A stretch of 64,000 bases of DNA from the NCBI GenBank assembly GCA_019096195.1, contig JAGTXK010000005.1, forward strand, positions 434,001-498,000. The letters are read 5' to 3'. Under the pieces are notes generated by a model. That model did no database searches and was not told where the DNA came from. It saw only the letters and a program-made list of their open reading frames with translations. Positions 1 to 64,000 of the stretch are shown here, piece by piece. Position 1 is the stretch's first letter, and the number at the start of each line of letters is the position of its first letter. The DNA is from Boletus sp. NGJ. Lineage: Eukaryota > Basidiomycota > Agaricomycetes > Boletales > Boletaceae. The position numbers and the translations under genes were made by a program.

Positions 1-348
1 ACCACCCCCAGAACCCTCTGGAAGCCCTACACTTAGATCTCTCCTTCTATTTCACCTTGTGTCCCTATTTATGAGTTCCTTTGATACATCATAATGTAGC
101 CACGTCTAGAACGTCACGGACTACATTTCACTTACATGCGCATACTGCACGCATCTCATTCCTCCCCTAGATACTCTCACTATTGGACACTAACACTTCC
201 TTGTTCCTGTGATGTCATACCCAGTACCCACGATGTCATAGCACAGCATGGTCCATGCACCACTATTGGTAGTATATAAGTAGCCGGTAGACTACCATGT
301 TTCACTTAGTCTTGAAATTGCCTTTCTCTCTCTTGCATATTGTCTTAG
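1..348. other. AT-rich flank, no gene seen
   Basis: No coding pattern or RNA gene was recognised. This is the left flank of the transposase relic that follows and may include its terminal sequence, but no terminal inverted repeat could be matched inside the window. Confidence 0.4.
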
Positions 349-2410
349 TTGGCAATGCTTGAGATATTGGGTTTAGATTCTTTCTTCTGTTCGTTGCAAG
401 TTCCTTTCAGACTTCTGTGTTTTAACAAAAAGAAATATGCTTTGAAAGCTCAAAGTAGTGCCACTGAAGAAGACTCATCACTTCTCTCTATGCAAGAACA
501 TTGTATTGATGACAGTGACCTTGTTCCTATCAATACACTTCCTCCAAAGGCTGATCTTAGTATTCTTGGTGAAGAAGGGCCAAGGAAATGGCATGCATCA
601 GTAAGTGGATACCTTCTCAACAAGTCTCACACTTGACATATGAACTCAAGGACAATCCTCTTTTGGTATGGGCTCAAGATGACTGGCAGGACTTCCTAGA
701 CAAGCTTTTACATCTGGAGGGGAGACATGGAAGCCCTGCACTATGCTCTGTTTGCAAGAGTTCACCAGCATCAATGTGATGCTCTGACTGTCTCAGTACT
801 GACATGATGTGCTTTGCTTTTTTGGTTCAAAGTCATCAAATGATACCCTTGCATTGTGTAAAGGTAGGCTCAAACTTAACAAGACCTCATTTGATTTATA
901 GTGATTGATTATAGTAGTGGAACAGCATCTATTTTGAGAGAAAAAGCCTAAAAGATCTTGGCCTAAGAATCCAGCTCAGACATCCACCACAGTAGGTGCC
1001 ACAATTTTGTTGAAAATACAGGAAGCTGTTCCAAAGCATAATGACCATTATGAAGACTTTGTTGAGTTGACTGAGTCACTCTCCTCAGATCTCATATCAA
1101 CATGGGAGCAAGAGGTTCAAGAATAGAAACATAACTCAACAAAGCCCAATCTGTTTGAAATCAAGTCACAGGGTAAGTTCCACTCATTTGCATTTAAATC
1201 TAGCTGACTGGGTTATAGAAATCACTGAAGCAGATATTCACCTGTGCCTTGCAATAGAGAACACCATTACCACTAGCAAATCCCCCCAGCCACCATTCCA
1301 CTCAGAGGTCACTCCAAATATTCTTATAGATACCAGCATTGAGCTAGAGGAACAACAGTGAGTTTCTCCAGTTATCCAGTCTAGCAACCACTAATCCCAG
1401 TTTTCTAAGATGGCATTTGATAGCTGAAACTGAGAAGCTTGGATAGCACATCACTGATATGCAAAAAGCACAACTCCAGCAAAGGGCCAATGCACTTATG
1501 CAATGAATCAACACATGGGTAACAATACAAACCCTTTTCATTCCTGGAGCTGCCAGTCTATGAGAAGCAGCAAGAGAGAAAACAAAAATGTTGCACTTCG
1601 ATCTGCTTTAGTGCCCTCAAGATTCCCTCTTTTTTTACCATTGTCAATTGCATGCAGCATTAGTTACAATGAGACCCTCAAGCAGATTGAGTGGAAGCTC
1701 CAGAAAGGTCAGGCACATGACATTTTGAATAAGCTGCATTAGGCACTATGGTTGAAGGCCTACATGTTCTGATTCAAGGATCATTTCTTGCAAGGACAGG
1801 GAGCCAACACACATCCATGGAATTGCCTCAGAAGCATTGATGTGAAAGTACTAACAAGTGCCAGTAAATATCAGGCAGTGCATTATGCCCTCATAGTTCT
1901 GGGCAAGCTCTTAAACAAGATTGGATGAAAAACCAACTTTGACATCTCACAGATGAGGATATCCATTCAATGATAGAAGAGACTGGTGATGCTTGTAGTG
2001 AGGATTAGAGGAAATTGTCATGGATATGGCTGATTTGTGGATTCTCCAAGGGCACTACTGAGGATGATGATGATGAAGGCATACAAGATGGTGCATACTC
2101 ACTTAAATGTAACAGGTTAGCTCTAATTATATAACCTCTAGCAATCTGCATTGAGTGGTGCCACACATGGGCATGTGCAAATCAGTGGACCAAAGAAGTG
2201 GACCTGCTATTTGAAGAACAGAAGAGAGTCCTCTGCTTCCTTGACTGGCATGCAAACTGGTGGACTGCCAAGGCAAACACACATGTGGTTCACAATCCCA
2301 CCCTGGTAGAATGGTTGAGAGCATATGCTGAATGACAGTCCTCTATATAACATGGCCTCAAACAGCAGTTCCAGCATATGTGAAGAAACACACAATATTT
2401 CCTTGCTATA
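349..2410 (+). pseudogene. KDZ-family transposase relic, internally deleted
   Basis: The plus-strand reading resembles the ends of Agaricomycete KDZ (Kyakuja-Dileera-Zisupton) transposases. Around 590-840 there is a CxC2-like cysteine cluster, readable as EGRHGSPALCSVCKSSPAS, then a second C..C pair and an H..PLH motif. Around 1010-1160 comes the family's C-terminal stretch with a WEQEVQEW-like segment followed by KPN. At 1660-1900 there is a GQAHDILNKLH motif followed by KD..LQGQGANT and SKYQAVHYALIVLGK. At 2140-2390 come IEWCHTWA..., VDLLFEEQKRVL and FLDWHANWW. The central catalytic DDE region, normally hundreds of residues, is absent between about 850 and 1010. Several stops and frame changes interrupt the rest. 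The family call rests on recalled consensus, not a search. The relic cannot encode an active transposase. Confidence 0.7.
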
Positions 2411-2592
2411 GCTAACAAGGCATAGGTGGGAGATGCTATGGATACTACTGTACCTAAGGCTGCCACATCTGTGTAGTAGTACTTGTTGTTATGTATTTGA
2501 CTTGAACCACCATCAACAATATGTTGCACCATGAATTTTCTAATGCATCAAGTTGGCTTAGATCTATTGCATCAAGGTCCTTGTCAGAAAGA

Positions 2593-2870
2593 TGTTGCAT
2601 GGCTTCACTGGCACATTGCAGCATTAGAAAGCCCATGCAACAGTGGTAGTGTATTTATTACAACAACCTGGTGTGTCCCTTATTCCAATATGTCTAGTAT
2701 ACAATTTGTTGCAAGACTTTGAGACAATGCATCACTGGCACAGGCAATATGTTGCAACTCGAATATGTCTACACAGTTTGTTGCATGGCTTCACAATGAT
2801 GTGATGCATCATGGCATACACAACACATTGCAACATCAAAAAGCCATGCAATAGTGGCAGCATGCTTTTT
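2593..2870. repeat. Tandem dyad repeats (TTGCATGGCTT...AAGCCATGCAA)
   Basis: Two related units of about 60-90 bp each start with TTGCATGGCTTCAC and end with an inverted match such as AAAGCCATGCAA. Each unit is therefore a short fold-back. They follow directly on the KDZ relic and may be its subterminal repeats or small nested inverted-repeat elements. No coding capacity is visible. Confidence 0.5.
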
Positions 2871-2879
2871 GCAAGATAT

Positions 2880-3990
2880 TGTGGTGCCCCAACAGTACAT
2901 GGCAAATTAGAGGGGCAGGCAATGCTGGTAAGTGTCCCCTCATTGGACCTCTGACTTGATTTCTCCCTCCCATGGTGAATAACACTGTGGACGAAGTTGT
3001 AATCAGGCTGTCTCTGTCATAAAGTGTAAGCCTCCATTCAGCTGCTCTGAAGTGTGAGAATCTTGGGCCAGTGGTAAGTACATGATCAATATTATATGAA
3101 TGGCACTGGACACTCTATATTTTTCAAACATTCCAGATTGATGTGACTTAGGAGGACCTGAGGGATGCAGATGGAGTCTCGCATCATGGCTCTTCTGACT
3201 ATAGATTGCCATCCCAGGCATCCACACCCAATGCCACCTCTATTCACAGGGCCTCAGACAATCTAATGTCCATGTATGAGACCAAGGAAAAAAGGAAGGT
3301 GAAACTACTAGGAGCCTCTTAGGTGTCTGCAAGATTGACCAGAGTGAGTAATTTTCAAATTTGTAGAGTAGTATACACCTGGCACCAGCATCTCTAAAGT
3401 GTTCACTTACAGAAAAAAAAAAAGGACCACTGATCAGCACAACAATGTGACACCTCAGCCTCTATCCAACAACATATCAAAGTGCACTTGTTCCATGAAA
3501 AAGTCAATGTGAGCCAGCCTGGGAGCCATTGTTGGGCAGATATTGCACACAATGCTAGCAGAAGTAGTAGATTTGAAAATAGTATCAATATGTTCATGTT
3601 CATGTTCTGTATTGCACAAAAAAACAAAAGGACAGTTGTTTTCGTCAACTTCATGCTGCCTGTACTGTGACATCACCAATTGCAATGACTTTATAGTGAC
3701 TTAGGGGGGTTGCAACAAAATATGCTCACTGGCAAACTAAGTAGCTCACTGACTGTTGCAATAAATATGAGTGTTTATATTGCAAGGTATAAATGAAATG
3801 CTAGAGAGCACAAGCTACAATCAAATTTGCAACAGGGAGCACAGCAGCTACTGTACTACATCTGAAAAAAACCAAAGTGCTATATAGTACTATGTAGTAC
3901 ATATAGTCCTGGTAGACCTCATTGTCTTCCCCCTGTTATGTAATACTACATAGATACTCAAGTTTTCAATCAGAACTACCATCATATTGT
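2880..3990. other. AT-rich, no supported gene
   Basis: Only short open frames without recognisable domains on either strand. The composition resembles the neighbouring repeat-rich sequence rather than the gene-dense core to the right. Confidence 0.4.
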
Positions 3991-4029
3991 AGCAAACTGT
4001 AGTCATTGACAATGAGTACTACCAAGGAC

Positions 4030-4500
4030 AATGTAGTTAAGATGTGTAATGAAAGTGTAGTAAAAATGCACCCAAAGATGTAGCAAAATGGTAGTAATAA
4101 AGTGAAGCAAAAGTGTAATCAAAGTGTAGTAAGTAAAGTATAGCAAAAGTGTAGTAAAAATGCGAACCAAAGTGTAGCAAAAGTTTGGTAAAAAGTATAG
4201 TAAAAGTATAGTAAAAATGTGCCCAAAAGTATAGCAAAAGTGTAGCAAAAAGTGTAATATAAAGTGTAGTAGAAAGTGTAATGAAAGTGTAGTAAACAAA
4301 GTGTAGTAAAAGTGTAGTAAAAAGCGAACAAAAGTGCAACAAAGTGTAGTAAAGTGTAGTAAACAACAATCCATACAATAGTGTGGCCACAACCCACACA
4401 GAAGTGTTGTAAAGTGTTGTAAACACAGTGTAGTAAAAAAGCATACAAAAGTGTAATCAAAGTGTAGTCAAAGTGTAGCAAAATGTGTACAAAAGTGTAT
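4030..4500. repeat. Degenerate AAAGTGTAGTA/GCAAA tandem array
   Basis: About 470 bp of a roughly 10-13-bp degenerate repeat (AAAGTGTAGTAAAA, AAAGTGTAGCAAAA). The long open frames on the minus strand here, rich in L-L-H-F-Y-Y-T, are translations of this repeat and not genes. The same GTGTAG core recurs in opposite orientation from about 4700, so the two arrays could pair as a large imperfect hairpin. Confidence 0.75.
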
Positions 4501-4734
4501 TCCCTCTACCCCTACATATGGCTAGGCTATTTGTTTGGTCGAGTTTGCCATGGTGCGCAAGAGGCATGAGTTTATGTGTCCACTAAATCGCATTTTTGGC
4601 ATTTTTGAACTTTGCCAAAATTTCTGGGAGTGGCAGTGTAACAAAAAGTTAGCAACACTACCACAAATCCTAATAGACCGCAATTTTTGGCTAATTGGAC
4701 TACACTTTTGCTACACTTTGCGTACACTTTTGTT

Positions 4735-5225
4735 TCCCACACTTGTAACTACACGTTTGCTAATCAAAAAAGCGCCACAAATGCTACACTTTTGTTACAC
4801 TCTGCTTTCCCACACTTGCTACTACACATTTGCTAATCAAAAAGCGCCACAAATGCTACACTTTTGGTGCACTTTTGGTACACTTTGTTTTCCACACTTG
4901 TTATTACACATTTGGTAATCAAAAAAGCGCCACGAATGCTACACTTTGTTACACTCTGCTTTCCCACACTTGTTACTATGCATTTGGTAATCAAAAAAGC
5001 GCCACAAATGCTACACTTTTGCTACACATGTGGCATATATTAGGTATACATATTGCTTACTTGTAAGGAAAGTGTACAATAGTAAAAGTGTAGCATTTGT
5101 GGCGCTTTTTTGATTACCAAATGTGTAGTAGCAAGGGTGGGAAAGCAGAGTGTAGCAAAAGTGTAGCATTTGTGGCTCATTTTTGATTACCAAATGTGTA
5201 ATAACAAATGTGGGAAATAAAAGTG
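4735..5225. repeat. ~80-90 bp repeats, four direct then two inverted
   Basis: Four head-to-tail copies at about 4735-5030 share the order: ACACTTGTTACTACACATTT, then GGTAATCAAAAAAGCGCCAC, then AAATGCTACACTTTTG. Two further copies in inverted orientation follow at about 5075-5225. The centre of symmetry lies near 5030-5070. The array is bounded on both sides (about 3880-3960 and 5310-5360) by clusters of ACTATGTAGT. This looks like the subterminal repeat structure of a DNA transposon or a palindromic satellite. The host family is unknown. Confidence 0.7.
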
Positions 5226-5639
5226 TACCAAATGTTTCCTGATGACTGGTAGACTTGGTAGACTTGGTAGTATCAGCAGGTCATGCCACTACCTACATAG
5301 CATCTGAAGCTGTTCAATTTACTATGTAGTGCTATGTAGTCTATGTAGTAACTAGGGTTACTACCAGTCCATTTTTTTTCCAGATGCACCTAGTTGCAAC
5401 AGGACTCCAGGATGTGGTGAAGAGGGGACAGATAGAGTAGGTTGACATGAATGGTCCTATATATGATGTCTTACTTAATGCATACCAACTCTCATACTTG
5501 GAAGAACTCGCCACTCAACTCCCCAGTAATTCAGTAGCACCTACGTGCTCCATTGGACGGCTGCTTAGTGGTGATGCTGGCAGTGGAGATTTTGTACATC
5601 GTAATGTTTTGGTAGCATGATCACAGTGGTTAGAAGATC

Positions 5640-5870
5640 GACCTAGATGTGCTCCGGAAATTTGCTACTCGCCAGAATGTGCATGAGGGTACGACCAACT
5701 TAGATGATAATGGAGCAATAGGTTGTCGAGGAGAATTGTTGGGTAGCTGTATCATGGCCTGAGCCTTTCCATGGCGTTTGATCGTTCCGCCCACGGTCGT
5801 TATGTGGACTGTAGCATTTTTATTGATGCCCTCATCCTCTGCTGCCGGACTCTGTGTAATCATAACTTCA
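5640..5870 (-). repeat. Left arm of a ~200-bp inverted duplicate (partner 9365-9560)
   Basis: The reverse complement of this segment matches 9365-9560 at roughly 80 percent by eye. Shared blocks include AATGCTACAGTCCACA, ACGACCGTGGGCGGAACGAT and CCCAACAATTCTCC. Both copies can be read as a similar peptide (NATVH.TTVGGTIK, then PNNSPRQP). The pair flanks the DUF6534 and YPI1 genes in opposite orientation, about 3.7 kb apart. It could be duplicated transposon ends or a duplicated exon. No known domain is recognised. Confidence 0.6.
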
Positions 5871-6010
5871 CAATGCATTTGTGCATAAATAACTCTAATA
5901 CTGAAGAATATAACTCGGAATGCCCCTGTTGTCCACGAACTAGACAGCGTCAGATGGTTCAGACCTGTACTTAACCCAAAGTGAGAGTGAGCCCTTGCCC
6001 TGATTAATAC

Positions 6011-8246
6011 TCAAGCGACCACACGCACCCAGGTGGAATCAGAAACCTTTTCAGTGGGGGGCTTCCAATAGGAACTTTGCTGGGTCAAGCGATCGGCACC
6101 CTCGTTCACATCAGGGACATCAAGGGGCGCGATCGCGTCCTTTGAACTTGAACCGCCCATTTTCCCCCTGATATGGTCTGAATCCATGCTCGGTGGTGCG
6201 GCTTCGAACTGGAGGACTGTCCCCACGGAGCTGGGGGTTGGTCTGTTCATGTACTGTCGGGAGTTAAGTCTGCGTATCCGAGTCAGCGACCTAGTATGCA
6301 AGAACGCGTGCGCTGAACGTGCTCACGTAGCCAGGAGGGTGTTGGTATATGCTGATTCAAGAAGCACGGGTGCGATATTGGGTCAATCATAATTTGACGA
6401 ACGCAAACGGCAATACGTACCTTTGGTCAGCGAGAAGTTGATCGCCTGGCAGTAGAGGTCCGTCGGTGCGAGCACGTACTGAAGATGGCATATTTAGCTG
6501 ATCTACCATTGTGATTGCTTGCTGTGCACCTTGAGGCACACTGACATAGCAAGGGACTTGACTTACACTGATCAATACTGCCATGCGAGAGAGTGCTAAA
6601 GAACGCCGATAAACAGGGTCAGTTCTTTCGAGCTGATCGTTTAGACATAACAAAAGTTAGACTGACGTTGTGATCAGACCATTCGATATGACATACATCG
6701 TGATGGTGTTGATCATGCGATTTGTTCTAGAGCCAGCCGTCAGTCTCACGGGGAACAGTGAAAGTGTAAGTGGCATCAGCATACTGTGAAAATCCATTGC
6801 GGCTGCGATGAAGGAGATAGGAGATCGAGGCAACGCTAAGAAGGTCGATCGTAGTTCCCGAGATTATTCCTCCATATAACGTCCACTATACCATCGCAGT
6901 ATACACATACAATGTATGGCGGGAGAGAGTAAGAGTCAGCGCCACAATTACTAAATGTCACGATCCTTAGTGAGCAAAACGAGACAGGACATACCTTCAA
7001 TTTCGTAAGTTCAAACAAGGACGAGATCTGGGTGTCGCTGCCAATGTTCGTCAGAACACCGTAACTAGTATTATAACGGCACTACATACGATATGACAAC
7101 AGCGGCTGAAGTTGAGAGAATCAGTTCAACAGATCTCAGCATACTAGATTGCGAGGCGATAAGAGAACTTGGTCTTACCTATGGCGTTAGCTGTTAAAGA
7201 ATGTCAAAATATAAAGTCAATTCTGCAATTAATTGGCAGCTCGTGCGAGGCAACAATACTTACCAAATCCGAACACAGACAACACTCCCTGAGAACGAGA
7301 AGTAAGTGAATGCTGCGTTGGATATGTGAGAAATCAGCGTACAATTACAATGGAAAGAGGCCACCATCTCTGGTCCACTATGAAGGTTCAAGTTATCAGC
7401 GAAGTCAGAATTATAATACCAAGTAGATGCGCGAACTTACAGACTCGGATGCGATATGCCTGGAATCTGTTTTCATCCGACGTCACGCCACGTTGTAGTT
7501 GGTCAATGTCAAGAGTTCAGTTGTACTCACAATTGAACAGTGGATGAGACAACACAATCCACGATAGGTTCATTCTGGGAGGCCGAGCATCAGGATATGT
7601 GTTCATCCTTGTGACAATATTGGTAACATCAACTCACCGAAATACCCCTGTAAAGTCAACCAGCACCCAGGAAATTTGTCGTGAGTTTTTCTCAGCACAA
7701 ATCATGCTTGGACTGGCTTACAACGCCACTGGCGAGTAAATAGCCGCGAGATTGCCAAAGTCGCTGACGAGGTACGTGTAGACGCCTTGGGTGGCAAGAG
7801 CAAGCGAGAGCGTATCCATTATCCTGTCGCAGAATAAGGTCAGCTTACTTCAGTACGAGACACACGAATGGGCTTGCAATAATAGGGCAACCTAGTTTTA
7901 AATCGAGTCAGAGGGAACGCCGGTTCCATCGTTCAGTTTATTTGGACAACAGCACACACCAGTAGCTTCAGAAAGATGCGATCTTTTGGATAGGTGCGGT
8001 ACTGATGGTTGACAAGGTCATCTTTGCACGAGGAAGAGCGTCAAGTAGCTCACGTAGAAGATGCCTTGCAAGATAGTGATTCCGTGGAATCTGGATTTAC
8101 ATGCCACGTCGATTCATCCTCAGTGAGTTGTGCTGCTTGGGCCACCAACGGGAATATACTTACATGGCTGCGAATACGATACCGATGAAGGCTGCACCAA
8201 ACGTAGGGTTCAAGTTGATCGAAATTGGGATAATAGTGGAGGCCAT
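6011..8246 (-). CDS. DUF6534-type fungal integral membrane protein
   Basis: A multi-exon minus-strand gene starting MASTIIPI at 8246. Visible exon pieces follow the order known for this Agaricomycete-expanded family of seven-helix membrane proteins: NLNPTFGAAFIGIVFAAM; FHGITILQGIFY; YRTYPKDRIFLKLL; IMDTLSLALATQGVYTYL followed by DFGNLAAIYSPVAL; a short exon leading to FQAYRIRV; LLSVASISYLLHRSRNG; RMINTITMYVISNGLI; and a C-terminal tail with TRIRRLNSRQYMNR ending at 6011. Introns are short with GT..AG ends (for example GTAAGT after FAAM, and GTGAGC..CAG after GIFY). The later exons around 6650-7500 cannot be chained with certainty, so exon limits there are approximate. Molecular function is unknown for the family. 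The soluble C-terminal tail of about 80 residues is rich in S, P and D. Confidence 0.7.
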
Positions 8247-8592
8247 CTTGGAAGAACGCTGCAATGCTGTCAGGTAGGTTGAGTGTTCTCTGCTACTGGA
8301 ACGTAGTAGCCCGAGTCGTACTCGGGGATTCGAGATTAAGTACAGAGCGGCCAACATGATGATGACCGCTCTAGGGTCCAACATAGTAGCACCATCATGA
8401 TCATGATGGTGTTTTCAATGATGCGAAAGACCTTTGCGGTGGCAGGCGATGAAGATACAGCGTGGATACGCAGCTGCGGAATGAGTCGGCCGTAGCGCTC
8501 AAGGATCAATCAGTGGCTGCTGACTAATGATGTACGCTATTGATCCTCGTCCTTCAAGTTGAACATTAATCTTTCCCCCCAATTAACTCTCT

Positions 8593-9131
8593 ATGATTAC
8601 TGTACCCCAGCGAAGACCACACACGTCGGCACCTGCCGACGGATCGCGCACGCTCACACTTCGAGATGTCCGACCACGCCCAGAAGACGACGACTCCGCA
8701 GGTGGCGGTGCCGGACCCTCCACGACGGCAGGCGTACTGAAGCTCCGTGGTACCCAACGGCGTACGCGCCAACGTGTCGCTTTTGGCGCAGACGTCGTCG
8801 ACAATGAAGGATGTGGCAAGAAAAAATCCAAAAGTTCGTGTCTCGTTCTCATCCCATGATGCGTCCACGCACACCTATGCTGATAAGCCCAACGACCTGC
8901 GCCGTGCGCACGACAGTTTGTTGTATATACCATAAACCACGGCGGTTCGACGAGTCGTCATCTGAGTCTGAGTCTGCGTCCGCATCCGACTCGGACGAGG
9001 GTGGAGGGCGGCGCTATGGCAGTGACCAGAACATCGTGCGACGAGATGGGCGAGGCGGGACTGTGCACGAGCTAAGTCAGTCGGACTCGGACGCGAATGC
9101 GTACGAGAGGGCACCGAAGCGGAAAAGCTAG
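8593..9131 (+). CDS. YPI1: Type 1 phosphatase regulator Ypi1 (inhibitor-3 family)
   Basis: A two-exon gene. Exon 1 reads MITVPQRRPHTSAP, then DGSRTLTLRD, GVLKLRG, RQRVAFGADVVDNEGCGK and KKSK. A short intron (8834-8916) opens with an unusual GTTCGT donor and ends in CGACAG. Exon 2 continues CCIYHKPRRFDESSSESES and ends in a lysine-rich tail at 9131. The VDNE..KKSK..CCIYHKPR block is the signature of Ypi1/PPP1R11, a small, mostly disordered protein that binds and regulates protein phosphatase 1 in the nucleus. The RVAF segment, with VDNE just downstream, sits where family members carry their PP1-docking motif. Length of about 150 residues is normal for the family. The first methionine is the only one fitting the usual short N-terminus. 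Confidence 0.88.
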
Positions 9132-9364
9132 GTGAGTAGAAGTGTGCGTCTTTGTACTTATGGCGGGTGTTGAAAATTAGCGCAGAGGATTTTGGGCGTT
9201 CTCGACGTGTCGTTGCTCCCTTCAAGATGCTGTATGCCATTGGTATCATGCCACGCGTTGTAGCTGTGGATGACTGGTAGAATTCTGCTAAGTTCGTAGC
9301 TGGCTCCCTACTCAAGCGTCAGATCTATCTCTCCATCAGATGATGTCGCTGGAAGATATTCAAC

Positions 9365-9560
9365 TTGCACAGGATGAGGATATCAATAAATGCTACAGTC
9401 CACACAACGACCGTGGGCGGAACGATCAAAGGCCATGGCCATAAGGATCAGGCCAGGATACATCTAGTACCCAACAATTCTCCGCGACAACCTTTTGCTC
9501 CATCATCGTCTACAACGTCTCCTTCGCCATACGAGGCTCGAGGCGGAAATCAATAGGCAC
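9365..9560 (+). repeat. Right arm of inverted duplicate (partner 5640-5870)
   Basis: The matching arm of the inverted pair described at 5640-5870. It carries the same ACGACCGTGGGCGGAACGAT block and the PNNSPRQP reading. It lies just downstream of YPI1 and runs into the start of a 151-codon open frame of unknown nature. Confidence 0.6.
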
Positions 9561-9950
9561 GGCATCGCGCGGGACGCTAATCATGAAGGCCATGTCATCA
9601 GCGGGCTTAGACCCGTCTATGGAGAGATAGAACGACCAAACGATAACGAGGGTGTTGATACAAAGCGACCTGTGAAGGCGTCACACCCTTTATTAGATCT
9701 GCAACGTTTTATCCGAGGGACTACCGGACTTGTCTGGTGGGAACGATATGCTGTCCGGGACACACACTGGATGATACGTGATGAGGGACGCACCACTGAC
9801 GTATTGATTGGACTCTCACCGTCTGCCAAAACCAAAGCAAGGAAACTTGAGGGCGTCTCTCAGATTTCCATCGGACGGCAACCATCATATCAGGTTAAAT
9901 GTGTCTGGGTCGGGGAACCACTTCCGGGTCGCGGGAGATGGCCTTTTTGA
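9495..9950 (+). CDS. Hypothetical open frame, 151 codons
   Basis: A single open frame with no recognisable domain. It reads through the right arm of the inverted duplicate at its start and has a DTKRPVKASHPLLDLQRFI segment in the middle. Length alone is weak evidence. It may be a fragment of a mobile element rather than a host gene, given its overlap with the repeat. Confidence 0.2.
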   Translation: MLHHRLQRLLRHTRLEAEINRHGIARDANHEGHVISGLRPVYGEIERPNDNEGVDTKRPVKASHPLLDLQRFIRGTTGLVWWERYAVRDTHWMIRDEGRTTDVLIGLSPSAKTKARKLEGVSQISIGRQPSYQVKCVWVGEPLPGRGRWPF

Positions 9951-10700
9951 ACCACTCTAACGTTTCCAACATCGACATGTGGGAAAGTCCACCCACCAGT
10001 GATTCCCAAACAAAGTCGCCTCGGCAAGTTATACATAACCGCCCTGGGAATAGCGAGTTTTCACTGGGTGCATGACACCCCCTCCTGTGGCGCGGTGAGC
10101 AATGCCTCTATAGAAGGGATGCCACCGATCCACCGTATGTCAGATTGAGAACCAACGCCGGTGGCTTACAGAGGTCTCCATTGCAATTGCATCGACTCCA
10201 GAATGAACGCACACAGATAGAGATTCCTCATCATCGAATGTAGGTGGGATTCATAGTTTGAGGTGATGTCTCCCTGACGGAGACGAGGGGACAAACATTA
10301 AGCTCTCCCAACGACGGCATCCAGCTCGGCGTGCGCTGCCGCGCTTCCCTCCTGGGTCCTGGTGTCTGCATGTAGCAGATTCCAGACGGCCTCGAGGGCG
10401 GGGTTCTACTTCTGTAGATGGGCCTTCGGAGGTGATTCTCGTGATGCTTGAGATTGCTAAGAATGTGGTACAGATAAAAGGGGAGGGAGAGGAGCACGCT
10501 TGGACGCCTAATTGACTTACCCTAGCGCGGGTGACATAACATTGTCCTCTCCTCGCTGTGCGAGAGTCATCCACTTCAACACGGTAGCCATCTTTGGCCT
10601 CACCTCCGGATCCGGATCCATAAGTTGTCTGGCCATCGCGAGGAAGCGAGACAAAAATATTGTAATTTATTGCATACGCCAATTCGCATGCTATCCATCA
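9951..10700. other. Intergenic region with a possible minus-strand small gene
   Basis: Most of this stretch shows nothing convincing. On the minus strand at about 10650-10530 there is a protein-like exon reading MDPDPEVRPKMATVLKWMTL, ending at a GGTAAG donor. It cannot be extended with confidence into a known gene. Confidence 0.25.
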
Positions 10701-10703
10701 TAA

Positions 10704-11153
10704 CTATTGTTGCTTCGCCTTTTTTTTCGTGGGCAAGACAGGCGAATCATCCAGGTTCTCCGAGAGCCTCTTCTTTCCCCCAAAGATGTGTAGAGGTTGT
10801 GAAGAGATGTAGTCTGCAACTCCTTCAGGTTCCCAGTGACACTCAGCGTAACATCCTGACATTGTCTTGTGGACTTCCTCCAGGAGGTTGTGCTCGACTG
10901 AAACATCGGGATATGATTTCTCCGACTGCCGATAGAAGTCGTGCAGAGAGCGTGCAAGGTGAAACACGCATCTACATCGATCTCTGTATGTCTCTGAAAG
11001 CATTTTGTAAGCCTGCAAACCACATTTCTTGAAGATGTTGATATGTTCTCCTGTGTTGAACATAGGAGGCAACGCGTTATAACATAACTGGTACTGCTGA
11101 TCAAGGGCTTGAGTGGGTGAGTTCGCATCGGTGTAGTAAAATAGAATCCACAT
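10704..11153 (-). CDS. Hypothetical protein with basic C-terminus
   Basis: An open frame of 149 codons, with amino-acid usage that looks protein-like: LARSLHDFYRQSEKSYPDV in the middle and a C-terminal PTKKKAKQQ that resembles a nuclear localisation signal. Upstream exons may exist to about 11209. No family is recognised. The neighbouring dipeptidase is divergently transcribed, leaving about 240 bp as a shared promoter. Confidence 0.35.
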   Translation of the reverse strand: MWILFYYTDANSPTQALDQQYQLCYNALPPMFNTGEHINIFKKCGLQAYKMLSETYRDRCRCVFHLARSLHDFYRQSEKSYPDVSVEHNLLEEVHKTMSGCYAECHWEPEGVADYISSQPLHIFGGKKRLSENLDDSPVLPTKKKAKQQ

Positions 11154-11395
11154 AGCAGTCTACCATCAGGTTTCATACTCCAGAGTATGTGCAGTAAGCG
11201 GTTGAGCAACCGCCTCGTTGAAGAGGATAACTCATTAACTCCTTGTGAGTTGTTTACAAATATTGACTGTACTTACAAGCCCGGGTGCAGATACATACAG
11301 TATTAATAATTCAGACTTCCCATCCCGTAGGCTATGTCACTGCACATCCCACTTGGATAGGGTTACGTCTCTTCTTTTTCTGACGACCACCTTGG

Positions 11396-13298
11396 TTGCT
11401 CGCGAGGATGAGCACTGAAAACGAACCCCTTCTTCAAAGCGAGGAGTCGGGTCAGCATAATCATGCAAACGATGATGCGGGATTTGCAGCCGCGCAACAA
11501 CGCTCCCGATCACTTCATATCCGTTCTGTCGTCTGGGCTGCCTTGGGCGTAGTCTGCATCATTGGTGTCATACTCGCTCTTGTTGACTCTGGTCATCTGA
11601 GAGATATTGGTTGGTCCGGAAAATTACCCAGGGACCCGAATCTTGCTGCCCGAAGATTGCTCGATTCTGCCCCTGTTATCGTGCGTCCTTATTTCTCTGG
11701 TTTTCTCTGTGGCTGACATTCCGCACAGGATGGTCATATTGGTTGGTCCGAATCTATAATGTTTCAATCACGAATTCATTGCTTTATCTGTATGAACCTC
11801 CAGATTTACCGTATTTAGCGAGGATGCGGTGGCAAAACAACGTCTCTGACATCCCACTGGATGTCGGGTTGCCGATGCACGTCGATATCCCTCGTCTCCG
11901 AGAAGGAAAAGTAGGCGGGTTCTTTTGGTATGTTTTTTCTCCGTTATTTCGTGCTCGAATCAATTCAGGCTTGGGTGCAGGTCTGTATATGTGCCTTGTG
12001 CCGACGGCTCAGCAGAGGGAAACGAGTTTTTGACCTCTACATGGAGAGTGCGGTACGTCTTTCCTCATGTTTCATAGTTGGAACTTACTCAACATCCCAT
12101 TTTAGTGATACGCTTGAACAAATTGATGTCGCCAAAGGTCTGATCGAGAAGTATCCAAACGTGAGCTTCGTCTCCGTTCGCTCATACAATCAGGACTTAC
12201 AGTGTTTTAGACATTCAGCTATGCGCTCAGCTCAGCGGATATAAAGCAATCCATTTCGCAAGGAAAGATTGCCAGTTTACTTGGCGTCGAGGGGTAAGTT
12301 TTTTTTTGCCCATTCTCGCTGCCAGATTTGCTGAAACCATCCATAGAGGACACCAATTAGGAAATTCTATCTCGGTCCTCCGCCAGTATTATGCGCTTGG
12401 TGTTCGATATGTGACGCTCACTCACACATGTCACAATGCATTCGCTGATTCGTGTGGTTACTTGACACAAATGGCCCCACTGCACTATGGTTTGAGGTGC
12501 AACATGACTTTTCATCCTTACTATTACTGAATGTCTGACTCATCGTTGTCTAGCAATATCGGGCGTAAGCTTATCGAAGAGATGAACCGAATTGGAATGT
12601 TGATCGACCTGTCACATACGTCCGACCTGACTGCGACGCAAGCAATATTGCACTCTAAGGCACCTGTCATCTGGTCCCACTCTTCGGCGAGGGCTGTCCA
12701 CAATGTGGCTCGAAACGTGCCCGATGAAGTGCTCGGTATGATTGGTATGGGAAAGGGGCAGACGGACGGTATTATTATGGTGTGCTCCGCGCGTTTGCTA
12801 CCCCGTTAGGCTTTCCTGACGTCTTGATAGGTCAACTTTGCACCTCAATTTGTTGCACCCGACGGCGAGGCTGACGTCCAGACCGTAGCTGATCACGTCG
12901 AGCACATTTCAAAGATTGCTGGGAAGAAACAGTGAGTCGTCATCGCTTCCAGAGCCTGTCAAGCATCACAGTTACCTCCGTAGCGTTGGCATTGGTTCCG
13001 ATTATGACGGAATAGGATCGACCCCCGAAGGACTGGAAGACGTTTCAAAGTACCCTGCGCTCGTAAGTTTTCACTTTCCATGTCTTTCGGTAACCACCTC
13101 ACCCTGCGCCAGATCGCTGAACTTTATCGCCGGGACTGGGACAAGTATGAACTTGCGGGTCTGACAGGAGGTAACCTGCTTCGGGTTTTCTCCGGGGTGG
13201 AGGACGTCGCGCGCGAGCTGCAGGCTGCGGGGACACCAGCTGTTTATGATATTTATGAAAAGAGGCAGGACTTGCCGATTACCAGGCCGGTGCTCTGA
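11396..13298 (+). CDS. Membrane dipeptidase, peptidase family M19
   Basis: An M19 (renal dipeptidase-type) zinc metallopeptidase that hydrolyses dipeptides. The protein starts at 11396 or, better, at MSTENEPLL (11408). A cytoplasmic acidic tail precedes one transmembrane segment ([19 protein letters not shown]), so it is probably a type II membrane enzyme. The zinc-site HxD (DGHIDLP) is made by joining a 13-nt microexon (11729-11741) to the exon at 11804. Further motifs in order: [11 protein letters not shown]; the glutamate ligand in [23 protein letters not shown]; the histidines in LIDLSHTS and WSHSSAR; the aspartate in IGSDYDG; and the C-terminal [14 protein letters not shown]. All ligands of the family appear present. 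About eight short introns interrupt it. A downstream exon with [18 protein letters not shown] is especially well conserved. Confidence 0.92.
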
Positions 13299-13550
13299 GT
13301 ACAATATACTGATCGTGATGCTCGCTGAGGAACAAGCCTTGCATCAGCAATATATTCGTGCTAGTTGAGGTAGACTTGCCCCAGACGATATACGTAGTTA
13401 TTCTTCTCAAATGCATTTATAACCTCACGCGCCACCATCAATATATTTCCATTTCCGGTGTCATGCGAGGTGAAGTTGCCCAACGCGTGTCACTCAATTC
13501 TGGGACAGTTCGGACGACACTCAGCGCTCAGCACTCGGGTGTAAACTTCG

Positions 13551-16500
13551 ATGGACTATTTGCGCAATCTTGGCTCAGCAGCTGTATCAACCCTCGTCCA
13601 AAAGTCGGGTATCAATTTACCCTTTACTCTCGGTCCAAAGGTCGCCTCTTGCGAAACGTTATGGGTTTTATATGATGCTACAAAACGTGTACTGTCCCAC
13701 AAATCCAATCTCCAATACGAACTGACCTTACCAGTGCGTAGGACGACGGAAGCCCCGTGTCGGTCTTCGAATACGATTTTGTGCACCCGCTCAACAAGTC
13801 AACGATCCCGCTCGCCAAGAATGCGTTGCGGAAGCTACGCACTATCCGGCATCCTGACGTACTCAAATTCATGGATGTCGTTGAATCGGAAAGTGCAATT
13901 CTGATCATGACGGAGCGTGTCCGACCGCTGTCGACTGCGTTGCAGGCATGGGCGTCCAAAAGCCAGCAAGAGCGACAGGATTGGTTGCTTTGGGGGTTGC
14001 ATCGAATATCGGTGCGTCGTATATCAATTCTTATCCATCACTCTGTTAGAAAACACAAGATGCTAGGTCGCGCTTTCATTCATTAACGACTCGGTTGCAT
14101 CGACCCACGGTAACGTTAGACCGAGCGCGATCTTTATATCACCCTCCGGGGAGTGGAAGTTGGGCGGGTTTGAGGTATTGAGCAACCCCAAAGACGACAA
14201 TCCGGTCCTCTATGTAAGTCTGCGTTGGTCCGGTCACGCCGATGCTTAACTTAATCTAGACAATGGGTGGTATGCTACCGGGATCGATGAGCTCTGCGTC
14301 ACCTGAGGTCAAGAAAAGCGGCTGGTCCATATTGAAGGAGTGAGTTCATTTCTCTCGCCGGACCACTCCATTGATTATGCTCGCAGCGGTCCTATCTCTG
14401 CCGCGGACAGTTATGCTCTCGGCCTGCTCCTGCATGCCGTTTTCAATCCTACCCATCCCCCACCAGAGACCACGGAACCTCCGCATCCACCTCCTCAACA
14501 TTCATCTCGTGGCTCTATCCCTCCTTCCGTGTTTCCTTCTTTCAAGAAACTCCTCAACCCGAATCCGAAGGGTCGCATGACGCCGAAAACATTCCTGGAA
14601 ACTGGCATGGCAGAGACGGCTGGCGAAGGTTCCGGATTCTTTTCGAGCAATCGATTGGTGAAGGTGTGCGCCGGTCTTGACAACTTCAGCTTGAGCAGCG
14701 AAGCAGAGAAAGCCACGCTTCTTCGGTAAGTGCGCACCGAGTCATGTAGTGCGAAGGGCTTATTCATCGACAATTAACGCAGCACGTTGAAAGAATCCGC
14801 CTCCTCGTTCCCTCCCGAGTTTGCTTCTTTCCGCATTCTTCCTTCTCTCGCAACTGCGCTCGAGTACGGAGGCGCATCCGCTACTACTATCGTTCCTTTA
14901 GTTCTACAGTTTGGAACGAATATTCCACACGACGAATACATGAACATAATCCTTGGACCACTTGTCAGACTCTTCTCAAGTCCTGATAGAGGCACGCGAA
15001 TGGCACTCCTCGATAACCTCGCTGAGTACGCGGACAAACTCGACAAGAAAACTGTTGTAGATAAAGTCTGGCCCAATATTGTACGCGACCCCCTCATTCT
15101 TATATTTACCGTGTCGTGCTGATTGGGGTGGACCAGCAATCTGGCTTTACAGATACGGTTCCCGTCATTCGTGAGGCGACAATACGTGCAATTGTCGTTC
15201 TTTCACCAAAGGTGCGTTTTGCAAATTTCCTCCTGCTCATGCTTCTGACAACTTCTGTACATGTAGCTGAGTGACCGTATCCTCAACAATGACCTTCTCC
15301 GGCATCTCGCGCGCCTTCAAAGCGACCCCGAGGCATCGATAAGAACCAATACGTGCATTCTGATCGGGCGACTAGGTCCCACCCTGGGTTACAACACCAA
15401 GCAAAAGGTTCTCGTGCCCGCGTTCTCCAAAGCACTCAAGGATCCTTTTCTGCATGCACGGGTGGCGGGGTTAATGGCGTTTACGGCAACTAGTGAATGT
15501 TTCAACATTGAAGACGTCGCCGCGAAGGTAATTCCGAACGTCGTAGGAGCCACGCTCGATAAAGAGAAGTGAGGATCGTAGTTCGTTGTTGTAGTCTTAC
15601 GTTGAGCATCGTCCAGAGTCGTACGGGATCAAGCTTTCAAGGCGATGGAACTATTCATGAAACGCTTGGAAACACATACAGCGTCTATGGTATGATTGAG
15701 CTTCTTTCCTTTCCACCCTCCACCCTCATCATGTTCGCCGTTGTGTAGCCCGAAACTGCACTGATTGAAGGTGAAGGGAACATACATGCACCCTTGTCTA
15801 TTCCAGGAGGATTCACACAAGCAAGTCTTGTCAACTCAGCCACAGGTGCCGCTGGAGCGTTTGCTGGATGGGCCATGTCTTCTCTCGGGAGAAAGGTAAA
15901 TCTTATCAGTCTTCCCTCTTCCTTTCTCACGAAACTCCCTTTACAGCTTGCTCCGAGCGATTTGCAGAGTACCATTGCAAGCAGCTCTGACGGGCGCACT
16001 TCGACACCACCACCTATCAATAACGGCTCTGCACTGATTGGCGCAGGTTCAGATGCCCAGTCGCGAACAACCTCGTCGACTAGTTTTGTGCAACCGAAAG
16101 GTCTTCAACTTGGCGGAAGCAAGACAAACGCGAAAGCGGTTGCAGTGCAGCTCGCTGAGCAGGTTGCCGCTGAGGAAGGTGGAAATAATAACTGGGGTAA
16201 TAATGATTTAATGGACGTGAATGCCGACGAAGGAGATTGGAGTAAGCCATCCCATCTAATGGAGTGTACTACGTATTCACTTTTGTGCACATCTTAAGGT
16301 GCGTTTCGAGAGTGCGCCTGCTGTCGCCGTGTCGAGGTTCACCTCAGCGGCCGACCTTGGGTTCGGTTTTTCGCGTCCAAGCTCCCCGAAGGGTACGTCG
16401 ATTCATGACCTCGTACGACAATGCATGTTGAGCATCCTCCCTGTCTAGGCGAAGATGAATGGGGCGCCATGGATACACTAGCAAGCCCATTGAACGTAGC

Positions 16501-16924
16501 ATCGTGGGGTTCACCTCGACCCCCTTCTCGTGCGCTGACACCGCAACCTCAAGCCCACACCCCGGCTCGAAAGTCAAGCGGCATGCTTAGCAAACCAATT
16601 GCCGCTTCGCCTGCCTCTAGTTCTCGACCTACTCCTATATCATCACCGCGCCCTCTACCAGCAGATCCAGAACCCGTCCAAAAGTCGATCGTGGGCATGT
16701 CCAAGGAAGAGAAGGCGAGCGAAATAGCGAGGAGGAAAGAAGAACGCCGTCTGGTGCGTGTTTTTCTCCGAGCATCCACCTGACAGTCAGATTGACGATG
16801 GCGAATGTAGCGCATCGAAAAGCTGAAAGAACAGAAAAAAGAACGCGGCGTCTGCGGTCAGATAGTCTCGCGAAACTTGGTTGACGACAGCACGATGTTT
16901 CGTATACCTCGAATTAGCGTATAA
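13551..16924 (+). CDS. CEX1: SCYL1/Cex1-like pseudokinase with HEAT repeats
   Basis: A multi-exon gene encoding an N-terminal kinase-like protein of the SCY1 family. These act in tRNA nuclear export and COPI-linked Golgi traffic. The start MDYLRNLGSAAVSTLVQKSG is the usual N-terminus. The kinase-like domain reads VSVFEYDF, ALRKLRTIRHPDVLKFMDV, then HGNVRPSAIF where an active kinase has HRD, and WKLGGFEVL where it has DFG, so it is a pseudokinase. From about 14765 HEAT-like repeats follow (LVLQFGTNIPHDEYMNIIL, GTRMALLDNLAEYADKL, RTNTCILIGRLGPTLGYNTK). A low-complexity S/P-rich tail follows and ends in a coiled, basic segment (EIARRKEERRL, RIEKLKEQKKE) typical of the COPI-binding C-terminus. 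The stop at 16924 assumes the last exon is read in the RIEKLKEQ frame. Confidence 0.9.
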
Positions 16925-17044
16925 TACCTCATGGACACTTAGTCGGTATTTCATTGTGGTTCATTACATCCTAGCGGTATCTCAATGAGCCTTGCTTCAT
17001 TATGACATCCGGGATAGGCACATCCTCGACACGACCGACGGTGT

Positions 17045-17440
17045 TCACCAAAATCGATGGGCGGGTGCACTCACGCCACGGAGGGTGTCGGCTGCTGTTT
17101 CGATGATATAGACCTTCACGTTGTAGACTGCTTTGACACTGATTCCGATATGCTCACCTCCGTATAACATCTCGACCGTCCATTCAAACCCTGAAATACC
17201 CTCTGGTTTAGCTGAATAACACGAAACACGATAACCCGCTTCGTATATACGACTCACGTCCACCCGCATGCCAGGTGCCACTGCCATCTCACCAATCAGC
17301 TGATGACTTGGCAAGTCTCGCAACTATATCAAAACGTACCCGAGCTAACGGAGGGACTCTCCAGGATATTTTGGTTTCCATCCTCCATATCCTGGGCAGG
17401 ATGAAGATGTGACATTCCACTCATGATGTAGACAGTTCTT
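17045..17440 (-). CDS. Possible small hypothetical gene
   Basis: Minus-strand open segments, including VSRIYEAGYRVSCYSAKPEG and AVYNVKVYIIETAADT, could be joined across a short GTACGT..CAG intron near 17340-17300. No family is recognised, and the region lies where upstream exons of MED12 would be expected on the other strand. Treated as weak. Confidence 0.2.
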
Positions 17441-17451
17441 GAACCTCCAAG

Positions 17452-20400
17452 ATGCCACCTCGTGTTACTCTTAATGAAGCGAAACGTCAGGCTTGGTTCG
17501 CAGACCTCACAAATGATGATGTTCCGTTGCACAAGCTTGGAAAGAGTGTGCCGCACGTGGCGAAGGGACACCATCTTCTCGCCTTGTTGCACTCTAACAA
17601 CGTAGCAATCCCCCATGCTGTATGGTTTTTACGAGTTCTTGGTGCAAACGAGACGGTATGTTGGTAGATACCTCAGTAACTCATACTGTAGCCGTCTGTA
17701 TGGATGCAACCGGGTGGGGGTGCGTTACGGATACCCCTGACTCCGAGTTAGCAACCGGACCCCCGTTATGTGTTATGTTGCTATTGTTAGCAACCCAGTG
17801 ACCGGAACTGGCGTTATGGGGGTTAGATCATGACTGGACCGTTCGGGCGTGAACTAGTCAATATGACGGCCAAATTGCACAAATATTATTTTATAAAAAA
17901 GGTTTGTCGTTTTTCTGTTTCTTACACTAGTTTAATAATTCTTTACGGTTTTGGGCTCACTGCCAGGTCAAGGGATGGGATTTATCTGCAGAGTGTCTTA
18001 CAAGTAGACAAGCACAGACGGCTCTCATTGATTACCTTCGCACCCATTCGACAGTCCACAAGAGATCAAAGATCGAATGGGTATTGTCCATGGACTCAAC
18101 AAGCTTGACTCAGTGGAGGATATCTGTCGTCACGGTGACACCGAGTCGGACTATGTCACTGTTGATGCCGACGACGACGCCGATGTTCCATCAAGCGCGG
18201 TAATTCACGATGCTCTTGGCTTAGCTGTGCCTGCTGCAGTAGACAGTGTCTCGCACTGTATTGGGAGCACGGAAAAGGGTCCCAGTAATTCATTGGTGGC
18301 TGCAGGGGAGTATGAAGACATCTAGGGCTTTTATTAACTTCGACGAATGCTTTTTTTTTGGCCAATAGTCCCCGTTACGCGTTACGTTGCTACCAGTAGC
18401 AACCAAGTTGACCAAGTCGCGTTACACCTGAAAATTTAGCAACCAGTACACCGTTATGCGTTATTTTTAGCGACGCAACCACCTAGCGTTACGCGTTACG
18501 GTTGCATCCATACAGACGGCTACAGTAAATCCTAATTTCTTATTCTAGGTGGTACTGCGGAACAAACCAAACTATAATCCCACGCAGTACAGTATCAGTA
18601 TCGACTGGACGAACGTCGTGACGAGCTACCTCAAGAAACAACTCGCCGAGATTGCACTTCCTAGCGCTCCTCGTCTCGGACTGAATATTAAACAATCATT
18701 TAAAGGCGTGCTGTCAGATTCGGACTCTCGTGATCGATGGGTTTCGCGTTTCATTTATTGGTGGGTTGTCAAACATAACACCATCTATGTGCTGACCCAG
18801 GCTCAACAGCCTCCAACTACTTCGACCATTTTATGTAGACGGTCTTGTCGACTGGCGAACGTTTCTCTTGTGGCTAGTCCAGCAAATGGTGACATGCAAT
18901 CTTGCGCAAGCTGGCTTCGTGGCCCATCTTGCGGACGAGTACTTAGACGGCATGCTCGCTAGCCGCGCGCTCACCAAGCCATTCGCTGACGCGTGCGCTG
19001 CCAAACTTTCAGAGGTCAATTGTTTGGTGCTTGCTCACTATGAGCTCCCTCCCATTCCTTTTGGGAGATTCGGCCATCAGCGCAGGGACAGCTCGCCCAG
19101 CTGGATGCATTGTTAGTAACCCTCTTACAAGTGAGTGTAACATCCTTAGTTTTGTCGCATGCTTACCTTTTCAGCGAATCTGCCTCACCATTCCGGATGC
19201 TTCTGTCAGTCCAGATACTTGGGCTGGTCACTCTTCGTCAATGACCTCAGCTTTATCTGATACTGTTGAAGTCCATTCACTCCCTGGAGACCAGCGACAA
19301 CGTGAGATACAGCAGTTGCTTCTCGGATATCCAAAGAAGGAACGACGCAATGCTATTCCGGATTCTTCCTCCCCGTGCTTTGGGGCACCTTGGATCAATG
19401 GTCGTCGATATCCAGGTGAGTCTCCTATACCAACGCTTGGCCCAGTTAGCTGCATCGTCTATTACAGAAACTCAATTCTATATCTTGTACAACTGACGTG
19501 TCAAAAATCGGTTTCTTCCCATCGCCGTCAGGTGATCCTTCGTCGTCAGTTTTCACCGAAAAGCTTGACACGCTCCTCACCTGGGCCGTGACATCCCTTC
19601 AATTTGGGCTCGCGTTGTCCCTTGGCTGCTGTGACTCTTCTAGGTCAATATCATGCACGCACAGCATCCCGCGAACTATCCTGTGCGATTTTGCACGACT
19701 ACTTATTTGATTGGCTCGACACAAGTGATGTGGCTGCCGACCTCAGATCTGTCTCGGCTCTTTTCAGAAAGCTCGTCAAGGATAGCCTGTTTGACTATGC
19801 AACTTATATCCAAAGACTTGTTGCACGCAGTGAGCCAGGTTTTTCAAGTTCCGAGGTAAGCCATCAGAAGTCTGGGTGTACTTATTTTTGACTGGCTGAA
19901 ACAGCCAGCCGACTCGGCCTCGAAACACCGCGTTGGATACCACTCCACAACGTCACATCGTCATTGTTGCATCAACGCAAAGTTGATTCTATATGGTGCA
20001 CGCGCACGCGAAACGCCTGAGAAGATGTCTGTGAAAGAGAAATGAAACGGGAGATTCGAGCTGTCCTGTCACTTGTATTTAGGGGTGTGTTATCTATCAA
20101 TGGGACCGTGACGTGTACTCACGCAGGTGACTAACTCAGCGACACTACCTCACCCATTCACCTCTTTGTCGGCTTTACATGGCATGTGTCACACAACTAT
20201 CCATGCTCCGCGTTTCGAGCAAGTCAAGATGTTCAAGGAATGGCTTTTTCCAAACCATAAGAAATTTGCAAGCTCGTGAGTCGCTGCTTCGACTGTTTCG
20301 CGCATCCTTTTTGACCTTTGCAGATCTGGTAAGGATAAGTGTGACGAGACGGTCGTTCTTCAAACGTATAGCCTACTAGTAGAGTTATTGCGCTGTACAT

Positions 20401-21200
20401 GTTGTTATGGCTCGTTGCTGGAGGTAAAATTAATCCGCAATCAGATGCGCAGCACAGACTAAGTTTTCTTCTTTCAGCTGAGCCTCTCGGTATTATCCAA
20501 GACCTCACATGCAGGCGTTGTCGCGGCAGTCGGCGAAGTATTTCATCGCTTCGCCACTGTCTGGACCTCGATGAATGCGACGAGTGGTATCTCAAACGCC
20601 CTTTATTCTTCTCATGTGGTTTGGAGGAAACGAGGGATGCACGTAAAATCACTTCTGGCTCTTCTCATTGGAATAGATGGAGGTCGTCACCTGGGTGAAA
20701 TCCGCGAGGACTCTCGTAGCGGCAGATATATCATTCACTCACGTAAGTTTGTACGACGAACCTTGCGGATTCAACCCTGATCTTTATTAGGCGCTTGCCC
20801 CGGAAACGGTTATGGGCGACACAGTTCCTCTGGTTTTACCAGAGAGCTTACTGTTTGCAGAGGATTCCAAACCAGATGCTCCTTCGATCCTTGCTAATAG
20901 TTTGTGGTACAAGTATCGGACGTCATCGGATTTAGGTTAGAAGGTTTGGGACAACACCGTGGCTTCGCTGCGTCAAGTGCCACTCATGACGGATGATGTT
21001 CTCAAACGGCACATGATTGCCCTGCAATATCATGATGCGCAGTTCCTCTTGTACGTTGACCAGCACCTCCCTTCGGGCATTAACGAACAAGACGATGGCG
21101 AGCGATATGATGGAAGAAGGGAGCACGACTATGAGGTCTGGCGCTAGACACGAGAAAAGCAAATTCGGACGACGAAGTCAAGATCATCGAGGGGCCGTTG
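17452..21200 (+). pseudogene. MED12: MED12 (Mediator kinase-module subunit), damaged and incomplete
   Basis: The sequence follows basidiomycete Med12/Srb8, the Mediator subunit that activates CDK8-cyclin C. Blocks seen in order: MPPRVTLNEAKRQAWFADL, SNNVAIPHAVWFLRVLGANE (17452-17655); RNKPNYNPTQYS, TSYLKKQLAEIALPSAPRLG (from 18549); LLWLVQQMVTCNLAQAGFV and HLADEYLDGMLASRALTKPF; RRNDAMLFRILPPRA; HDYLFDWLDTSDVAADL; YIQRLVARSEPG; WIPLHNVTSSLLHQRK; EMKREIRAVLSLVF; LLALLIGIDGGRHLGE; and VWDNTVASLRQVPLMTDDVL. The first ~130 residues usual upstream of PPRVTLN are not found, and the long C-terminal half is missing after about 21150. Near 19985-20030 the frame needs two compensating indels. A TAG at 20938-20940 stands where family members have tryptophan. 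The first visible intron (17656-18548) contains a transposon. Most likely a decaying copy; sequencing error is the alternative for the indels. Confidence 0.8.
17686..18525. mobile_element. 840-bp TIR transposon inside a MED12 intron
   Basis: Perfect 26-bp terminal inverted repeats begin CTGTAGCCGTCTGTATGGAT and close with its reverse complement ending CATACAGACGGCTACAG. A TA dinucleotide on each side is the apparent target-site duplication. Inside each end are direct copies of a CCCCGTTAYGYGTTAYGTTG block followed by CTA..AGCAACC. They differ by C-to-T changes on the left copy. Two short open frames (about 17830-18325) include an acidic stretch (DYVTVDADDDADVP) that may be the tail of a former transposase. 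The size and lack of a full transposase indicate a non-autonomous element. The superfamily is not certain: a TA target favours Tc1/mariner-like or PIF-like mobilisation. Confidence 0.85.
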
Positions 21201-21654
21201 CTCATTAAGGTGGCTGCCAAGAAGGCGAAAAGTGCCAATGCATTGGGGAAGAAACGGTAGCTGAGATCACTTGCCCATCCACCGTCTTTTGTCATTGCGT
21301 GATGCGGTCCAACTACCCCCAAGTCGTTAGCATTCCCATTTTGTTATAGTATCTTGTCATGTGTTGTGTACAGTTTATACTACGCAACCTTGTTGTATTT
21401 AATGCTGCACCCTCGAGACTCGATTCCAAATTTTCGTCAGCGTTCCCTCCGATACTTGTGATGACCGCTGAGGTACGCCGAGTCTCTACCACTACGGCCA
21501 AAAATTTACCTAATTATGCTAATATTTGCGGACGATAGTAAACATATGAAACACTAGTATACGTTACATACCATGTAGAGTACCAACAACGTATACCAAC
21601 TAGTGAGACTGGGGCGCAAGATTTCCGCCGCCCGAAAAAAAAAGGATGCAAAGT

Positions 21655-22772
21655 TTACCTAGCCGATGTGGGTGCTGCGAAGAAGTGATCAAAGGGACTA
21701 GTCCCTCGATGTGGAGAAGTGTCTTTGCGCGAACTCGTCTCTCCTATGATCCCCGCAATTTCTTTTACGAGGCTCTTCAATCGGAAGTCTTCGACAGGTT
21801 TATTCAGCACCTCCTTCCGGCACGACGGACAGGTATATTCAGGTCGATGACGTCGTAACTCGGCGAGGACCGCTCGTACGTGGTGTTGTCCATGCGGACC
21901 GTACGCATGCAAATTGGGGACCATTTGGACGAACGTATGAAGCTGTCCAGCCAAAGCGGCACGGTTACCATCCAGCTGAGGGTTCGCTGTCAAGTGTTGG
22001 GCTTGTGTCGTACTAAACCAATCGACGAGACAGTCTTCGCAGAAAGAGTGTCCACACCCGGGAAGGCTGCGAGTACGTAGTCAAGGTCAAAGTCACCTTG
22101 ATTATAGGGTGGGAGACGGACATGTACGGGCACCACATAGTGAGTGTGCACACCTCACATAAGATATGTTCTTCCAGCCCTGACAAGACCTGTTGAGTGC
22201 ATGGATTAGATATGAGAGGGGGGATGATGAAAAATATAGGCTTGCGTCTTTGTTGGAAGAATCGCGTTTAAGCTCTTCTACCTCTCGAGATGTCGATGCG
22301 AGCATTTGTTCAGACCGTTTCAGCTCCTGCGGGGGGTCAGTCAGAAACAACATAAGCCAAACGAAAAGAAGCCCAAAACGCAAAGACGGACCTCTTGTAG
22401 CTTCTTGATAGTGCGTTGAAGGTCCTTGTTTGTCGTCTCAGACGATTGGGCCTGCCTTCTCGTGAAGGGCTTCTTGCACTTGTCCTCTTCATCCGACGAT
22501 ATTTCAAGCACATCGCCAGAGAGGACTGGTGGCGCTGCAGATGCGGATGCCTTTTTTTTGAGAGAACGGCTGGACGATTTCTTGGATGACGACGTTCCTT
22601 TGGGCGGAGGCTCGTCATCGTCGGAAGACAAAACAATAATTTCGTTACTAGGGGACTGTGATGATTTCTTGGTACCTCCGCTACCGGACGGACCTGCGAC
22701 GCGGCGGAGTGAGTAGGGCTGGCTCGGCGGTTGTTGGGAGTTTGGGCGACTGGAGGAGCGAGTGACGGGCAT
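21655..22772 (-). CDS. RING-finger protein, likely E3 ubiquitin ligase
   Basis: The gene starts MPVTRSSSRP at 22772. The N-terminus is disordered, with acidic SSDDDE and SSDEED patches and a basic KKSSSRSLKKKAS stretch, suggesting a nuclear protein. A coiled-coil segment (LKRSEQMLASTSREVEELKR) follows. The RING is split by introns: LEEHILCEVCTLTM, then PGCGHSFCEDCLVDWF, then YTCPSCRKEVLNKPVEDF near the C-terminus, giving C-x2-C, C-G-H-x2-C-x2-C and C-x2-C zinc ligands. It ends at 21655. RING domains of this type recruit ubiquitin-conjugating enzymes. The substrate is not predictable. It is convergent with the MED12 remnant and divergent from DAD2, with about 160 bp between start codons. Confidence 0.82.
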
Positions 22773-22929
22773 GGTCGATGGGGGGCAACGACAACGCGCT
22801 TCAAGGCTGACAGCAAGTCCAGTTTGAAATGGCGCCGAGGTCATGAGCATTCGCGTCGACACATATTAGCCTCCACGTGACCATTGTAATACTTTGTGTG
22901 GCCAATCTTCATCTCACCAGCTCTTTGTG

Positions 22930-23420
22930 ATGCGGCCATCCGTCGCGCCTAGTCGGGTATCCCATGCACACGCTTTGGCCTCTCAAGCAAACAATCCCGC
23001 TTCTGTCCACCGCTTGTTAGAAAAGAAAAAAGAATATGAAGCGGTCGCAGCCCTCGAACGTGCTAGTGCCCTCTTTGTAAAGCGTATCGAGGGCCTTGCC
23101 GACGATTGCCAAGTCATGGCAGATGCGGGTCAGGGTGAGTCCGTGCACTCGTGGAAGCACACGTCGCCCTTTTGATCATCCCTGATCGCAGTCCACGGTC
23201 AAGTACTCGAACAGTGGCCCAGCATGTTCCGCATACTCGGACTCTTTCGTGAGTGTTCGTGATCTATCGCGAAGCGTACTCATCTGTGTTTGTAGTAGCG
23301 AATCGACAGCAATATACAGAGTCGGAGGCGTCTTTTGCAGACCTCGAATCGGTGCCAGGAGAGCGTTTGGTCCGCATTCCACTGGACGACGTTCAAGCTG
23401 GCAATACAGACCCTTCGTGA
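22930..23420 (+). CDS. DAD2: DASH complex subunit Dad2
   Basis: A three-exon gene starting MRPSVAPSRVSHAHALASQA at 22930. The conserved block LEKKKEYEAVAALERASALF, then GLADDCQVMADAGQ, is the helical core of Dad2. Exon 2 reads VHGQVLEQWPSMFRILGLF, and exon 3 ends ERLVRIPLDDVQAGNTDPS at 23420. Introns have GTGAGT donors. Dad2 belongs to the fungal DASH/Dam1 complex, which couples kinetochores to microtubule plus ends in mitosis. Length of about 120 residues fits the family. The upstream ATG at 22894 would add twelve residues not seen in relatives, so the inner start is chosen. Confidence 0.93.
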
Positions 23421-23895
23421 ACCGATCTCTCGCATCGGGTACTGTCCAATCTCCTCGTACGACCCTTTCCTTGTATACTTGCAATGCAAGCATAGAGGGC
23501 TGGTCTCGACGCCAGTCATCTAGTCAAGTCTTTACTTGTGTGCAACACCACACCACACGCGAGTGATTCTGTTTTCTCGTGAGAACTCGTCCCGGAGAAT
23601 TTCTTCACCTGTCGAAGAACCATCAGGGTTGGGACATTTAATAACGACTCTCAATGCCATCTCGCTGCCGCAGAGCCGCTCGCAAGGTGTACGTGATTAC
23701 AATTCTGAGACTCCTATCACGATCAGTCCATGGTTCACCGTGATTCTACATTGGGTATACCCGATCCACAGGGTTCAGATTCTTTTTTGCACACGTCCAG
23801 TCGTGTCAAAGCGACAGGTCGACCATAGCCACCCGTCTTGCAAGGTTGTTAGTGTCCAATCCGTTCAAAGAAGAAAACATGCCGTTCAAATCCAC
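23421..23895. other. Intergenic, no gene seen
   Basis: The region between the convergent DAD2 and C2H2 gene ends. Open frames on both strands lack any recognisable motif. It probably holds the two 3' untranslated regions. Confidence 0.5.
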
Positions 23896-24820
23896 TTACC
23901 ACTTGGTTTGTTCATACTGTACTGACCCCCCGTTTGCAACCTTGCATTTCTTGGTATGTCGTCGGGCTACATCCGCGCGCGAATATACCTTGCTACAAAA
24001 CCCACAACTCGCACCCGCCCGCAAATGACGCGAGACGACGTGCCGCGCCAAACTTCCCTTGTTCATCGTGTCCGTACACCCCCGCCAGAGGCACGTGCGC
24101 TGGGTTTTCTCGTGCCCGACCACGTTATGGTGTCGGCTGAGATGGTGACTCATCCACACTCTGTCTCCCAGAATGTCCATGTTGCATGTGCCGTGTTCGT
24201 CTGTCCATTCACAGAAGAAGGTGTACACGTCGTCACTGGTATCGTCGTCTACGTTCTGTGAATGTGCCTGTTCGACGGAGGATGTTTCGTTGTTGACGAG
24301 GGACGGAAGCTGTATGTGTGTTGGTTCACTTGGCTCCCACGGGCGCGCCTGCCGGGGGAGCGAGGGATGGGACCGGGGCGCCAATGCTGTCTCGACCATC
24401 TCTTCCCAAGTCTGATGTCCTGGAGTGAAGCACAAGGCAGAGGCTTCCACAGTCTCACGGCTTGGTGCATTGACGTTCCCAAGGCTCTGCGCATTAACCC
24501 TCGGCTCCGGCCCAACACGAAGCGGTGGGTGTGCACAATCGAATTGGCGCACTGCACCATCTGGGAAACGGCCTGTTTGCGACGCATGATCAATGGACCC
24601 TGGAAAGGTATCTGCAGCGCCAGCAGTAGGAGCAGCATGCAACTGGACACTCGCAGATCGCATCTCACTGCGCTGCGGTGGTTGTCTAACGCACGCTGAG
24701 CCAGTATAGACACGAGTTTACTGAAAAGACTCACAGAACGGACGGGAGGGATGGAATGCCTGCACTGACGTGTTGACGCTGCATAGATCCACCCCCGACG
24801 TACGGCGGACGGGTATACAT
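23896..24820 (-). CDS. C2H2-type zinc-finger protein, paralogue 1
   Basis: Start at MYTRPPYVGGGSMQRQH (24820). A GTGAGT intron joins SVL to QPPQRSEMRSASVQLHAAP. The N-terminal half is disordered. The C-terminal zinc region has a C-x-W..C-x-M start (FFCEWTDEHGTCNMDI), then HHLSRHHNVVGHEKTQRTC, LWRGCTDTMNKGSLARHVV, SRHLRAGASCGFCSKVYSR and RHTKKC, so three C2H2-like fingers with irregular spacing. A second protein of the same design lies at 37216-38225 in this window. The family is seen in Agaricomycetes and is presumably DNA- or RNA-binding; specific targets are unknown. Extra 5' exons up to about 25.5 kb cannot be excluded. Confidence 0.72.
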
Positions 24821-26259
24821 GCTAGGTGAAAGAACGTGCGCGTAAGCTTTCAACGGTAAGCATCGCGAGTTAGCATCCAAACCTCTCCATCTCTGTCGGT
24901 CGATTGATCGGACGACTATGCGGAACAGTCCAAAATGGAGCTGGAGCTGGGCGTCCCGAGCTGTCCCTACCACCAGGTCAACTCTCCAGCACCCCACGAC
25001 AAAAAGGTAGACGTGGAACAGACCTCGCAGCCGCGTCACGCCCAACCCGCGATTCGGATTGGGGGTGGAAGTACACTGACGGTGGTCCAGCAGACATTCG
25101 TACGAAACGGCAGACACGACACACGTGGGCTCGGAATGGATGGAAAAGACTACGCGTACCACGACAAACGGTGGACTTATAACGCTTTCCCGAGGTCCAA
25201 CGTCCCGGCGCCTAGGGGCAGCGCACGTATACATACCGCCGACGGCGCTGCAGTACACGTGTTAGGAGCAAGGAAACTCGGAATGCCCGTCTTCTCTTCC
25301 ATGGATGGCGTCGAGTCCCCAGGAATCAACGATAACGCTCGGAGGTGCATTCGAGGATGCTCTGTCATCCCCATCGAGTCGAGCTTAAAAATACGCACGC
25401 CGAGGATGTCGTGTTCGTGTGGGCAGGAAAGGAGAGGGAGGGACGGAACGATGACAGCATCACGCCAGAGTCGCACGCGCGATTCGCAGTCGGGTTATAC
25501 ATCTTCATGTTATACCCGCATGTAGCAATTGGCGTCTCGGTGCCGCGTGCCAGTCCTAGGCGATCAAATGCCATACTACGCGTGTTTGCTTTTGGGAACA
25601 AAATAATGTTTGGTCGTCGAATCTCCTTTCTGTCTTGAGACACAAGTTGCCCACTGTGATCACTAAACCCGTGTTTTTTGGTAGGGGCGGCAAAATGTAC
25701 TGACCCGCAATCAGGTACAGCGAGAAGACGAAGAGTCCGAAGTATCGTCGAGAATCCGAGCCAGGACTCTGTCATGGTCATGCAGGCATGTAGCGACTCA
25801 AAATGGGGAACTCGCCTCGTATCAGATTTGCGAAGGGGAACCACGCGCCGTTCCACTAGCGGTCGATGGATTTGCACCGCAGTTCAGGATTCTTTGAACG
25901 CGGCGACCGCCGAAACTGACCTGGACTGCATTGAGATGTTCAACATGCAGCAAGGTCATGGAATGTACCTGTGAATGCGTTGCTAGGAGGGGTCGTGGAA
26001 TAACCCACCGCCCTGACCTTGTGCATTGGTTTAGCAGGGCAAATATTGGCAAGAGTACTTACACGTTCGACCTTGCAGGCTGGCATAAATAGCGGCATGC
26101 AAAATACGATTCGATACAACAATGTTTGCAAAAAATGGGGGAATAACAGGTTGTACATACTACGATTAAATTAAAGCGTCAACCGATTCGCAACCTTTCT
26201 CCTGATCGTTAGCTTTTAGTTTCCATCCGAGGTCCAATCGGAAAGCGAAGAGCGTGTAT
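24821..26259. other. Intergenic/uncertain, possible 5' exons of the C2H2 gene
   Basis: On the minus strand, around 25400-25180, there is a protein-like stretch reading MTEHPRMHLRALSLIPGD that could be an upstream exon of paralogue 1. The rest, including the promoter side of the fumarate reductase terminator, shows no recognisable gene. Confidence 0.35.
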
Positions 26260-28354
<2,095 letters not shown>

Positions 28355-28564
28355 TGGATTGTGAAGAGAATAGGATATGGATTGAGATGGTGGAGGTTGG
28401 AGTTCAAGAGCGGTCGGAACACGGACTCCTGATTTGATGTATTGCTGGCAACCAATGAAAGGAGGCTGAATTTATTTGGCAAGGACATGTGATTTCTGAC
28501 CCCGGACTCCGTTTGCACTGAAACCCGTGAATTCAAACGCTTGTCTATCCGACCGGACACCCAT

Positions 28565-29665
28565 CTAGGTGTTCAACGCGTGTGCAAAGTTCCAAAGCAC
28601 ACCACAGCTGCCTCGGACGATGTCGTCTACGCTCATCTCTGCTCCCTCTTTCACAGGCTCTATCGCCACAAGTCCTGACACACTCTCAGTCAGCTGCCCA
28701 TTCTCGACATCTCCATTCTCGAAGATGTATTCGTGTGCCTCGATATATGCTGGGTACACGATATGTTCCCAGTACATGGGGGGATCCCGCCATAGTGATC
28801 CCTCTGGATTGAATTGCACTCCAAACGGAACGGAAGTTAACACGTGGCATTGGTGAGGATGGAGGAAAGTGTCAATCACTGAGCATTGGAGGGTGCAGAG
28901 CATGTTCTTACCTGCTGTGTGGTATCCGTGTCGTTCATGCCTGCGTTGTTTGAGGATATCGTGCGGCACTCGTAGGAAAAATCGGATATCTAGTTGATCA
29001 ATGACCTCCTACGCAGCGTCAGCGAGAAATTTGGTGTCAGCCAGGAAATCACAACGTGATTACTTTGTCCCAATAGAGCAAAAATCCATCGACGAGTCCC
29101 CATATAATGCGGATCCCCTTTTTACGTTGTTCATCTTCAACTTCCTGAAACCGGGTTCTTAGTTCTTGATAAGCGGAATCGGTGATAGGGATGTCCTTCT
29201 GTTCGTTCAGATGGTCGTGGCTTCTATGATCAGGAGGTATCACTCCGTTCTCCTTTACACTCTTTAGGAATGCCCGGACGCGAGGCCAATCAATAGCTCC
29301 CTGTGGGGAATCCCAGTCTGCAACATTATGAACTGGGTGGATCGGGATCAATTCTTCTGGCTGTTGAACGTTGAGGAGTGGTCAGTCGTAAGAGACTTGT
29401 GTGGCCTCAGGAAAGTATCCTCACAGGAGCAAAATCCTAGCAAGCTTCCGGTCAATCCAGGTGCATGTAACATGTGATACACTCACATCCTGATGGATTA
29501 TCACGCTGTTCGGTAGAATGCTCCGGAGGTGCTTTGCGAGGGTCGTTTTACCCGAACATGTCGCTCCTCTGGAGAAGTGAGACAATAAGCACGGTGTATA
29601 CTCTCCATAGCGATTATACTGTACCCCACCCCGACGAGAACAACCCTATCCCGAAACTCATTCAT
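28565..29665 (-). CDS. NRK1: Nicotinamide riboside kinase
   Basis: Start MNEFRDRVVLVGVGG at 29665. The P-loop GATCSGKTTLAKHL is assembled across an intron, followed by LPNSVIIHQD. The next exons read IPIHPVHNVADWDSPQGAID, KGIRIIWGLVDGFLLYWDK, MPHDILKQRRHERHGYHTA (the arginine-rich lid) and EGSLWRDPPMYWEHIVYPAY. These are hallmarks of Nrk1, which phosphorylates nicotinamide riboside to NMN in NAD salvage (uridine-kinase-like fold). It ends at 28565. It is co-oriented with the fumarate reductase gene, about 210 bp upstream, and both concern nicotinamide or flavin redox balance, although that adjacency may be chance. Confidence 0.92.
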
Positions 29666-29983
29666 CTTGACTACTGAAAATCCGTTACGTATGCACTACG
29701 ATGCGGGGGACAATATACACTTACAACGGTCTGTTCTTCTTACCACGCGACAGTGTTCGAAGTAAGGATCAATGCGGTCCCCCGCGACAAGATTACCATT
29801 TACTAACATCCGGTTAACGCCGAATAACCATGTGCTAGCAATCTCCATTACAGACAGCCTTGTACGCCCCAGTTAGGTGGGGGTAACGAATGAAATTCCA
29901 CATAATACACGTGCTGCACTTACAGTGTTGCTTCGGCCCTTGAGAAAAGGCCCTTGTGACCTTGATCTGCCAAGGTGCAACCT

Positions 29984-30708
29984 CACTTTGAACTACCCCA
30001 ACCGAACCAGCCACGAGTTTTGTTCTCAGCCTCACGTGCTTGACGCGCAATCTCTCCCTTGCTCTCCTCCATCTTTTTCTCGGAGCGATCACGGACGTCA
30101 TTCATCTTCCGTTGCGCAGTGTCCTTCCACGCATCGAGCTTGGCCTGCGCTTCATGTGCACTCTGTTGTGCCCGTTCCGACAGATCTGTGCGGGCCTCTG
30201 TTGCCCGAATACGTGCGGCGGCAGCTGCGTCCTGTACGGTGCCCTATCATAAGTCGATGATGAGTACCGGCTGGAAAGATATCTCCAATGCACACACCTT
30301 TGCCTCGTTATACTCTCGCTGACCCTGTTTGGCTGCAGTCTCCACCCTGCTCGTTCCTGCCTCGTCAAACTGCCTCACCTTTCTTTCTGTCTCTTCTTCC
30401 ATGCGTCTCGCAGTTTCGCGATCTGCGGCGGGCTGTCCGCGGGTGTAGTAATAGTACAGTCCTCCGAGCGCACCCAGGGCGGAGAGGATGATCAAGGTGT
30501 TGCTGCCTTCCGGATGAGCGGGCGGCGTCTGACCGGGGCCTGACTGCCCTTGGGATAACGGCGGCGTCGTCGTCAGCTTTCTAGATACCTGCATTTACGC
30601 GGATCAGACACGTCGTTGCTCAGTTTGAAGCATGCTTACGACGGGGAGACGACAGGCTCCAGGGTATTTTGCAGGGTGTGTAGAACGTAACACGAGTTGG
30701 CGATACAT
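29984..30708 (-). CDS. Mitochondrial single-pass protein with charged coiled coil
   Basis: Start MYRQLVLRSTHPAKYPG at 30708, a basic, serine/threonine-containing presequence that looks mitochondrial. After an intron come VSRKLTTTPPLSQG, one transmembrane segment (TLIILSALGALGGLYYYYTR), and a long charged alpha-helical region (REQ/K/E-rich, for example ARRMEEETERKVRQFDEAG) continuing after a second intron (QDAAAAARIRATEARTDL). The C-terminus is RGWFGWGSSK at 29984. This matches the layout of the fungal group often named calcofluor white hypersensitive protein. I infer an inner-membrane protein with a large coiled-coil domain; biochemical function is unknown. Confidence 0.75.
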
Positions 30709-31595
30709 GTCGATCAAGGAATATTTCTGGATGAAGATGCGATGTTGAGCGCTGTCGGGCTAAACGAGGGCGAGCAGGACGAATTCGTCCATTACAGGCG
30801 TTTTTATAACACGCTCTGGCGTGCTCCTAACTCGACACAGCTATGACGTCAAATACAGTCACGTGCAGCGAGGTAGAAGTCCAACTCGAAAGCGGTAAAC
30901 CAGCTACTTTGATTCCAAACAACTCTCAAGAACTGACTGCCTTTTGAACTATGTACAATGCGTGTCAATTTGTGAGGTAAAAGATGGTGCTCACCGCCAA
31001 CTTGCTCGCATAGCCTCCACTTCACCTGCCACAACACAGGTCCATTGACAAGCGCAGCCAAGGCAGCTGGCAAACTGTACTTTGGTATGGCCAATGACAA
31101 CGGACACAACTGTCGGACACAGACATGTTCGGGCAGCTTAGGGTAGGGTGGGTGATCGCCGTTCACCCAAGAACCATTTAAATTGGATGGCCGCGTCGAC
31201 ATAGGATGCAACCGAGCCTGAGAGGAGATGACCAGATCATCACTCTCGCAGAATCCACTGCCAAAATAATGAGAGGTATGTCATGGGATCATTTCAACAA
31301 TGTGCACCGTTTTCATGCCTCTGCCCAAAAGATTGCGACTGTTCGGAACCTTGCAGTAATTTTTCACCAGTATGTTGACGCCGCTAAGATTCCAAAGAGA
31401 ATCTGGAACCGATTGAGAAGCCCTTGATTGAATACTGTACAACATGGTACTTTTGTTGGGTTGAATACGGCGGTTCATCTGAGCAAGTTGCGTTGGAACT
31501 TGGTAGAGAGATCATGTACAAATGTGTAAGCGGCGGTTGTGAATAATTACATACACATACTTTGGCTCTCACAATACACGTCGTGGTAATCAGAC
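30709..31595. other. Intergenic, no gene seen
   Basis: The region upstream of two divergent genes. A 120-codon minus-strand open frame at 30849-31211 has no motif and no support. The part nearest 31595 should contain the VPS11 promoter. Confidence 0.5.
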
Positions 31596-34500
31596 ATGGC
31601 GTCCGCAACCGCTGCTGCAGTAGAAATGTCTTTCTTTCCGCTTAGAGCACTTCTGACACTGTTCTCTAGCTTCGGCAATTCACCTTCTTCGACATCGAGC
31701 CCGTCAAGGATGTGCACGACCCAGCGTGCCCACCTGACATGTTCAAGGTGCAGTCAGGCTTCAACTTGTCGTTTTCTCCTGTTGACTTCTGAACGTTAGA
31801 ATGCCCCAGAAATATCAACTGTGATCTCTTCTTCTCATGGCTTGGTCGTCGCCGACATCCATGGAAGTGTTCATCTTCTGAACCAAGCTTTCGTTTCTGT
31901 AGCGAGCTGGATCGCGCATGTCAGTGGAAGGGTCACTCATATGGTGGAGGAGATGGGTATTCTGATATCTATCGGGGTGTGTGGCCATGTTTCTCATCAA
32001 TCATCCCGTCTTTGACTCGCAGGCGCGCAAAGGACGAGGATAACGTGCGCTCATCTATTCTGAAAATATGGGATCTGGGAAAGATAGATAAGAGGTCAGG
32101 TGCACCTGTCCTCCTCCGCACTGTCAAAGTGCAGCCAGCCGGGAAACCCCATCCTGTATGCTCTGTTCTGGTTGCATTCCTCGCGCAGACTCACCGCCCA
32201 AGTATAGGTCACCACTCTTGCATCAACCTCCACCCTGTCTTTCCTTTCCGTTGGTCTTGCAGATGGCACTGTTCTTCTATACCGTCATTTGGACCAATCC
32301 CTGTCGTCGACATCCTCATCTGCTTCCATCCCAAAACCTCGAATCATTCACGAAATTGCGACTGAACCAGTGACGTTTTTGGCATTCACTACTGCACCTG
32401 CATCAGTTTCTATGGGTCCATTTCCATTGCCTACTGTCGCGGAGCCTTCGAACCCCAGCTCTGCTCCGACATCGATTTTTCCTCCGACGCTCTCGCTTGT
32501 CATTGTTACCACCTCTGCTACTTATGTCTATCCAATTCTACCAAAGCCTTCTAGTCCTACAGCTGTCCTTGTTGACGAGATCGGGGCAGATTTACGTTGT
32601 GCTTGTGTCGACTGGAAAGCGCGATGGGTCGTTTTGGGCAGGGACGAAGCAGTGGTTGGCGTGGGCAGCGGCGGAAGGTTAGGTGTGGTTAGTTACGAAG
32701 GTCAGTACCACTCCAGTCTCTTGAGGGCATTTTTGGATTCGAGAACGATTCATCTGATTGAGTTTCACAGGGCGCAAGTCTTCCTTGTTCACACACCTGA
32801 ATTACGTGGTCGTAGTTCTCCCTGCGTCAACACCTACTTCCGCGACGTTTCCCTCGAGCGCTACAGCGAAGACTCCTGGCCCGCGACAGAGGAAACTCAC
32901 TACTGATGCCTCATCGCTGTCGAATGTCCTTTCGGGGAATTCTGCGAATGGGGTTACTGACCCGGACGCCGCACGAGTTGTACTCGTCGACATGGAGAAC
33001 AAGATGATCGCATATGTTGGGGTATTCGAGCGTGGTGTCCGGGACGTCGTATCTGCATGGGGGTCTGTGTACGTCTTGGGGAATGATGGAACGGTTGGTG
33101 TCTTTCAATTGCACGTTGGCCTAACCATCAGCTAGACCTTACTCGCATAGGTGACTCGTTTGGCTGAGAAGCCGACCGGCACGAAGCTCGCACTGTTATA
33201 CGAGAAACACCTCTACCCCGTTGCGCTTTCGTTTGCGCACACACAGAATCTGGACACGACAGACGTACATCGGCATCACGGCGATTATCTATACGAAAAG
33301 GGCAATTACGAAGGTGCGATGAAGGAATATTTGCAGACGATCGGTGGTGTCCGGGGAAGTTATGTCGTACGCAAGGTACGCACCTCGTGGTCATGATCAT
33401 ACTTCGGCTCGCATATACTCACCTACACACAGTTCCTCACAGCTAATCTGACCCCACTCTTGATGCTCTATCTGCAAGAACTACATACAAACGGGCTCGC
33501 GAATGCAGAACACACGACCCTATTGCTCAATACGTACGCCAAGGTGGGAGATGTCGCCAAAGTGGATACATTCGTTCGCAGCGAGGGAAGAAGTGTCGGA
33601 ACTGTTGCGTTCGATGGCAAAGCAGTCCCCGGGGAAGGAGTGAGCCGAGAACCGCCGTTTGATCTTGACACGGCGATTCGTGTATGTCGACAAGCGGGGT
33701 TCTTTGATCAGGCCGCGTACCTCGCGAAGAGGTGGGGTAGACACGAGGATTATCTGAGGGTCGTCGTGGAAGATATTGGTGCTGGAAGTGGAGATGTGAA
33801 GGCGACAGAGAAAGCGGACAAAGGAAAGATAGAGAGTGGATTCAGGGAAGCAATCAGTTACTTGAGAGAAGTGGGCGGAGCAGGTGTAAGTTTTGGACTC
33901 ACATTCATTCCTCGGGTGACGAAAGATTGACGTTGGGTTCGGTATCTGGAACCATTAGGCGGAATCGGACCTCGCTCGTTACTGTCGTGCTCTTCTGGAC
34001 AACCTTCCGAACGAAACCACACAATTGCTTATTGATCTGTGTACCATCTCCGGACCTCTTCCACCATCGGAGAGCCCTCAATCGCCAACACAGGGAGCGT
34101 CGGCGCCATCATATTTAGCTTTGCTCTCCCTCTCAAGGGCACCCGCGGTACCTCCTACGTTGACAGGCGGTGACGGAGTCAAGAAGAATGTGGAGGATAA
34201 AGAAGGAGAAGAGGACCTGGTGACCACATTAGCTAGTGGACCTAGCGCTCAACCTCTTTCGCCCCAAGTACGATCCACGAGTGGCCCAGAGACGCAGCCA
34301 CCCCCTAGACGACCTTCCCCAACCCTCTTCTTTGCCCATTTCGTGGACCACCCCGCGTGTTTCATGACGTTCCTTGAGACGGTGGCACAACGACGGTGGG
34401 GACAGACGTTGGATGGTGCCAGAGGTTCAGAGTCGGGTACCGTTGCCATCGGCACGGGAGAGGATGAAGAAGCAGAGAAACTGGATCAGGCTGCAGTGTG

Positions 34501-35559
34501 GAATACGCTGCTGGAGCTCTATCTTAACGAGGGCATCGAGGGCGACCAACATACTCCATGCGAGCACCACAAAGCCCTCCGACTACTTCGTTCCACCGAC
34601 CTGCCGTACGACCTCACCCACGCGCTGGTTCTCTGCTCGAGCCACCAGTATACACCCGGACTAATTCTTCTCTGGGAGAAGATGGGCATGTACGAGGACG
34701 TGTTGCGATTCTGGATGGAAGTACACAACTCGGGCAGTACGTCCGAGATGGGTTTCGCCGAATCCTCGCCTTCAGCACAGGTCATTTCAGCCCTACGCAA
34801 GTATGGCCCTGATAGTCCCCATCTGTACCCGCTCGTCCTCCGATTCCTCACTTCGACGCCTGCGCTTCTCACCGCACACCAAACAGATCTCGAATCCCTC
34901 TTGGAACATATCGAGAGCGAGAAGATAATGTCACCTCTGTCTGTCGTGCAGGTTCTCAGTCGGAATGATGTGGCAAGCGTGGGACTTGTAAAGGGTTGGT
35001 TGACGAGACGGATCAAGGAAGGTGTGGAGGAAATCGCGACAGTGCGTTTCTCATTGTTCTGCTCGTCGTGTTTACAAGACGATGACGCGCGCTACCACAG
35101 GATCAACAGCTCATCTCTTCTTACCGCTCAGAGACGAGGGCGAAATTGAAGCAAGTGGAGGATCTCGAAGACACGGAGCATTCGAGAGTATTCCACGTCA
35201 CGCGGTGCTCGCAATGTAATGGTCAGCTCGATCTTCCGAGCATACACTTTATGTGTAATCATAGCTACCATCAACGGTATGTTTTACTGGTTTTTTTTTT
35301 TCTTTTCTTTTCTTTTCTGGACGAGGCGCGGGGCTGATAGCTCGCCGAACGTAGATGTCTCTTTGAGAATGAGACTGCTTGCCCTCTGTGCACCCGTCAA
35401 CACGGTGTTATCCAAGAGATCAGGCGGAATAACGAACGGCTGGCGGACCAGCACGATCTGTTCCTTTCCGAGGTCAAGGAGTCTGGCTTTAGGGCTGTTG
35501 CGGGCGGATTTGGGAGGGGGTGGCTAGGCATTGGCGGGAACGTGGCGATTTCCGGGTGA
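31596..35559 (+). CDS. VPS11: Vacuolar protein sorting protein Vps11 (HOPS/CORVET core, RING-H2)
   Basis: The short first exon MASATAAA joins by an intron to LRQFTFFDIEPVKDVHDPAC. The N-terminal beta-propeller includes SSHGLVVADIHGSVHLLNQ, ILKIWDLGKID and DGTVLLYRHLDQS. An alpha-solenoid follows: ELHTNGLANAEHTTLLLNTY, DLDTAIRVCRQAGFFDQAAY, YLAKRWGRHEDYLRVVVED, LILLWEKMGMYEDVLRFWME and SPLSVVQVLSRNDVASVGLV. The C-terminal RING-H2 reads FHVTRCSQCNGQLDLP, HFMCNHSYHQR, then after an intron with a T-rich tract ENETACPLCTRQHGVIQEIR, closing GFGRGWLGIGG at 35559. Vps11 is a core subunit of the HOPS and CORVET tethers for endosome and vacuole fusion. About 1,000 residues, normal for the family. A proline/serine-rich insert lies after the LLIDLC segment. 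Confidence 0.95.
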
Positions 35560-35737
35560 ATCAGTTCTGGGATGCGAGAACGTCCTTGCCCACATCGCCG
35601 TTGTACATCTCAAATCACTATATCATAGTTCAAAACGTTCAAACGTTCGCATTACAAGATCCGTCACATTCAGAGCAAACCGAACTATACATGCATTTTT
35701 AAAGTACATGAAGTATAAGCACATTGCAGATACAAAC

Positions 35738-36808
35738 CTATTCGCGCTTGCGCTTCAAATTCGGCTTCGACTTCAAGTTCTGTCCTGGTGCCGCGCACAA
35801 AGGACCACGTTCGAGCGATATGTGTTCCGATGTATCGAATTCGATCCCAAGGTCCTCCGTAAGAGCATTAGCGTCCTGAGGCGGTAAAGCGTCCGTCGCG
35901 AGCTGCCAAAAGCTAGAAGCAATGCTAGTCAACGTGCACCTGCGAGGAGTAAACGGTGGGTATATGGAGACTGACGAAGTGAACGTTTTCTTGCGACGGC
36001 TCCATTCGGGCCGCCATTTAGTCCACTCGGTGTCGAGCTTTGCGAGGTCGTCGGATGATATGAGCGGCACGCCGCTACGTAGCGGAGCAAGCCTTTCCGA
36101 CAAACGGGCGATCTAATGCAGTGGATATCATCAATGGCGATCTATGCAGACCCGTCTTACTGTCTGGTTTGCATCTTCTATCTGAGCCTCGAGTTCACCA
36201 TCCGTAGGCGTGCTTTTGAGCTTGTTGAGCTCTGATAGGCATCAGAATGGTATAGACATGATCCGAGCATTTTTTGGAACCTGATTGCAAGCTCTTTACT
36301 TCCGTGGCGACGGTGTTGTTTGCCTCCTCGATTGCCTTGCATTCCGTTTCTAGAGCCGCCAATTCGCCAGCGTCAAGGGTCTCGATGTCGTTCTGATTCG
36401 CAACGTAAAAGTTGGTCTTCCCTACATATATGCGTTCCAGCATGCTAGGTATCATCGATTCAAAGTGCATATACCATATGTTTTCTGTACGATCGCGCCC
36501 TTCTCGGCGAGCGAAGCGAGGATCTTGGCCGTCGTTGCCTTCGGGACTGCGCCCTTCAGGTTGGCTGAGATGTCGACGGCACCGAACGGCCTGTTCATCT
36601 GTTAAACATATAACACGTCGTATCAAGACGCATATATGTACTGAATTCCGCCGCGTTTACCTTCTTCATGTACTGCAAAATGGCGTCTTCGGCTGCGAGT
36701 GTGGTGGGCACATTTTATTAGATTTGGCCAGGATTTGGCCAAGGAGCTTATCTACATACCTTCTTGTCCTTTCAGAACCTTGATATCACTCTTGGCTTTC
36801 GTTGCCAT
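35738..36808 (-). CDS. HOP2: Meiotic homologous-pairing protein Hop2
   Basis: Start MATKAKSDIKVLKGQE at 36808. The winged-helix TBPIP domain continues DAILQYMKK, MNRPFGAVDISANLKGAVPK and ATTAKILASLAEKGAIVQKT. KTNFYVANQNDIETLDAGEL and a coiled coil (LAALETECKAIEEANNTVAT) follow. A C-terminal helical part reads TEWTKWRPEWSRRKKTF and FWQLATDALPPQDANALTED, ending in a basic KSKPNLKRKRE at 35738. Hop2 partners Mnd1 to stimulate Dmc1/Rad51 strand exchange in meiosis. About five introns. Length of about 215 residues fits. It is convergent with VPS11, whose stop lies about 180 bp away. Confidence 0.92.
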
Positions 36809-37215
36809 AATTGTAGCCTCCCGTAAGCAGATCGAAGAGTCGGAGGAAGATAGTAGCACTTGGAAGTTGGCGGGGTCGTTCATTGAAGTACGGGCTGTGC
36901 GTGACTGATTTTAATCACGTGATGTAATATTATCATGTGACACAGGGGCCTTTGCCATTCTTTCGACTATTCACTCCGTTTGCGGTGCTAAGATCTGGGC
37001 GAATTTGCATAGAACTCTGTCTTCTTGGGCTCGTTGCGAACGGGCCGAGACTCTCAGACTCTCGGACGCGTAAGAATGAACAACACTTCATTTACTTGAT
37101 TCGAATCTCGACATCAACAATGGATACATGATTTGAGTACAGGGATATTATGTGGGCGGACAGGGTGATAGGCTAAATTATCTATTGTAGCGTGTAAAGT
37201 CATGATATTAGATAT
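36809..37215. other. Intergenic, no gene seen
   Basis: The region upstream of HOP2 and downstream of the second C2H2 gene. No coding or RNA feature was recognised. Confidence 0.5.
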
Positions 37216-38225
37216 TCAACGTGCATTTGCACTCGACGGGTTGGAGTCGGGTCGAGAAGCGGTCCGGCGTCCCGCGCGACAGGTTTTCGCGTGACTGTAC
37301 TGGACGTCACGGCGAGAGAGGCGCAAACCACAGTTAACGCAGCTCACCTTCACGCGGAGGTGGCGAGTAACAATGTGCCTCGGGATATTCTCCCGTTGTA
37401 ACCTTCTTTCGCATCCCACCCACAAACAGTCGACCATGTCCTTTCCAGGACCGCGAAGCCTGTGGGTCCGGTTGAGGTGGTCGCGTATGGATCGAATGGT
37501 TCCCTGCACCATGCCATTGCAAGGTGACCCGCCAGTCACACACTGGCAGTGGTGGACAGTGTTCGAGTGATCCGCAGCTGGGTTTGCGGTGGCAGGCGGA
37601 ATTGGCGGAGCCGAAAGCGCTGGGGCGATTCCCCCAGATTCATGGAAAGTTGTCGACGTCGAAAGAGGATGATTCGAAGCTTGAATTTTGATCAAACGCG
37701 CTCGTGGCACTAAGTAGGTCGTTCGTCGGTTCGGGGAGGCTGCGAGGATATCGTGTCGTCAGTGTAACAGAGGAGTACGGAAGCCCGGGCGGACCGGGAG
37801 CAGGAAGGGCGACTGGTGTCGTTTCATCTGCTTGGTACAAACAGTGGTTGATTGGTGTAAAAGAAATCATAAGGCGATTGTGCGGGTAGCGGATCCAGGT
37901 AGTTTGGTAATGAAGGAACGGACATATTCCGAGGGTCGTAAAGAGCGTGATACTCAGACTCTGCGATGAGAATCAAAGGAATGGGGACCATACAGACACG
38001 GTGGAGAGAATCGCATAGTGGAAGGCCGCTGTCGGTGAATGATTAGGTCAATTGCTGTTCGCAGAGCAAGTGGCAGCACACATACTCTAAGTGACAATTA
38101 GGAACGAAGGGGGGGCAGTTTTGCTGGGGACCAGTCGATCCCTGTGAGCAACTATGGCTTGGGTGGTTGAAGTTGCGGCCGTCAACGGCGGGGCGAAATG
38201 GGGATGTCGTAGCAATGTATGTCAT
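37216..38225 (-). CDS. C2H2-type zinc-finger protein, paralogue 2
   Basis: Start taken as MTYIATTSPFRPAVDGRNF (38225). Later exons include a proline-rich block (TTPVALPAPGPPGLPYSSV) and the C-terminal zinc region: CVTGGSPCNGMV, IRDHLNRTHRLRGPG, DCLWVGCERRLQRENIPRHI, VTRHLRVKVSCVNCGLRLSR and SHAKTC. Finger spacing and the CLW.GC..., RH..TRHLR, SC..C..., SR.D patterns match the protein at 23896-24820, so the two are paralogues. The last finger is followed by a basic, serine-rich tail. The exon structure in the middle is uncertain. DNA or RNA binding is inferred from the fingers only. Confidence 0.65.
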
Positions 38226-39851
38226 GCTTGAAGGGAGCACTTCGTTAGAGGTGCGTTTATAATGCATCGGTTGGAATGGCGTCTACCTTATATTAGAAGG
38301 CAACGGCTGGATTGTATTAGCGCACCGTTCGCCGCGGTGATCCAAATCAATTGATTCCTACGGAAAGCAACGCCATCCTGATAATTAGATAAGATGGCAT
38401 TATTTGAATTGCGGATCGCCGCACCCTCCTTTCGGAGGACTATACAACTGGCAATATGGAACCCAGATTTACGTTGACGTGGTTGGCCTGCGACGGTTGG
38501 GGACAGTATGCTCCAAACTCCGGTTCAATGGCAGTTCATGGTCCATGGCTTTTTCTGGAAGAAAAGTATTTGATTAATGGGCATGTACCACAAGTAGGTG
38601 CTAGATGGACCTTTCCATGGCGAGGACAATAGATCAATGACCGCAAGCTGCGAGGGAGTCAGAACAACTACAAGCGTAAGCGTGAAGGAGATGCCATTAA
38701 TTATCTTGTGTCACAACTGAAACTCAGTAGCATTGAAACTTTGTATCAGCTCTCGCTTTCATCTGCGACGCACGGCATTTTATAGAATAGAGTTTGTAAG
38801 TACGGAGGCATGGCTGACCGTGTTGCATTCACCGGCGATGTCCGTCGCACGCTGCGGTAGACCCAAGGCACTTTTCTGATGCGAAGTCTGTCTCGGCAAT
38901 GGTCAACGGTGACAGAACCTTCCAAGACAGATAACGTGGGAGGGAATGAGGCAGAGTTGGGTAACTTACCAGTGGTCCGGGTGTGCTAGTGTGTCGAACC
39001 GTAGGCATCCAACATTTGTGACTCTTCTACTGATAGATGCCGTAACCTCCTTCTCGAAGTATGTTCGTGTTCCTTGGCAACTGCCCATACGCCATGTGGC
39101 GAAGACTGCGACTTGACGGCATCAACAAAGGCACTGGCAAGCAGCGATTCCCGGATCGCCAGCCTGTCTGCCACATGAGTGCCAAGACAGAGATGCTGAC
39201 CGTGCGGCTCGTACCAAGGTTGTGCAATGCGGAACTTCTAGGTTGAGGGCTGATGAGCCACCAACAATCTAACCATCTCCTGCGTATTACCCCGGGCCGG
39301 ACATCATTCAGTTCGTCCGAATTGTTTACGACGTAGTTGGCCATGCCACACCTTAACCTTAATCCAAGGAACTTAATCTTGTCCAAAGAGTCGCAGGCTC
39401 TTTCTTGCCCACCGCTGCTTCGAGTGTGGGGGCGACTTAGGGTTAGAATCTACCACGAAAAGTGTAGTGCGATCAGTTATTTAATTTGATTAATATTATC
39501 GCGGACCCACCAGTATATACAACCCAAATCCCCACGAGTAGAAAAGAGAACAAAGTAGATTTAATATATGGTCAATTGGTCAAGCAAGGTTTCAGTCGGC
39601 GAAGGCAGCAACCAACCAGCGTGAGAATGCGCAGTTGGCCGTGACCAGCGTGTGACATTCTGTGACTGGTTGAGGGAAGACGGGAAGGCATTTCCCTATC
39701 CACAGTATGTACAAGTACACCAGGCAGATGGTGCACTGCGACTTAGTCTGCGGGACGGACGGGGTAGAAGTCTCATAATGTAGGCACGGGTCCGTTTAAC
39801 TGAGAATCTGTCCCATAATAAAATTAAGTACTGAGCTATCATAGGGCTCTG
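38226..39851. other. Long intergenic region, no supported gene
   Basis: About 1.6 kb with only short frames. Minus-strand frames at about 39000-39386 read through mixed sequence with no motif and have no splice logic that yields a family. The region has no obvious repeats and is noticeably poorer in open frames than its flanks. Confidence 0.4.
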
Positions 39852-41849
39852 CTAACTACTATCAGAATCGATGCAAACAGCCACCCGTTGTGCTACGTCA
39901 GAGTCTAGGTTGCACCGTTTTGTCAAGATACGAATTAGATCCTTTCCTCTCGGAAAACCCTTATCCACCAGCGAACCCAAACCCTTCAGAATACGACCAA
40001 TCCAAGCCTCGGGTGGCATCGAAAACTTGCCTTGATCATCAAAGTGCGAAAGAAGACCCCGAAGAATATCCCTCGACTCGGCATACTTGGGATGACTGTC
40101 CAGCGTCGTGATACACGCATGTCCAGCCGAGTGAATACCACCCCTTTCCAGCGTCTTGCTGTTCCGCTGCCACCACTCCTCCATGTCCGTTTCTCTCTCC
40201 AAGTGGGTCACGGCGAGTGCGATCGGCACTTCTTTCTTCCCGAGGACTTCGTAGAACAATCTATAGTTGCTTTGTGTAGTCGCTGTGATCCTGTTCCCGC
40301 GTATACAGAACAGGAATAGGCTAATGCCGCCCGTCGCGTTCAATCTCCGAATGAGATGAACTGCTTTTTCGATGGCACCGACGTAACCATGCGGACCTTT
40401 TTCAGGTTCTTCCAAGCCAACGGTGTCCCATAAACGAATGGTAGTGGAACCGAGTTGGAATTGGTATTCGGAAGCATCCAGGGTACAAGGCGCACTGTCC
40501 GGTGAGACCGATGCAACCTGCCACCCCGCCAGCAGATTGATGAGAGAGCTTTTACCGACACCAGTCTCTCCAAACAACAAGACGTGCAGGTCTTTGGGAG
40601 GTAAGGTGCGCGGATGGAGAGATTGGTTCACAATGAGATTGCGCACGAGCTTTTGGCAAAACTCGCGACGCCCAGCTACCTGGGGATAACAGTCGTCGGT
40701 TAAGGTGGTGATGCAAGCGTGACCAGTGAAGGACATTTCATAGTTAGAAAACGCTCCCAAGTTGGTCGCCCACCATTCCTCCATAGAATACGCGGGAGTG
40801 ATCGTGGCTGACCGATTCTCGAGATCTGTAATGACCGCGACCACAGGAGTGGCGGGAGCGAACTTGGCGCGCATTCTCATAATGAAATCATATGTCCCCT
40901 TTGTCGCCGTCATAATCCTCGAGACTCCACGAATGCAGATGACCAGGAGATGAACACCACCTTTCTCGTTGAGGTCCGTGAATAACGATCGCAGCGCTTC
41001 CTGTGCGCGCTTTTGGGGTCCGCCCTGTAATCCCTCCCCCAGCCCAGGGGTGTCCCAAAGACGGAAAGTTTGACTGCTAATCTCCCAGTCGTAATGACGC
41101 GCTGTGGTTGTGACAGGGCTAACGTTGTTCGCCACGAAGGCCCGCTCCGTACCGAGCACGAGGTTGACGAGAGAGCTTTTCCCAACTCCTGCCTCGCCCG
41201 CGATAATGATATTGTGAGCCAGTTTCGGTGAAACGCCCTCGATAATGAGGTGGCGAACTAGTCCCTGACACAAATCGTGACGGCCAGGTAACTTGGGGTG
41301 GCAATTGTCAGGTAAAGTCGTGACGCAAGCATGATCAGAGAACGCCATGTTGAAGTCGGAGAGCGTCGCCGCGTTGCTTGTCCACCATTCGTCCATGGAG
41401 GGAATGATATATGGCGGGGCCGATCTATTCTCAAGTTCGGTGATGACAGCGACAACTGGGACGTCCGGAGCGACCTTATCCCGAATCCGCACGATGGTGT
41501 CGTATGTCTGCTTCATGCCTTTGGTGACTCTGGGGAGTCCGCGCATGCAGATTACCACGAGATGGACGCCGCCTCCCCTACTGAGCTCCGTAAGAAGCGA
41601 TCGGAGCGCATCCTGTGCTCGCTTTGGGGATACGGACCCGAACGAGCCTTCGCTAAGACCGGGCGTGTCCCAAAGACGGAATGTCTGAGTATCAGTGGCC
41701 CAATCATGACACTCCGTTCCGACGGTCACACCACGAACGTCGTTCCCTGTGGTAGCGCGGTCTTCACCAGTTACGAGGTTGATTAGCGAACTTTTCCCGA
41801 CACCAGTTTCTCCTGTAACGACGATGTTACGAATTGATTCGAGTTGCAT
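39852..41849 (-). CDS. Tandem triple P-loop GTPase (AIG1/GIMAP-like fold)
   Basis: A single 665-codon exon with three consecutive G domains. Domain 1 (residues ~8-190): NIVVTGETGVGKSSLINLV, RLWDTPGLSEG, VHLVVICMRG, VAVITELENR. Domain 2 (~210-400): NIIIAGEAGVGKSSLVNLV, RLWDTPGLGEG, VHLLVICIRG, VAVITDLENR. Domain 3 (~415-590): VLLFGETGVGKSSLINLLAG, IRLWDTVGLEEP, ISLFLFCIRG, ALAVTHLERE. All three keep the Walker A/G1 lysine; G3 is DTPG in the first two and DTVG in the third. The G4 NKxD is replaced by T-x-L-E, as is common in fungal AIG1-like G domains. Each domain ends with a HACITTL block. Internal triplication is evident. Related animal and plant GTPases act at membranes in immunity; the fungal role is unknown. 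An upstream exon may exist. Confidence 0.85.
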   Translation of the reverse strand: MQLESIRNIVVTGETGVGKSSLINLVTGEDRATTGNDVRGVTVGTECHDWATDTQTFRLWDTPGLSEGSFGSVSPKRAQDALRSLLTELSRGGGVHLVVICMRGLPRVTKGMKQTYDTIVRIRDKVAPDVPVVAVITELENRSAPPYIIPSMDEWWTSNAATLSDFNMAFSDHACVTTLPDNCHPKLPGRHDLCQGLVRHLIIEGVSPKLAHNIIIAGEAGVGKSSLVNLVLGTERAFVANNVSPVTTTARHYDWEISSQTFRLWDTPGLGEGLQGGPQKRAQEALRSLFTDLNEKGGVHLLVICIRGVSRIMTATKGTYDFIMRMRAKFAPATPVVAVITDLENRSATITPAYSMEEWWATNLGAFSNYEMSFTGHACITTLTDDCYPQVAGRREFCQKLVRNLIVNQSLHPRTLPPKDLHVLLFGETGVGKSSLINLLAGWQVASVSPDSAPCTLDASEYQFQLGSTTIRLWDTVGLEEPEKGPHGYVGAIEKAVHLIRRLNATGGISLFLFCIRGNRITATTQSNYRLFYEVLGKKEVPIALAVTHLERETDMEEWWQRNSKTLERGGIHSAGHACITTLDSHPKYAESRDILRGLLSHFDDQGKFSMPPEAWIGRILKGLGSLVDKGFPRGKDLIRILTKRCNLDSDVAQRVAVCIDSDSS

Positions 41850-42463
41850 ACTTCAGAAAGTGTCAGCCCGGATCTTATGTGGGTTCCCAACGCTTACCTT
41901 GCAGATAAGGATAAGGATATTATCACCGAACTTGCTGCCGGTGTCTACAGAGAAGCTGTTGTTGTTAAGTTTTTGAGACTGCAGAAGGGGGAGCGCTCAC
42001 TTTGTACCGCACAGGAGACTGGAGGGCAGCAACGAAGGGTTGCCAGAACCATTTCGCGGACACCTCGTTGCCTTCACGAGCTTGATGGTCCTTCTTGAAT
42101 TGGAAAGCCCTGCGATATGAATCGCCGTTAACGGTCCTTTATGGTGGTAGATCGATATGATCTATCGCCGGGCCCCGTGCTTCACCACCACCAACTATTT
42201 TAGTAGGGAGTCGAGACTGTTACTATTCGAGGTCGCTCCCAAGACTCTGGATCTGCAAAGTAGATATGTATACAAAGTCGGAGGTAAAATGGGAACAAAG
42301 TAACCTAACAAGGGTGCAACGGCGTTGTCACGGACAGACGGCGCAAACCTGTGCGAGCTAGTCAACACACCCAACGCTCAATGTGAAGTAGCGGGTGGGT
42401 CAACAGTAACCTGCTTTTCCTTCGTTATCCTGCAACCTGGAGTGGAATCTGCGAGCGCATACC
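41850..42463. other. Intergenic, upstream of the GTPase gene
   Basis: No recognised gene. It may hold the GTPase promoter and a short 5' exon. Inverted matches near 42135-42180 (ATCGATATGATCTATCG) form a small dyad of unknown meaning. Confidence 0.4.
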
Positions 42464-42769
42464 CTATGATAGACCTTTCAACACCTCGTCAAGTTCTCCC
42501 TGAACCTTTTGTATCTCGGCGTGCTTCTTCTGCAATTCTCCACTGTTGTAAACCCTAAGAGCTCCCCGAGTCTCGTCAACGAACTCGTATGACCTCTCCG
42601 TCGACATCAACAGTTCGGAAGACTCGGTGGTACTGGCCCCCGATGAAGGTTCCTGAGAGAGGATGCTCGACAAATCTACACTGGAAGCGCGCAAGAGAGC
42701 AAGGTCACGGAGAGTGTCGCTGAGTAAAAGAGGTTTGGATTTGGAGGATGACATCGCGGAGGCGGACAA
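42464..42769 (-). CDS. Small hypothetical coiled-coil protein
   Basis: A 101-codon frame starting MSASAMSSSKSKPLLL. It has LSDTLRDLALLRASSVDLS, an acidic/serine linker, and a C-terminal helix (ELQKKHAEIQKVQGELDEVL) likely to form a coiled coil. The layout, a short conserved-looking helix at each end, suggests a small subunit of a larger complex. The family is not recognised. The inner methionine (MSSSKSK) is an equally good start. Confidence 0.5.
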   Translation of the reverse strand: MSASAMSSSKSKPLLLSDTLRDLALLRASSVDLSSILSQEPSSGASTTESSELLMSTERSYEFVDETRGALRVYNSGELQKKHAEIQKVQGELDEVLKGLS

Positions 42770-43071
42770 CTTGAATCAAGTCTCTTTTCCGAACCTCGTC
42801 ACGGTATCCAAGGTGCTGTGCTAGGACAGCCTTCCGTCCGCAGCAGCAAGTTGACGAGTTCACACACGTTTGCATTGGGACCTCAATTGAGCAAACAAAT
42901 TCTCTCAACGCCTGAACAGTAAGCTAAACTTCTTTCTTCACGATTCACTTTAGGTCTCTTAGAAACCCCGGTGCCAAGAACACTATTAGTCACATCTACA
43001 CCATTCAGGGATACCTCGCTCCGCTCGTCCTAGCATCCTATCATTTAACTGCAGGTCTTGGATAGTACCTC

Positions 43072-44043
43072 ATGGCATCCGCAACCGAAGATCGCCCTGC
43101 AGCACCACCAGCACCAGCGGATGAGATTGCCACCTCTGTACCACCTCCCAGAATTGAGCCCACGAGACACTCAGCATTCGACTCTCCAGAGGCAGATGTC
43201 GTCCTGGTCTCGCGCGACCTCGTTCGTTTCCGGATGCACTCATTCACTCTGAAAACGACGTCGGGGTGGTTCCGCTCTCTATTCACACTCCCCCGGCCTT
43301 CCCCGTCAAGCACTGCTGAGGCAGAGGGCCGTGATCGACGGCCTGCGCTAACCCCGTCAATCGCAGATCCCGAGACGATTCATCTTGACGAAGATTCGTC
43401 TACACTCGAGCTCTTATTTTACATGATTAGTGGTCTTCCCATTCAACCACTGATGTCGTTTGACACCGTCGACGCACTCCTATTCGCTTCGGAGAAATAC
43501 GACATGCCGGGCCCCACGTCGCTCGTGCGCATCGCTGTGCTTACTCCCCCACTCGCGGATCAGCCTCTACGACTGTACGCCGCTGCATCCCGATGTGGAT
43601 GGACAGAGGAGGCTAAAGTTGCCTCACAGCGGACTCTTGCAATGGATCTATGGCAGGATGAACACTGGGAGATGCTCGCAAAGGTAGACGTGCGCTTTGC
43701 GCTCGCTCTCCTAAAGCTTCATCGGTCGAGAAGAGAAGGTTTGCGCAAGAAGCTTGACGAGCACCCGTTCGTCAATGCAACCCCTTTGTCCTATTGTTCA
43801 AGATGCAGGCGACAGACAGATCATTACGCTTGGCGGGAGCTCAAACATAGGATTGTCGCGGAGGTGGACACTAGACCATTGGGGGACACGATCTTGGATG
43901 TGGGGCTGACGGAGTGGCCAGAGGCAAAGGCATGCTGGGAGGCGAAATGCCCATACACGGACTGCGCGATCTTGCAGTATGACAAGACCGAAACGATGCG
44001 ACTAATCAAGGAGTGTATAGACGAACTCCCAAAGACGACGTGA
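43072..44043 (+). CDS. BTB/POZ domain protein
   Basis: A single-exon, 323-residue protein. After a proline-rich start (APPAPADEIATSVPPP) the BTB fold reads ADVVLVSRDLVRFRMHSFTL, KTTSGWFRSLFTLP, then an S/R-rich loop, IHLDEDSSTLELLFYMISGL and ALLFASEKYDMPGPTSLV. This is followed by a BACK-like helical region (RLYAAASRCGWTEEAKVASQ) and a small C-terminal part with possible zinc-binding cysteines (YCSRCRRQTDHYAW). Such fungal BTB proteins are numerous in Agaricomycetes. The fold mediates protein interaction, often as Cullin-3 adaptors; the partner here is unknown. Confidence 0.85.
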   Translation: MASATEDRPAAPPAPADEIATSVPPPRIEPTRHSAFDSPEADVVLVSRDLVRFRMHSFTLKTTSGWFRSLFTLPRPSPSSTAEAEGRDRRPALTPSIADPETIHLDEDSSTLELLFYMISGLPIQPLMSFDTVDALLFASEKYDMPGPTSLVRIAVLTPPLADQPLRLYAAASRCGWTEEAKVASQRTLAMDLWQDEHWEMLAKVDVRFALALLKLHRSRREGLRKKLDEHPFVNATPLSYCSRCRRQTDHYAWRELKHRIVAEVDTRPLGDTILDVGLTEWPEAKACWEAKCPYTDCAILQYDKTETMRLIKECIDELPKTT

Positions 44044-44173
44044 TAGAAGGGAACGCCTTGTATTACTATTACTAGCTTACAACTAACGCACACTAGAGAT
44101 TAGGTAATCACATGAGTGTGCTTCCACCAGCAAACTTATCGCTTGGACTCGAAGCTCTTTTCAAGAAAAGAAG

Positions 44174-45422
44174 ATGCTCGTCTCCACGTCGCGTTGGCTG
44201 TCTAGGATTGCCAGATCTCGCTCATTTACCACTGCCTCACTCCTTAGAGCACCAAACGAACCCCCAAAACCGCCTCGGCCGATAGATGATTCCACTTCGG
44301 CCCTCGACTACAAAAGCACGCAGAGAATACGTCCTCCACCTCTCCCAGTGTCGGACGTTCCGCGTTCGCGGAGCGCTGAAGAGGCCGTGACCAATATCTT
44401 GTATAATACGCCGCCTCCGAACCTGCAGCCCTATAAAAAGTTTGTCCATTTTCACGCCAACTCCAATTATGTCCCAGCGTGTGATGACCGTGTTCTCGTT
44501 CAGGCATATCCTCAACTGTCTCGTCCAGAATGAACCTGGAGTTTTATCTCGCGTATCCAGCATTTTAGCTGGACGAGGGTTCAACATCGATTCTCTCGTC
44601 GTCTGTCGCACTGAAATTCGCGACCTGAGTCGTATGTCGATTGTCATCAGTGGTCAAGACAGCGTCGTCGAGCAAGCTCGCCGACAACTCGAAGATCTCG
44701 TACGTAAAACCCTCTCCTTCCATCTTTCCGTCCAGCCTCAACACAAAGACACGTATTTACGAGCATTATAGGTCCCTGTTTGGGCTGTCCTCGACTATAC
44801 CAACACTCGCGTGATATCGCGCGAGCTGCTTCTCGTCAAAGTCTCCATCCTAGGGCCCGAATACCTCGAAGACCAGTTCGTCGGCGGACCCTCTCACGAA
44901 GCCCGCCGGAGCCCTCCACACACGCACGCTCCCCCGTCTGTTTCCTCCTCCAGCGCCTCCAAAGCCGAACGCGAGGCGCTTTTGGCGCACAATTTTGAGC
45001 GAGGCGGGCACCCCGAGACAGCCGCCACGGATCCCCAAACACCGCTTCCCCTAACAGCCTCGGAAGCGCTCCGGCTAAAACACCAGCACCTACAGTCCAT
45101 CTCTGTCCTCGCAAACCAATTCGGGGCGAAGATTGTGGACGTGAGCGATAATAGCGTCATCGTAGAGTTGACAGCCAAGACGAATCGTGTGGTTGCGTTC
45201 TTGAATCTTATAAAGCCGTTTGGGATATTGGAGAGCGCAAGAACCGGTGGGTTTTTCTTTCCCTTTTTATTCTCATCGCCTTGTTGGATGGACTGATAAT
45301 ACGTGGTCTGTAAAGGTTTGATGGCGATGCCGCGTACGCCGATTGCGAGGTCAACGGATGACGCGGATGACGTCTCTGAGGAAGGTGGTGCTGTGGATGC
45401 CAGCCTGCTCCCTCCTGGCTAA
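44174..45422 (+). CDS. ILV6: Acetolactate synthase regulatory (small) subunit
   Basis: Starts MLVSTSRWLSRIARSRSFTT, a mitochondrial presequence. After a proline-rich linker the ACT domain reads HILNCLVQNEPGVLSRVSSI, LAGRGFNIDSLVVCRTEIRD, then MSIVISGQDSVVEQARRQLE. The next exon gives VWAVLDYTNTRVISRELLLV and KVSILGPEYLEDQF. The C-terminal regulatory domain has LQSISVLANQFGAKIVDVSD, SVIVELTAKTNRVVAFLNLI and KPFGILESARTG, and the last exon LMAMPRTPIARS. Ilv6 activates the catalytic subunit Ilv2 and confers valine feedback in branched-chain amino-acid synthesis in mitochondria. Four exons; stop at 45422. It is the last conventional gene before the subtelomere. Confidence 0.93.
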
Positions 45423-45787
45423 TGCGTTGAGCCGGTCAAATGTCTATCAAAATATCTATTGCTTCCTGCATACACACTATCTAGGGATGATATAGGAATG
45501 ATATGCACATTCAATGGAGTTAAGGCACAATATCCGAGAAAATTTACTGCAGAATGCACTTCAGTCACCCTCCCAGGGGTATCTCATAGGTCCATCTCTC
45601 CCACTAGAGGGTTGGACCTATGGGGTGCCTAGGATCAGGGAATTCCCAATAATATGGGCAACATGAATGATTAAGGACCTTTATTAGAAAATGGGTTGGT
45701 TTTCCCAGAGGGTTAGGGGGGAGTGAGCACTCGAGTGAAGCGAGAGTGCGAGCGGGGATTTTAAGGGATCTAATCTAATTGGGTAAG
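45423..45787. other. Start of subtelomeric sequence with a 3'-hairpin relic
   Basis: No gene. At 45710-45758 a TTAGGGGGG is followed by GAGCACTCGAGTGAAGCGAG, the same hairpin module found at the RNA-sense 3' ends of the Penelope-like elements further right. This is the most centromere-proximal trace of such an element and marks a likely former chromosome terminus. Confidence 0.55.
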
Positions 45788-46617
45788 GGCTACCATAGGG
45801 TACAGGTAACATCAACATAGCAAACCACGCACATGCGCCAATGGCGCATGTGCGCGTCCACAACAACATCGCAATAAAACATGAACAATCGAGTGTTGAT
45901 AACGACGACTGCGGCATAAACGATGAACAGATGAAAACGAGGAATATGTTGAGTGTAGTTATACAGCGCGCACATGCGCGCATGGCGCATGTGTGTGTGA
46001 AATAAACAACAACAACAAGACACATGTTTCACATTTATACGACAAACACGCCGATGCGCCATGAGAGCATCTGCTCAGTTGATAGGTGTGTCGTACTATA
46101 GACAGCGCGCACATGCGCCATGTGCGCATGTGCGCGGGAAACAAACAACAAACAAGACCTCAGTACGACACACCTATCAACTGAGCAGATGCTCTCATGG
46201 CGCATCGGCGTGTTTGTCGTATAATGTGAAACATGTGTCTTGTTGTTGTTGCTTATTTCACACGCACATGCGCCATGCGCGCATGTGCGCGCTGTATAAC
46301 TACACTCAACATATTCCTCGCTTTCATCTGTTCATCGTTTATGCCGCAGTCGTCGTTATCAACACTCGACAATGGCGTCGTTGTCATCCGCGCCTGGAAT
46401 GCATTGCATTCCTCTTTTCACATACATGTCCTGTGTACATTATTTTAGTACCTTATATTTACACTCTGAAGGGTTCAAATCACCTCTACGCTCACGTATC
46501 ATTCCTCCCGATTTTCACTGAGAACAGTGCTCGTGTGTACTTCTCCCAATACCATTCCGGTACAACTACATATTCAGTGTATTTTCATGGGTCTAATCAT
46601 CGTGGCTACCATAGGGT
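45788..46617. repeat. Large fold-back with 208-bp arms
   Basis: The left arm (45889-46096) and right arm (46162-46369) are near-perfect inverted copies, for example TCGAGTGTTGATAACGACGA against its complement, and AGTACGACACACCTATC in the right arm. The loop is about 65 bp. Within and beside the arms are nested short palindromes built on GCGCACATGCGC/GCATGTGCGC, e.g. CGCACATGCGCCA then TGGCGCATGTGCG at about 45828. A 14-bp direct repeat GGCTACCATAGGGT borders the whole region (45788-45801 and 46604-46617), possibly a target duplication. The open frames read from it are repeat translations, not genes. Confidence 0.85.
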
Positions 46618-46650
46618 TAGGGTTAGGGTTAGGGTTAGGGTTAGGTTAGG
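46613..46650 (+). repeat. Interstitial telomeric repeat (TTAGGG)n
   Basis: About six TTAGGG units, one shortened to TTAGG. They directly abut the 3'-hairpin module of the first ~933-bp unit. The G-rich strand runs left to right, so the distal chromosome end is to the right. Confidence 0.95.
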
Positions 46651-47476
46651 GAGCCGAGCCGAGCCGCGAAGCGGCGAGGCGAGGCGTTACCGGCGGTAAG
46701 GCGATAACGCTGTTGCCTCGGCAAGGGATTACCTTATGGGTCGCACTAGAGATATTGTCTACCGGTCGAGTACCAATTCGCCGGCGGTGTCTAGCCTTAG
46801 CTAGCACCCTAGTGTTTATCTACACTAAAGGCCCGTCATGGGTTTCGACCTTTTGGTCTCATCAGTAGGGGCGCACACCCCTAAACCCACACCACCTTAG
46901 GACATACTAACCGGCTTATGTACACCTCACCATGATTTTGTATTGTCCTGGGCAGACTGGCTCATGAAATTTCCTTTTCAGGACTTATGACCGCCATACT
47001 TAGGAATTTCTCCCACGCAGCCGCTTTCAGACCCCGCAATCACGTGTCATTGGTGCGCCGTGCCGGCTGTTAACCGGCCGCGTTATACCCGGTGAACGCT
47101 TAGTCAGCCGCAGGCCCCGCGGCTCGTTAGTTAACCGGTCACGTGACGTTGGAAATCGACCACGATCGCTACACTAGTAGTAGGGCCGGGTGGCCACATA
47201 ACGCTTACCAATCAAGGCAGTGGCGTTAGGAATTACTACAGTGGGTTAACGCCGCACAGGGACACGCAGTGTTAGGTTAGGGAATGTGCGCCAATAGCAG
47301 GTCACGTGCCAAGTCACGTGATCGCCTTCTCCGTACCGGTTTAATCGGGAGATCTACCGGTTTGAGAGCCATTGGTAACCATCAGCCAAATCGGGTCATA
47401 GAACATGCCCGTGGGTCCGCGCTTAAACGCGCTCCCCAGCCAATTCCGTGCCGGCAAACCAGAGCTATTTTCATAG
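46651..47476 (-). mobile_element. ~933-bp hammerhead unit, copy A, 5'-truncated
   Basis: The same sequence as the units at 52632-56361 but ending after TTTTCATAGATGGG, where TTAGGG repeats take over. In RNA sense (minus strand) this is a 5' truncation with an intact 3' end, which carries the GCCGC-UUC-GCGGC hairpin and CCCTAACC. That is the signature of incomplete reverse transcription followed by telomere capping. It is slightly diverged from the tandem copies (for instance the second cassette lacks three bases near the hammerhead). No protein-coding role is likely. Confidence 0.8.
46839..46889 (-). ncRNA. Type III hammerhead ribozyme (unit A)
   Basis: Minus strand, 5' to 3': stem III strand UGGGU; cleavage site near UU; stem I UAGGGG-UGUGCG-CCCCUA; conserved core CUGAUGA; stem II GACC-AAAA-GGUC; GAAA; stem III strand CCCA. 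All invariant core bases are present. Stem III is only four to six pairs, as in hammerheads of Penelope-like elements and retrozymes, which often act as dimers. The cleavage triplet would be GUU or, with one-base slippage, UUA. Confidence 0.85.
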
Positions 47477-47630
47477 ATGGGTTAGGGTTAGGTTTAGGTT
47501 AGGGGGGAGCGAGCACTCGAGCGAAGCGAGAGTGCGAGCGGGGATAGTGTGGGATGGGGGGCCAGATAGGTAATAGGCTGAGGGCGACCAGCTCTTAGGG
47601 TTAGGTTAGGGTTAGGGTTAGGGGGGCCGA
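47477..47630. repeat. Telomeric tracts bracketing a ~90-bp PLE 3'-end fragment
   Basis: TTAGGG repeats at about 47477-47504 and 47596-47630. Between them, 47505-47595 holds GAGCACTCGAGCGAAGCGAG, the GTGTGGGATGGGGGGCCAG linker, and the ribozyme 3' half (GATAGGTAATAGGCTGAGGG), stopping in the ribozyme's stem III. In RNA sense this is an extreme 5'-truncated copy of a Penelope-like element 3' end, capped by telomere. Confidence 0.8.
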
Positions 47631-47676
47631 GCTGCGAGCGAAGCGAGCAGCGAGGGGGATATGTGTAGGATGGGGG

Positions 47677-47753
47677 GCCAGATAGGTAATAGGCGTTGGA
47701 GCCTCCGCTTCCAACACCACCTATTTCGTCCGGGGACTCATCAGACCTCTGGC
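47677..47753 (-). ncRNA. Type I hammerhead ribozyme of PLE 1
   Basis: Minus strand: stem I strand GCCAGAGGU; core CUGAUGA; stem II GUCC-CC-GGAC; GAAA; stem III UAGG...GUUGGA closed by a nine-base loop and returning UCCAAC.CCUA; cleavage after AUU; then stem I return strand ACC-UA-UCUGGC. All conserved bases are present, stem I pairs over nine positions with a two-base bulge, and stem III is long, so a monomer should be able to fold. Predicted cleavage yields an RNA starting ACCUAUCUGGC. Confidence 0.88.
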
Positions 47754-48888
47754 GAATAGTAGAAAAGAATTTCTTGATTCTTACCTGTATTTATACGGGA
47801 AAGAATCGCGCACGGACCATTAATAATAACGTGAGAAGCGGAGATAGACGCAACGGAGATTAAACCGGATCTTGCCGGTAACACTCGGATCTTTCCGGTT
47901 GCGCTTCTACGTGAGAGTTCTCTCACGGTCGACGGTAATTAAATTGCCGAGACCGGGTGGCGTAGTAACCGAGACGGGCCGACGAGGACTTCGGGCCGGT
48001 GCTTCTTCGGCTATCTCCGGGATCGGTCTAGATCACTTACGTAATATTATCTCACCCCTTGCCGGGGGTGTGCCACCGTTAGGTTCCTAAGTTAACCGGT
48101 TAGGGTTAGGGTTAGGGTTAGCACGTTAGGGTTAGCGGTTAAAAGTTAGGTTAACGCTAAATGCCCTTATGAGATTACGGGTAATGATCTAGGCTATAAC
48201 ACCGATCACGCACGTTAGGGTAAGGTTATTGGGGCGGTCTGGCATGTATTGAGCCAGTCTTGGTTGTATTACACAGTCTGGTACACCAAGATACCAATAT
48301 CTCGCTAGCTGATCGTTTATCTTCAGCTTGATACTCCTTACCAATACTAATGGTACGGTTTAACGTCACTAAACGTGATAAAAATGCCGCAGGTGTGCGG
48401 GGTACTCAGAGCTAAGCTTATGGTGAGCTTCGCTATCGGTACGCGCCGTCTGTGGCCGGACTCTTCGTCCGCTCTCCCTCGAAGTGGAGATTGGATTCCT
48501 ACTTGGTGTTTCACCTTTCGGACCCCCTGGTTACCCAGGATTCCAGCCGGGCACTGAATAGGAGAGGCTCCCTTGGGGCCGTCAAACACTCCTTTCATTC
48601 CCACACACCCTGATCTTTCCGACAGAGTATCTCTCCGGTTTTCCTATACACGAAGAGTACGCGATCGCATCGGTGCTAGTGAAGCTCAACTTCAAGCGGT
48701 AGTTTCATACTCGCGTACGAGCCGGTTCTCCCGCACAAACTTAGCCTGTTGCCGGAGCAGACAGGTACCCTCCCCATTATAGGTCGGGCTCGCCAGGTGG
48801 CCGAAGCGACCCAGCTGTGAGTTGAGGCCCTACGGTAGAGGGACTCCATCTGTATCATTGCCCCTTCACGGGTGATGCAATGTTGCAC

Positions 48889-51800
48889 TCAAGGCTTTGA
48901 GACTCGTAAGAGTGTCTCTGCCATCTGATCAGCGGTATCCTCCCACATGGGAGATACAGACCTCCGTTGTGCATTATAGTCGGCGTCTTCTGTGTCCACC
49001 ACTTTTCCTGATGGTAGACGCCGCCATTTTGCTGGCAAAACGGGTTCAGGGGGACCGGTGTGACCAGGTTGGTCACCGGGATGGACAGAATCCGTTTCCC
49101 CGGTCTCTTTGTCTGCATATCGGTCCAACACTATCTTTTTCCAAAGACTGGTTAGATCGAATAGTTGGGTGGTGCGTTTCCGCGACACCAACATTCGAGA
49201 GTCTAGGATATCCGTACGCCGGATGTCCGGGATCTCAACTAGCGAACCATCCGCACGCACACTTTCCAGAAGAAAGCGGGGTTTCAAGTCCACATCATGG
49301 TTGTAATCAACCGGTTCCGGGGGGAATTCAAAATTGAATTCCTTACGCTCGGCTTTATACAGCCAAGATCGCATATATCCTAGGATAGTGTCTCCTAGTT
49401 TAGTGACGGAGAATAGATCCCACGCCGTGTTGTAACTGGTTTTGAGGACCAGGACTGCGCTTGTCGCGCCTTCGGTTCTATTTGTGTGGCGGTTCTGCCA
49501 TCTTTCCTGGAGTTTAGACCGTCTCCAGTACAACAACAGCGACTCATCGTAACCACGCGACACGTAGATGGTTACCAACCAATCCAGTGCATCCAGGTAG
49601 TTTTCGTAGTTACTACTGAGCGTGGCGAGTCGACTCATTTCACCGTAGAACGTACCACGCTTGACGTCTATCGGGTGAGCTGAGACATAGGGTATTCTCT
49701 GGTGGAGCGATTTCGCTTTCTGGTATGGTCTATGTTGCAGTTTACCTCTATTATCTTTATAGAGCAACATATCCAGAAAGGGTTGGGCATTGCCCACGTC
49801 CCACGTTATGACGCAGTGATCGATTACCACTTTCTCGCGCATAATGGCTAGCGCTTCCTGAGGGCTACTAGCGTACACAATGCCGAGGCAATCGTCGATG
49901 TACCTACCATAGTAGGCGATACGGGGTTCATTCAGAATACCATCACGTTTCTCGCAGAACCACCCATACAAATTGGCGAGGTCTGGTGAATCTGCAACGC
50001 CCATTGCTAGGCCGTTGAGTTGCTGGTATGTCTGCCCGTCGAACTGCGTTAACAACTCCGTGTTACCGACTCTTAACGCTTCCTGAAAGAATAACAGGAA
50101 GGTCTCAATTGTGAGCCCGTTCCAGTGCGCATTCTCATCCCCTTCATTAGCATATGTCCATTCAACAAACATGCTGAATATGCGGTCGAGACATAGCTCC
50201 AAAGGAATGTTGGGGTAATACGCGACTACATCGCCGGTGACGATGTAGAACTGGGCACCCGGGATAAGATGGAGTTGACTTAATTTTATCGCTAAGTCTT
50301 TGCTGCCATGGATGACAGTTAGCGCCTCTGCAACTAGAGGTTTAAGCATTTTGCTGCAAAATTTAGCAGCCGGATTCTGGATCGCGCTGTGACAGGGTAA
50401 GATAGGCCTGAATTTGACCGGTAGTTTATGGATCTTTGGGATTCCATAAAAGCGCGGTATATGGTGGTCTGCCGTTGGAGCGGTAACAAGACTCTTTAGG
50501 TATTCGTCTAGCGAACCATATTTCCAGCAGTATATTTCCGACCGCTGAGAGAGAAGGATCATCTCGGTACATTTTTTATCGAGGATCCGTTTAGCTTCTA
50601 GATTATCGAGGCGTTTGTATTCGCGCTCGTTAGATAAACATGCTAAGGTATTATCTATGATCCAGGTCCGCTCTGACACCGCTAAGCCGAGGTTCTTGTC
50701 GGTAGGCGTGATAACATAGTCGTTATCCAACATGAACTTGCGTAACTCGTTTACCTTAGGACCGAGCGGTTTGAATGTGTCGTCCGTAAGGCCATCAAGC
50801 GGGGCATTGGCAGTGACGTTGTGGACGTATGCACGCCCTCGCTTGAGAGCGAGTTCGCAATAAAACGGTAGTACTGGCGGGTCCGCGGCACTAGGCGGGG
50901 ACACGTCGTAATCGGGATCATAGGTTTTATTATTGTTTCCCTCTAATGTAAATTTAACCTTCCACCTGAGGCGTCTTACGAAGTCCAGGTAAGCGTCAGT
51001 AATCAGCTGCGTCTGACGAGGCTGGTGAAACATATGTTTCATTCCAATCCCAAGGTCTAGCTCTAATTCCCGCGGAATAGAGACTCCGGGGCCAGTGTGG
51101 ATTCGTGATCTAAATCGGCCCGCCTCTATAAACTTAAGGGGCGTATGTCTGATCACGGCTTCAATGGCCTGTACTGGGTGGGCGAAGTCGATTATCTCAT
51201 CTGGGAGTGTCCAATACTCTGGATACACGTAGGACGCCATTTTGGCGTCGAGACATTTATTACAAATGGCCGCGATCGTATAATGAGTAGCTACATCATC
51301 ATTTGTGTAACTACTTTCGCCGTGATCGTCCATGCCTGAGACTCCTCTCCTGCTCCCGTATGAGCTTCCTACCCTCGTACAGCAACCTTTCCCTTGCCGA
51401 CATGCTTTTGACCCATTTCTTGCGCGCGGGGGGTACGGGGCGGCTGCGTAGATCGAGCCTTTCCGCCGCGGTTGCTCTTCCCTCCTCTTCCCGCTGTTTG
51501 AGGACGACGCGGGCAACGACCTCCGGTTGTGATACGCGCTGACTTGTGCGCGCTTTTGCGGGGGGGATGTTGTTGATGACCCTTGGTGGAAGGGCCGGAG
51601 GGGCGAAGTGGCTACAACATCCCGTGAGTTATGTTTACCGGTACTGAAACGACAACAACTCACGTTTGCGTCTTTCGGCGCAAGCCGCTTGACTGCCGCG
51701 TTGACTGCGCGGTCCACTGCCGATTGAATGGCCGATCCAGAGGGACCGGTCGCATCCTGCATCTCGACGTCAGCGGTCTCCTGTACACGCTTCTTCGCGG

Positions 51801-52584
51801 CTCGTTTCACTTCCGCGGCAACCGAAGAGGATATGATTATCGCTCTGATTCGGTCAGCGTATATCACCCAGTCCTGCAACACCTGACGACACAGGGTGAA
51901 GGGGACGGTGGACTGGACCCACCTGCGAATGCTGATGTTGCCATCAGCATCCTCTACGGTTTCGGGGATCCGTAGAGTGCCCTTGAGCCTGGAGTAATGC
52001 TCTTGGACCACAGGTTGGACTTGGGCCAGTAGCTGGTCCGGCTGTGAGGCGCGTTCCAACGACGCGATCTCCTTGCGTTTAGCGTCCAAGTAGGCCGCAA
52101 GGAGCTGCTTCTGGTACGCGAGGTGACCAGAAGCGATGGTCGACCTAAAGGTGCGACCTTCCTCACTATCCTCCCACCCCTTAGTCAGGACGACCGAGGG
52201 GGCTTGGTTGTTACACCAGGGAGGAAAAGTCCCGGCCGCAGAGTGGGCCTCCCACTTGGCTAAGTGGGACCGCGCTGCCTCCAGATGCGAGCACCTAGAG
52301 GCGACCTGCTCAAGCAGGGGGCGGAGGACAGTCCGGAACTGGGAGGGGACCATAGCGATCACCTCCCCGACCGAGTTGGCCGCCTGTAAAGCCGAGTGAC
52401 GTACGGTGGCGGCATCAGAGACGACGTACGTGTCATTATCCTCCTCGACGACGTTGAACGCGTCGATGCCAAAGACAGGGGCCTGGTGTAAAGGCGACAA
52501 GGCGCGGAGCATGTTCGCTGTGGAGGTACCAGCAGCGGCGTTGGACTGGTTGTTGGACATGGTTGACAGAGGTGAGGTACACAA
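48889..52584 (-). CDS. PLE 1 reverse transcriptase polyprotein, 1231 codons
   Basis: One uninterrupted frame. Residues ~1-330 form a helical N-terminal part (LQAANSVGEVIAMVPSQFR, LLAAYLDAKRKEIASLERAS) without a known domain. Residues ~330-440 are low complexity. From ~445 the Penelope RT begins: TLPDEIIDFAHPVQAIEAVI; a fingers region with TPTDKNLGLAVSERTWI; the diagnostic GIPKIHKLPVKFRPILPC; VTGDVVAYYPNIPLE (catalytic D); LNGLAMGVADSPDLANLYG; and YYGRYIDDCLGIVYAS (YIDD). A thumb and a ~200-residue C-terminal region follow with no GIY-YIG cysteines, histidine or YVG motif. The product would copy element RNA at chromosome ends. A 52-nt segment at 51663-51612 has intron signals (GTGAGT..TAG). 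Removing it shifts to a frame with an RGG-like basic tail, stop at 51369. Alternative start at MSNNQSN (52560). Confidence 0.9.
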   Translation of the reverse strand: MCTSPLSTMSNNQSNAAAGTSTANMLRALSPLHQAPVFGIDAFNVVEEDNDTYVVSDAATVRHSALQAANSVGEVIAMVPSQFRTVLRPLLEQVASRCSHLEAARSHLAKWEAHSAAGTFPPWCNNQAPSVVLTKGWEDSEEGRTFRSTIASGHLAYQKQLLAAYLDAKRKEIASLERASQPDQLLAQVQPVVQEHYSRLKGTLRIPETVEDADGNISIRRWVQSTVPFTLCRQVLQDWVIYADRIRAIIISSSVAAEVKRAAKKRVQETADVEMQDATGPSGSAIQSAVDRAVNAAVKRLAPKDANVSCCRFSTGKHNSRDVVATSPLRPFHQGSSTTSPPQKRAQVSAYHNRRSLPASSSNSGKRREEQPRRKGSIYAAAPYPPRARNGSKACRQGKGCCTRVGSSYGSRRGVSGMDDHGESSYTNDDVATHYTIAAICNKCLDAKMASYVYPEYWTLPDEIIDFAHPVQAIEAVIRHTPLKFIEAGRFRSRIHTGPGVSIPRELELDLGIGMKHMFHQPRQTQLITDAYLDFVRRLRWKVKFTLEGNNNKTYDPDYDVSPPSAADPPVLPFYCELALKRGRAYVHNVTANAPLDGLTDDTFKPLGPKVNELRKFMLDNDYVITPTDKNLGLAVSERTWIIDNTLACLSNEREYKRLDNLEAKRILDKKCTEMILLSQRSEIYCWKYGSLDEYLKSLVTAPTADHHIPRFYGIPKIHKLPVKFRPILPCHSAIQNPAAKFCSKMLKPLVAEALTVIHGSKDLAIKLSQLHLIPGAQFYIVTGDVVAYYPNIPLELCLDRIFSMFVEWTYANEGDENAHWNGLTIETFLLFFQEALRVGNTELLTQFDGQTYQQLNGLAMGVADSPDLANLYGWFCEKRDGILNEPRIAYYGRYIDDCLGIVYASSPQEALAIMREKVVIDHCVITWDVGNAQPFLDMLLYKDNRGKLQHRPYQKAKSLHQRIPYVSAHPIDVKRGTFYGEMSRLATLSSNYENYLDALDWLVTIYVSRGYDESLLLYWRRSKLQERWQNRHTNRTEGATSAVLVLKTSYNTAWDLFSVTKLGDTILGYMRSWLYKAERKEFNFEFPPEPVDYNHDVDLKPRFLLESVRADGSLVEIPDIRRTDILDSRMLVSRKRTTQLFDLTSLWKKIVLDRYADKETGETDSVHPGDQPGHTGPPEPVLPAKWRRLPSGKVVDTEDADYNAQRRSVSPMWEDTADQMAETLLRVSKP

Positions 52585-52611
52585 AAGTATGGGTTAGGGG
52601 GGCCGAGCTGC

Positions 52612-52631
52612 AGCTTAGGGTTAGGGTTAGG
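52612..52631 (+). repeat. Short telomeric tract distal to PLE 1
   Basis: About three TTAGGG units follow the truncated 5' hairpin of PLE 1 and precede the next ~933-bp unit. This is consistent with telomerase capping after the element was added. Confidence 0.9.
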
Positions 52632-52822
52632 GAGCCGAGCCGAGCCGCGAAGCGGCGAGGCGAGGCGTTACCGGCGGTAAGGCGATAACGCTGTTGCCTC
52701 GGCAAGGGATTACCTTTTTGGGTCGCACTAGAGATATTGTCTACCGGTCGTGTAACCAATTCGCCGGCGGTGTCTAGCCTTAGCTACCACCCTAGTGCTT
52801 ATCTACACTAAAGGCCCGATCA

Positions 52823-52873
52823 TGGGTTTCGACCTTTTGGTCTCATCAGTAGGGGCGCACACCCCTAAACCCA
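52823..52873 (-). ncRNA. Type III hammerhead ribozyme (unit B)
   Basis: Identical core to unit A: CUGAUGA, stem II GACC-AAAA-GGUC, GAAA, stem I UAGGGG/CCCCUA, short stem III UGGG/CCCA on the minus strand. Confidence 0.85.
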
Positions 52874-53755
52874 CACCACCTTAGGACATACTAACCGGCT
52901 TATGTACACCTCACCATGATTTTGTATTGTCCTGGGCAGACTGGCTCATGAAATTTCCTTTTCAGGACTTATGACCGCCATACTAAGGAATTTCTCCCAC
53001 GCAGCCGCTTTCAGACCCCGCAATCACGTGTCATTGGTGTGCCGTGCCGGCTGTTAACCGGCCGCGTTATACCCGGTGAACGCTTAGTCAGCCGCAGCCC
53101 CCGCGGCTCGTTAGTTAACCGGTCACGTGACGTTGGAAATCGACCACGATCGCTACACTAGTAGTAGGGCCGGGTGGCCACATAACGCGTACCAGTCAAG
53201 GCAGTGGCGTTAGGAATTACTACAGTGGGTTAACGCCGCACAGGGACACGCAGTGTTAGGTTAGGGAATGTGCGCCAATAGCAGGTCACGTGCCAAGTCA
53301 CGTGATCGCCTTCGCCGTGCCGGTTTAACCGGGCGATCTACCGGTTTGAGAGCCATTGGTAACCATCAGCCAAATCGGGTCATAGAACATGCCCGTGGGT
53401 CCGCGCTTAAACGCGCTCCCCAGCCAATTCCGCGCCGGCAAACCAGAGCTATTTTCATAGATGGGTCCGATCACGTTAGGCGGCAATGGCTTAGCCTGCG
53501 TTAGTCAGACGCTTAGCTAACTTGAGTTTCCCATGCAGTGTAGTCCCGTAATTTAAGGGTTAGGGAGCCGAGCCGAGCCGCGAAGCGGCGAGGCGAGGCG
53601 TTACCGGCGGTAAGGCGATAACGCTGTTGCCTCGGCAAGGGATTACCTTTTTGGGTCGCACTAGAGATATTGTCTACCGGTCGTGTAACCAATTCGCCGG
53701 CGGTGTCTAGCCTTAGCTACCACCCTAGTGCTTATCTACACTAAAGGCCCGATCA

Positions 53756-53806
53756 TGGGTTTCGACCTTTTGGTCTCATCAGTAGGGGCGCACACCCCTA
53801 AACCCA
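53756..53806 (-). ncRNA. Type III hammerhead ribozyme (unit C)
   Basis: Same sequence as in unit B, one repeat period (933 bp) further right. Confidence 0.85.
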
Positions 53807-54686
53807 CACCACCTTAGGACATACTAACCGGCTTATGTACACCTCACCATGATTTTGTATTGTCCTGGGCAGACTGGCTCATGAAATTTCCTTTTCAGGA
53901 CTTATGACCGCCATACTAAGGAATTTCTCCCACGCAGCCGCTTTCAGACCCCGCAATCACGTGTCATTGGTGTGCCGTGCCGGCTGTTAACCGGCCGCGT
54001 TATACCCGGTGAACGCTTAGTCAGCCGCAGCCCCCGCGGCTCGTTAGTTAACCGGTCACGTGACGTTGGAAATCGACCACGATCGCTACACTAGTAGTAG
54101 GGCCGGGTGGCCACATAACGCGTACCAGTCAAGGCAGTGGCGTTAGGAATTACTACAGTGGGTTAACGCCGCACAGGGACACGCAGTGTTAGGTTAGGGA
54201 ATGTGCGCCAATAGCAGGTCACGTGCCAAGTCACGTGATCGCCTTCGCCGTGCCGGTTTAACCGGGCGATCTACCGGTTTGAGAGCCATTGGTAACCATC
54301 AGCCAAATCGGGTCATAGAACATGCCCGTGGGTCCGCGCTTAAACGCGCTCCCCAGCCAATTCCGCGCCGGCAAACCAGAGCTATTTTCATAGATGGGTC
54401 CGATCACGTTAGGCGGCAATGGCTTAGCTTGCGTTAGTCAGACGCTTAGCTAACTTGAGTTTCCCATGCAGTGTAGTCCCGTAATTTAAGGGTTAGGGAG
54501 CCGAGCCGAGCCGCGAAGCGGCGAGGCGAGGCGTTACCGGCGGTAAGGCGATAACGCTGTTGCCTCGGCAAGGGATTACCTTTTTGGGTCACACTAGAGA
54601 TATTGTCTACCGGTCGTTAACCAAACGCCGGCGGTGTCTAGCCTTAGCTACCACCCTAGTGCTTATCTACACTAAAGGCCCGATCA

Positions 54687-54737
54687 TGGGTTTCGACCTT
54701 TTGGTCTCATCAGTAGGGGCGCACACCCCTAAACCCA
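54687..54737 (-). ncRNA. Type III hammerhead ribozyme (unit D)
   Basis: Same ribozyme sequence. Notably it is untouched although the rest of unit D has many transitions. Confidence 0.85.
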
Positions 54738-55619
54738 CACCACCTTAGGACATACTAACCGGCTTATGTACACCTCACCATGATTTTGTATTGTCCTGGG
54801 CAGACTGGCTCATGAAATTTCCTTTTCAGGACTTATGACCGCCATACTAAGGAATTTCTCCCACGCAGCCGCTTTCAGACCCCGCAATCACGTGTCATTG
54901 GTGTGCCGTGCCGGCTATTAACCGACCGCGTTATACCCGGTGAACGCTTAGTCAGCCGCAACCCCCGCGGCTCGTTAGTTAACCGGTCACGTGACATTGG
55001 AAATTGACCACGATCGCTACACTAGTAGTAGGGCCGGGTGGCCACATAACGCGTACCAGTCAAGGCAGTGGCGTTAGGAATTACTACAGTGGGTTAACGC
55101 CGCACAAGGATACGCAGTGTTAGGTTAGGGAATGTGCGCCAATAGCAGGTCACGTGCCAAGTCACGTGATCGCCTTCGCCGTGCCGGTTTAACCAGGCGA
55201 TCTACCGGTTTGAGAGCCATTGGTAACCATCAGCCAAATCGGGTCATAGAACATGCCCGTGGGTCCGCGCTTAAACGCGCTCCCCAGCCAATTCCGCGCC
55301 GGCAAACCAGAGCTATTTTCATAGATGGGTCCGATCACGTTAGGCGGCAATGGCTTAGCTTGCGTTAGTCAGACGCTTAGCTAACTTGAGTTTCCCATGC
55401 AGTGTAGTCCCGTAATTTAAGGGTTAGGGAGCCGAGCCGAGCCGCGAAGCGGCGAGGCGAGGCGTTACCGGCGGTAAGGCGATAACGCTGTTGCCTCGGC
55501 AAGGGATTACCTTTTTGGGTCGCACTAGAGATATTGTCTACCGGTCGTGTAACCAATTCGCCGGCGGTGTCTAGCCTTAGCTACCACCCTAGTGCTTATC
55601 TACACTAAAGGCCCGATCA

Positions 55620-55670
55620 TGGGTTTCGACCTTTTGGTCTCATCAGTAGGGGCGCACACCCCTAAACCCA
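55620..55670 (-). ncRNA. Type III hammerhead ribozyme (unit E)
   Basis: Same sequence as in unit B, in the last complete unit of the array. Confidence 0.85.
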
Positions 55671-56455
55671 CACCACCTTAGGACATACTAACCGGCTTAT
55701 GTACACCTCACCATGATTTTGTATTGTCCTGGGCAGACTGGCTCATGAAATTTCCTTTTCAGGACTTATGACCGCCATACTAAGGAATTTCTCCCACGCA
55801 GCCGCTTTCAGACCCCGCAATCACGTGTCATTGGTGTGCCGTGCCGGCTGTTAACCGGCCGCGTTATACCCGGTGAACGCTTAGTCAGCCGCAGCCCCCG
55901 CGGCTCGTTAGTTAACCGGTCACGTGACGTTGGAAATCGACCACGATCGCTACACTAGTAGTAGGGCCGGGTGGCCACATAACGCGTACCAGTCAAGGCA
56001 GTGGCGTTAGGAATTACTACAGTGGGTTAACGCCGCACAGGGACACGCAGTGTTAGGTTAGGGAATGTGCGCCAATAGCAGGTCACGTGCCAAGTCACGT
56101 GATCGCCTTCGCCGTGCCGGTTTAACCGGGCGATCTACCGGTTTGAGAGCCATTGGTAACCATCAGCCAAATCGGGTCATAGAACATGCCCGTGGGTCCG
56201 CGCTTAAACGCGCTCCCCAGCCAATTCCGCGCCGGCAAACCAGAGCTATTTTCATAGATGGGTCCGATCACGTTAGGCGGCAATGGCTTAGCTTGCGTTA
56301 GTCAGACGCTTAGCTAACTTGAGTTTCCCATGCAGTGTAGTCCCGTAATTTAAGGGTTAGGGAGCCGAGCCGAGCCGCGAAGCGGCGAGGCGAGGCGTTA
56401 CCGGCGGTAAGGCGATAACGCTGTTGCCTCGGCAAGGGATTACCTTTTTGGGTCG

Positions 56456-56745
56456 GCAGCGGGCCGAGCTTGTCGACCGGTGCGTTAGCCAGTGCGCGCG
56501 GCGGATATGTCTGGGATGGGGGGCCAGTTAGCTACCACCCTAGTGCGTGGGGCGACCGCTTCCAAGGCCCGATCCTGGGTTTCGTCCGGTTGGTCTCATC
56601 AGACCTCGGGGCGCACACCCCTGAAACCCACACCATTCCTTAGGTCCTACTAACCTGGCTTTATACGGGACAGCCTCGCGCACGGGCCATTAATAAGATC
56701 GTGAGTTGGTCCTAGGGTCAGCCTGGCTCTTAGCCGTTAGCTGCG
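56456..56745. repeat. Mosaic segment blending the 933-bp unit with PLE end sequence
   Basis: Reads as an alternation, a few bases at a time, of the 933-bp unit (TTAGCTACCACCCTAGTGC, GGCGCACACCCCT, AACCCACACCA) and the PLE end region (ATGGGGGGCCAG, TTTCGTCCGG, CTCATCAGACCTC, GCGCACGGGCCATTAATAA). A degenerate hammerhead-like core (CTGATGAGACC on the minus strand) is present but the stems no longer pair. It may be an assembly consensus of two collapsed repeats or a true recombinant. Confidence 0.6.
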
Positions 56746-56825
56746 TTAGGGTTAGGGGGGCGAGGGGTTAGGGGGGCGAGCACTCGAGCGAAGCGAGAGT
56801 GCGAGCGGGGTAGTGTGGGATGGTA

Positions 56826-56900
56826 GCCAGATAGGTAATAGGCTGAGGGCGACCAGCACTCAACCACCTATTTCGTCCGGGGACTCATCAGACCTCTGGC
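56826..56900 (-). ncRNA. Type I hammerhead ribozyme of PLE 2
   Basis: The same core as in PLE 1: stem I GCCAGAGGU, CUGAUGA, stem II GUCC-CC-GGAC, GAAA, AUU cleavage site, return strand ACCUAUCUGGC. Stem III differs in sequence (GGUUGAG, loop, CUCAGCC) yet still pairs. Covariation between the two elements supports a working structure. Confidence 0.87.
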
Positions 56901-58039
56901 GGAATAGTGAAAAGAATTTCTTGATTACGTACCCTGTATTTATAGGGAACGAATCGTGCACGGACCATCAGTGAAACGTGGGAATAAGCGGAGATTACGC
57001 AGCGGAAATTAAACCGGATCTTGCCGGTTGTCACTCGGATCTTTCCGGTTGCGCTTCTGCGTGAGAGTTCTCTCACGGCCGCGGTAATTAAATAGCCGAG
57101 CCGGGTGGCGCAGATAGCCGAGTCGGGCCGTTAGGTCTCTCGGTCCGATGCTTCTTCGGCAATCTCCGGGATCGGTCTAGACCACTTACGTAATTTATTC
57201 TCACCCCTTGCCGGGGGTGTGCCACCGTTAGGTTCCTAAGTTAACCGGTTAGGGTTAGGGTTAGGGTTAGCACGTTAGGGTTAGCGGTTAATAAGTTAGG
57301 TTAACGCTAAAGACCCAATGAGTTACGCGTATGGGCTAGGCTATAGCACCGATCCTCACGTTAGGGTAAGGTTATTCAGGCGTTCTGGCATGTATTGAGC
57401 CAGTCTTCAGCCCGTATCTAGAACATGTCGGGCTAAGATCACGCACTGCCTGCGTTCGCACTTTCGATTCGAGGGAGTGCTTCCCACCTTACCATACTGG
57501 TGGTACGATTAACGTCACTAAAACGAATAAACACTGCAAAGCGTTTCGAGTTACTCAGGTCTAAAGCTATCGTAAGCTTGCACATACGTTACACGCCGTC
57601 TGTGGCCGGACTCTTCGTCCGTTATCCCCCCGAAGGTGGACATTGGATTCCTACTGAGTATTGCACTGTTCGGACCCCCCGGTTACCCGGGATTCCAGCC
57701 AGGCGCTGTATGGAGAGGCTTCGTTGAGGCTCTCAGACAACCCTTTCATTCTCTACTTCGCCGACCATCCGGACTAGAGTTTCTCTCCGGTTTTCCTATA
57801 CACCAAGAGTACGCAATCGCGTCGGTGATAGTGAGGCTCAACGTCGGGCGGTAGTTTCTTACCGTGTACGAGCCAGTTCTCCCGCACAAACTTAGCCTGT
57901 TGCCGGAGCAAACAGGTACCCTTCCCATTATAGGTCGGGCTCGCCGAGGGGCCGAGGCGCCCCAGCTGTGAGTTGAAGCTCTGCGGTAGAGGGACTCCAT
58001 CAGTATCATGGCCCCTTCTCGGGTGATACGACGGTGCAC

Positions 58040-61000
58040 TCAAGGCTTTGAGACTCGTAAGAGTGTCTCTGCCATCTGGTCAGCAGTGTCCCCCACAAAC
58101 ATGGGGGAAGCAGATCTCCGCTGTACATTGAGGTCGTCACTTTCTAGATCAATCACTTTTCCTGATTGCAAGCGACGCCACTTTGCTGGTAAAGCGGGGT
58201 CAGGAGGGCCGGTATGACCTGGTTGGTCATCTGGATGGATGGAATCCAGTTCACCGGTCCCTTTATCTGCTAGACGTTCCAACACGATCTTTTTCCAAAG
58301 ATTTGTGAGGTCGAATAGTTGCGTAGTGCGTTTCCGCGATACGATTATTCGACGGTCTAAGATATCCGTACGCCGGAGGTCAGGGACCTCAGTCGGTGTA
58401 CCATTAGCACGCACAGACTCTATACAGAGCCGGGGCTTCCGGTCCACGTCATCCGTGTAGCCAACTGGCTCCGGGGGGAATTCAATATTGAATTCCTTAC
58501 GCTCGGCTTTATAAAGCCAAGATCGCATATATCCTAGGATCGTGTCTCCTAGTTTAGTGACGGAGAATAGCTCCCATGCCGTGTTGTACTCGGTTTTGAG
58601 CACCAGGGCCGCGCTTGCCGCTGCGACATCGGATTTGGTCGTTAAGCGATTGTTCCATCGCTCCTGGAGTTTATTGCGTCTCCAAGTACAACAGCAGCGC
58701 CTCGTCATATCCACGCATCACATAGATGGAAACCAACCAATCTAGCGCATCGAGGTAGTTTTCGAACGTACTACTCAGCGTGGCGAGACGACTCATTTCA
58801 CCGTAGAATGTACCTCGTTTGACATCTATCGGGTGACCTGAGACATAGGGGATTCTCTGGTGGAGCGACTTGGCCTTCTGGTATGGTCTATGCTGCAATT
58901 TCCCTCTATCATCCTTATAGAGCAGCATATCCAGGAAAGGCTGGGCATTGCCGACGTCCCACGTTATGACGCAATGATCGATTTTTACATTCTCGGTGCA
59001 TAATGGCTAGCGCTTCCTGAGGGCTGCTTGCGTACACTATGCCGAGACAATCGTCGATATACCTACCGTAGTAGGCTATCCGTGGGTGATTGAGAATTCC
59101 ATCACGTTTTTCGCAGAACCACCCATACAAATTAGCGAGGTCCGGTGAATCTGCGACGCCCATTGCTAGGCCGTTTAGTTGTTGGAATATCTCCCCATCG
59201 AATTGCGTCAACAGCTCCGTGTTACCAACCCGTAAACAGTCGTTAAAGAACATAACAAAGTTATGGACCGACAACCCGTTCCAATGCTCATTTTCGTCCC
59301 CTTCATTCTGGTAGATCCATTCGACAAACATGCCGAAGACTCTATCCAAGCACAAATCCAAAGGAATGTTAGGGTAATAAGCAACTACATCGCCAGTGAC
59401 GATGTAGAATTTGGCACCCGGGATCAGGTGGAGCTGGCTCAATTTTATCGCCAAATCTTTGCTGCCATGGATGACAGTTAGCGCCTCATCAACTAGAGGT
59501 TTGAGCATTTTACTACAGAATTTTGCGGCCGGATTCTGGATCGCGCTATGACAGGGTAGGATAGGCCTGAATTTGACCGGTAGTTTATGGATCTTTGGGA
59601 TTCCATAAAAGCGCGGAATATGGTGATCTGCCGTAGGGGCGGTAACAAGATGCTTTAAGTATTCATCTAATGAACCATATTTCCAGCAATATATGTCCGA
59701 CCGCTGAGAGAGTAAGATCATCTCGTTACATTTTTTATCGAGGATCTGTTTCGCAGCAGCGTTGTCGAGGCGTTTGTATTCGCGCTCGTTTGACAAACAT
59801 GCGAGGGTGTTTTCTATAATCCAGGTCCGCTCTGACACCGCTAAGCCGAGGTTCTTGTCGGTAGGAGTGATCACATAGTCGTGATCCAACATGAACTTGC
59901 GAAGTTCGTTTACCTTGGGACCGAGCGGTTTGAATGTGCCGTCGACAAGGCCATCAAGCGGGGCATTGGCAGTGATGTTGTGGACATATGCACGCCCTCG
60001 CTTGAGCGCGAGCTCGCAGTAAAACGGTAATACGGGTGGATCTGCCTTACTGGGCGGAGACACGTCGTAATCAGGATCATAGGTAGTATTGGTTTCTCCC
60101 TCTAAAATAAATTTGACCTTCCACCTGAATCTTCTGACAAAGTCCAGGTACGCGTCAGTGATCAGTTGTGTCTGACGTGGTTGGTGAAACATGTGTTTCA
60201 TGCCGATACCAAGGTCGAGTTCTAATTCCCGCGGAATAGAAACTCCTGGGCCAGTGTGTATGCGTGATTTGAATCGGCCCGCCTCTATAAACTTAAGAGG
60301 CACATGTCGAATCACGCACGCAATGGCCTGCAGAGGCGTAGCGTAGTCAATTATCTCATCTGGTAATGTCCAATACTTAGGGTATTCGTAGTCACACATA
60401 AGTGAGTCAAGACACGCGTTACAGATTGCATGGTAGGTAGGAATGTCCAGCATGGCATCTACACTACTTTCTACGGAGTCCTTTTCCCAACTCCTTCTTT
60501 TGCTCCCGGATGAGCTTTCTACCCTCTGCGAGCAGCCTTTCCTTTGGCCCCATGTGCTTGGCCTTTCGGTGGGGGGCCGGAGGGGGTGCGGGCCTGCGCC
60601 TGAGATCGAGGCGCTCCTCCGCGGTTGCTCTTCCCTCCTCTTCCCGTTGCTTGAGGACGACGCGGGATACGACCTCCGGTTGAAATACGCGCTGACTTGT
60701 GCGCGCTCTTGCGGGGGGGATGCTGTTGATGACCCTGGGGACCAGGGCCGGAGGGACGAAGTGGCTTCAACAGCAGTTAGTGTCTGTTTACCGGTACAGA
60801 AACGACAGACACTTACACCACCGACTTTCGGCGTAAGCCGCTTGACCGCCGCGTTGACTGCACGGTCCACTGCCGATTGAATGGACGGTCCGGCTGGACC
60901 GGTCGCATCCTGCATATCAACGTCAGCGGCCTCCTGAGTACGCTTCTTCGCGGCTCGTTTCACTTCCGCGGCTACCGTAGACGATACGATGATCGCCTTA

Positions 61001-61737
61001 ATCCGGTCAGCGTACACGACCCAGTCCTGTAGCACCTGGCGACAGATGGTGAACGGGATGGTCGACTGGACCCACCGTCTGATGTGAATGTTTCCATCCG
61101 CATCCTCTACCGTTTCAGGGATACGGAGAGTTCCCTTGAGCCTCTTGTAGTGCTCTTGGACGACGGGGTGGACGATGTCCAGCAGCTGCGCTGGTTGTGA
61201 GGCGCGCTCGAGGGCGGCGACCTCCTTGCGCTTAGCATCCACGTAAGCGGCAAGGAGTTGCTTCTGGTACGCGAGGTGACCAGAAGCCAGAGTCGAACGA
61301 AAGGTTCGACCCTCCTCACTTTCCTCCCATCCCTTGGTCAGAACGACCGTGGGTACCTGGTTGCTACACCAGGTAGGGAAGGTGCTGGCCGCAACATGGG
61401 CCTCCCACTTGCTAAGGTGGGACCGCGCCGCCTCGAGCTGGGTAAACCTCGAGGCGATTTGCTCGAGGAGCGGGCGGAGCACAGCGCGGAACTGGGCGGG
61501 GACCATGGCGATCACCTCGCCCACCGAATTGGCAGCCTGTAGGGCAGAGTGACGAGCCTGCGCAGCATCAGTGACGACGTACTGGTCCTGATCCTCCTGG
61601 ACCACTTCGAAAGCGTCGACGCCGAAGACAGGCGCCTGGTGGAGTGGCGACAGAGCGCGAAGGAGGTTGGCTGTGGAGGTACCAGCAGCGGCGTTGGACT
61701 GGGACATGGTTGATAGCGATGGATATGAGGTACACAA
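58040..61737 (-). pseudogene. PLE 2 reverse transcriptase ORF, interrupted
   Basis: Homologous along its length to the PLE 1 polyprotein. N-terminal MSQSNAAAGTSTANLLRALS, shared helical region, RT motifs TPTDKNLGLAVSERTWI, GIPKIHKLPVKFRPILP, VTGDVVAYYPNIPLD and YYGRYIDDCLGIVYAS, and the same C-terminal region (LGDTILGYMRSWLYKAERKE) ending LLRVSKP at 58040. The frame is open for about 940 codons and then broken about twice in the C-terminal third, so it is probably inactive, unless these are sequencing errors. The 52-nt intron-like segment (60816-60765, GTAAGT..AAG with a CTAAC branch-like site) is at the same position as in PLE 1. The alternative basic frame after it (stop at 60519) is also conserved. 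No GIY-YIG domain. Confidence 0.85.
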
Positions 61738-61801
61738 GTATGGTTAGGGGGGCGAGCACTCGAGCGAAGCGAGAGTGCGAGCGGGGTAGTGTGGGATGGT
61801 A

Positions 61802-61853
61802 GCCAGATAGGTAATAGGCTGAGGGCGACCAGCACTCAACCACCCTGTATTTA
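61802..61853 (-). other. Core-deleted hammerhead remnant in the 5' end repeat
   Basis: Carries GCCAGATAGGTAATAGGCTG and the stem III strand but jumps directly to CTGTATTTATAGGG. The CUGAUGA, stem II and GAAA parts present at 56826-56900 are absent. This copy cannot self-cleave. Confidence 0.8.
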
Positions 61854-61952
61854 TAGGGAACGAATCGTGCACGGACCATCAGTGAAACGTGGGAATAAGC
61901 GGAGATTACGCAGCGGAAATTAAACCGGATCTTGCCGGTTGTCACTCGGATC

Positions 61953-62113
61953 TTAGGGTTAGGTTTAGGGTTAGGTTAGGTTAGGGTTAGGGTTAGGGTT
62001 AGGGTTAGGGTTAGGGTTAGGGTTAGGGTTAGGTTAGGGTTAGGGTTAGGGTTAGGGTTAGGGTTAGGGTTAGGGTTTTAGGGTTAGGGTTAGGGTTAGT
62101 TTAGGGTTAGGTT
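61953..62113 (+). repeat. Telomeric tract, ~26 TTAGGG units with variants
   Basis: The longest telomeric run in the window, with a few TTAGG, TTTAGGG and TTTTAGGG variants. The G-rich strand points right, so it caps everything to its left. Its abrupt right edge continues straight into retroelement sequence. Confidence 0.97.
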
Positions 62114-64000
62114 TCAATAGCGACCAAGGGCGACTTCCTGTTAGGAGGGTTGGGCTGTATTGGGCTCTTGTGGTGGCTGTATCTCCTGGGACCCCTTGGG
62201 CTGATTCTCTCGAGCAGACTGGTCGGGGTCATGAAGCATGGAGATGTAGTGGTGAGGGCACTAGTGAGGTCTTCATGGGAGTGTTCAGTCTCTCCAGAAG
62301 TGAGGGCTGTCTGGATGTGGAGAATGGCTTCACCCTTGGAGACCTCTCCCTTCCTGTATTGTCTGACAACTCCAAGTGCTGACTGCCCAGAGGCTATGGG
62401 AAACCCTTCTGGGATGGTGTAGGCTGATTCTCCTCGCCTAACCGAGTGAGAAGAGGTGGTTAGTGTGGAGGAGGATGCATTCTGAGACATGAGGAAATGA
62501 TGGGAACAGATGTGACTGAAATAAAGCAAAGGCAGTGGCTGGCAAGCAAATGAGAGGACTGGAGGGAGAGGGGCTGGAGGAGTGCTCTCAGTGGCTTGCT
62601 AGTCGGAGTTTGAATTATAGTTTGGAAAGAGGGGCTTTTCCACAATGATATGGTCTGGCAAAGGTGGGGAAGCTTACCACAAGTGTGTAGGAAGATGAAG
62701 ACAAGCAGGGCCCTTCCAACCACAGTGGTATGGCTAGATGAGTGTGCTTGTGATGCACTGGCGAAGGCATGGTGCACGGGATACTGGCATTGTCCAATTA
62801 GCCTTGCCAATTGGACTAGCCTTAGAGGGGCACCAGGACGAGAAGCCAGCAATGCCGAGGTAGAATATCGAGAGTGAGGGAGGGGTGCTTTCTGGCGCAC
62901 AGGACGAGAGAAACGGCGCAGAGAACCTTGAGTGTGCGCACAACCAGGGGAGAATACCTGTTGGAGGGGGTTGACTCGAGTTCGGATACAATGCCTGCCA
63001 GGTACGCACGAACAGAGCGCGGCTCGATGTGATGGGACATGCAGGTAACATATAGGGACAGGGTGTTGGCAGTAGGATCTGGGTCAAGGTGATGGAGTTG
63101 GCAGAAGGTGAGATAGGAATTCAGAGCAGATGAGTAGACTGCTTGAGTGGATCGGTCAAGAGCACAGCCAAGCACAATGGAGCGCTCAAGAAGGAGGCGC
63201 TCCATGGACCAAGCAGCCCAGACAGGTTGACTGTCCCGGGAGGAGATGGTGAGGCTCATAACTTGGCTGCCCCCAGCGCAGGTCGAGGGGGTTGAAAGGC
63301 AGAAATTGTCAACTCAGGGTATGATGCTGCAAGCTGAGCATTCTGAAGACGAGACAGCGAACTCCAGGGACATGGAACACTCGAAAGTCAAACCCTCGAC
63401 TAAGCACAAGATCAGCAACCTGAATCAACATCCAGTTGAATGCAGGCAGTGCTGAAAGCGAATTGGACAGTTGGACAGTGTTATGGCTGCACAGACACAC
63501 AGAGACTTGAGATGGAAGATAGATCCTCCAAGCTGGGCGAAGATGTCATGGGCTGGTGCATGGAATGCTAGCCTGAATGATGGGTACCAGAAGCCCAAAC
63601 CGAATGGGGAGGCATCACAATACACACGAAGGATGGAAGGTGAGTGGTCATCGAACGACCAGGCAACAGAGCGAAGGAAGTAGATTCCATCTGAATGAAT
63701 AAGATGATCGACCATCGAAGTCAACTCCCTCTCAAGATCCCGGTTCACCCATAGAAGTGCCTTCTGGAACAGCTTGCCCGCTGTCTTGGAATAGAGGGCA
63801 GAGAGACCAGGGCGAAGAAGAGGATACACATTGAGTGCTCAGTTGAGATGGCCAGCAATGCGCTGGAAATCTCTCAAAGGGCGTCTCGTGCCATGTAGAC
63901 AGAAATCTCGAACAGCGGTGATGAGCTGGAGGAGATGGTAAGGGCTCAGCAAGCTGAGTCCAGCGCACTGTCCTGCTCCTGACAGCTGCAGCTGGGTCCC
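62114..64000 (-). mobile_element. DIRS-like (tyrosine recombinase) retroelement fragment, broken
   Basis: A minus-strand fossil running off the right edge of the window. From right to left it shows the end of a reverse transcriptase region with an adjoining RNase H-like part (RVYCDASPFGLGFWYPSF, about 63425-63968). Next comes the start of a tyrosine-recombinase domain (TQAVYSSALNSYLTFCQLHH, RSVRAYLAGIVSELE, about 62822-63259). Last is a separate short frame at 62107-62529. The order RT, RNase H, recombinase fits DIRS-type elements common in Agaricomycetes. It is broken in several places and incomplete at its left end, where it meets the telomeric tract. Age cannot be judged from one copy. Confidence 0.65.

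What the first reader, a model, noticed from the sequence alone, without database searches (positions are those of the whole stretch)
52632..56455. Tandem subtelomeric ~933-bp units, each carrying a complete type III hammerhead ribozyme
Seen: four near-identical units and a partial fifth with constant period. Each has CUGAUGA, a GACC/GGUC stem II, GAAA and closed stem I on the minus strand, plus a 3' hairpin and CCCTAACC tail. Known: hammerheads occur in Penelope-like elements and plant retrozymes, and tandem monomers with short stem III process into unit-length RNA. Inference: transcripts of this array could be cut into ~933-nt RNAs, circularised, and copied at chromosome ends by the PLE reverse transcriptase next door. 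I am not aware of a described non-coding, telomere-borne hammerhead satellite of this kind in fungi.
Basis: partly seen in the sequence, partly recalled or inferred. Interest (0 to 1): 0.92.

Follow-up and report, generated by a model that had tools for sequence, protein, structure and literature searches.

The report
Ribozyme-bearing mobile unit at telomeres
At chromosome ends of a fungus, a short non-coding mobile unit with its own RNA-cutting ribozyme motif seems to be copied onto telomeres by the reverse transcriptase of neighbouring Penelope-like elements, whose 3' RNA hairpin it imitates.

Summary
Confirmed: four head-to-tail units (933/933/931/933 bp, window 52627-56356) plus 103 bp of a fifth; each complete unit has a full type III hammerhead on the minus strand. 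It is more than a satellite: of 37 copies in the loci I held, 33 start at the same 3' end and 32 are shorter than full length, as expected from telomere-primed reverse transcription. The unit encodes no long protein but ends in the same hairpin architecture (GCUUCGC apex, UC/UC loops, complementary stems of differing sequence) as the Penelope-like elements (PLEs) beside it; no other similarity to them was found. Best read as a non-autonomous telomeric retroelement borrowing the PLE enzyme. The hammerhead is conserved well beyond its flanks. The PLEs carry a different, type I hammerhead that overlaps a probable intron. Not supported: one circular RNA copied round and round (unit 3 is of another subfamily) or ribozyme-cut linear templates (0 of 37 copies end at the site). 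Circles remain possible. The sequence just distal of the array (56460-56749) looks like an assembly blend. Telomeric PLEs, hammerheads and retrozymes are known; this combination in a fungus I did not find in ten searches of one open-access library. No RNA was tested.

The parts
52627..53559 (-). unit 1 (933 bp; RNA sense is the minus strand, RNA 3' end at 52627)
53560..54492 (-). unit 2 (933 bp)
54493..55423 (-). unit 3 (931 bp), a different subfamily from units 1, 2 and 4
55424..56356 (-). unit 4 (933 bp), identical to unit 2
56357..56459 (-). start of a fifth unit, identical for 103 bp, does not reach the hammerhead position
   Evidence: family D10; blend follows
52821..52875 (-). type III hammerhead, unit 1
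   Evidence: Rfam 43.0 bits
53754..53808 (-). type III hammerhead, unit 2; predicted cut GUU^UAGG between 53801 and 53800
   Evidence: cut site assigned by me from the Rfam alignment
54685..54739 (-). type III hammerhead, unit 3
55618..55672 (-). type III hammerhead, unit 4
53564..53606 (-). 3'-terminal hairpin of the unit (unit 2 shown), next to CCCTAA
46646..47482 (-). separate 5'-truncated unit copy (840 of 933) between telomeric repeats, with hammerhead at 46837-46891
47616..52588 (-). Penelope-like element PLE-1, 5' end joined to about 20 nt of another copy's 3' end
48889..52584 (-). PLE-1 open frame, 1231 aa, reverse transcriptase motifs (GDVVAYYPNIP, MGVADSPDLANLYG, YIDD)
   Evidence: motifs recognised from memory; no relevant Pfam hit
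47677..47753 (-). type I hammerhead of PLE-1
   Evidence: isolated minimum-energy fold differs
48100..48117 (-). internal telomeric tract in the PLE-1 3' region
56766..61741 (-). Penelope-like element PLE-2 (frame interrupted)
56826..56900 (-). type I hammerhead of PLE-2
   Evidence: isolated minimum-energy fold differs
56868..56932 (-). inferred 65-nt intron (GTACGT...AAATAG) overlapping the 5' part of the PLE-2 hammerhead
   Evidence: absent from copy 61742-61954
57249..57266 (-). internal telomeric tract in PLE-2 where related copies often end
61742..61954 (-). partial PLE-2 3' copy joined to the PLE-2 5' end, lacking the inferred intron
61953..62111 (+). TTAGGG array
56460..56749 (.). fine-grained blend of unit and PLE sequence, probably an assembly consensus artefact

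Best explanation
The unit is a non-autonomous, telomere-targeted retroelement that parasitises the Penelope-like elements beside it. Its RNA (minus strand) ends in a hairpin of the PLE type followed by CCCTAA. The PLE reverse transcriptase recognises the hairpin, the CCCTAA pairs with the exposed TTAGGG overhang, and copying runs outward, usually stopping early. Head-to-tail arrays arise because full-length templates carry the junction to a neighbouring copy (multi-copy read-through RNA, or possibly circles), with later recombination mixing subfamilies. The hammerhead is kept by selection, most likely to trim multimeric transcripts, but the templates that were copied were uncut (or re-joined) at its site. 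Shown from sequence: the anatomy, 3' anchoring, truncation, hairpin sharing, conservation, junctions. Inferred: use of the PLE enzyme, selection on cleavage. Not shown: any RNA or any cleavage.
For: 33 of 37 copies in the held loci start at unit position 1-2 and 32 of 37 are shorter than full length (not all independent: L026/L027 and two 99-nt copies have the same flanks, two are blends). 17 of 31 short copies with sequence beyond them have a telomeric string within 30 nt of the truncation (one of these is a blend) and 16 of 33 have further telomeric repeats just before the unit's own TTAGGG. 10 of 13 contigs with recent copies have them within 6.5 kb of a contig end, expected fraction 0.056 (distance chosen after seeing the data). 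52 of 57 unit and PLE 3' ends parse into an apex, complementary stems and at least one 2x2 loop, UC/UC in nearly all (one TT/TC); middle stems differ (GCC, GCACUC, GCUGC, GCACAGC, ACACUUUU). Swap control on distinct ends: 13 of 17 pass with their own 3' side, 10 of 140 with that of another stem class. Apart from the hairpin no similarity of unit and PLE in the 3' ~290 nt compared. 5 of 5 unit 5' ends found in the genome run into another unit through one junction; 3 of 3 complete PLE 5' ends in the held loci run into another PLE copy. Hammerhead: 0 of 55 variable sites among recent copies against 23 of 149 beside it, 10 of 215 against 136 of 737 in four older copies. 25 of 37 copies cross the cut site, 0 of 37 end at it.
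Against: No transcript or protein data. The PLE frames give no relevant Pfam match and one weak reverse-transcriptase match in NCBIfam, E 0.0036, far under its cut-off; the only PDB profile hit is an unrelated repeat protein; the structure model failed (mean pLDDT 30.8). The unit hairpin alone is only weakly more stable than shuffles (z -1.53). In older copies the hairpin has changed at least as much as its neighbourhood (for example 7 of 39 against 17 of 149 in C111), as dead copies would, but it gives no sign of constraint there. 14 of 31 short copies have no telomeric string at the truncation. In the assembly this stack is not at a contig end (28.8 kb away) and sequence beside the array is a blend. 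Conservation of the hammerhead stretch could serve something else; 14 of 255 overlapping windows are as invariant.
Confidence: 0.72

Rival explanations
1. Retrozyme-like cycle: array transcripts are cut by the hammerhead, circularised, and the circle is reverse-transcribed at the telomere, sometimes more than once round.
For: Complete type III hammerhead in every complete array unit; unit size 933 within the 600-1000 nt given for plant retrozyme circles (PMC6155905, passages); all 5 unit 5' ends found in the genome continue into another unit; no copy ends at the cut site, as expected if it is re-joined.
Against: Unit 3 shares 14 of 14 covered alleles with the C46 copy, so one circle did not make the array unless unit 3 was converted later. 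For the PLE, copy 61742-61954 lacks the inferred intron while the 3' region of the same element keeps it, which fits a linear multi-copy transcript better than a circle. In the anole PLE, ribozyme mutants insert normally and unprocessed RNA is the dominant template in vitro (PMC11167929, main text).
Confidence: 0.22
2. Plain subtelomeric satellite spread by unequal exchange and end recombination, with the hammerhead a relic.
For: Units 2 and 4 are identical while unit 3 between them differs, and array phase is perfect: recombination has probably acted on the array.
Against: 33 of 37 copies share one end and 32 of 37 are short at varying points, about half with telomeric repeats at the break; hammerhead unusually conserved.
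Confidence: 0.06
3. The array, or its copy number, is an assembly artefact.
For: Blended sequence directly distal of the array and a similar blend on C118; head-to-head stacks within contigs C20 and C8 and near the end of C50; stack not at a contig end and the last 1467 bases of the contig show no telomeric repeats.
Against: Unit 3 has its own haplotype and an independent unit-unit junction lies on C20. The retroelement reading does not depend on the number of units here. Reads were not available.
Confidence: 0.08

Closest known systems
[quoted passage not shown] Gladyshev & Arkhipova 2007, not held)
   Same: Transposition at chromosome ends, telomeric repeats added to truncated 5' ends, no GIY-YIG (description read in PMC3846280 passages). 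The neighbour element fits this. Penelope-like elements at chromosome ends are also reported for the mushroom Agaricus bisporus (PMC7473861, passages).
   Different: The 933-bp unit has no enzyme; a non-coding partner sharing only the 3' hairpin was not in what I read. The name Coprina is recalled.
Terminons (Arkhipova et al. 2017, not held; seen through passages of PMC6431247 and PMC12477314)
   Same: Hammerhead near a 3' end with telomere-complementary repeats; telomeric chains of 5'-truncated copies.
   Different: Terminons are giant coding elements with the hammerhead directly beside the telomeric repeats; here the unit is small and non-coding, its hammerhead lies 195-249 nt inside, and a different hairpin sits at the end.
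[quoted passage not shown] animal non-LTR retrozymes with type I)
   Same: Small, non-coding, hammerhead in tandem copies; PLEs/Terminons proposed as the borrowed machinery in animals (PMC7761336 passages).
   Different: Telomere-specific 3' end, fungal host, type III with 933 bp and GC 0.549; circular RNA unproven.
MoTeR elements of the rice blast fungus (MoTeR1 named in passages of PMC10088271; the non-autonomous MoTeR2 is recalled)
   Same: Fungal telomere-targeted autonomous and non-autonomous pair.
   Different: Recalled: another (non-LTR) class, no hammerhead.
Five Hammerhead_3 hits of 55 nt in Pleurotus ostreatus (PMC5040776, passages)
   Same: Same Rfam family and hit length as the unit's ribozyme, in a basidiomycete.
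   Different: In the passages read they are listed as ncRNAs only, not tied to telomeres or Penelope elements. Whether they are the same unit I could not test.

Membership tests
Endonuclease-deficient telomeric PLE (for PLE-1/PLE-2) | Penelope-type reverse transcriptase | tested here: inconclusive
   Motifs visible in the translation, recognised from memory; no relevant Pfam hit (11, 17), weak NCBIfam RT hit (67), structure model unusable (78)
Endonuclease-deficient telomeric PLE (for PLE-1/PLE-2) | no GIY-YIG domain | tested here: met
   no such Pfam match at E up to 10 in the whole PLE-1 frame; PLE-2 only up to its frame break
Endonuclease-deficient telomeric PLE (for PLE-1/PLE-2) | common 3' end beside telomeric repeats, truncated 5' ends | tested here: met
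   39 3'-anchored copies listed with many different end points; some end only because my loci or contigs end
PLE | tandem copies / pseudo-LTR arrangement | tested here: met
   3 of 3 complete 5' ends in the held loci run into another copy
PLE | hammerhead in the terminal region | tested here: met
   28 of 29 non-unit cores in the held loci have the full type I strands, the 29th is the blend; the isolated minimum-energy folds are not the hammerhead
Retrozyme (for the unit) | non-coding, non-autonomous | tested here: met
   longest ATG frame 78 aa, on the antisense strand; none of 60 aa or more on the sense strand
Retrozyme (for the unit) | hammerheads in tandem flanking one unit | tested here: met
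   window array; on C20 the second copy, 124 nt, is too short to hold a second hammerhead
Retrozyme (for the unit) | circular RNA intermediate | not testable with these tools
   no RNA data
Plant LTR retrozyme | LTRs with PBS, PPT and 4-bp target duplication | not tested
   telomeric attachment makes it unlikely
Animal non-LTR retrozyme | type I hammerhead, 150-450 bp, low GC | tested here: not met
   type III, 933 bp, GC 0.549
Terminon | hammerhead immediately beside telomeric repeats, giant coding element | tested here: not met
   unit hammerhead at positions 195-249, no long frame
Hammerhead ribozyme type III | core plus three stems with stem I closed | tested here: met
   Rfam 43.0 bits, below cut-off 48.5; fold z -3.09
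Hammerhead ribozyme type III | self-cleavage | not testable with these tools
   needs a bench assay

The most novel reading that the evidence does not exclude
A telomeric retrozyme: hammerhead-made circles of the unit are primed at the telomere by the PLE enzyme and copied more than once round, so that a ribozyme parasite adds tandem DNA to chromosome ends, while the PLE splices its own hammerhead out of its 5' leader to protect its message.
Probability: 0.15. Interest if true: 0.88.

Novelty: new variant of a known kind. Interest (0 to 1): 0.62.

Why it matters
What the hammerheads of Penelope-like elements do is open (the passages read call their role auxiliary, or unknown). Here one genome holds PLEs with a type I hammerhead overlapping a probable intron and a tiny passenger with a type III hammerhead, both with one 3' hairpin design and one landing site. 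That gives a natural comparison and a small, testable RNA: 933 nt, a defined hairpin with ready-made compensatory variants, a defined primer (TTAGGG).

Tried and rejected
One rolling-circle event for the whole array: rejected unless followed by conversion, unit 3 is of another subfamily. Hammerhead-cut linear templates: rejected, 0 of 37 unit copies end at positions 237-245 and 0 of 39 PLE copies end at positions 71-73. Unit as an internally deleted PLE: not supported, no similarity outside the hairpin in the 3' regions compared. The 'variant' hammerhead at 56580: dropped as a blend; a similar blend on L035 gives the one copy ending at position 246. My first structure string for the PLE hammerhead was off by one column and is void; the corrected one gives 108 of 108 cells paired but no variation, so no covariation evidence. 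The isolated PLE hammerhead segments have another minimum-energy fold. A count of pairs was not run on the hairpin alignment A2, which is not aligned by structure; the swap control stands in. The structure prediction was unusable, so no fold search was run. Viral contigs hold no exact match to a 26-base piece of the unit's ribozyme. A tyrosinase search did not help to name the fungus. Rows dropped before counts: of 37 copies, 33 were aligned (left out: L027, the L035 blend, a 26-nt copy and one of two 99-nt copies with the same flanks); of these 33, 24 entered the recent-copy diversity (u1 and u4 dropped as near-duplicates of u2, plus seven old or blended ones). Of the seven, the blend u5 and two without hammerhead coverage (C10a, C10c) did not enter the old-copy test, and the hairpin was left out of its comparison region.

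Literature: absence from print rests only, all in one open-access library; key originals (Arkhipova 2017, Cervera 2014, Lunse 2017, Gladyshev 2007) were not held and may contain parts of this.
Full report
What is there. The window lies at C107:434001-498000 of a 32.8 Mb, 141-contig genome. Hydrophobin matches (21) point to a filamentous fungus; I could not name it. Four complete units follow head to tail at 52627-56356, lengths 933, 933, 931, 933, then 103 bp of a fifth. Another, 5'-truncated copy sits at 46646-47482. On the minus strand each complete unit holds a full type III hammerhead: closed stem I (UAGGGG/CCCCUA), stem II GACC/GGUC, stem III UGUGGGU/ACCCAUG, predicted cut GUU^UAGG. Rfam gives 43.0 bits, below its curated 48.5, so a default scan is silent. 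The core occurs 55 times in the genome and the reversed control never.

How it spreads. A genome search gave 41 matches, a lower bound. In the loci I held there are 37 copies: 33 start at position 1-2, the RNA 3' end at TTAGGG; 5 are complete; 32 end at many different points. 17 of 31 short copies with sequence beyond them have a telomeric string within 30 nt of the break (one is a blend), 14 do not. Ten of 13 contigs with recent copies carry them within 6.5 kb of a contig end (distance chosen afterwards); the exceptions are C107 (this window), C20 and C8. This pattern is the mark of reverse transcription primed at chromosome ends, as described for endonuclease-deficient PLEs (PMC3846280, passages). 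Two such PLEs flank the array: 47616-52588 with a 1231-aa frame and 56766-61741 with an interrupted one. Their enzyme type rests on motifs I recognised; profile searches were silent, irrelevant or weak and the structure model failed.

The shared hairpin. The array holds no ATG frame above 78 aa, and those are antisense. Apart from the last 50 nt, the unit's 3' region resembles those of the PLEs no more than shuffled sequence does (scores 20 and 20 against shuffled means of 20.2 and 21.0). But its 3' end has the PLE architecture: GCUUCGC apex, 2x2 loops that are UC/UC, stems, then CCCTAA. Of 57 3' ends, 52 parse fully this way (two of these with a single loop, one with TT/TC) and 5 only in part; the middle stems have five different sequences. 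Exchanging 3' halves between stem classes passes the same test in 10 of 140 combinations, own halves in 13 of 17 distinct ends. Agreement of shape with change of letters points to recognition of an RNA structure by one enzyme, so I read the unit as a passenger of the PLE. Against this: the unit hairpin alone has only z -1.53, and in older copies it has decayed as much as its surroundings.

The array. All 5 occurrences of the unit's 5' terminal sequence found in the genome run into another unit with the same junction, and 3 of 3 complete PLE 5' ends in the held loci run into another PLE copy. Templates therefore reached across a copy boundary, as in the PLE pseudo-LTR layout (PMC11167929). Unit 3 shares 14 of 14 covered alleles that separate the C46 copy from unit 2 (a few of these alleles are also common elsewhere), so the array is composite, by separate copying or by conversion. 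None of 37 unit copies ends at the hammerhead site and 25 cross it: templates were uncut or re-joined.

Is the ribozyme selected? Among recent copies 0 of 55 hammerhead sites vary against 23 of 149 beside it (Fisher p 0.0007); in four older copies 10 of 215 differ against 136 of 737 (p 8e-8). Sites and copies are not independent. In a window ranking 14 of 255 overlapping windows, these included, show no variation: extreme, not unique.

The PLE hammerhead. Rfam saw it hardly at all (19 bits), but 28 of 29 non-unit cores in my loci have complete type I strands: GCCAGAGGU / ACCUAUCUGGC stem I, GUCC/GGAC stem II, AUAGG/CCUAU stem III closed by a variable stretch, cut AUU^ACCU about 71 nt from the 3' end. 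These stems never vary, so they give no covariation, and the isolated segments have another minimum-energy fold. The 5' part lies between TATAAATACAG and a GTRMG donor (27 of 28 contexts) and GAAATAG. One copy, 61742-61954, lacks exactly 65 nt, 56868-56932, with GT..AG ends; the junction occurs once in the genome. I read it as a spliced leader; a deletion at 3-nt microhomology is the alternative.

Doubts. The stretch 56460-56749, and one on C118, read as column-by-column mixtures of unit and PLE (78 PLE-only columns against 10 in a control copy), most likely assembly consensus errors. The stack is followed by non-telomeric DNA and the last 1467 bases of C107 show no telomeric repeats. Copy number of the array therefore needs reads.

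Known or new. Telomeric PLEs with hammerheads (Terminons), type I retrozymes of animals and type III retrozymes of plants are known, and a review already proposes PLEs/Terminons as carriers of animal retrozymes (PMC7761336, passages). PLEs at chromosome ends are reported for a mushroom (PMC7473861, passages), and Hammerhead_3 has been listed in Pleurotus without such context in the passages read. A non-coding, telomere-landing, type III unit in a fungus that shares the PLE's 3' hairpin was not found in ten searches. I file it as a new variant of a known kind.

Noticed in passing
window 57249-57266 and 48100-48117; loci L032, L033, L034, L035, L036, L037, L038, L039, L047: PLEs carry an internal TTAGGG tract about 490 nt from the 3' end; 9 of 39 3'-anchored PLE copies end inside this 18-nt tract and another element follows, as if a built-in telomere lets cDNA stop and prime again (a tenth, L044, ends there at a contig end; L039 and L047 may be duplicates).
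   Followed up: partly
window 56868-56932 and 61742-61954: A probable 65-nt intron with canonical ends overlaps the PLE type I hammerhead; one intron-less copy exists, so splicing would remove the ribozyme.
   Followed up: partly
window 56460-56749; L035 5822-6372: Fine-grained unit/PLE mixtures, probably assembly consensus artefacts.
   Followed up: yes
C20:141754-152328, C50:376620-386843, C8:89347-90634: Telomeric element stacks meet head to head within contigs (C20, C8) or near a contig end (C50), like telomere-telomere joins or assembly fold-backs.
   Followed up: no
window 46035-46224: A perfect inverted repeat (63-nt arms) belongs to a recurring subtelomeric block; a 34-nt piece of it occurs 11 times in the held loci, and two unit copies (on C1 and C8) are preceded by the same point of it.
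   Followed up: no
window 45765 and L031, L038, L039, L042: The string GGGATCTAATCTAA occurs 8 times in the held loci, several times directly after truncated element copies; perhaps another telomeric element.
   Followed up: no
each unit, positions 399, 498, 661, 673 (unit 2): Four CACGTG motifs against about 0.2 expected at equal base frequencies.
   Followed up: no
window 39852-41849, minus: 665-aa frame with three MMR_HSR1/AIG1 GTPase stretches.
   Followed up: no
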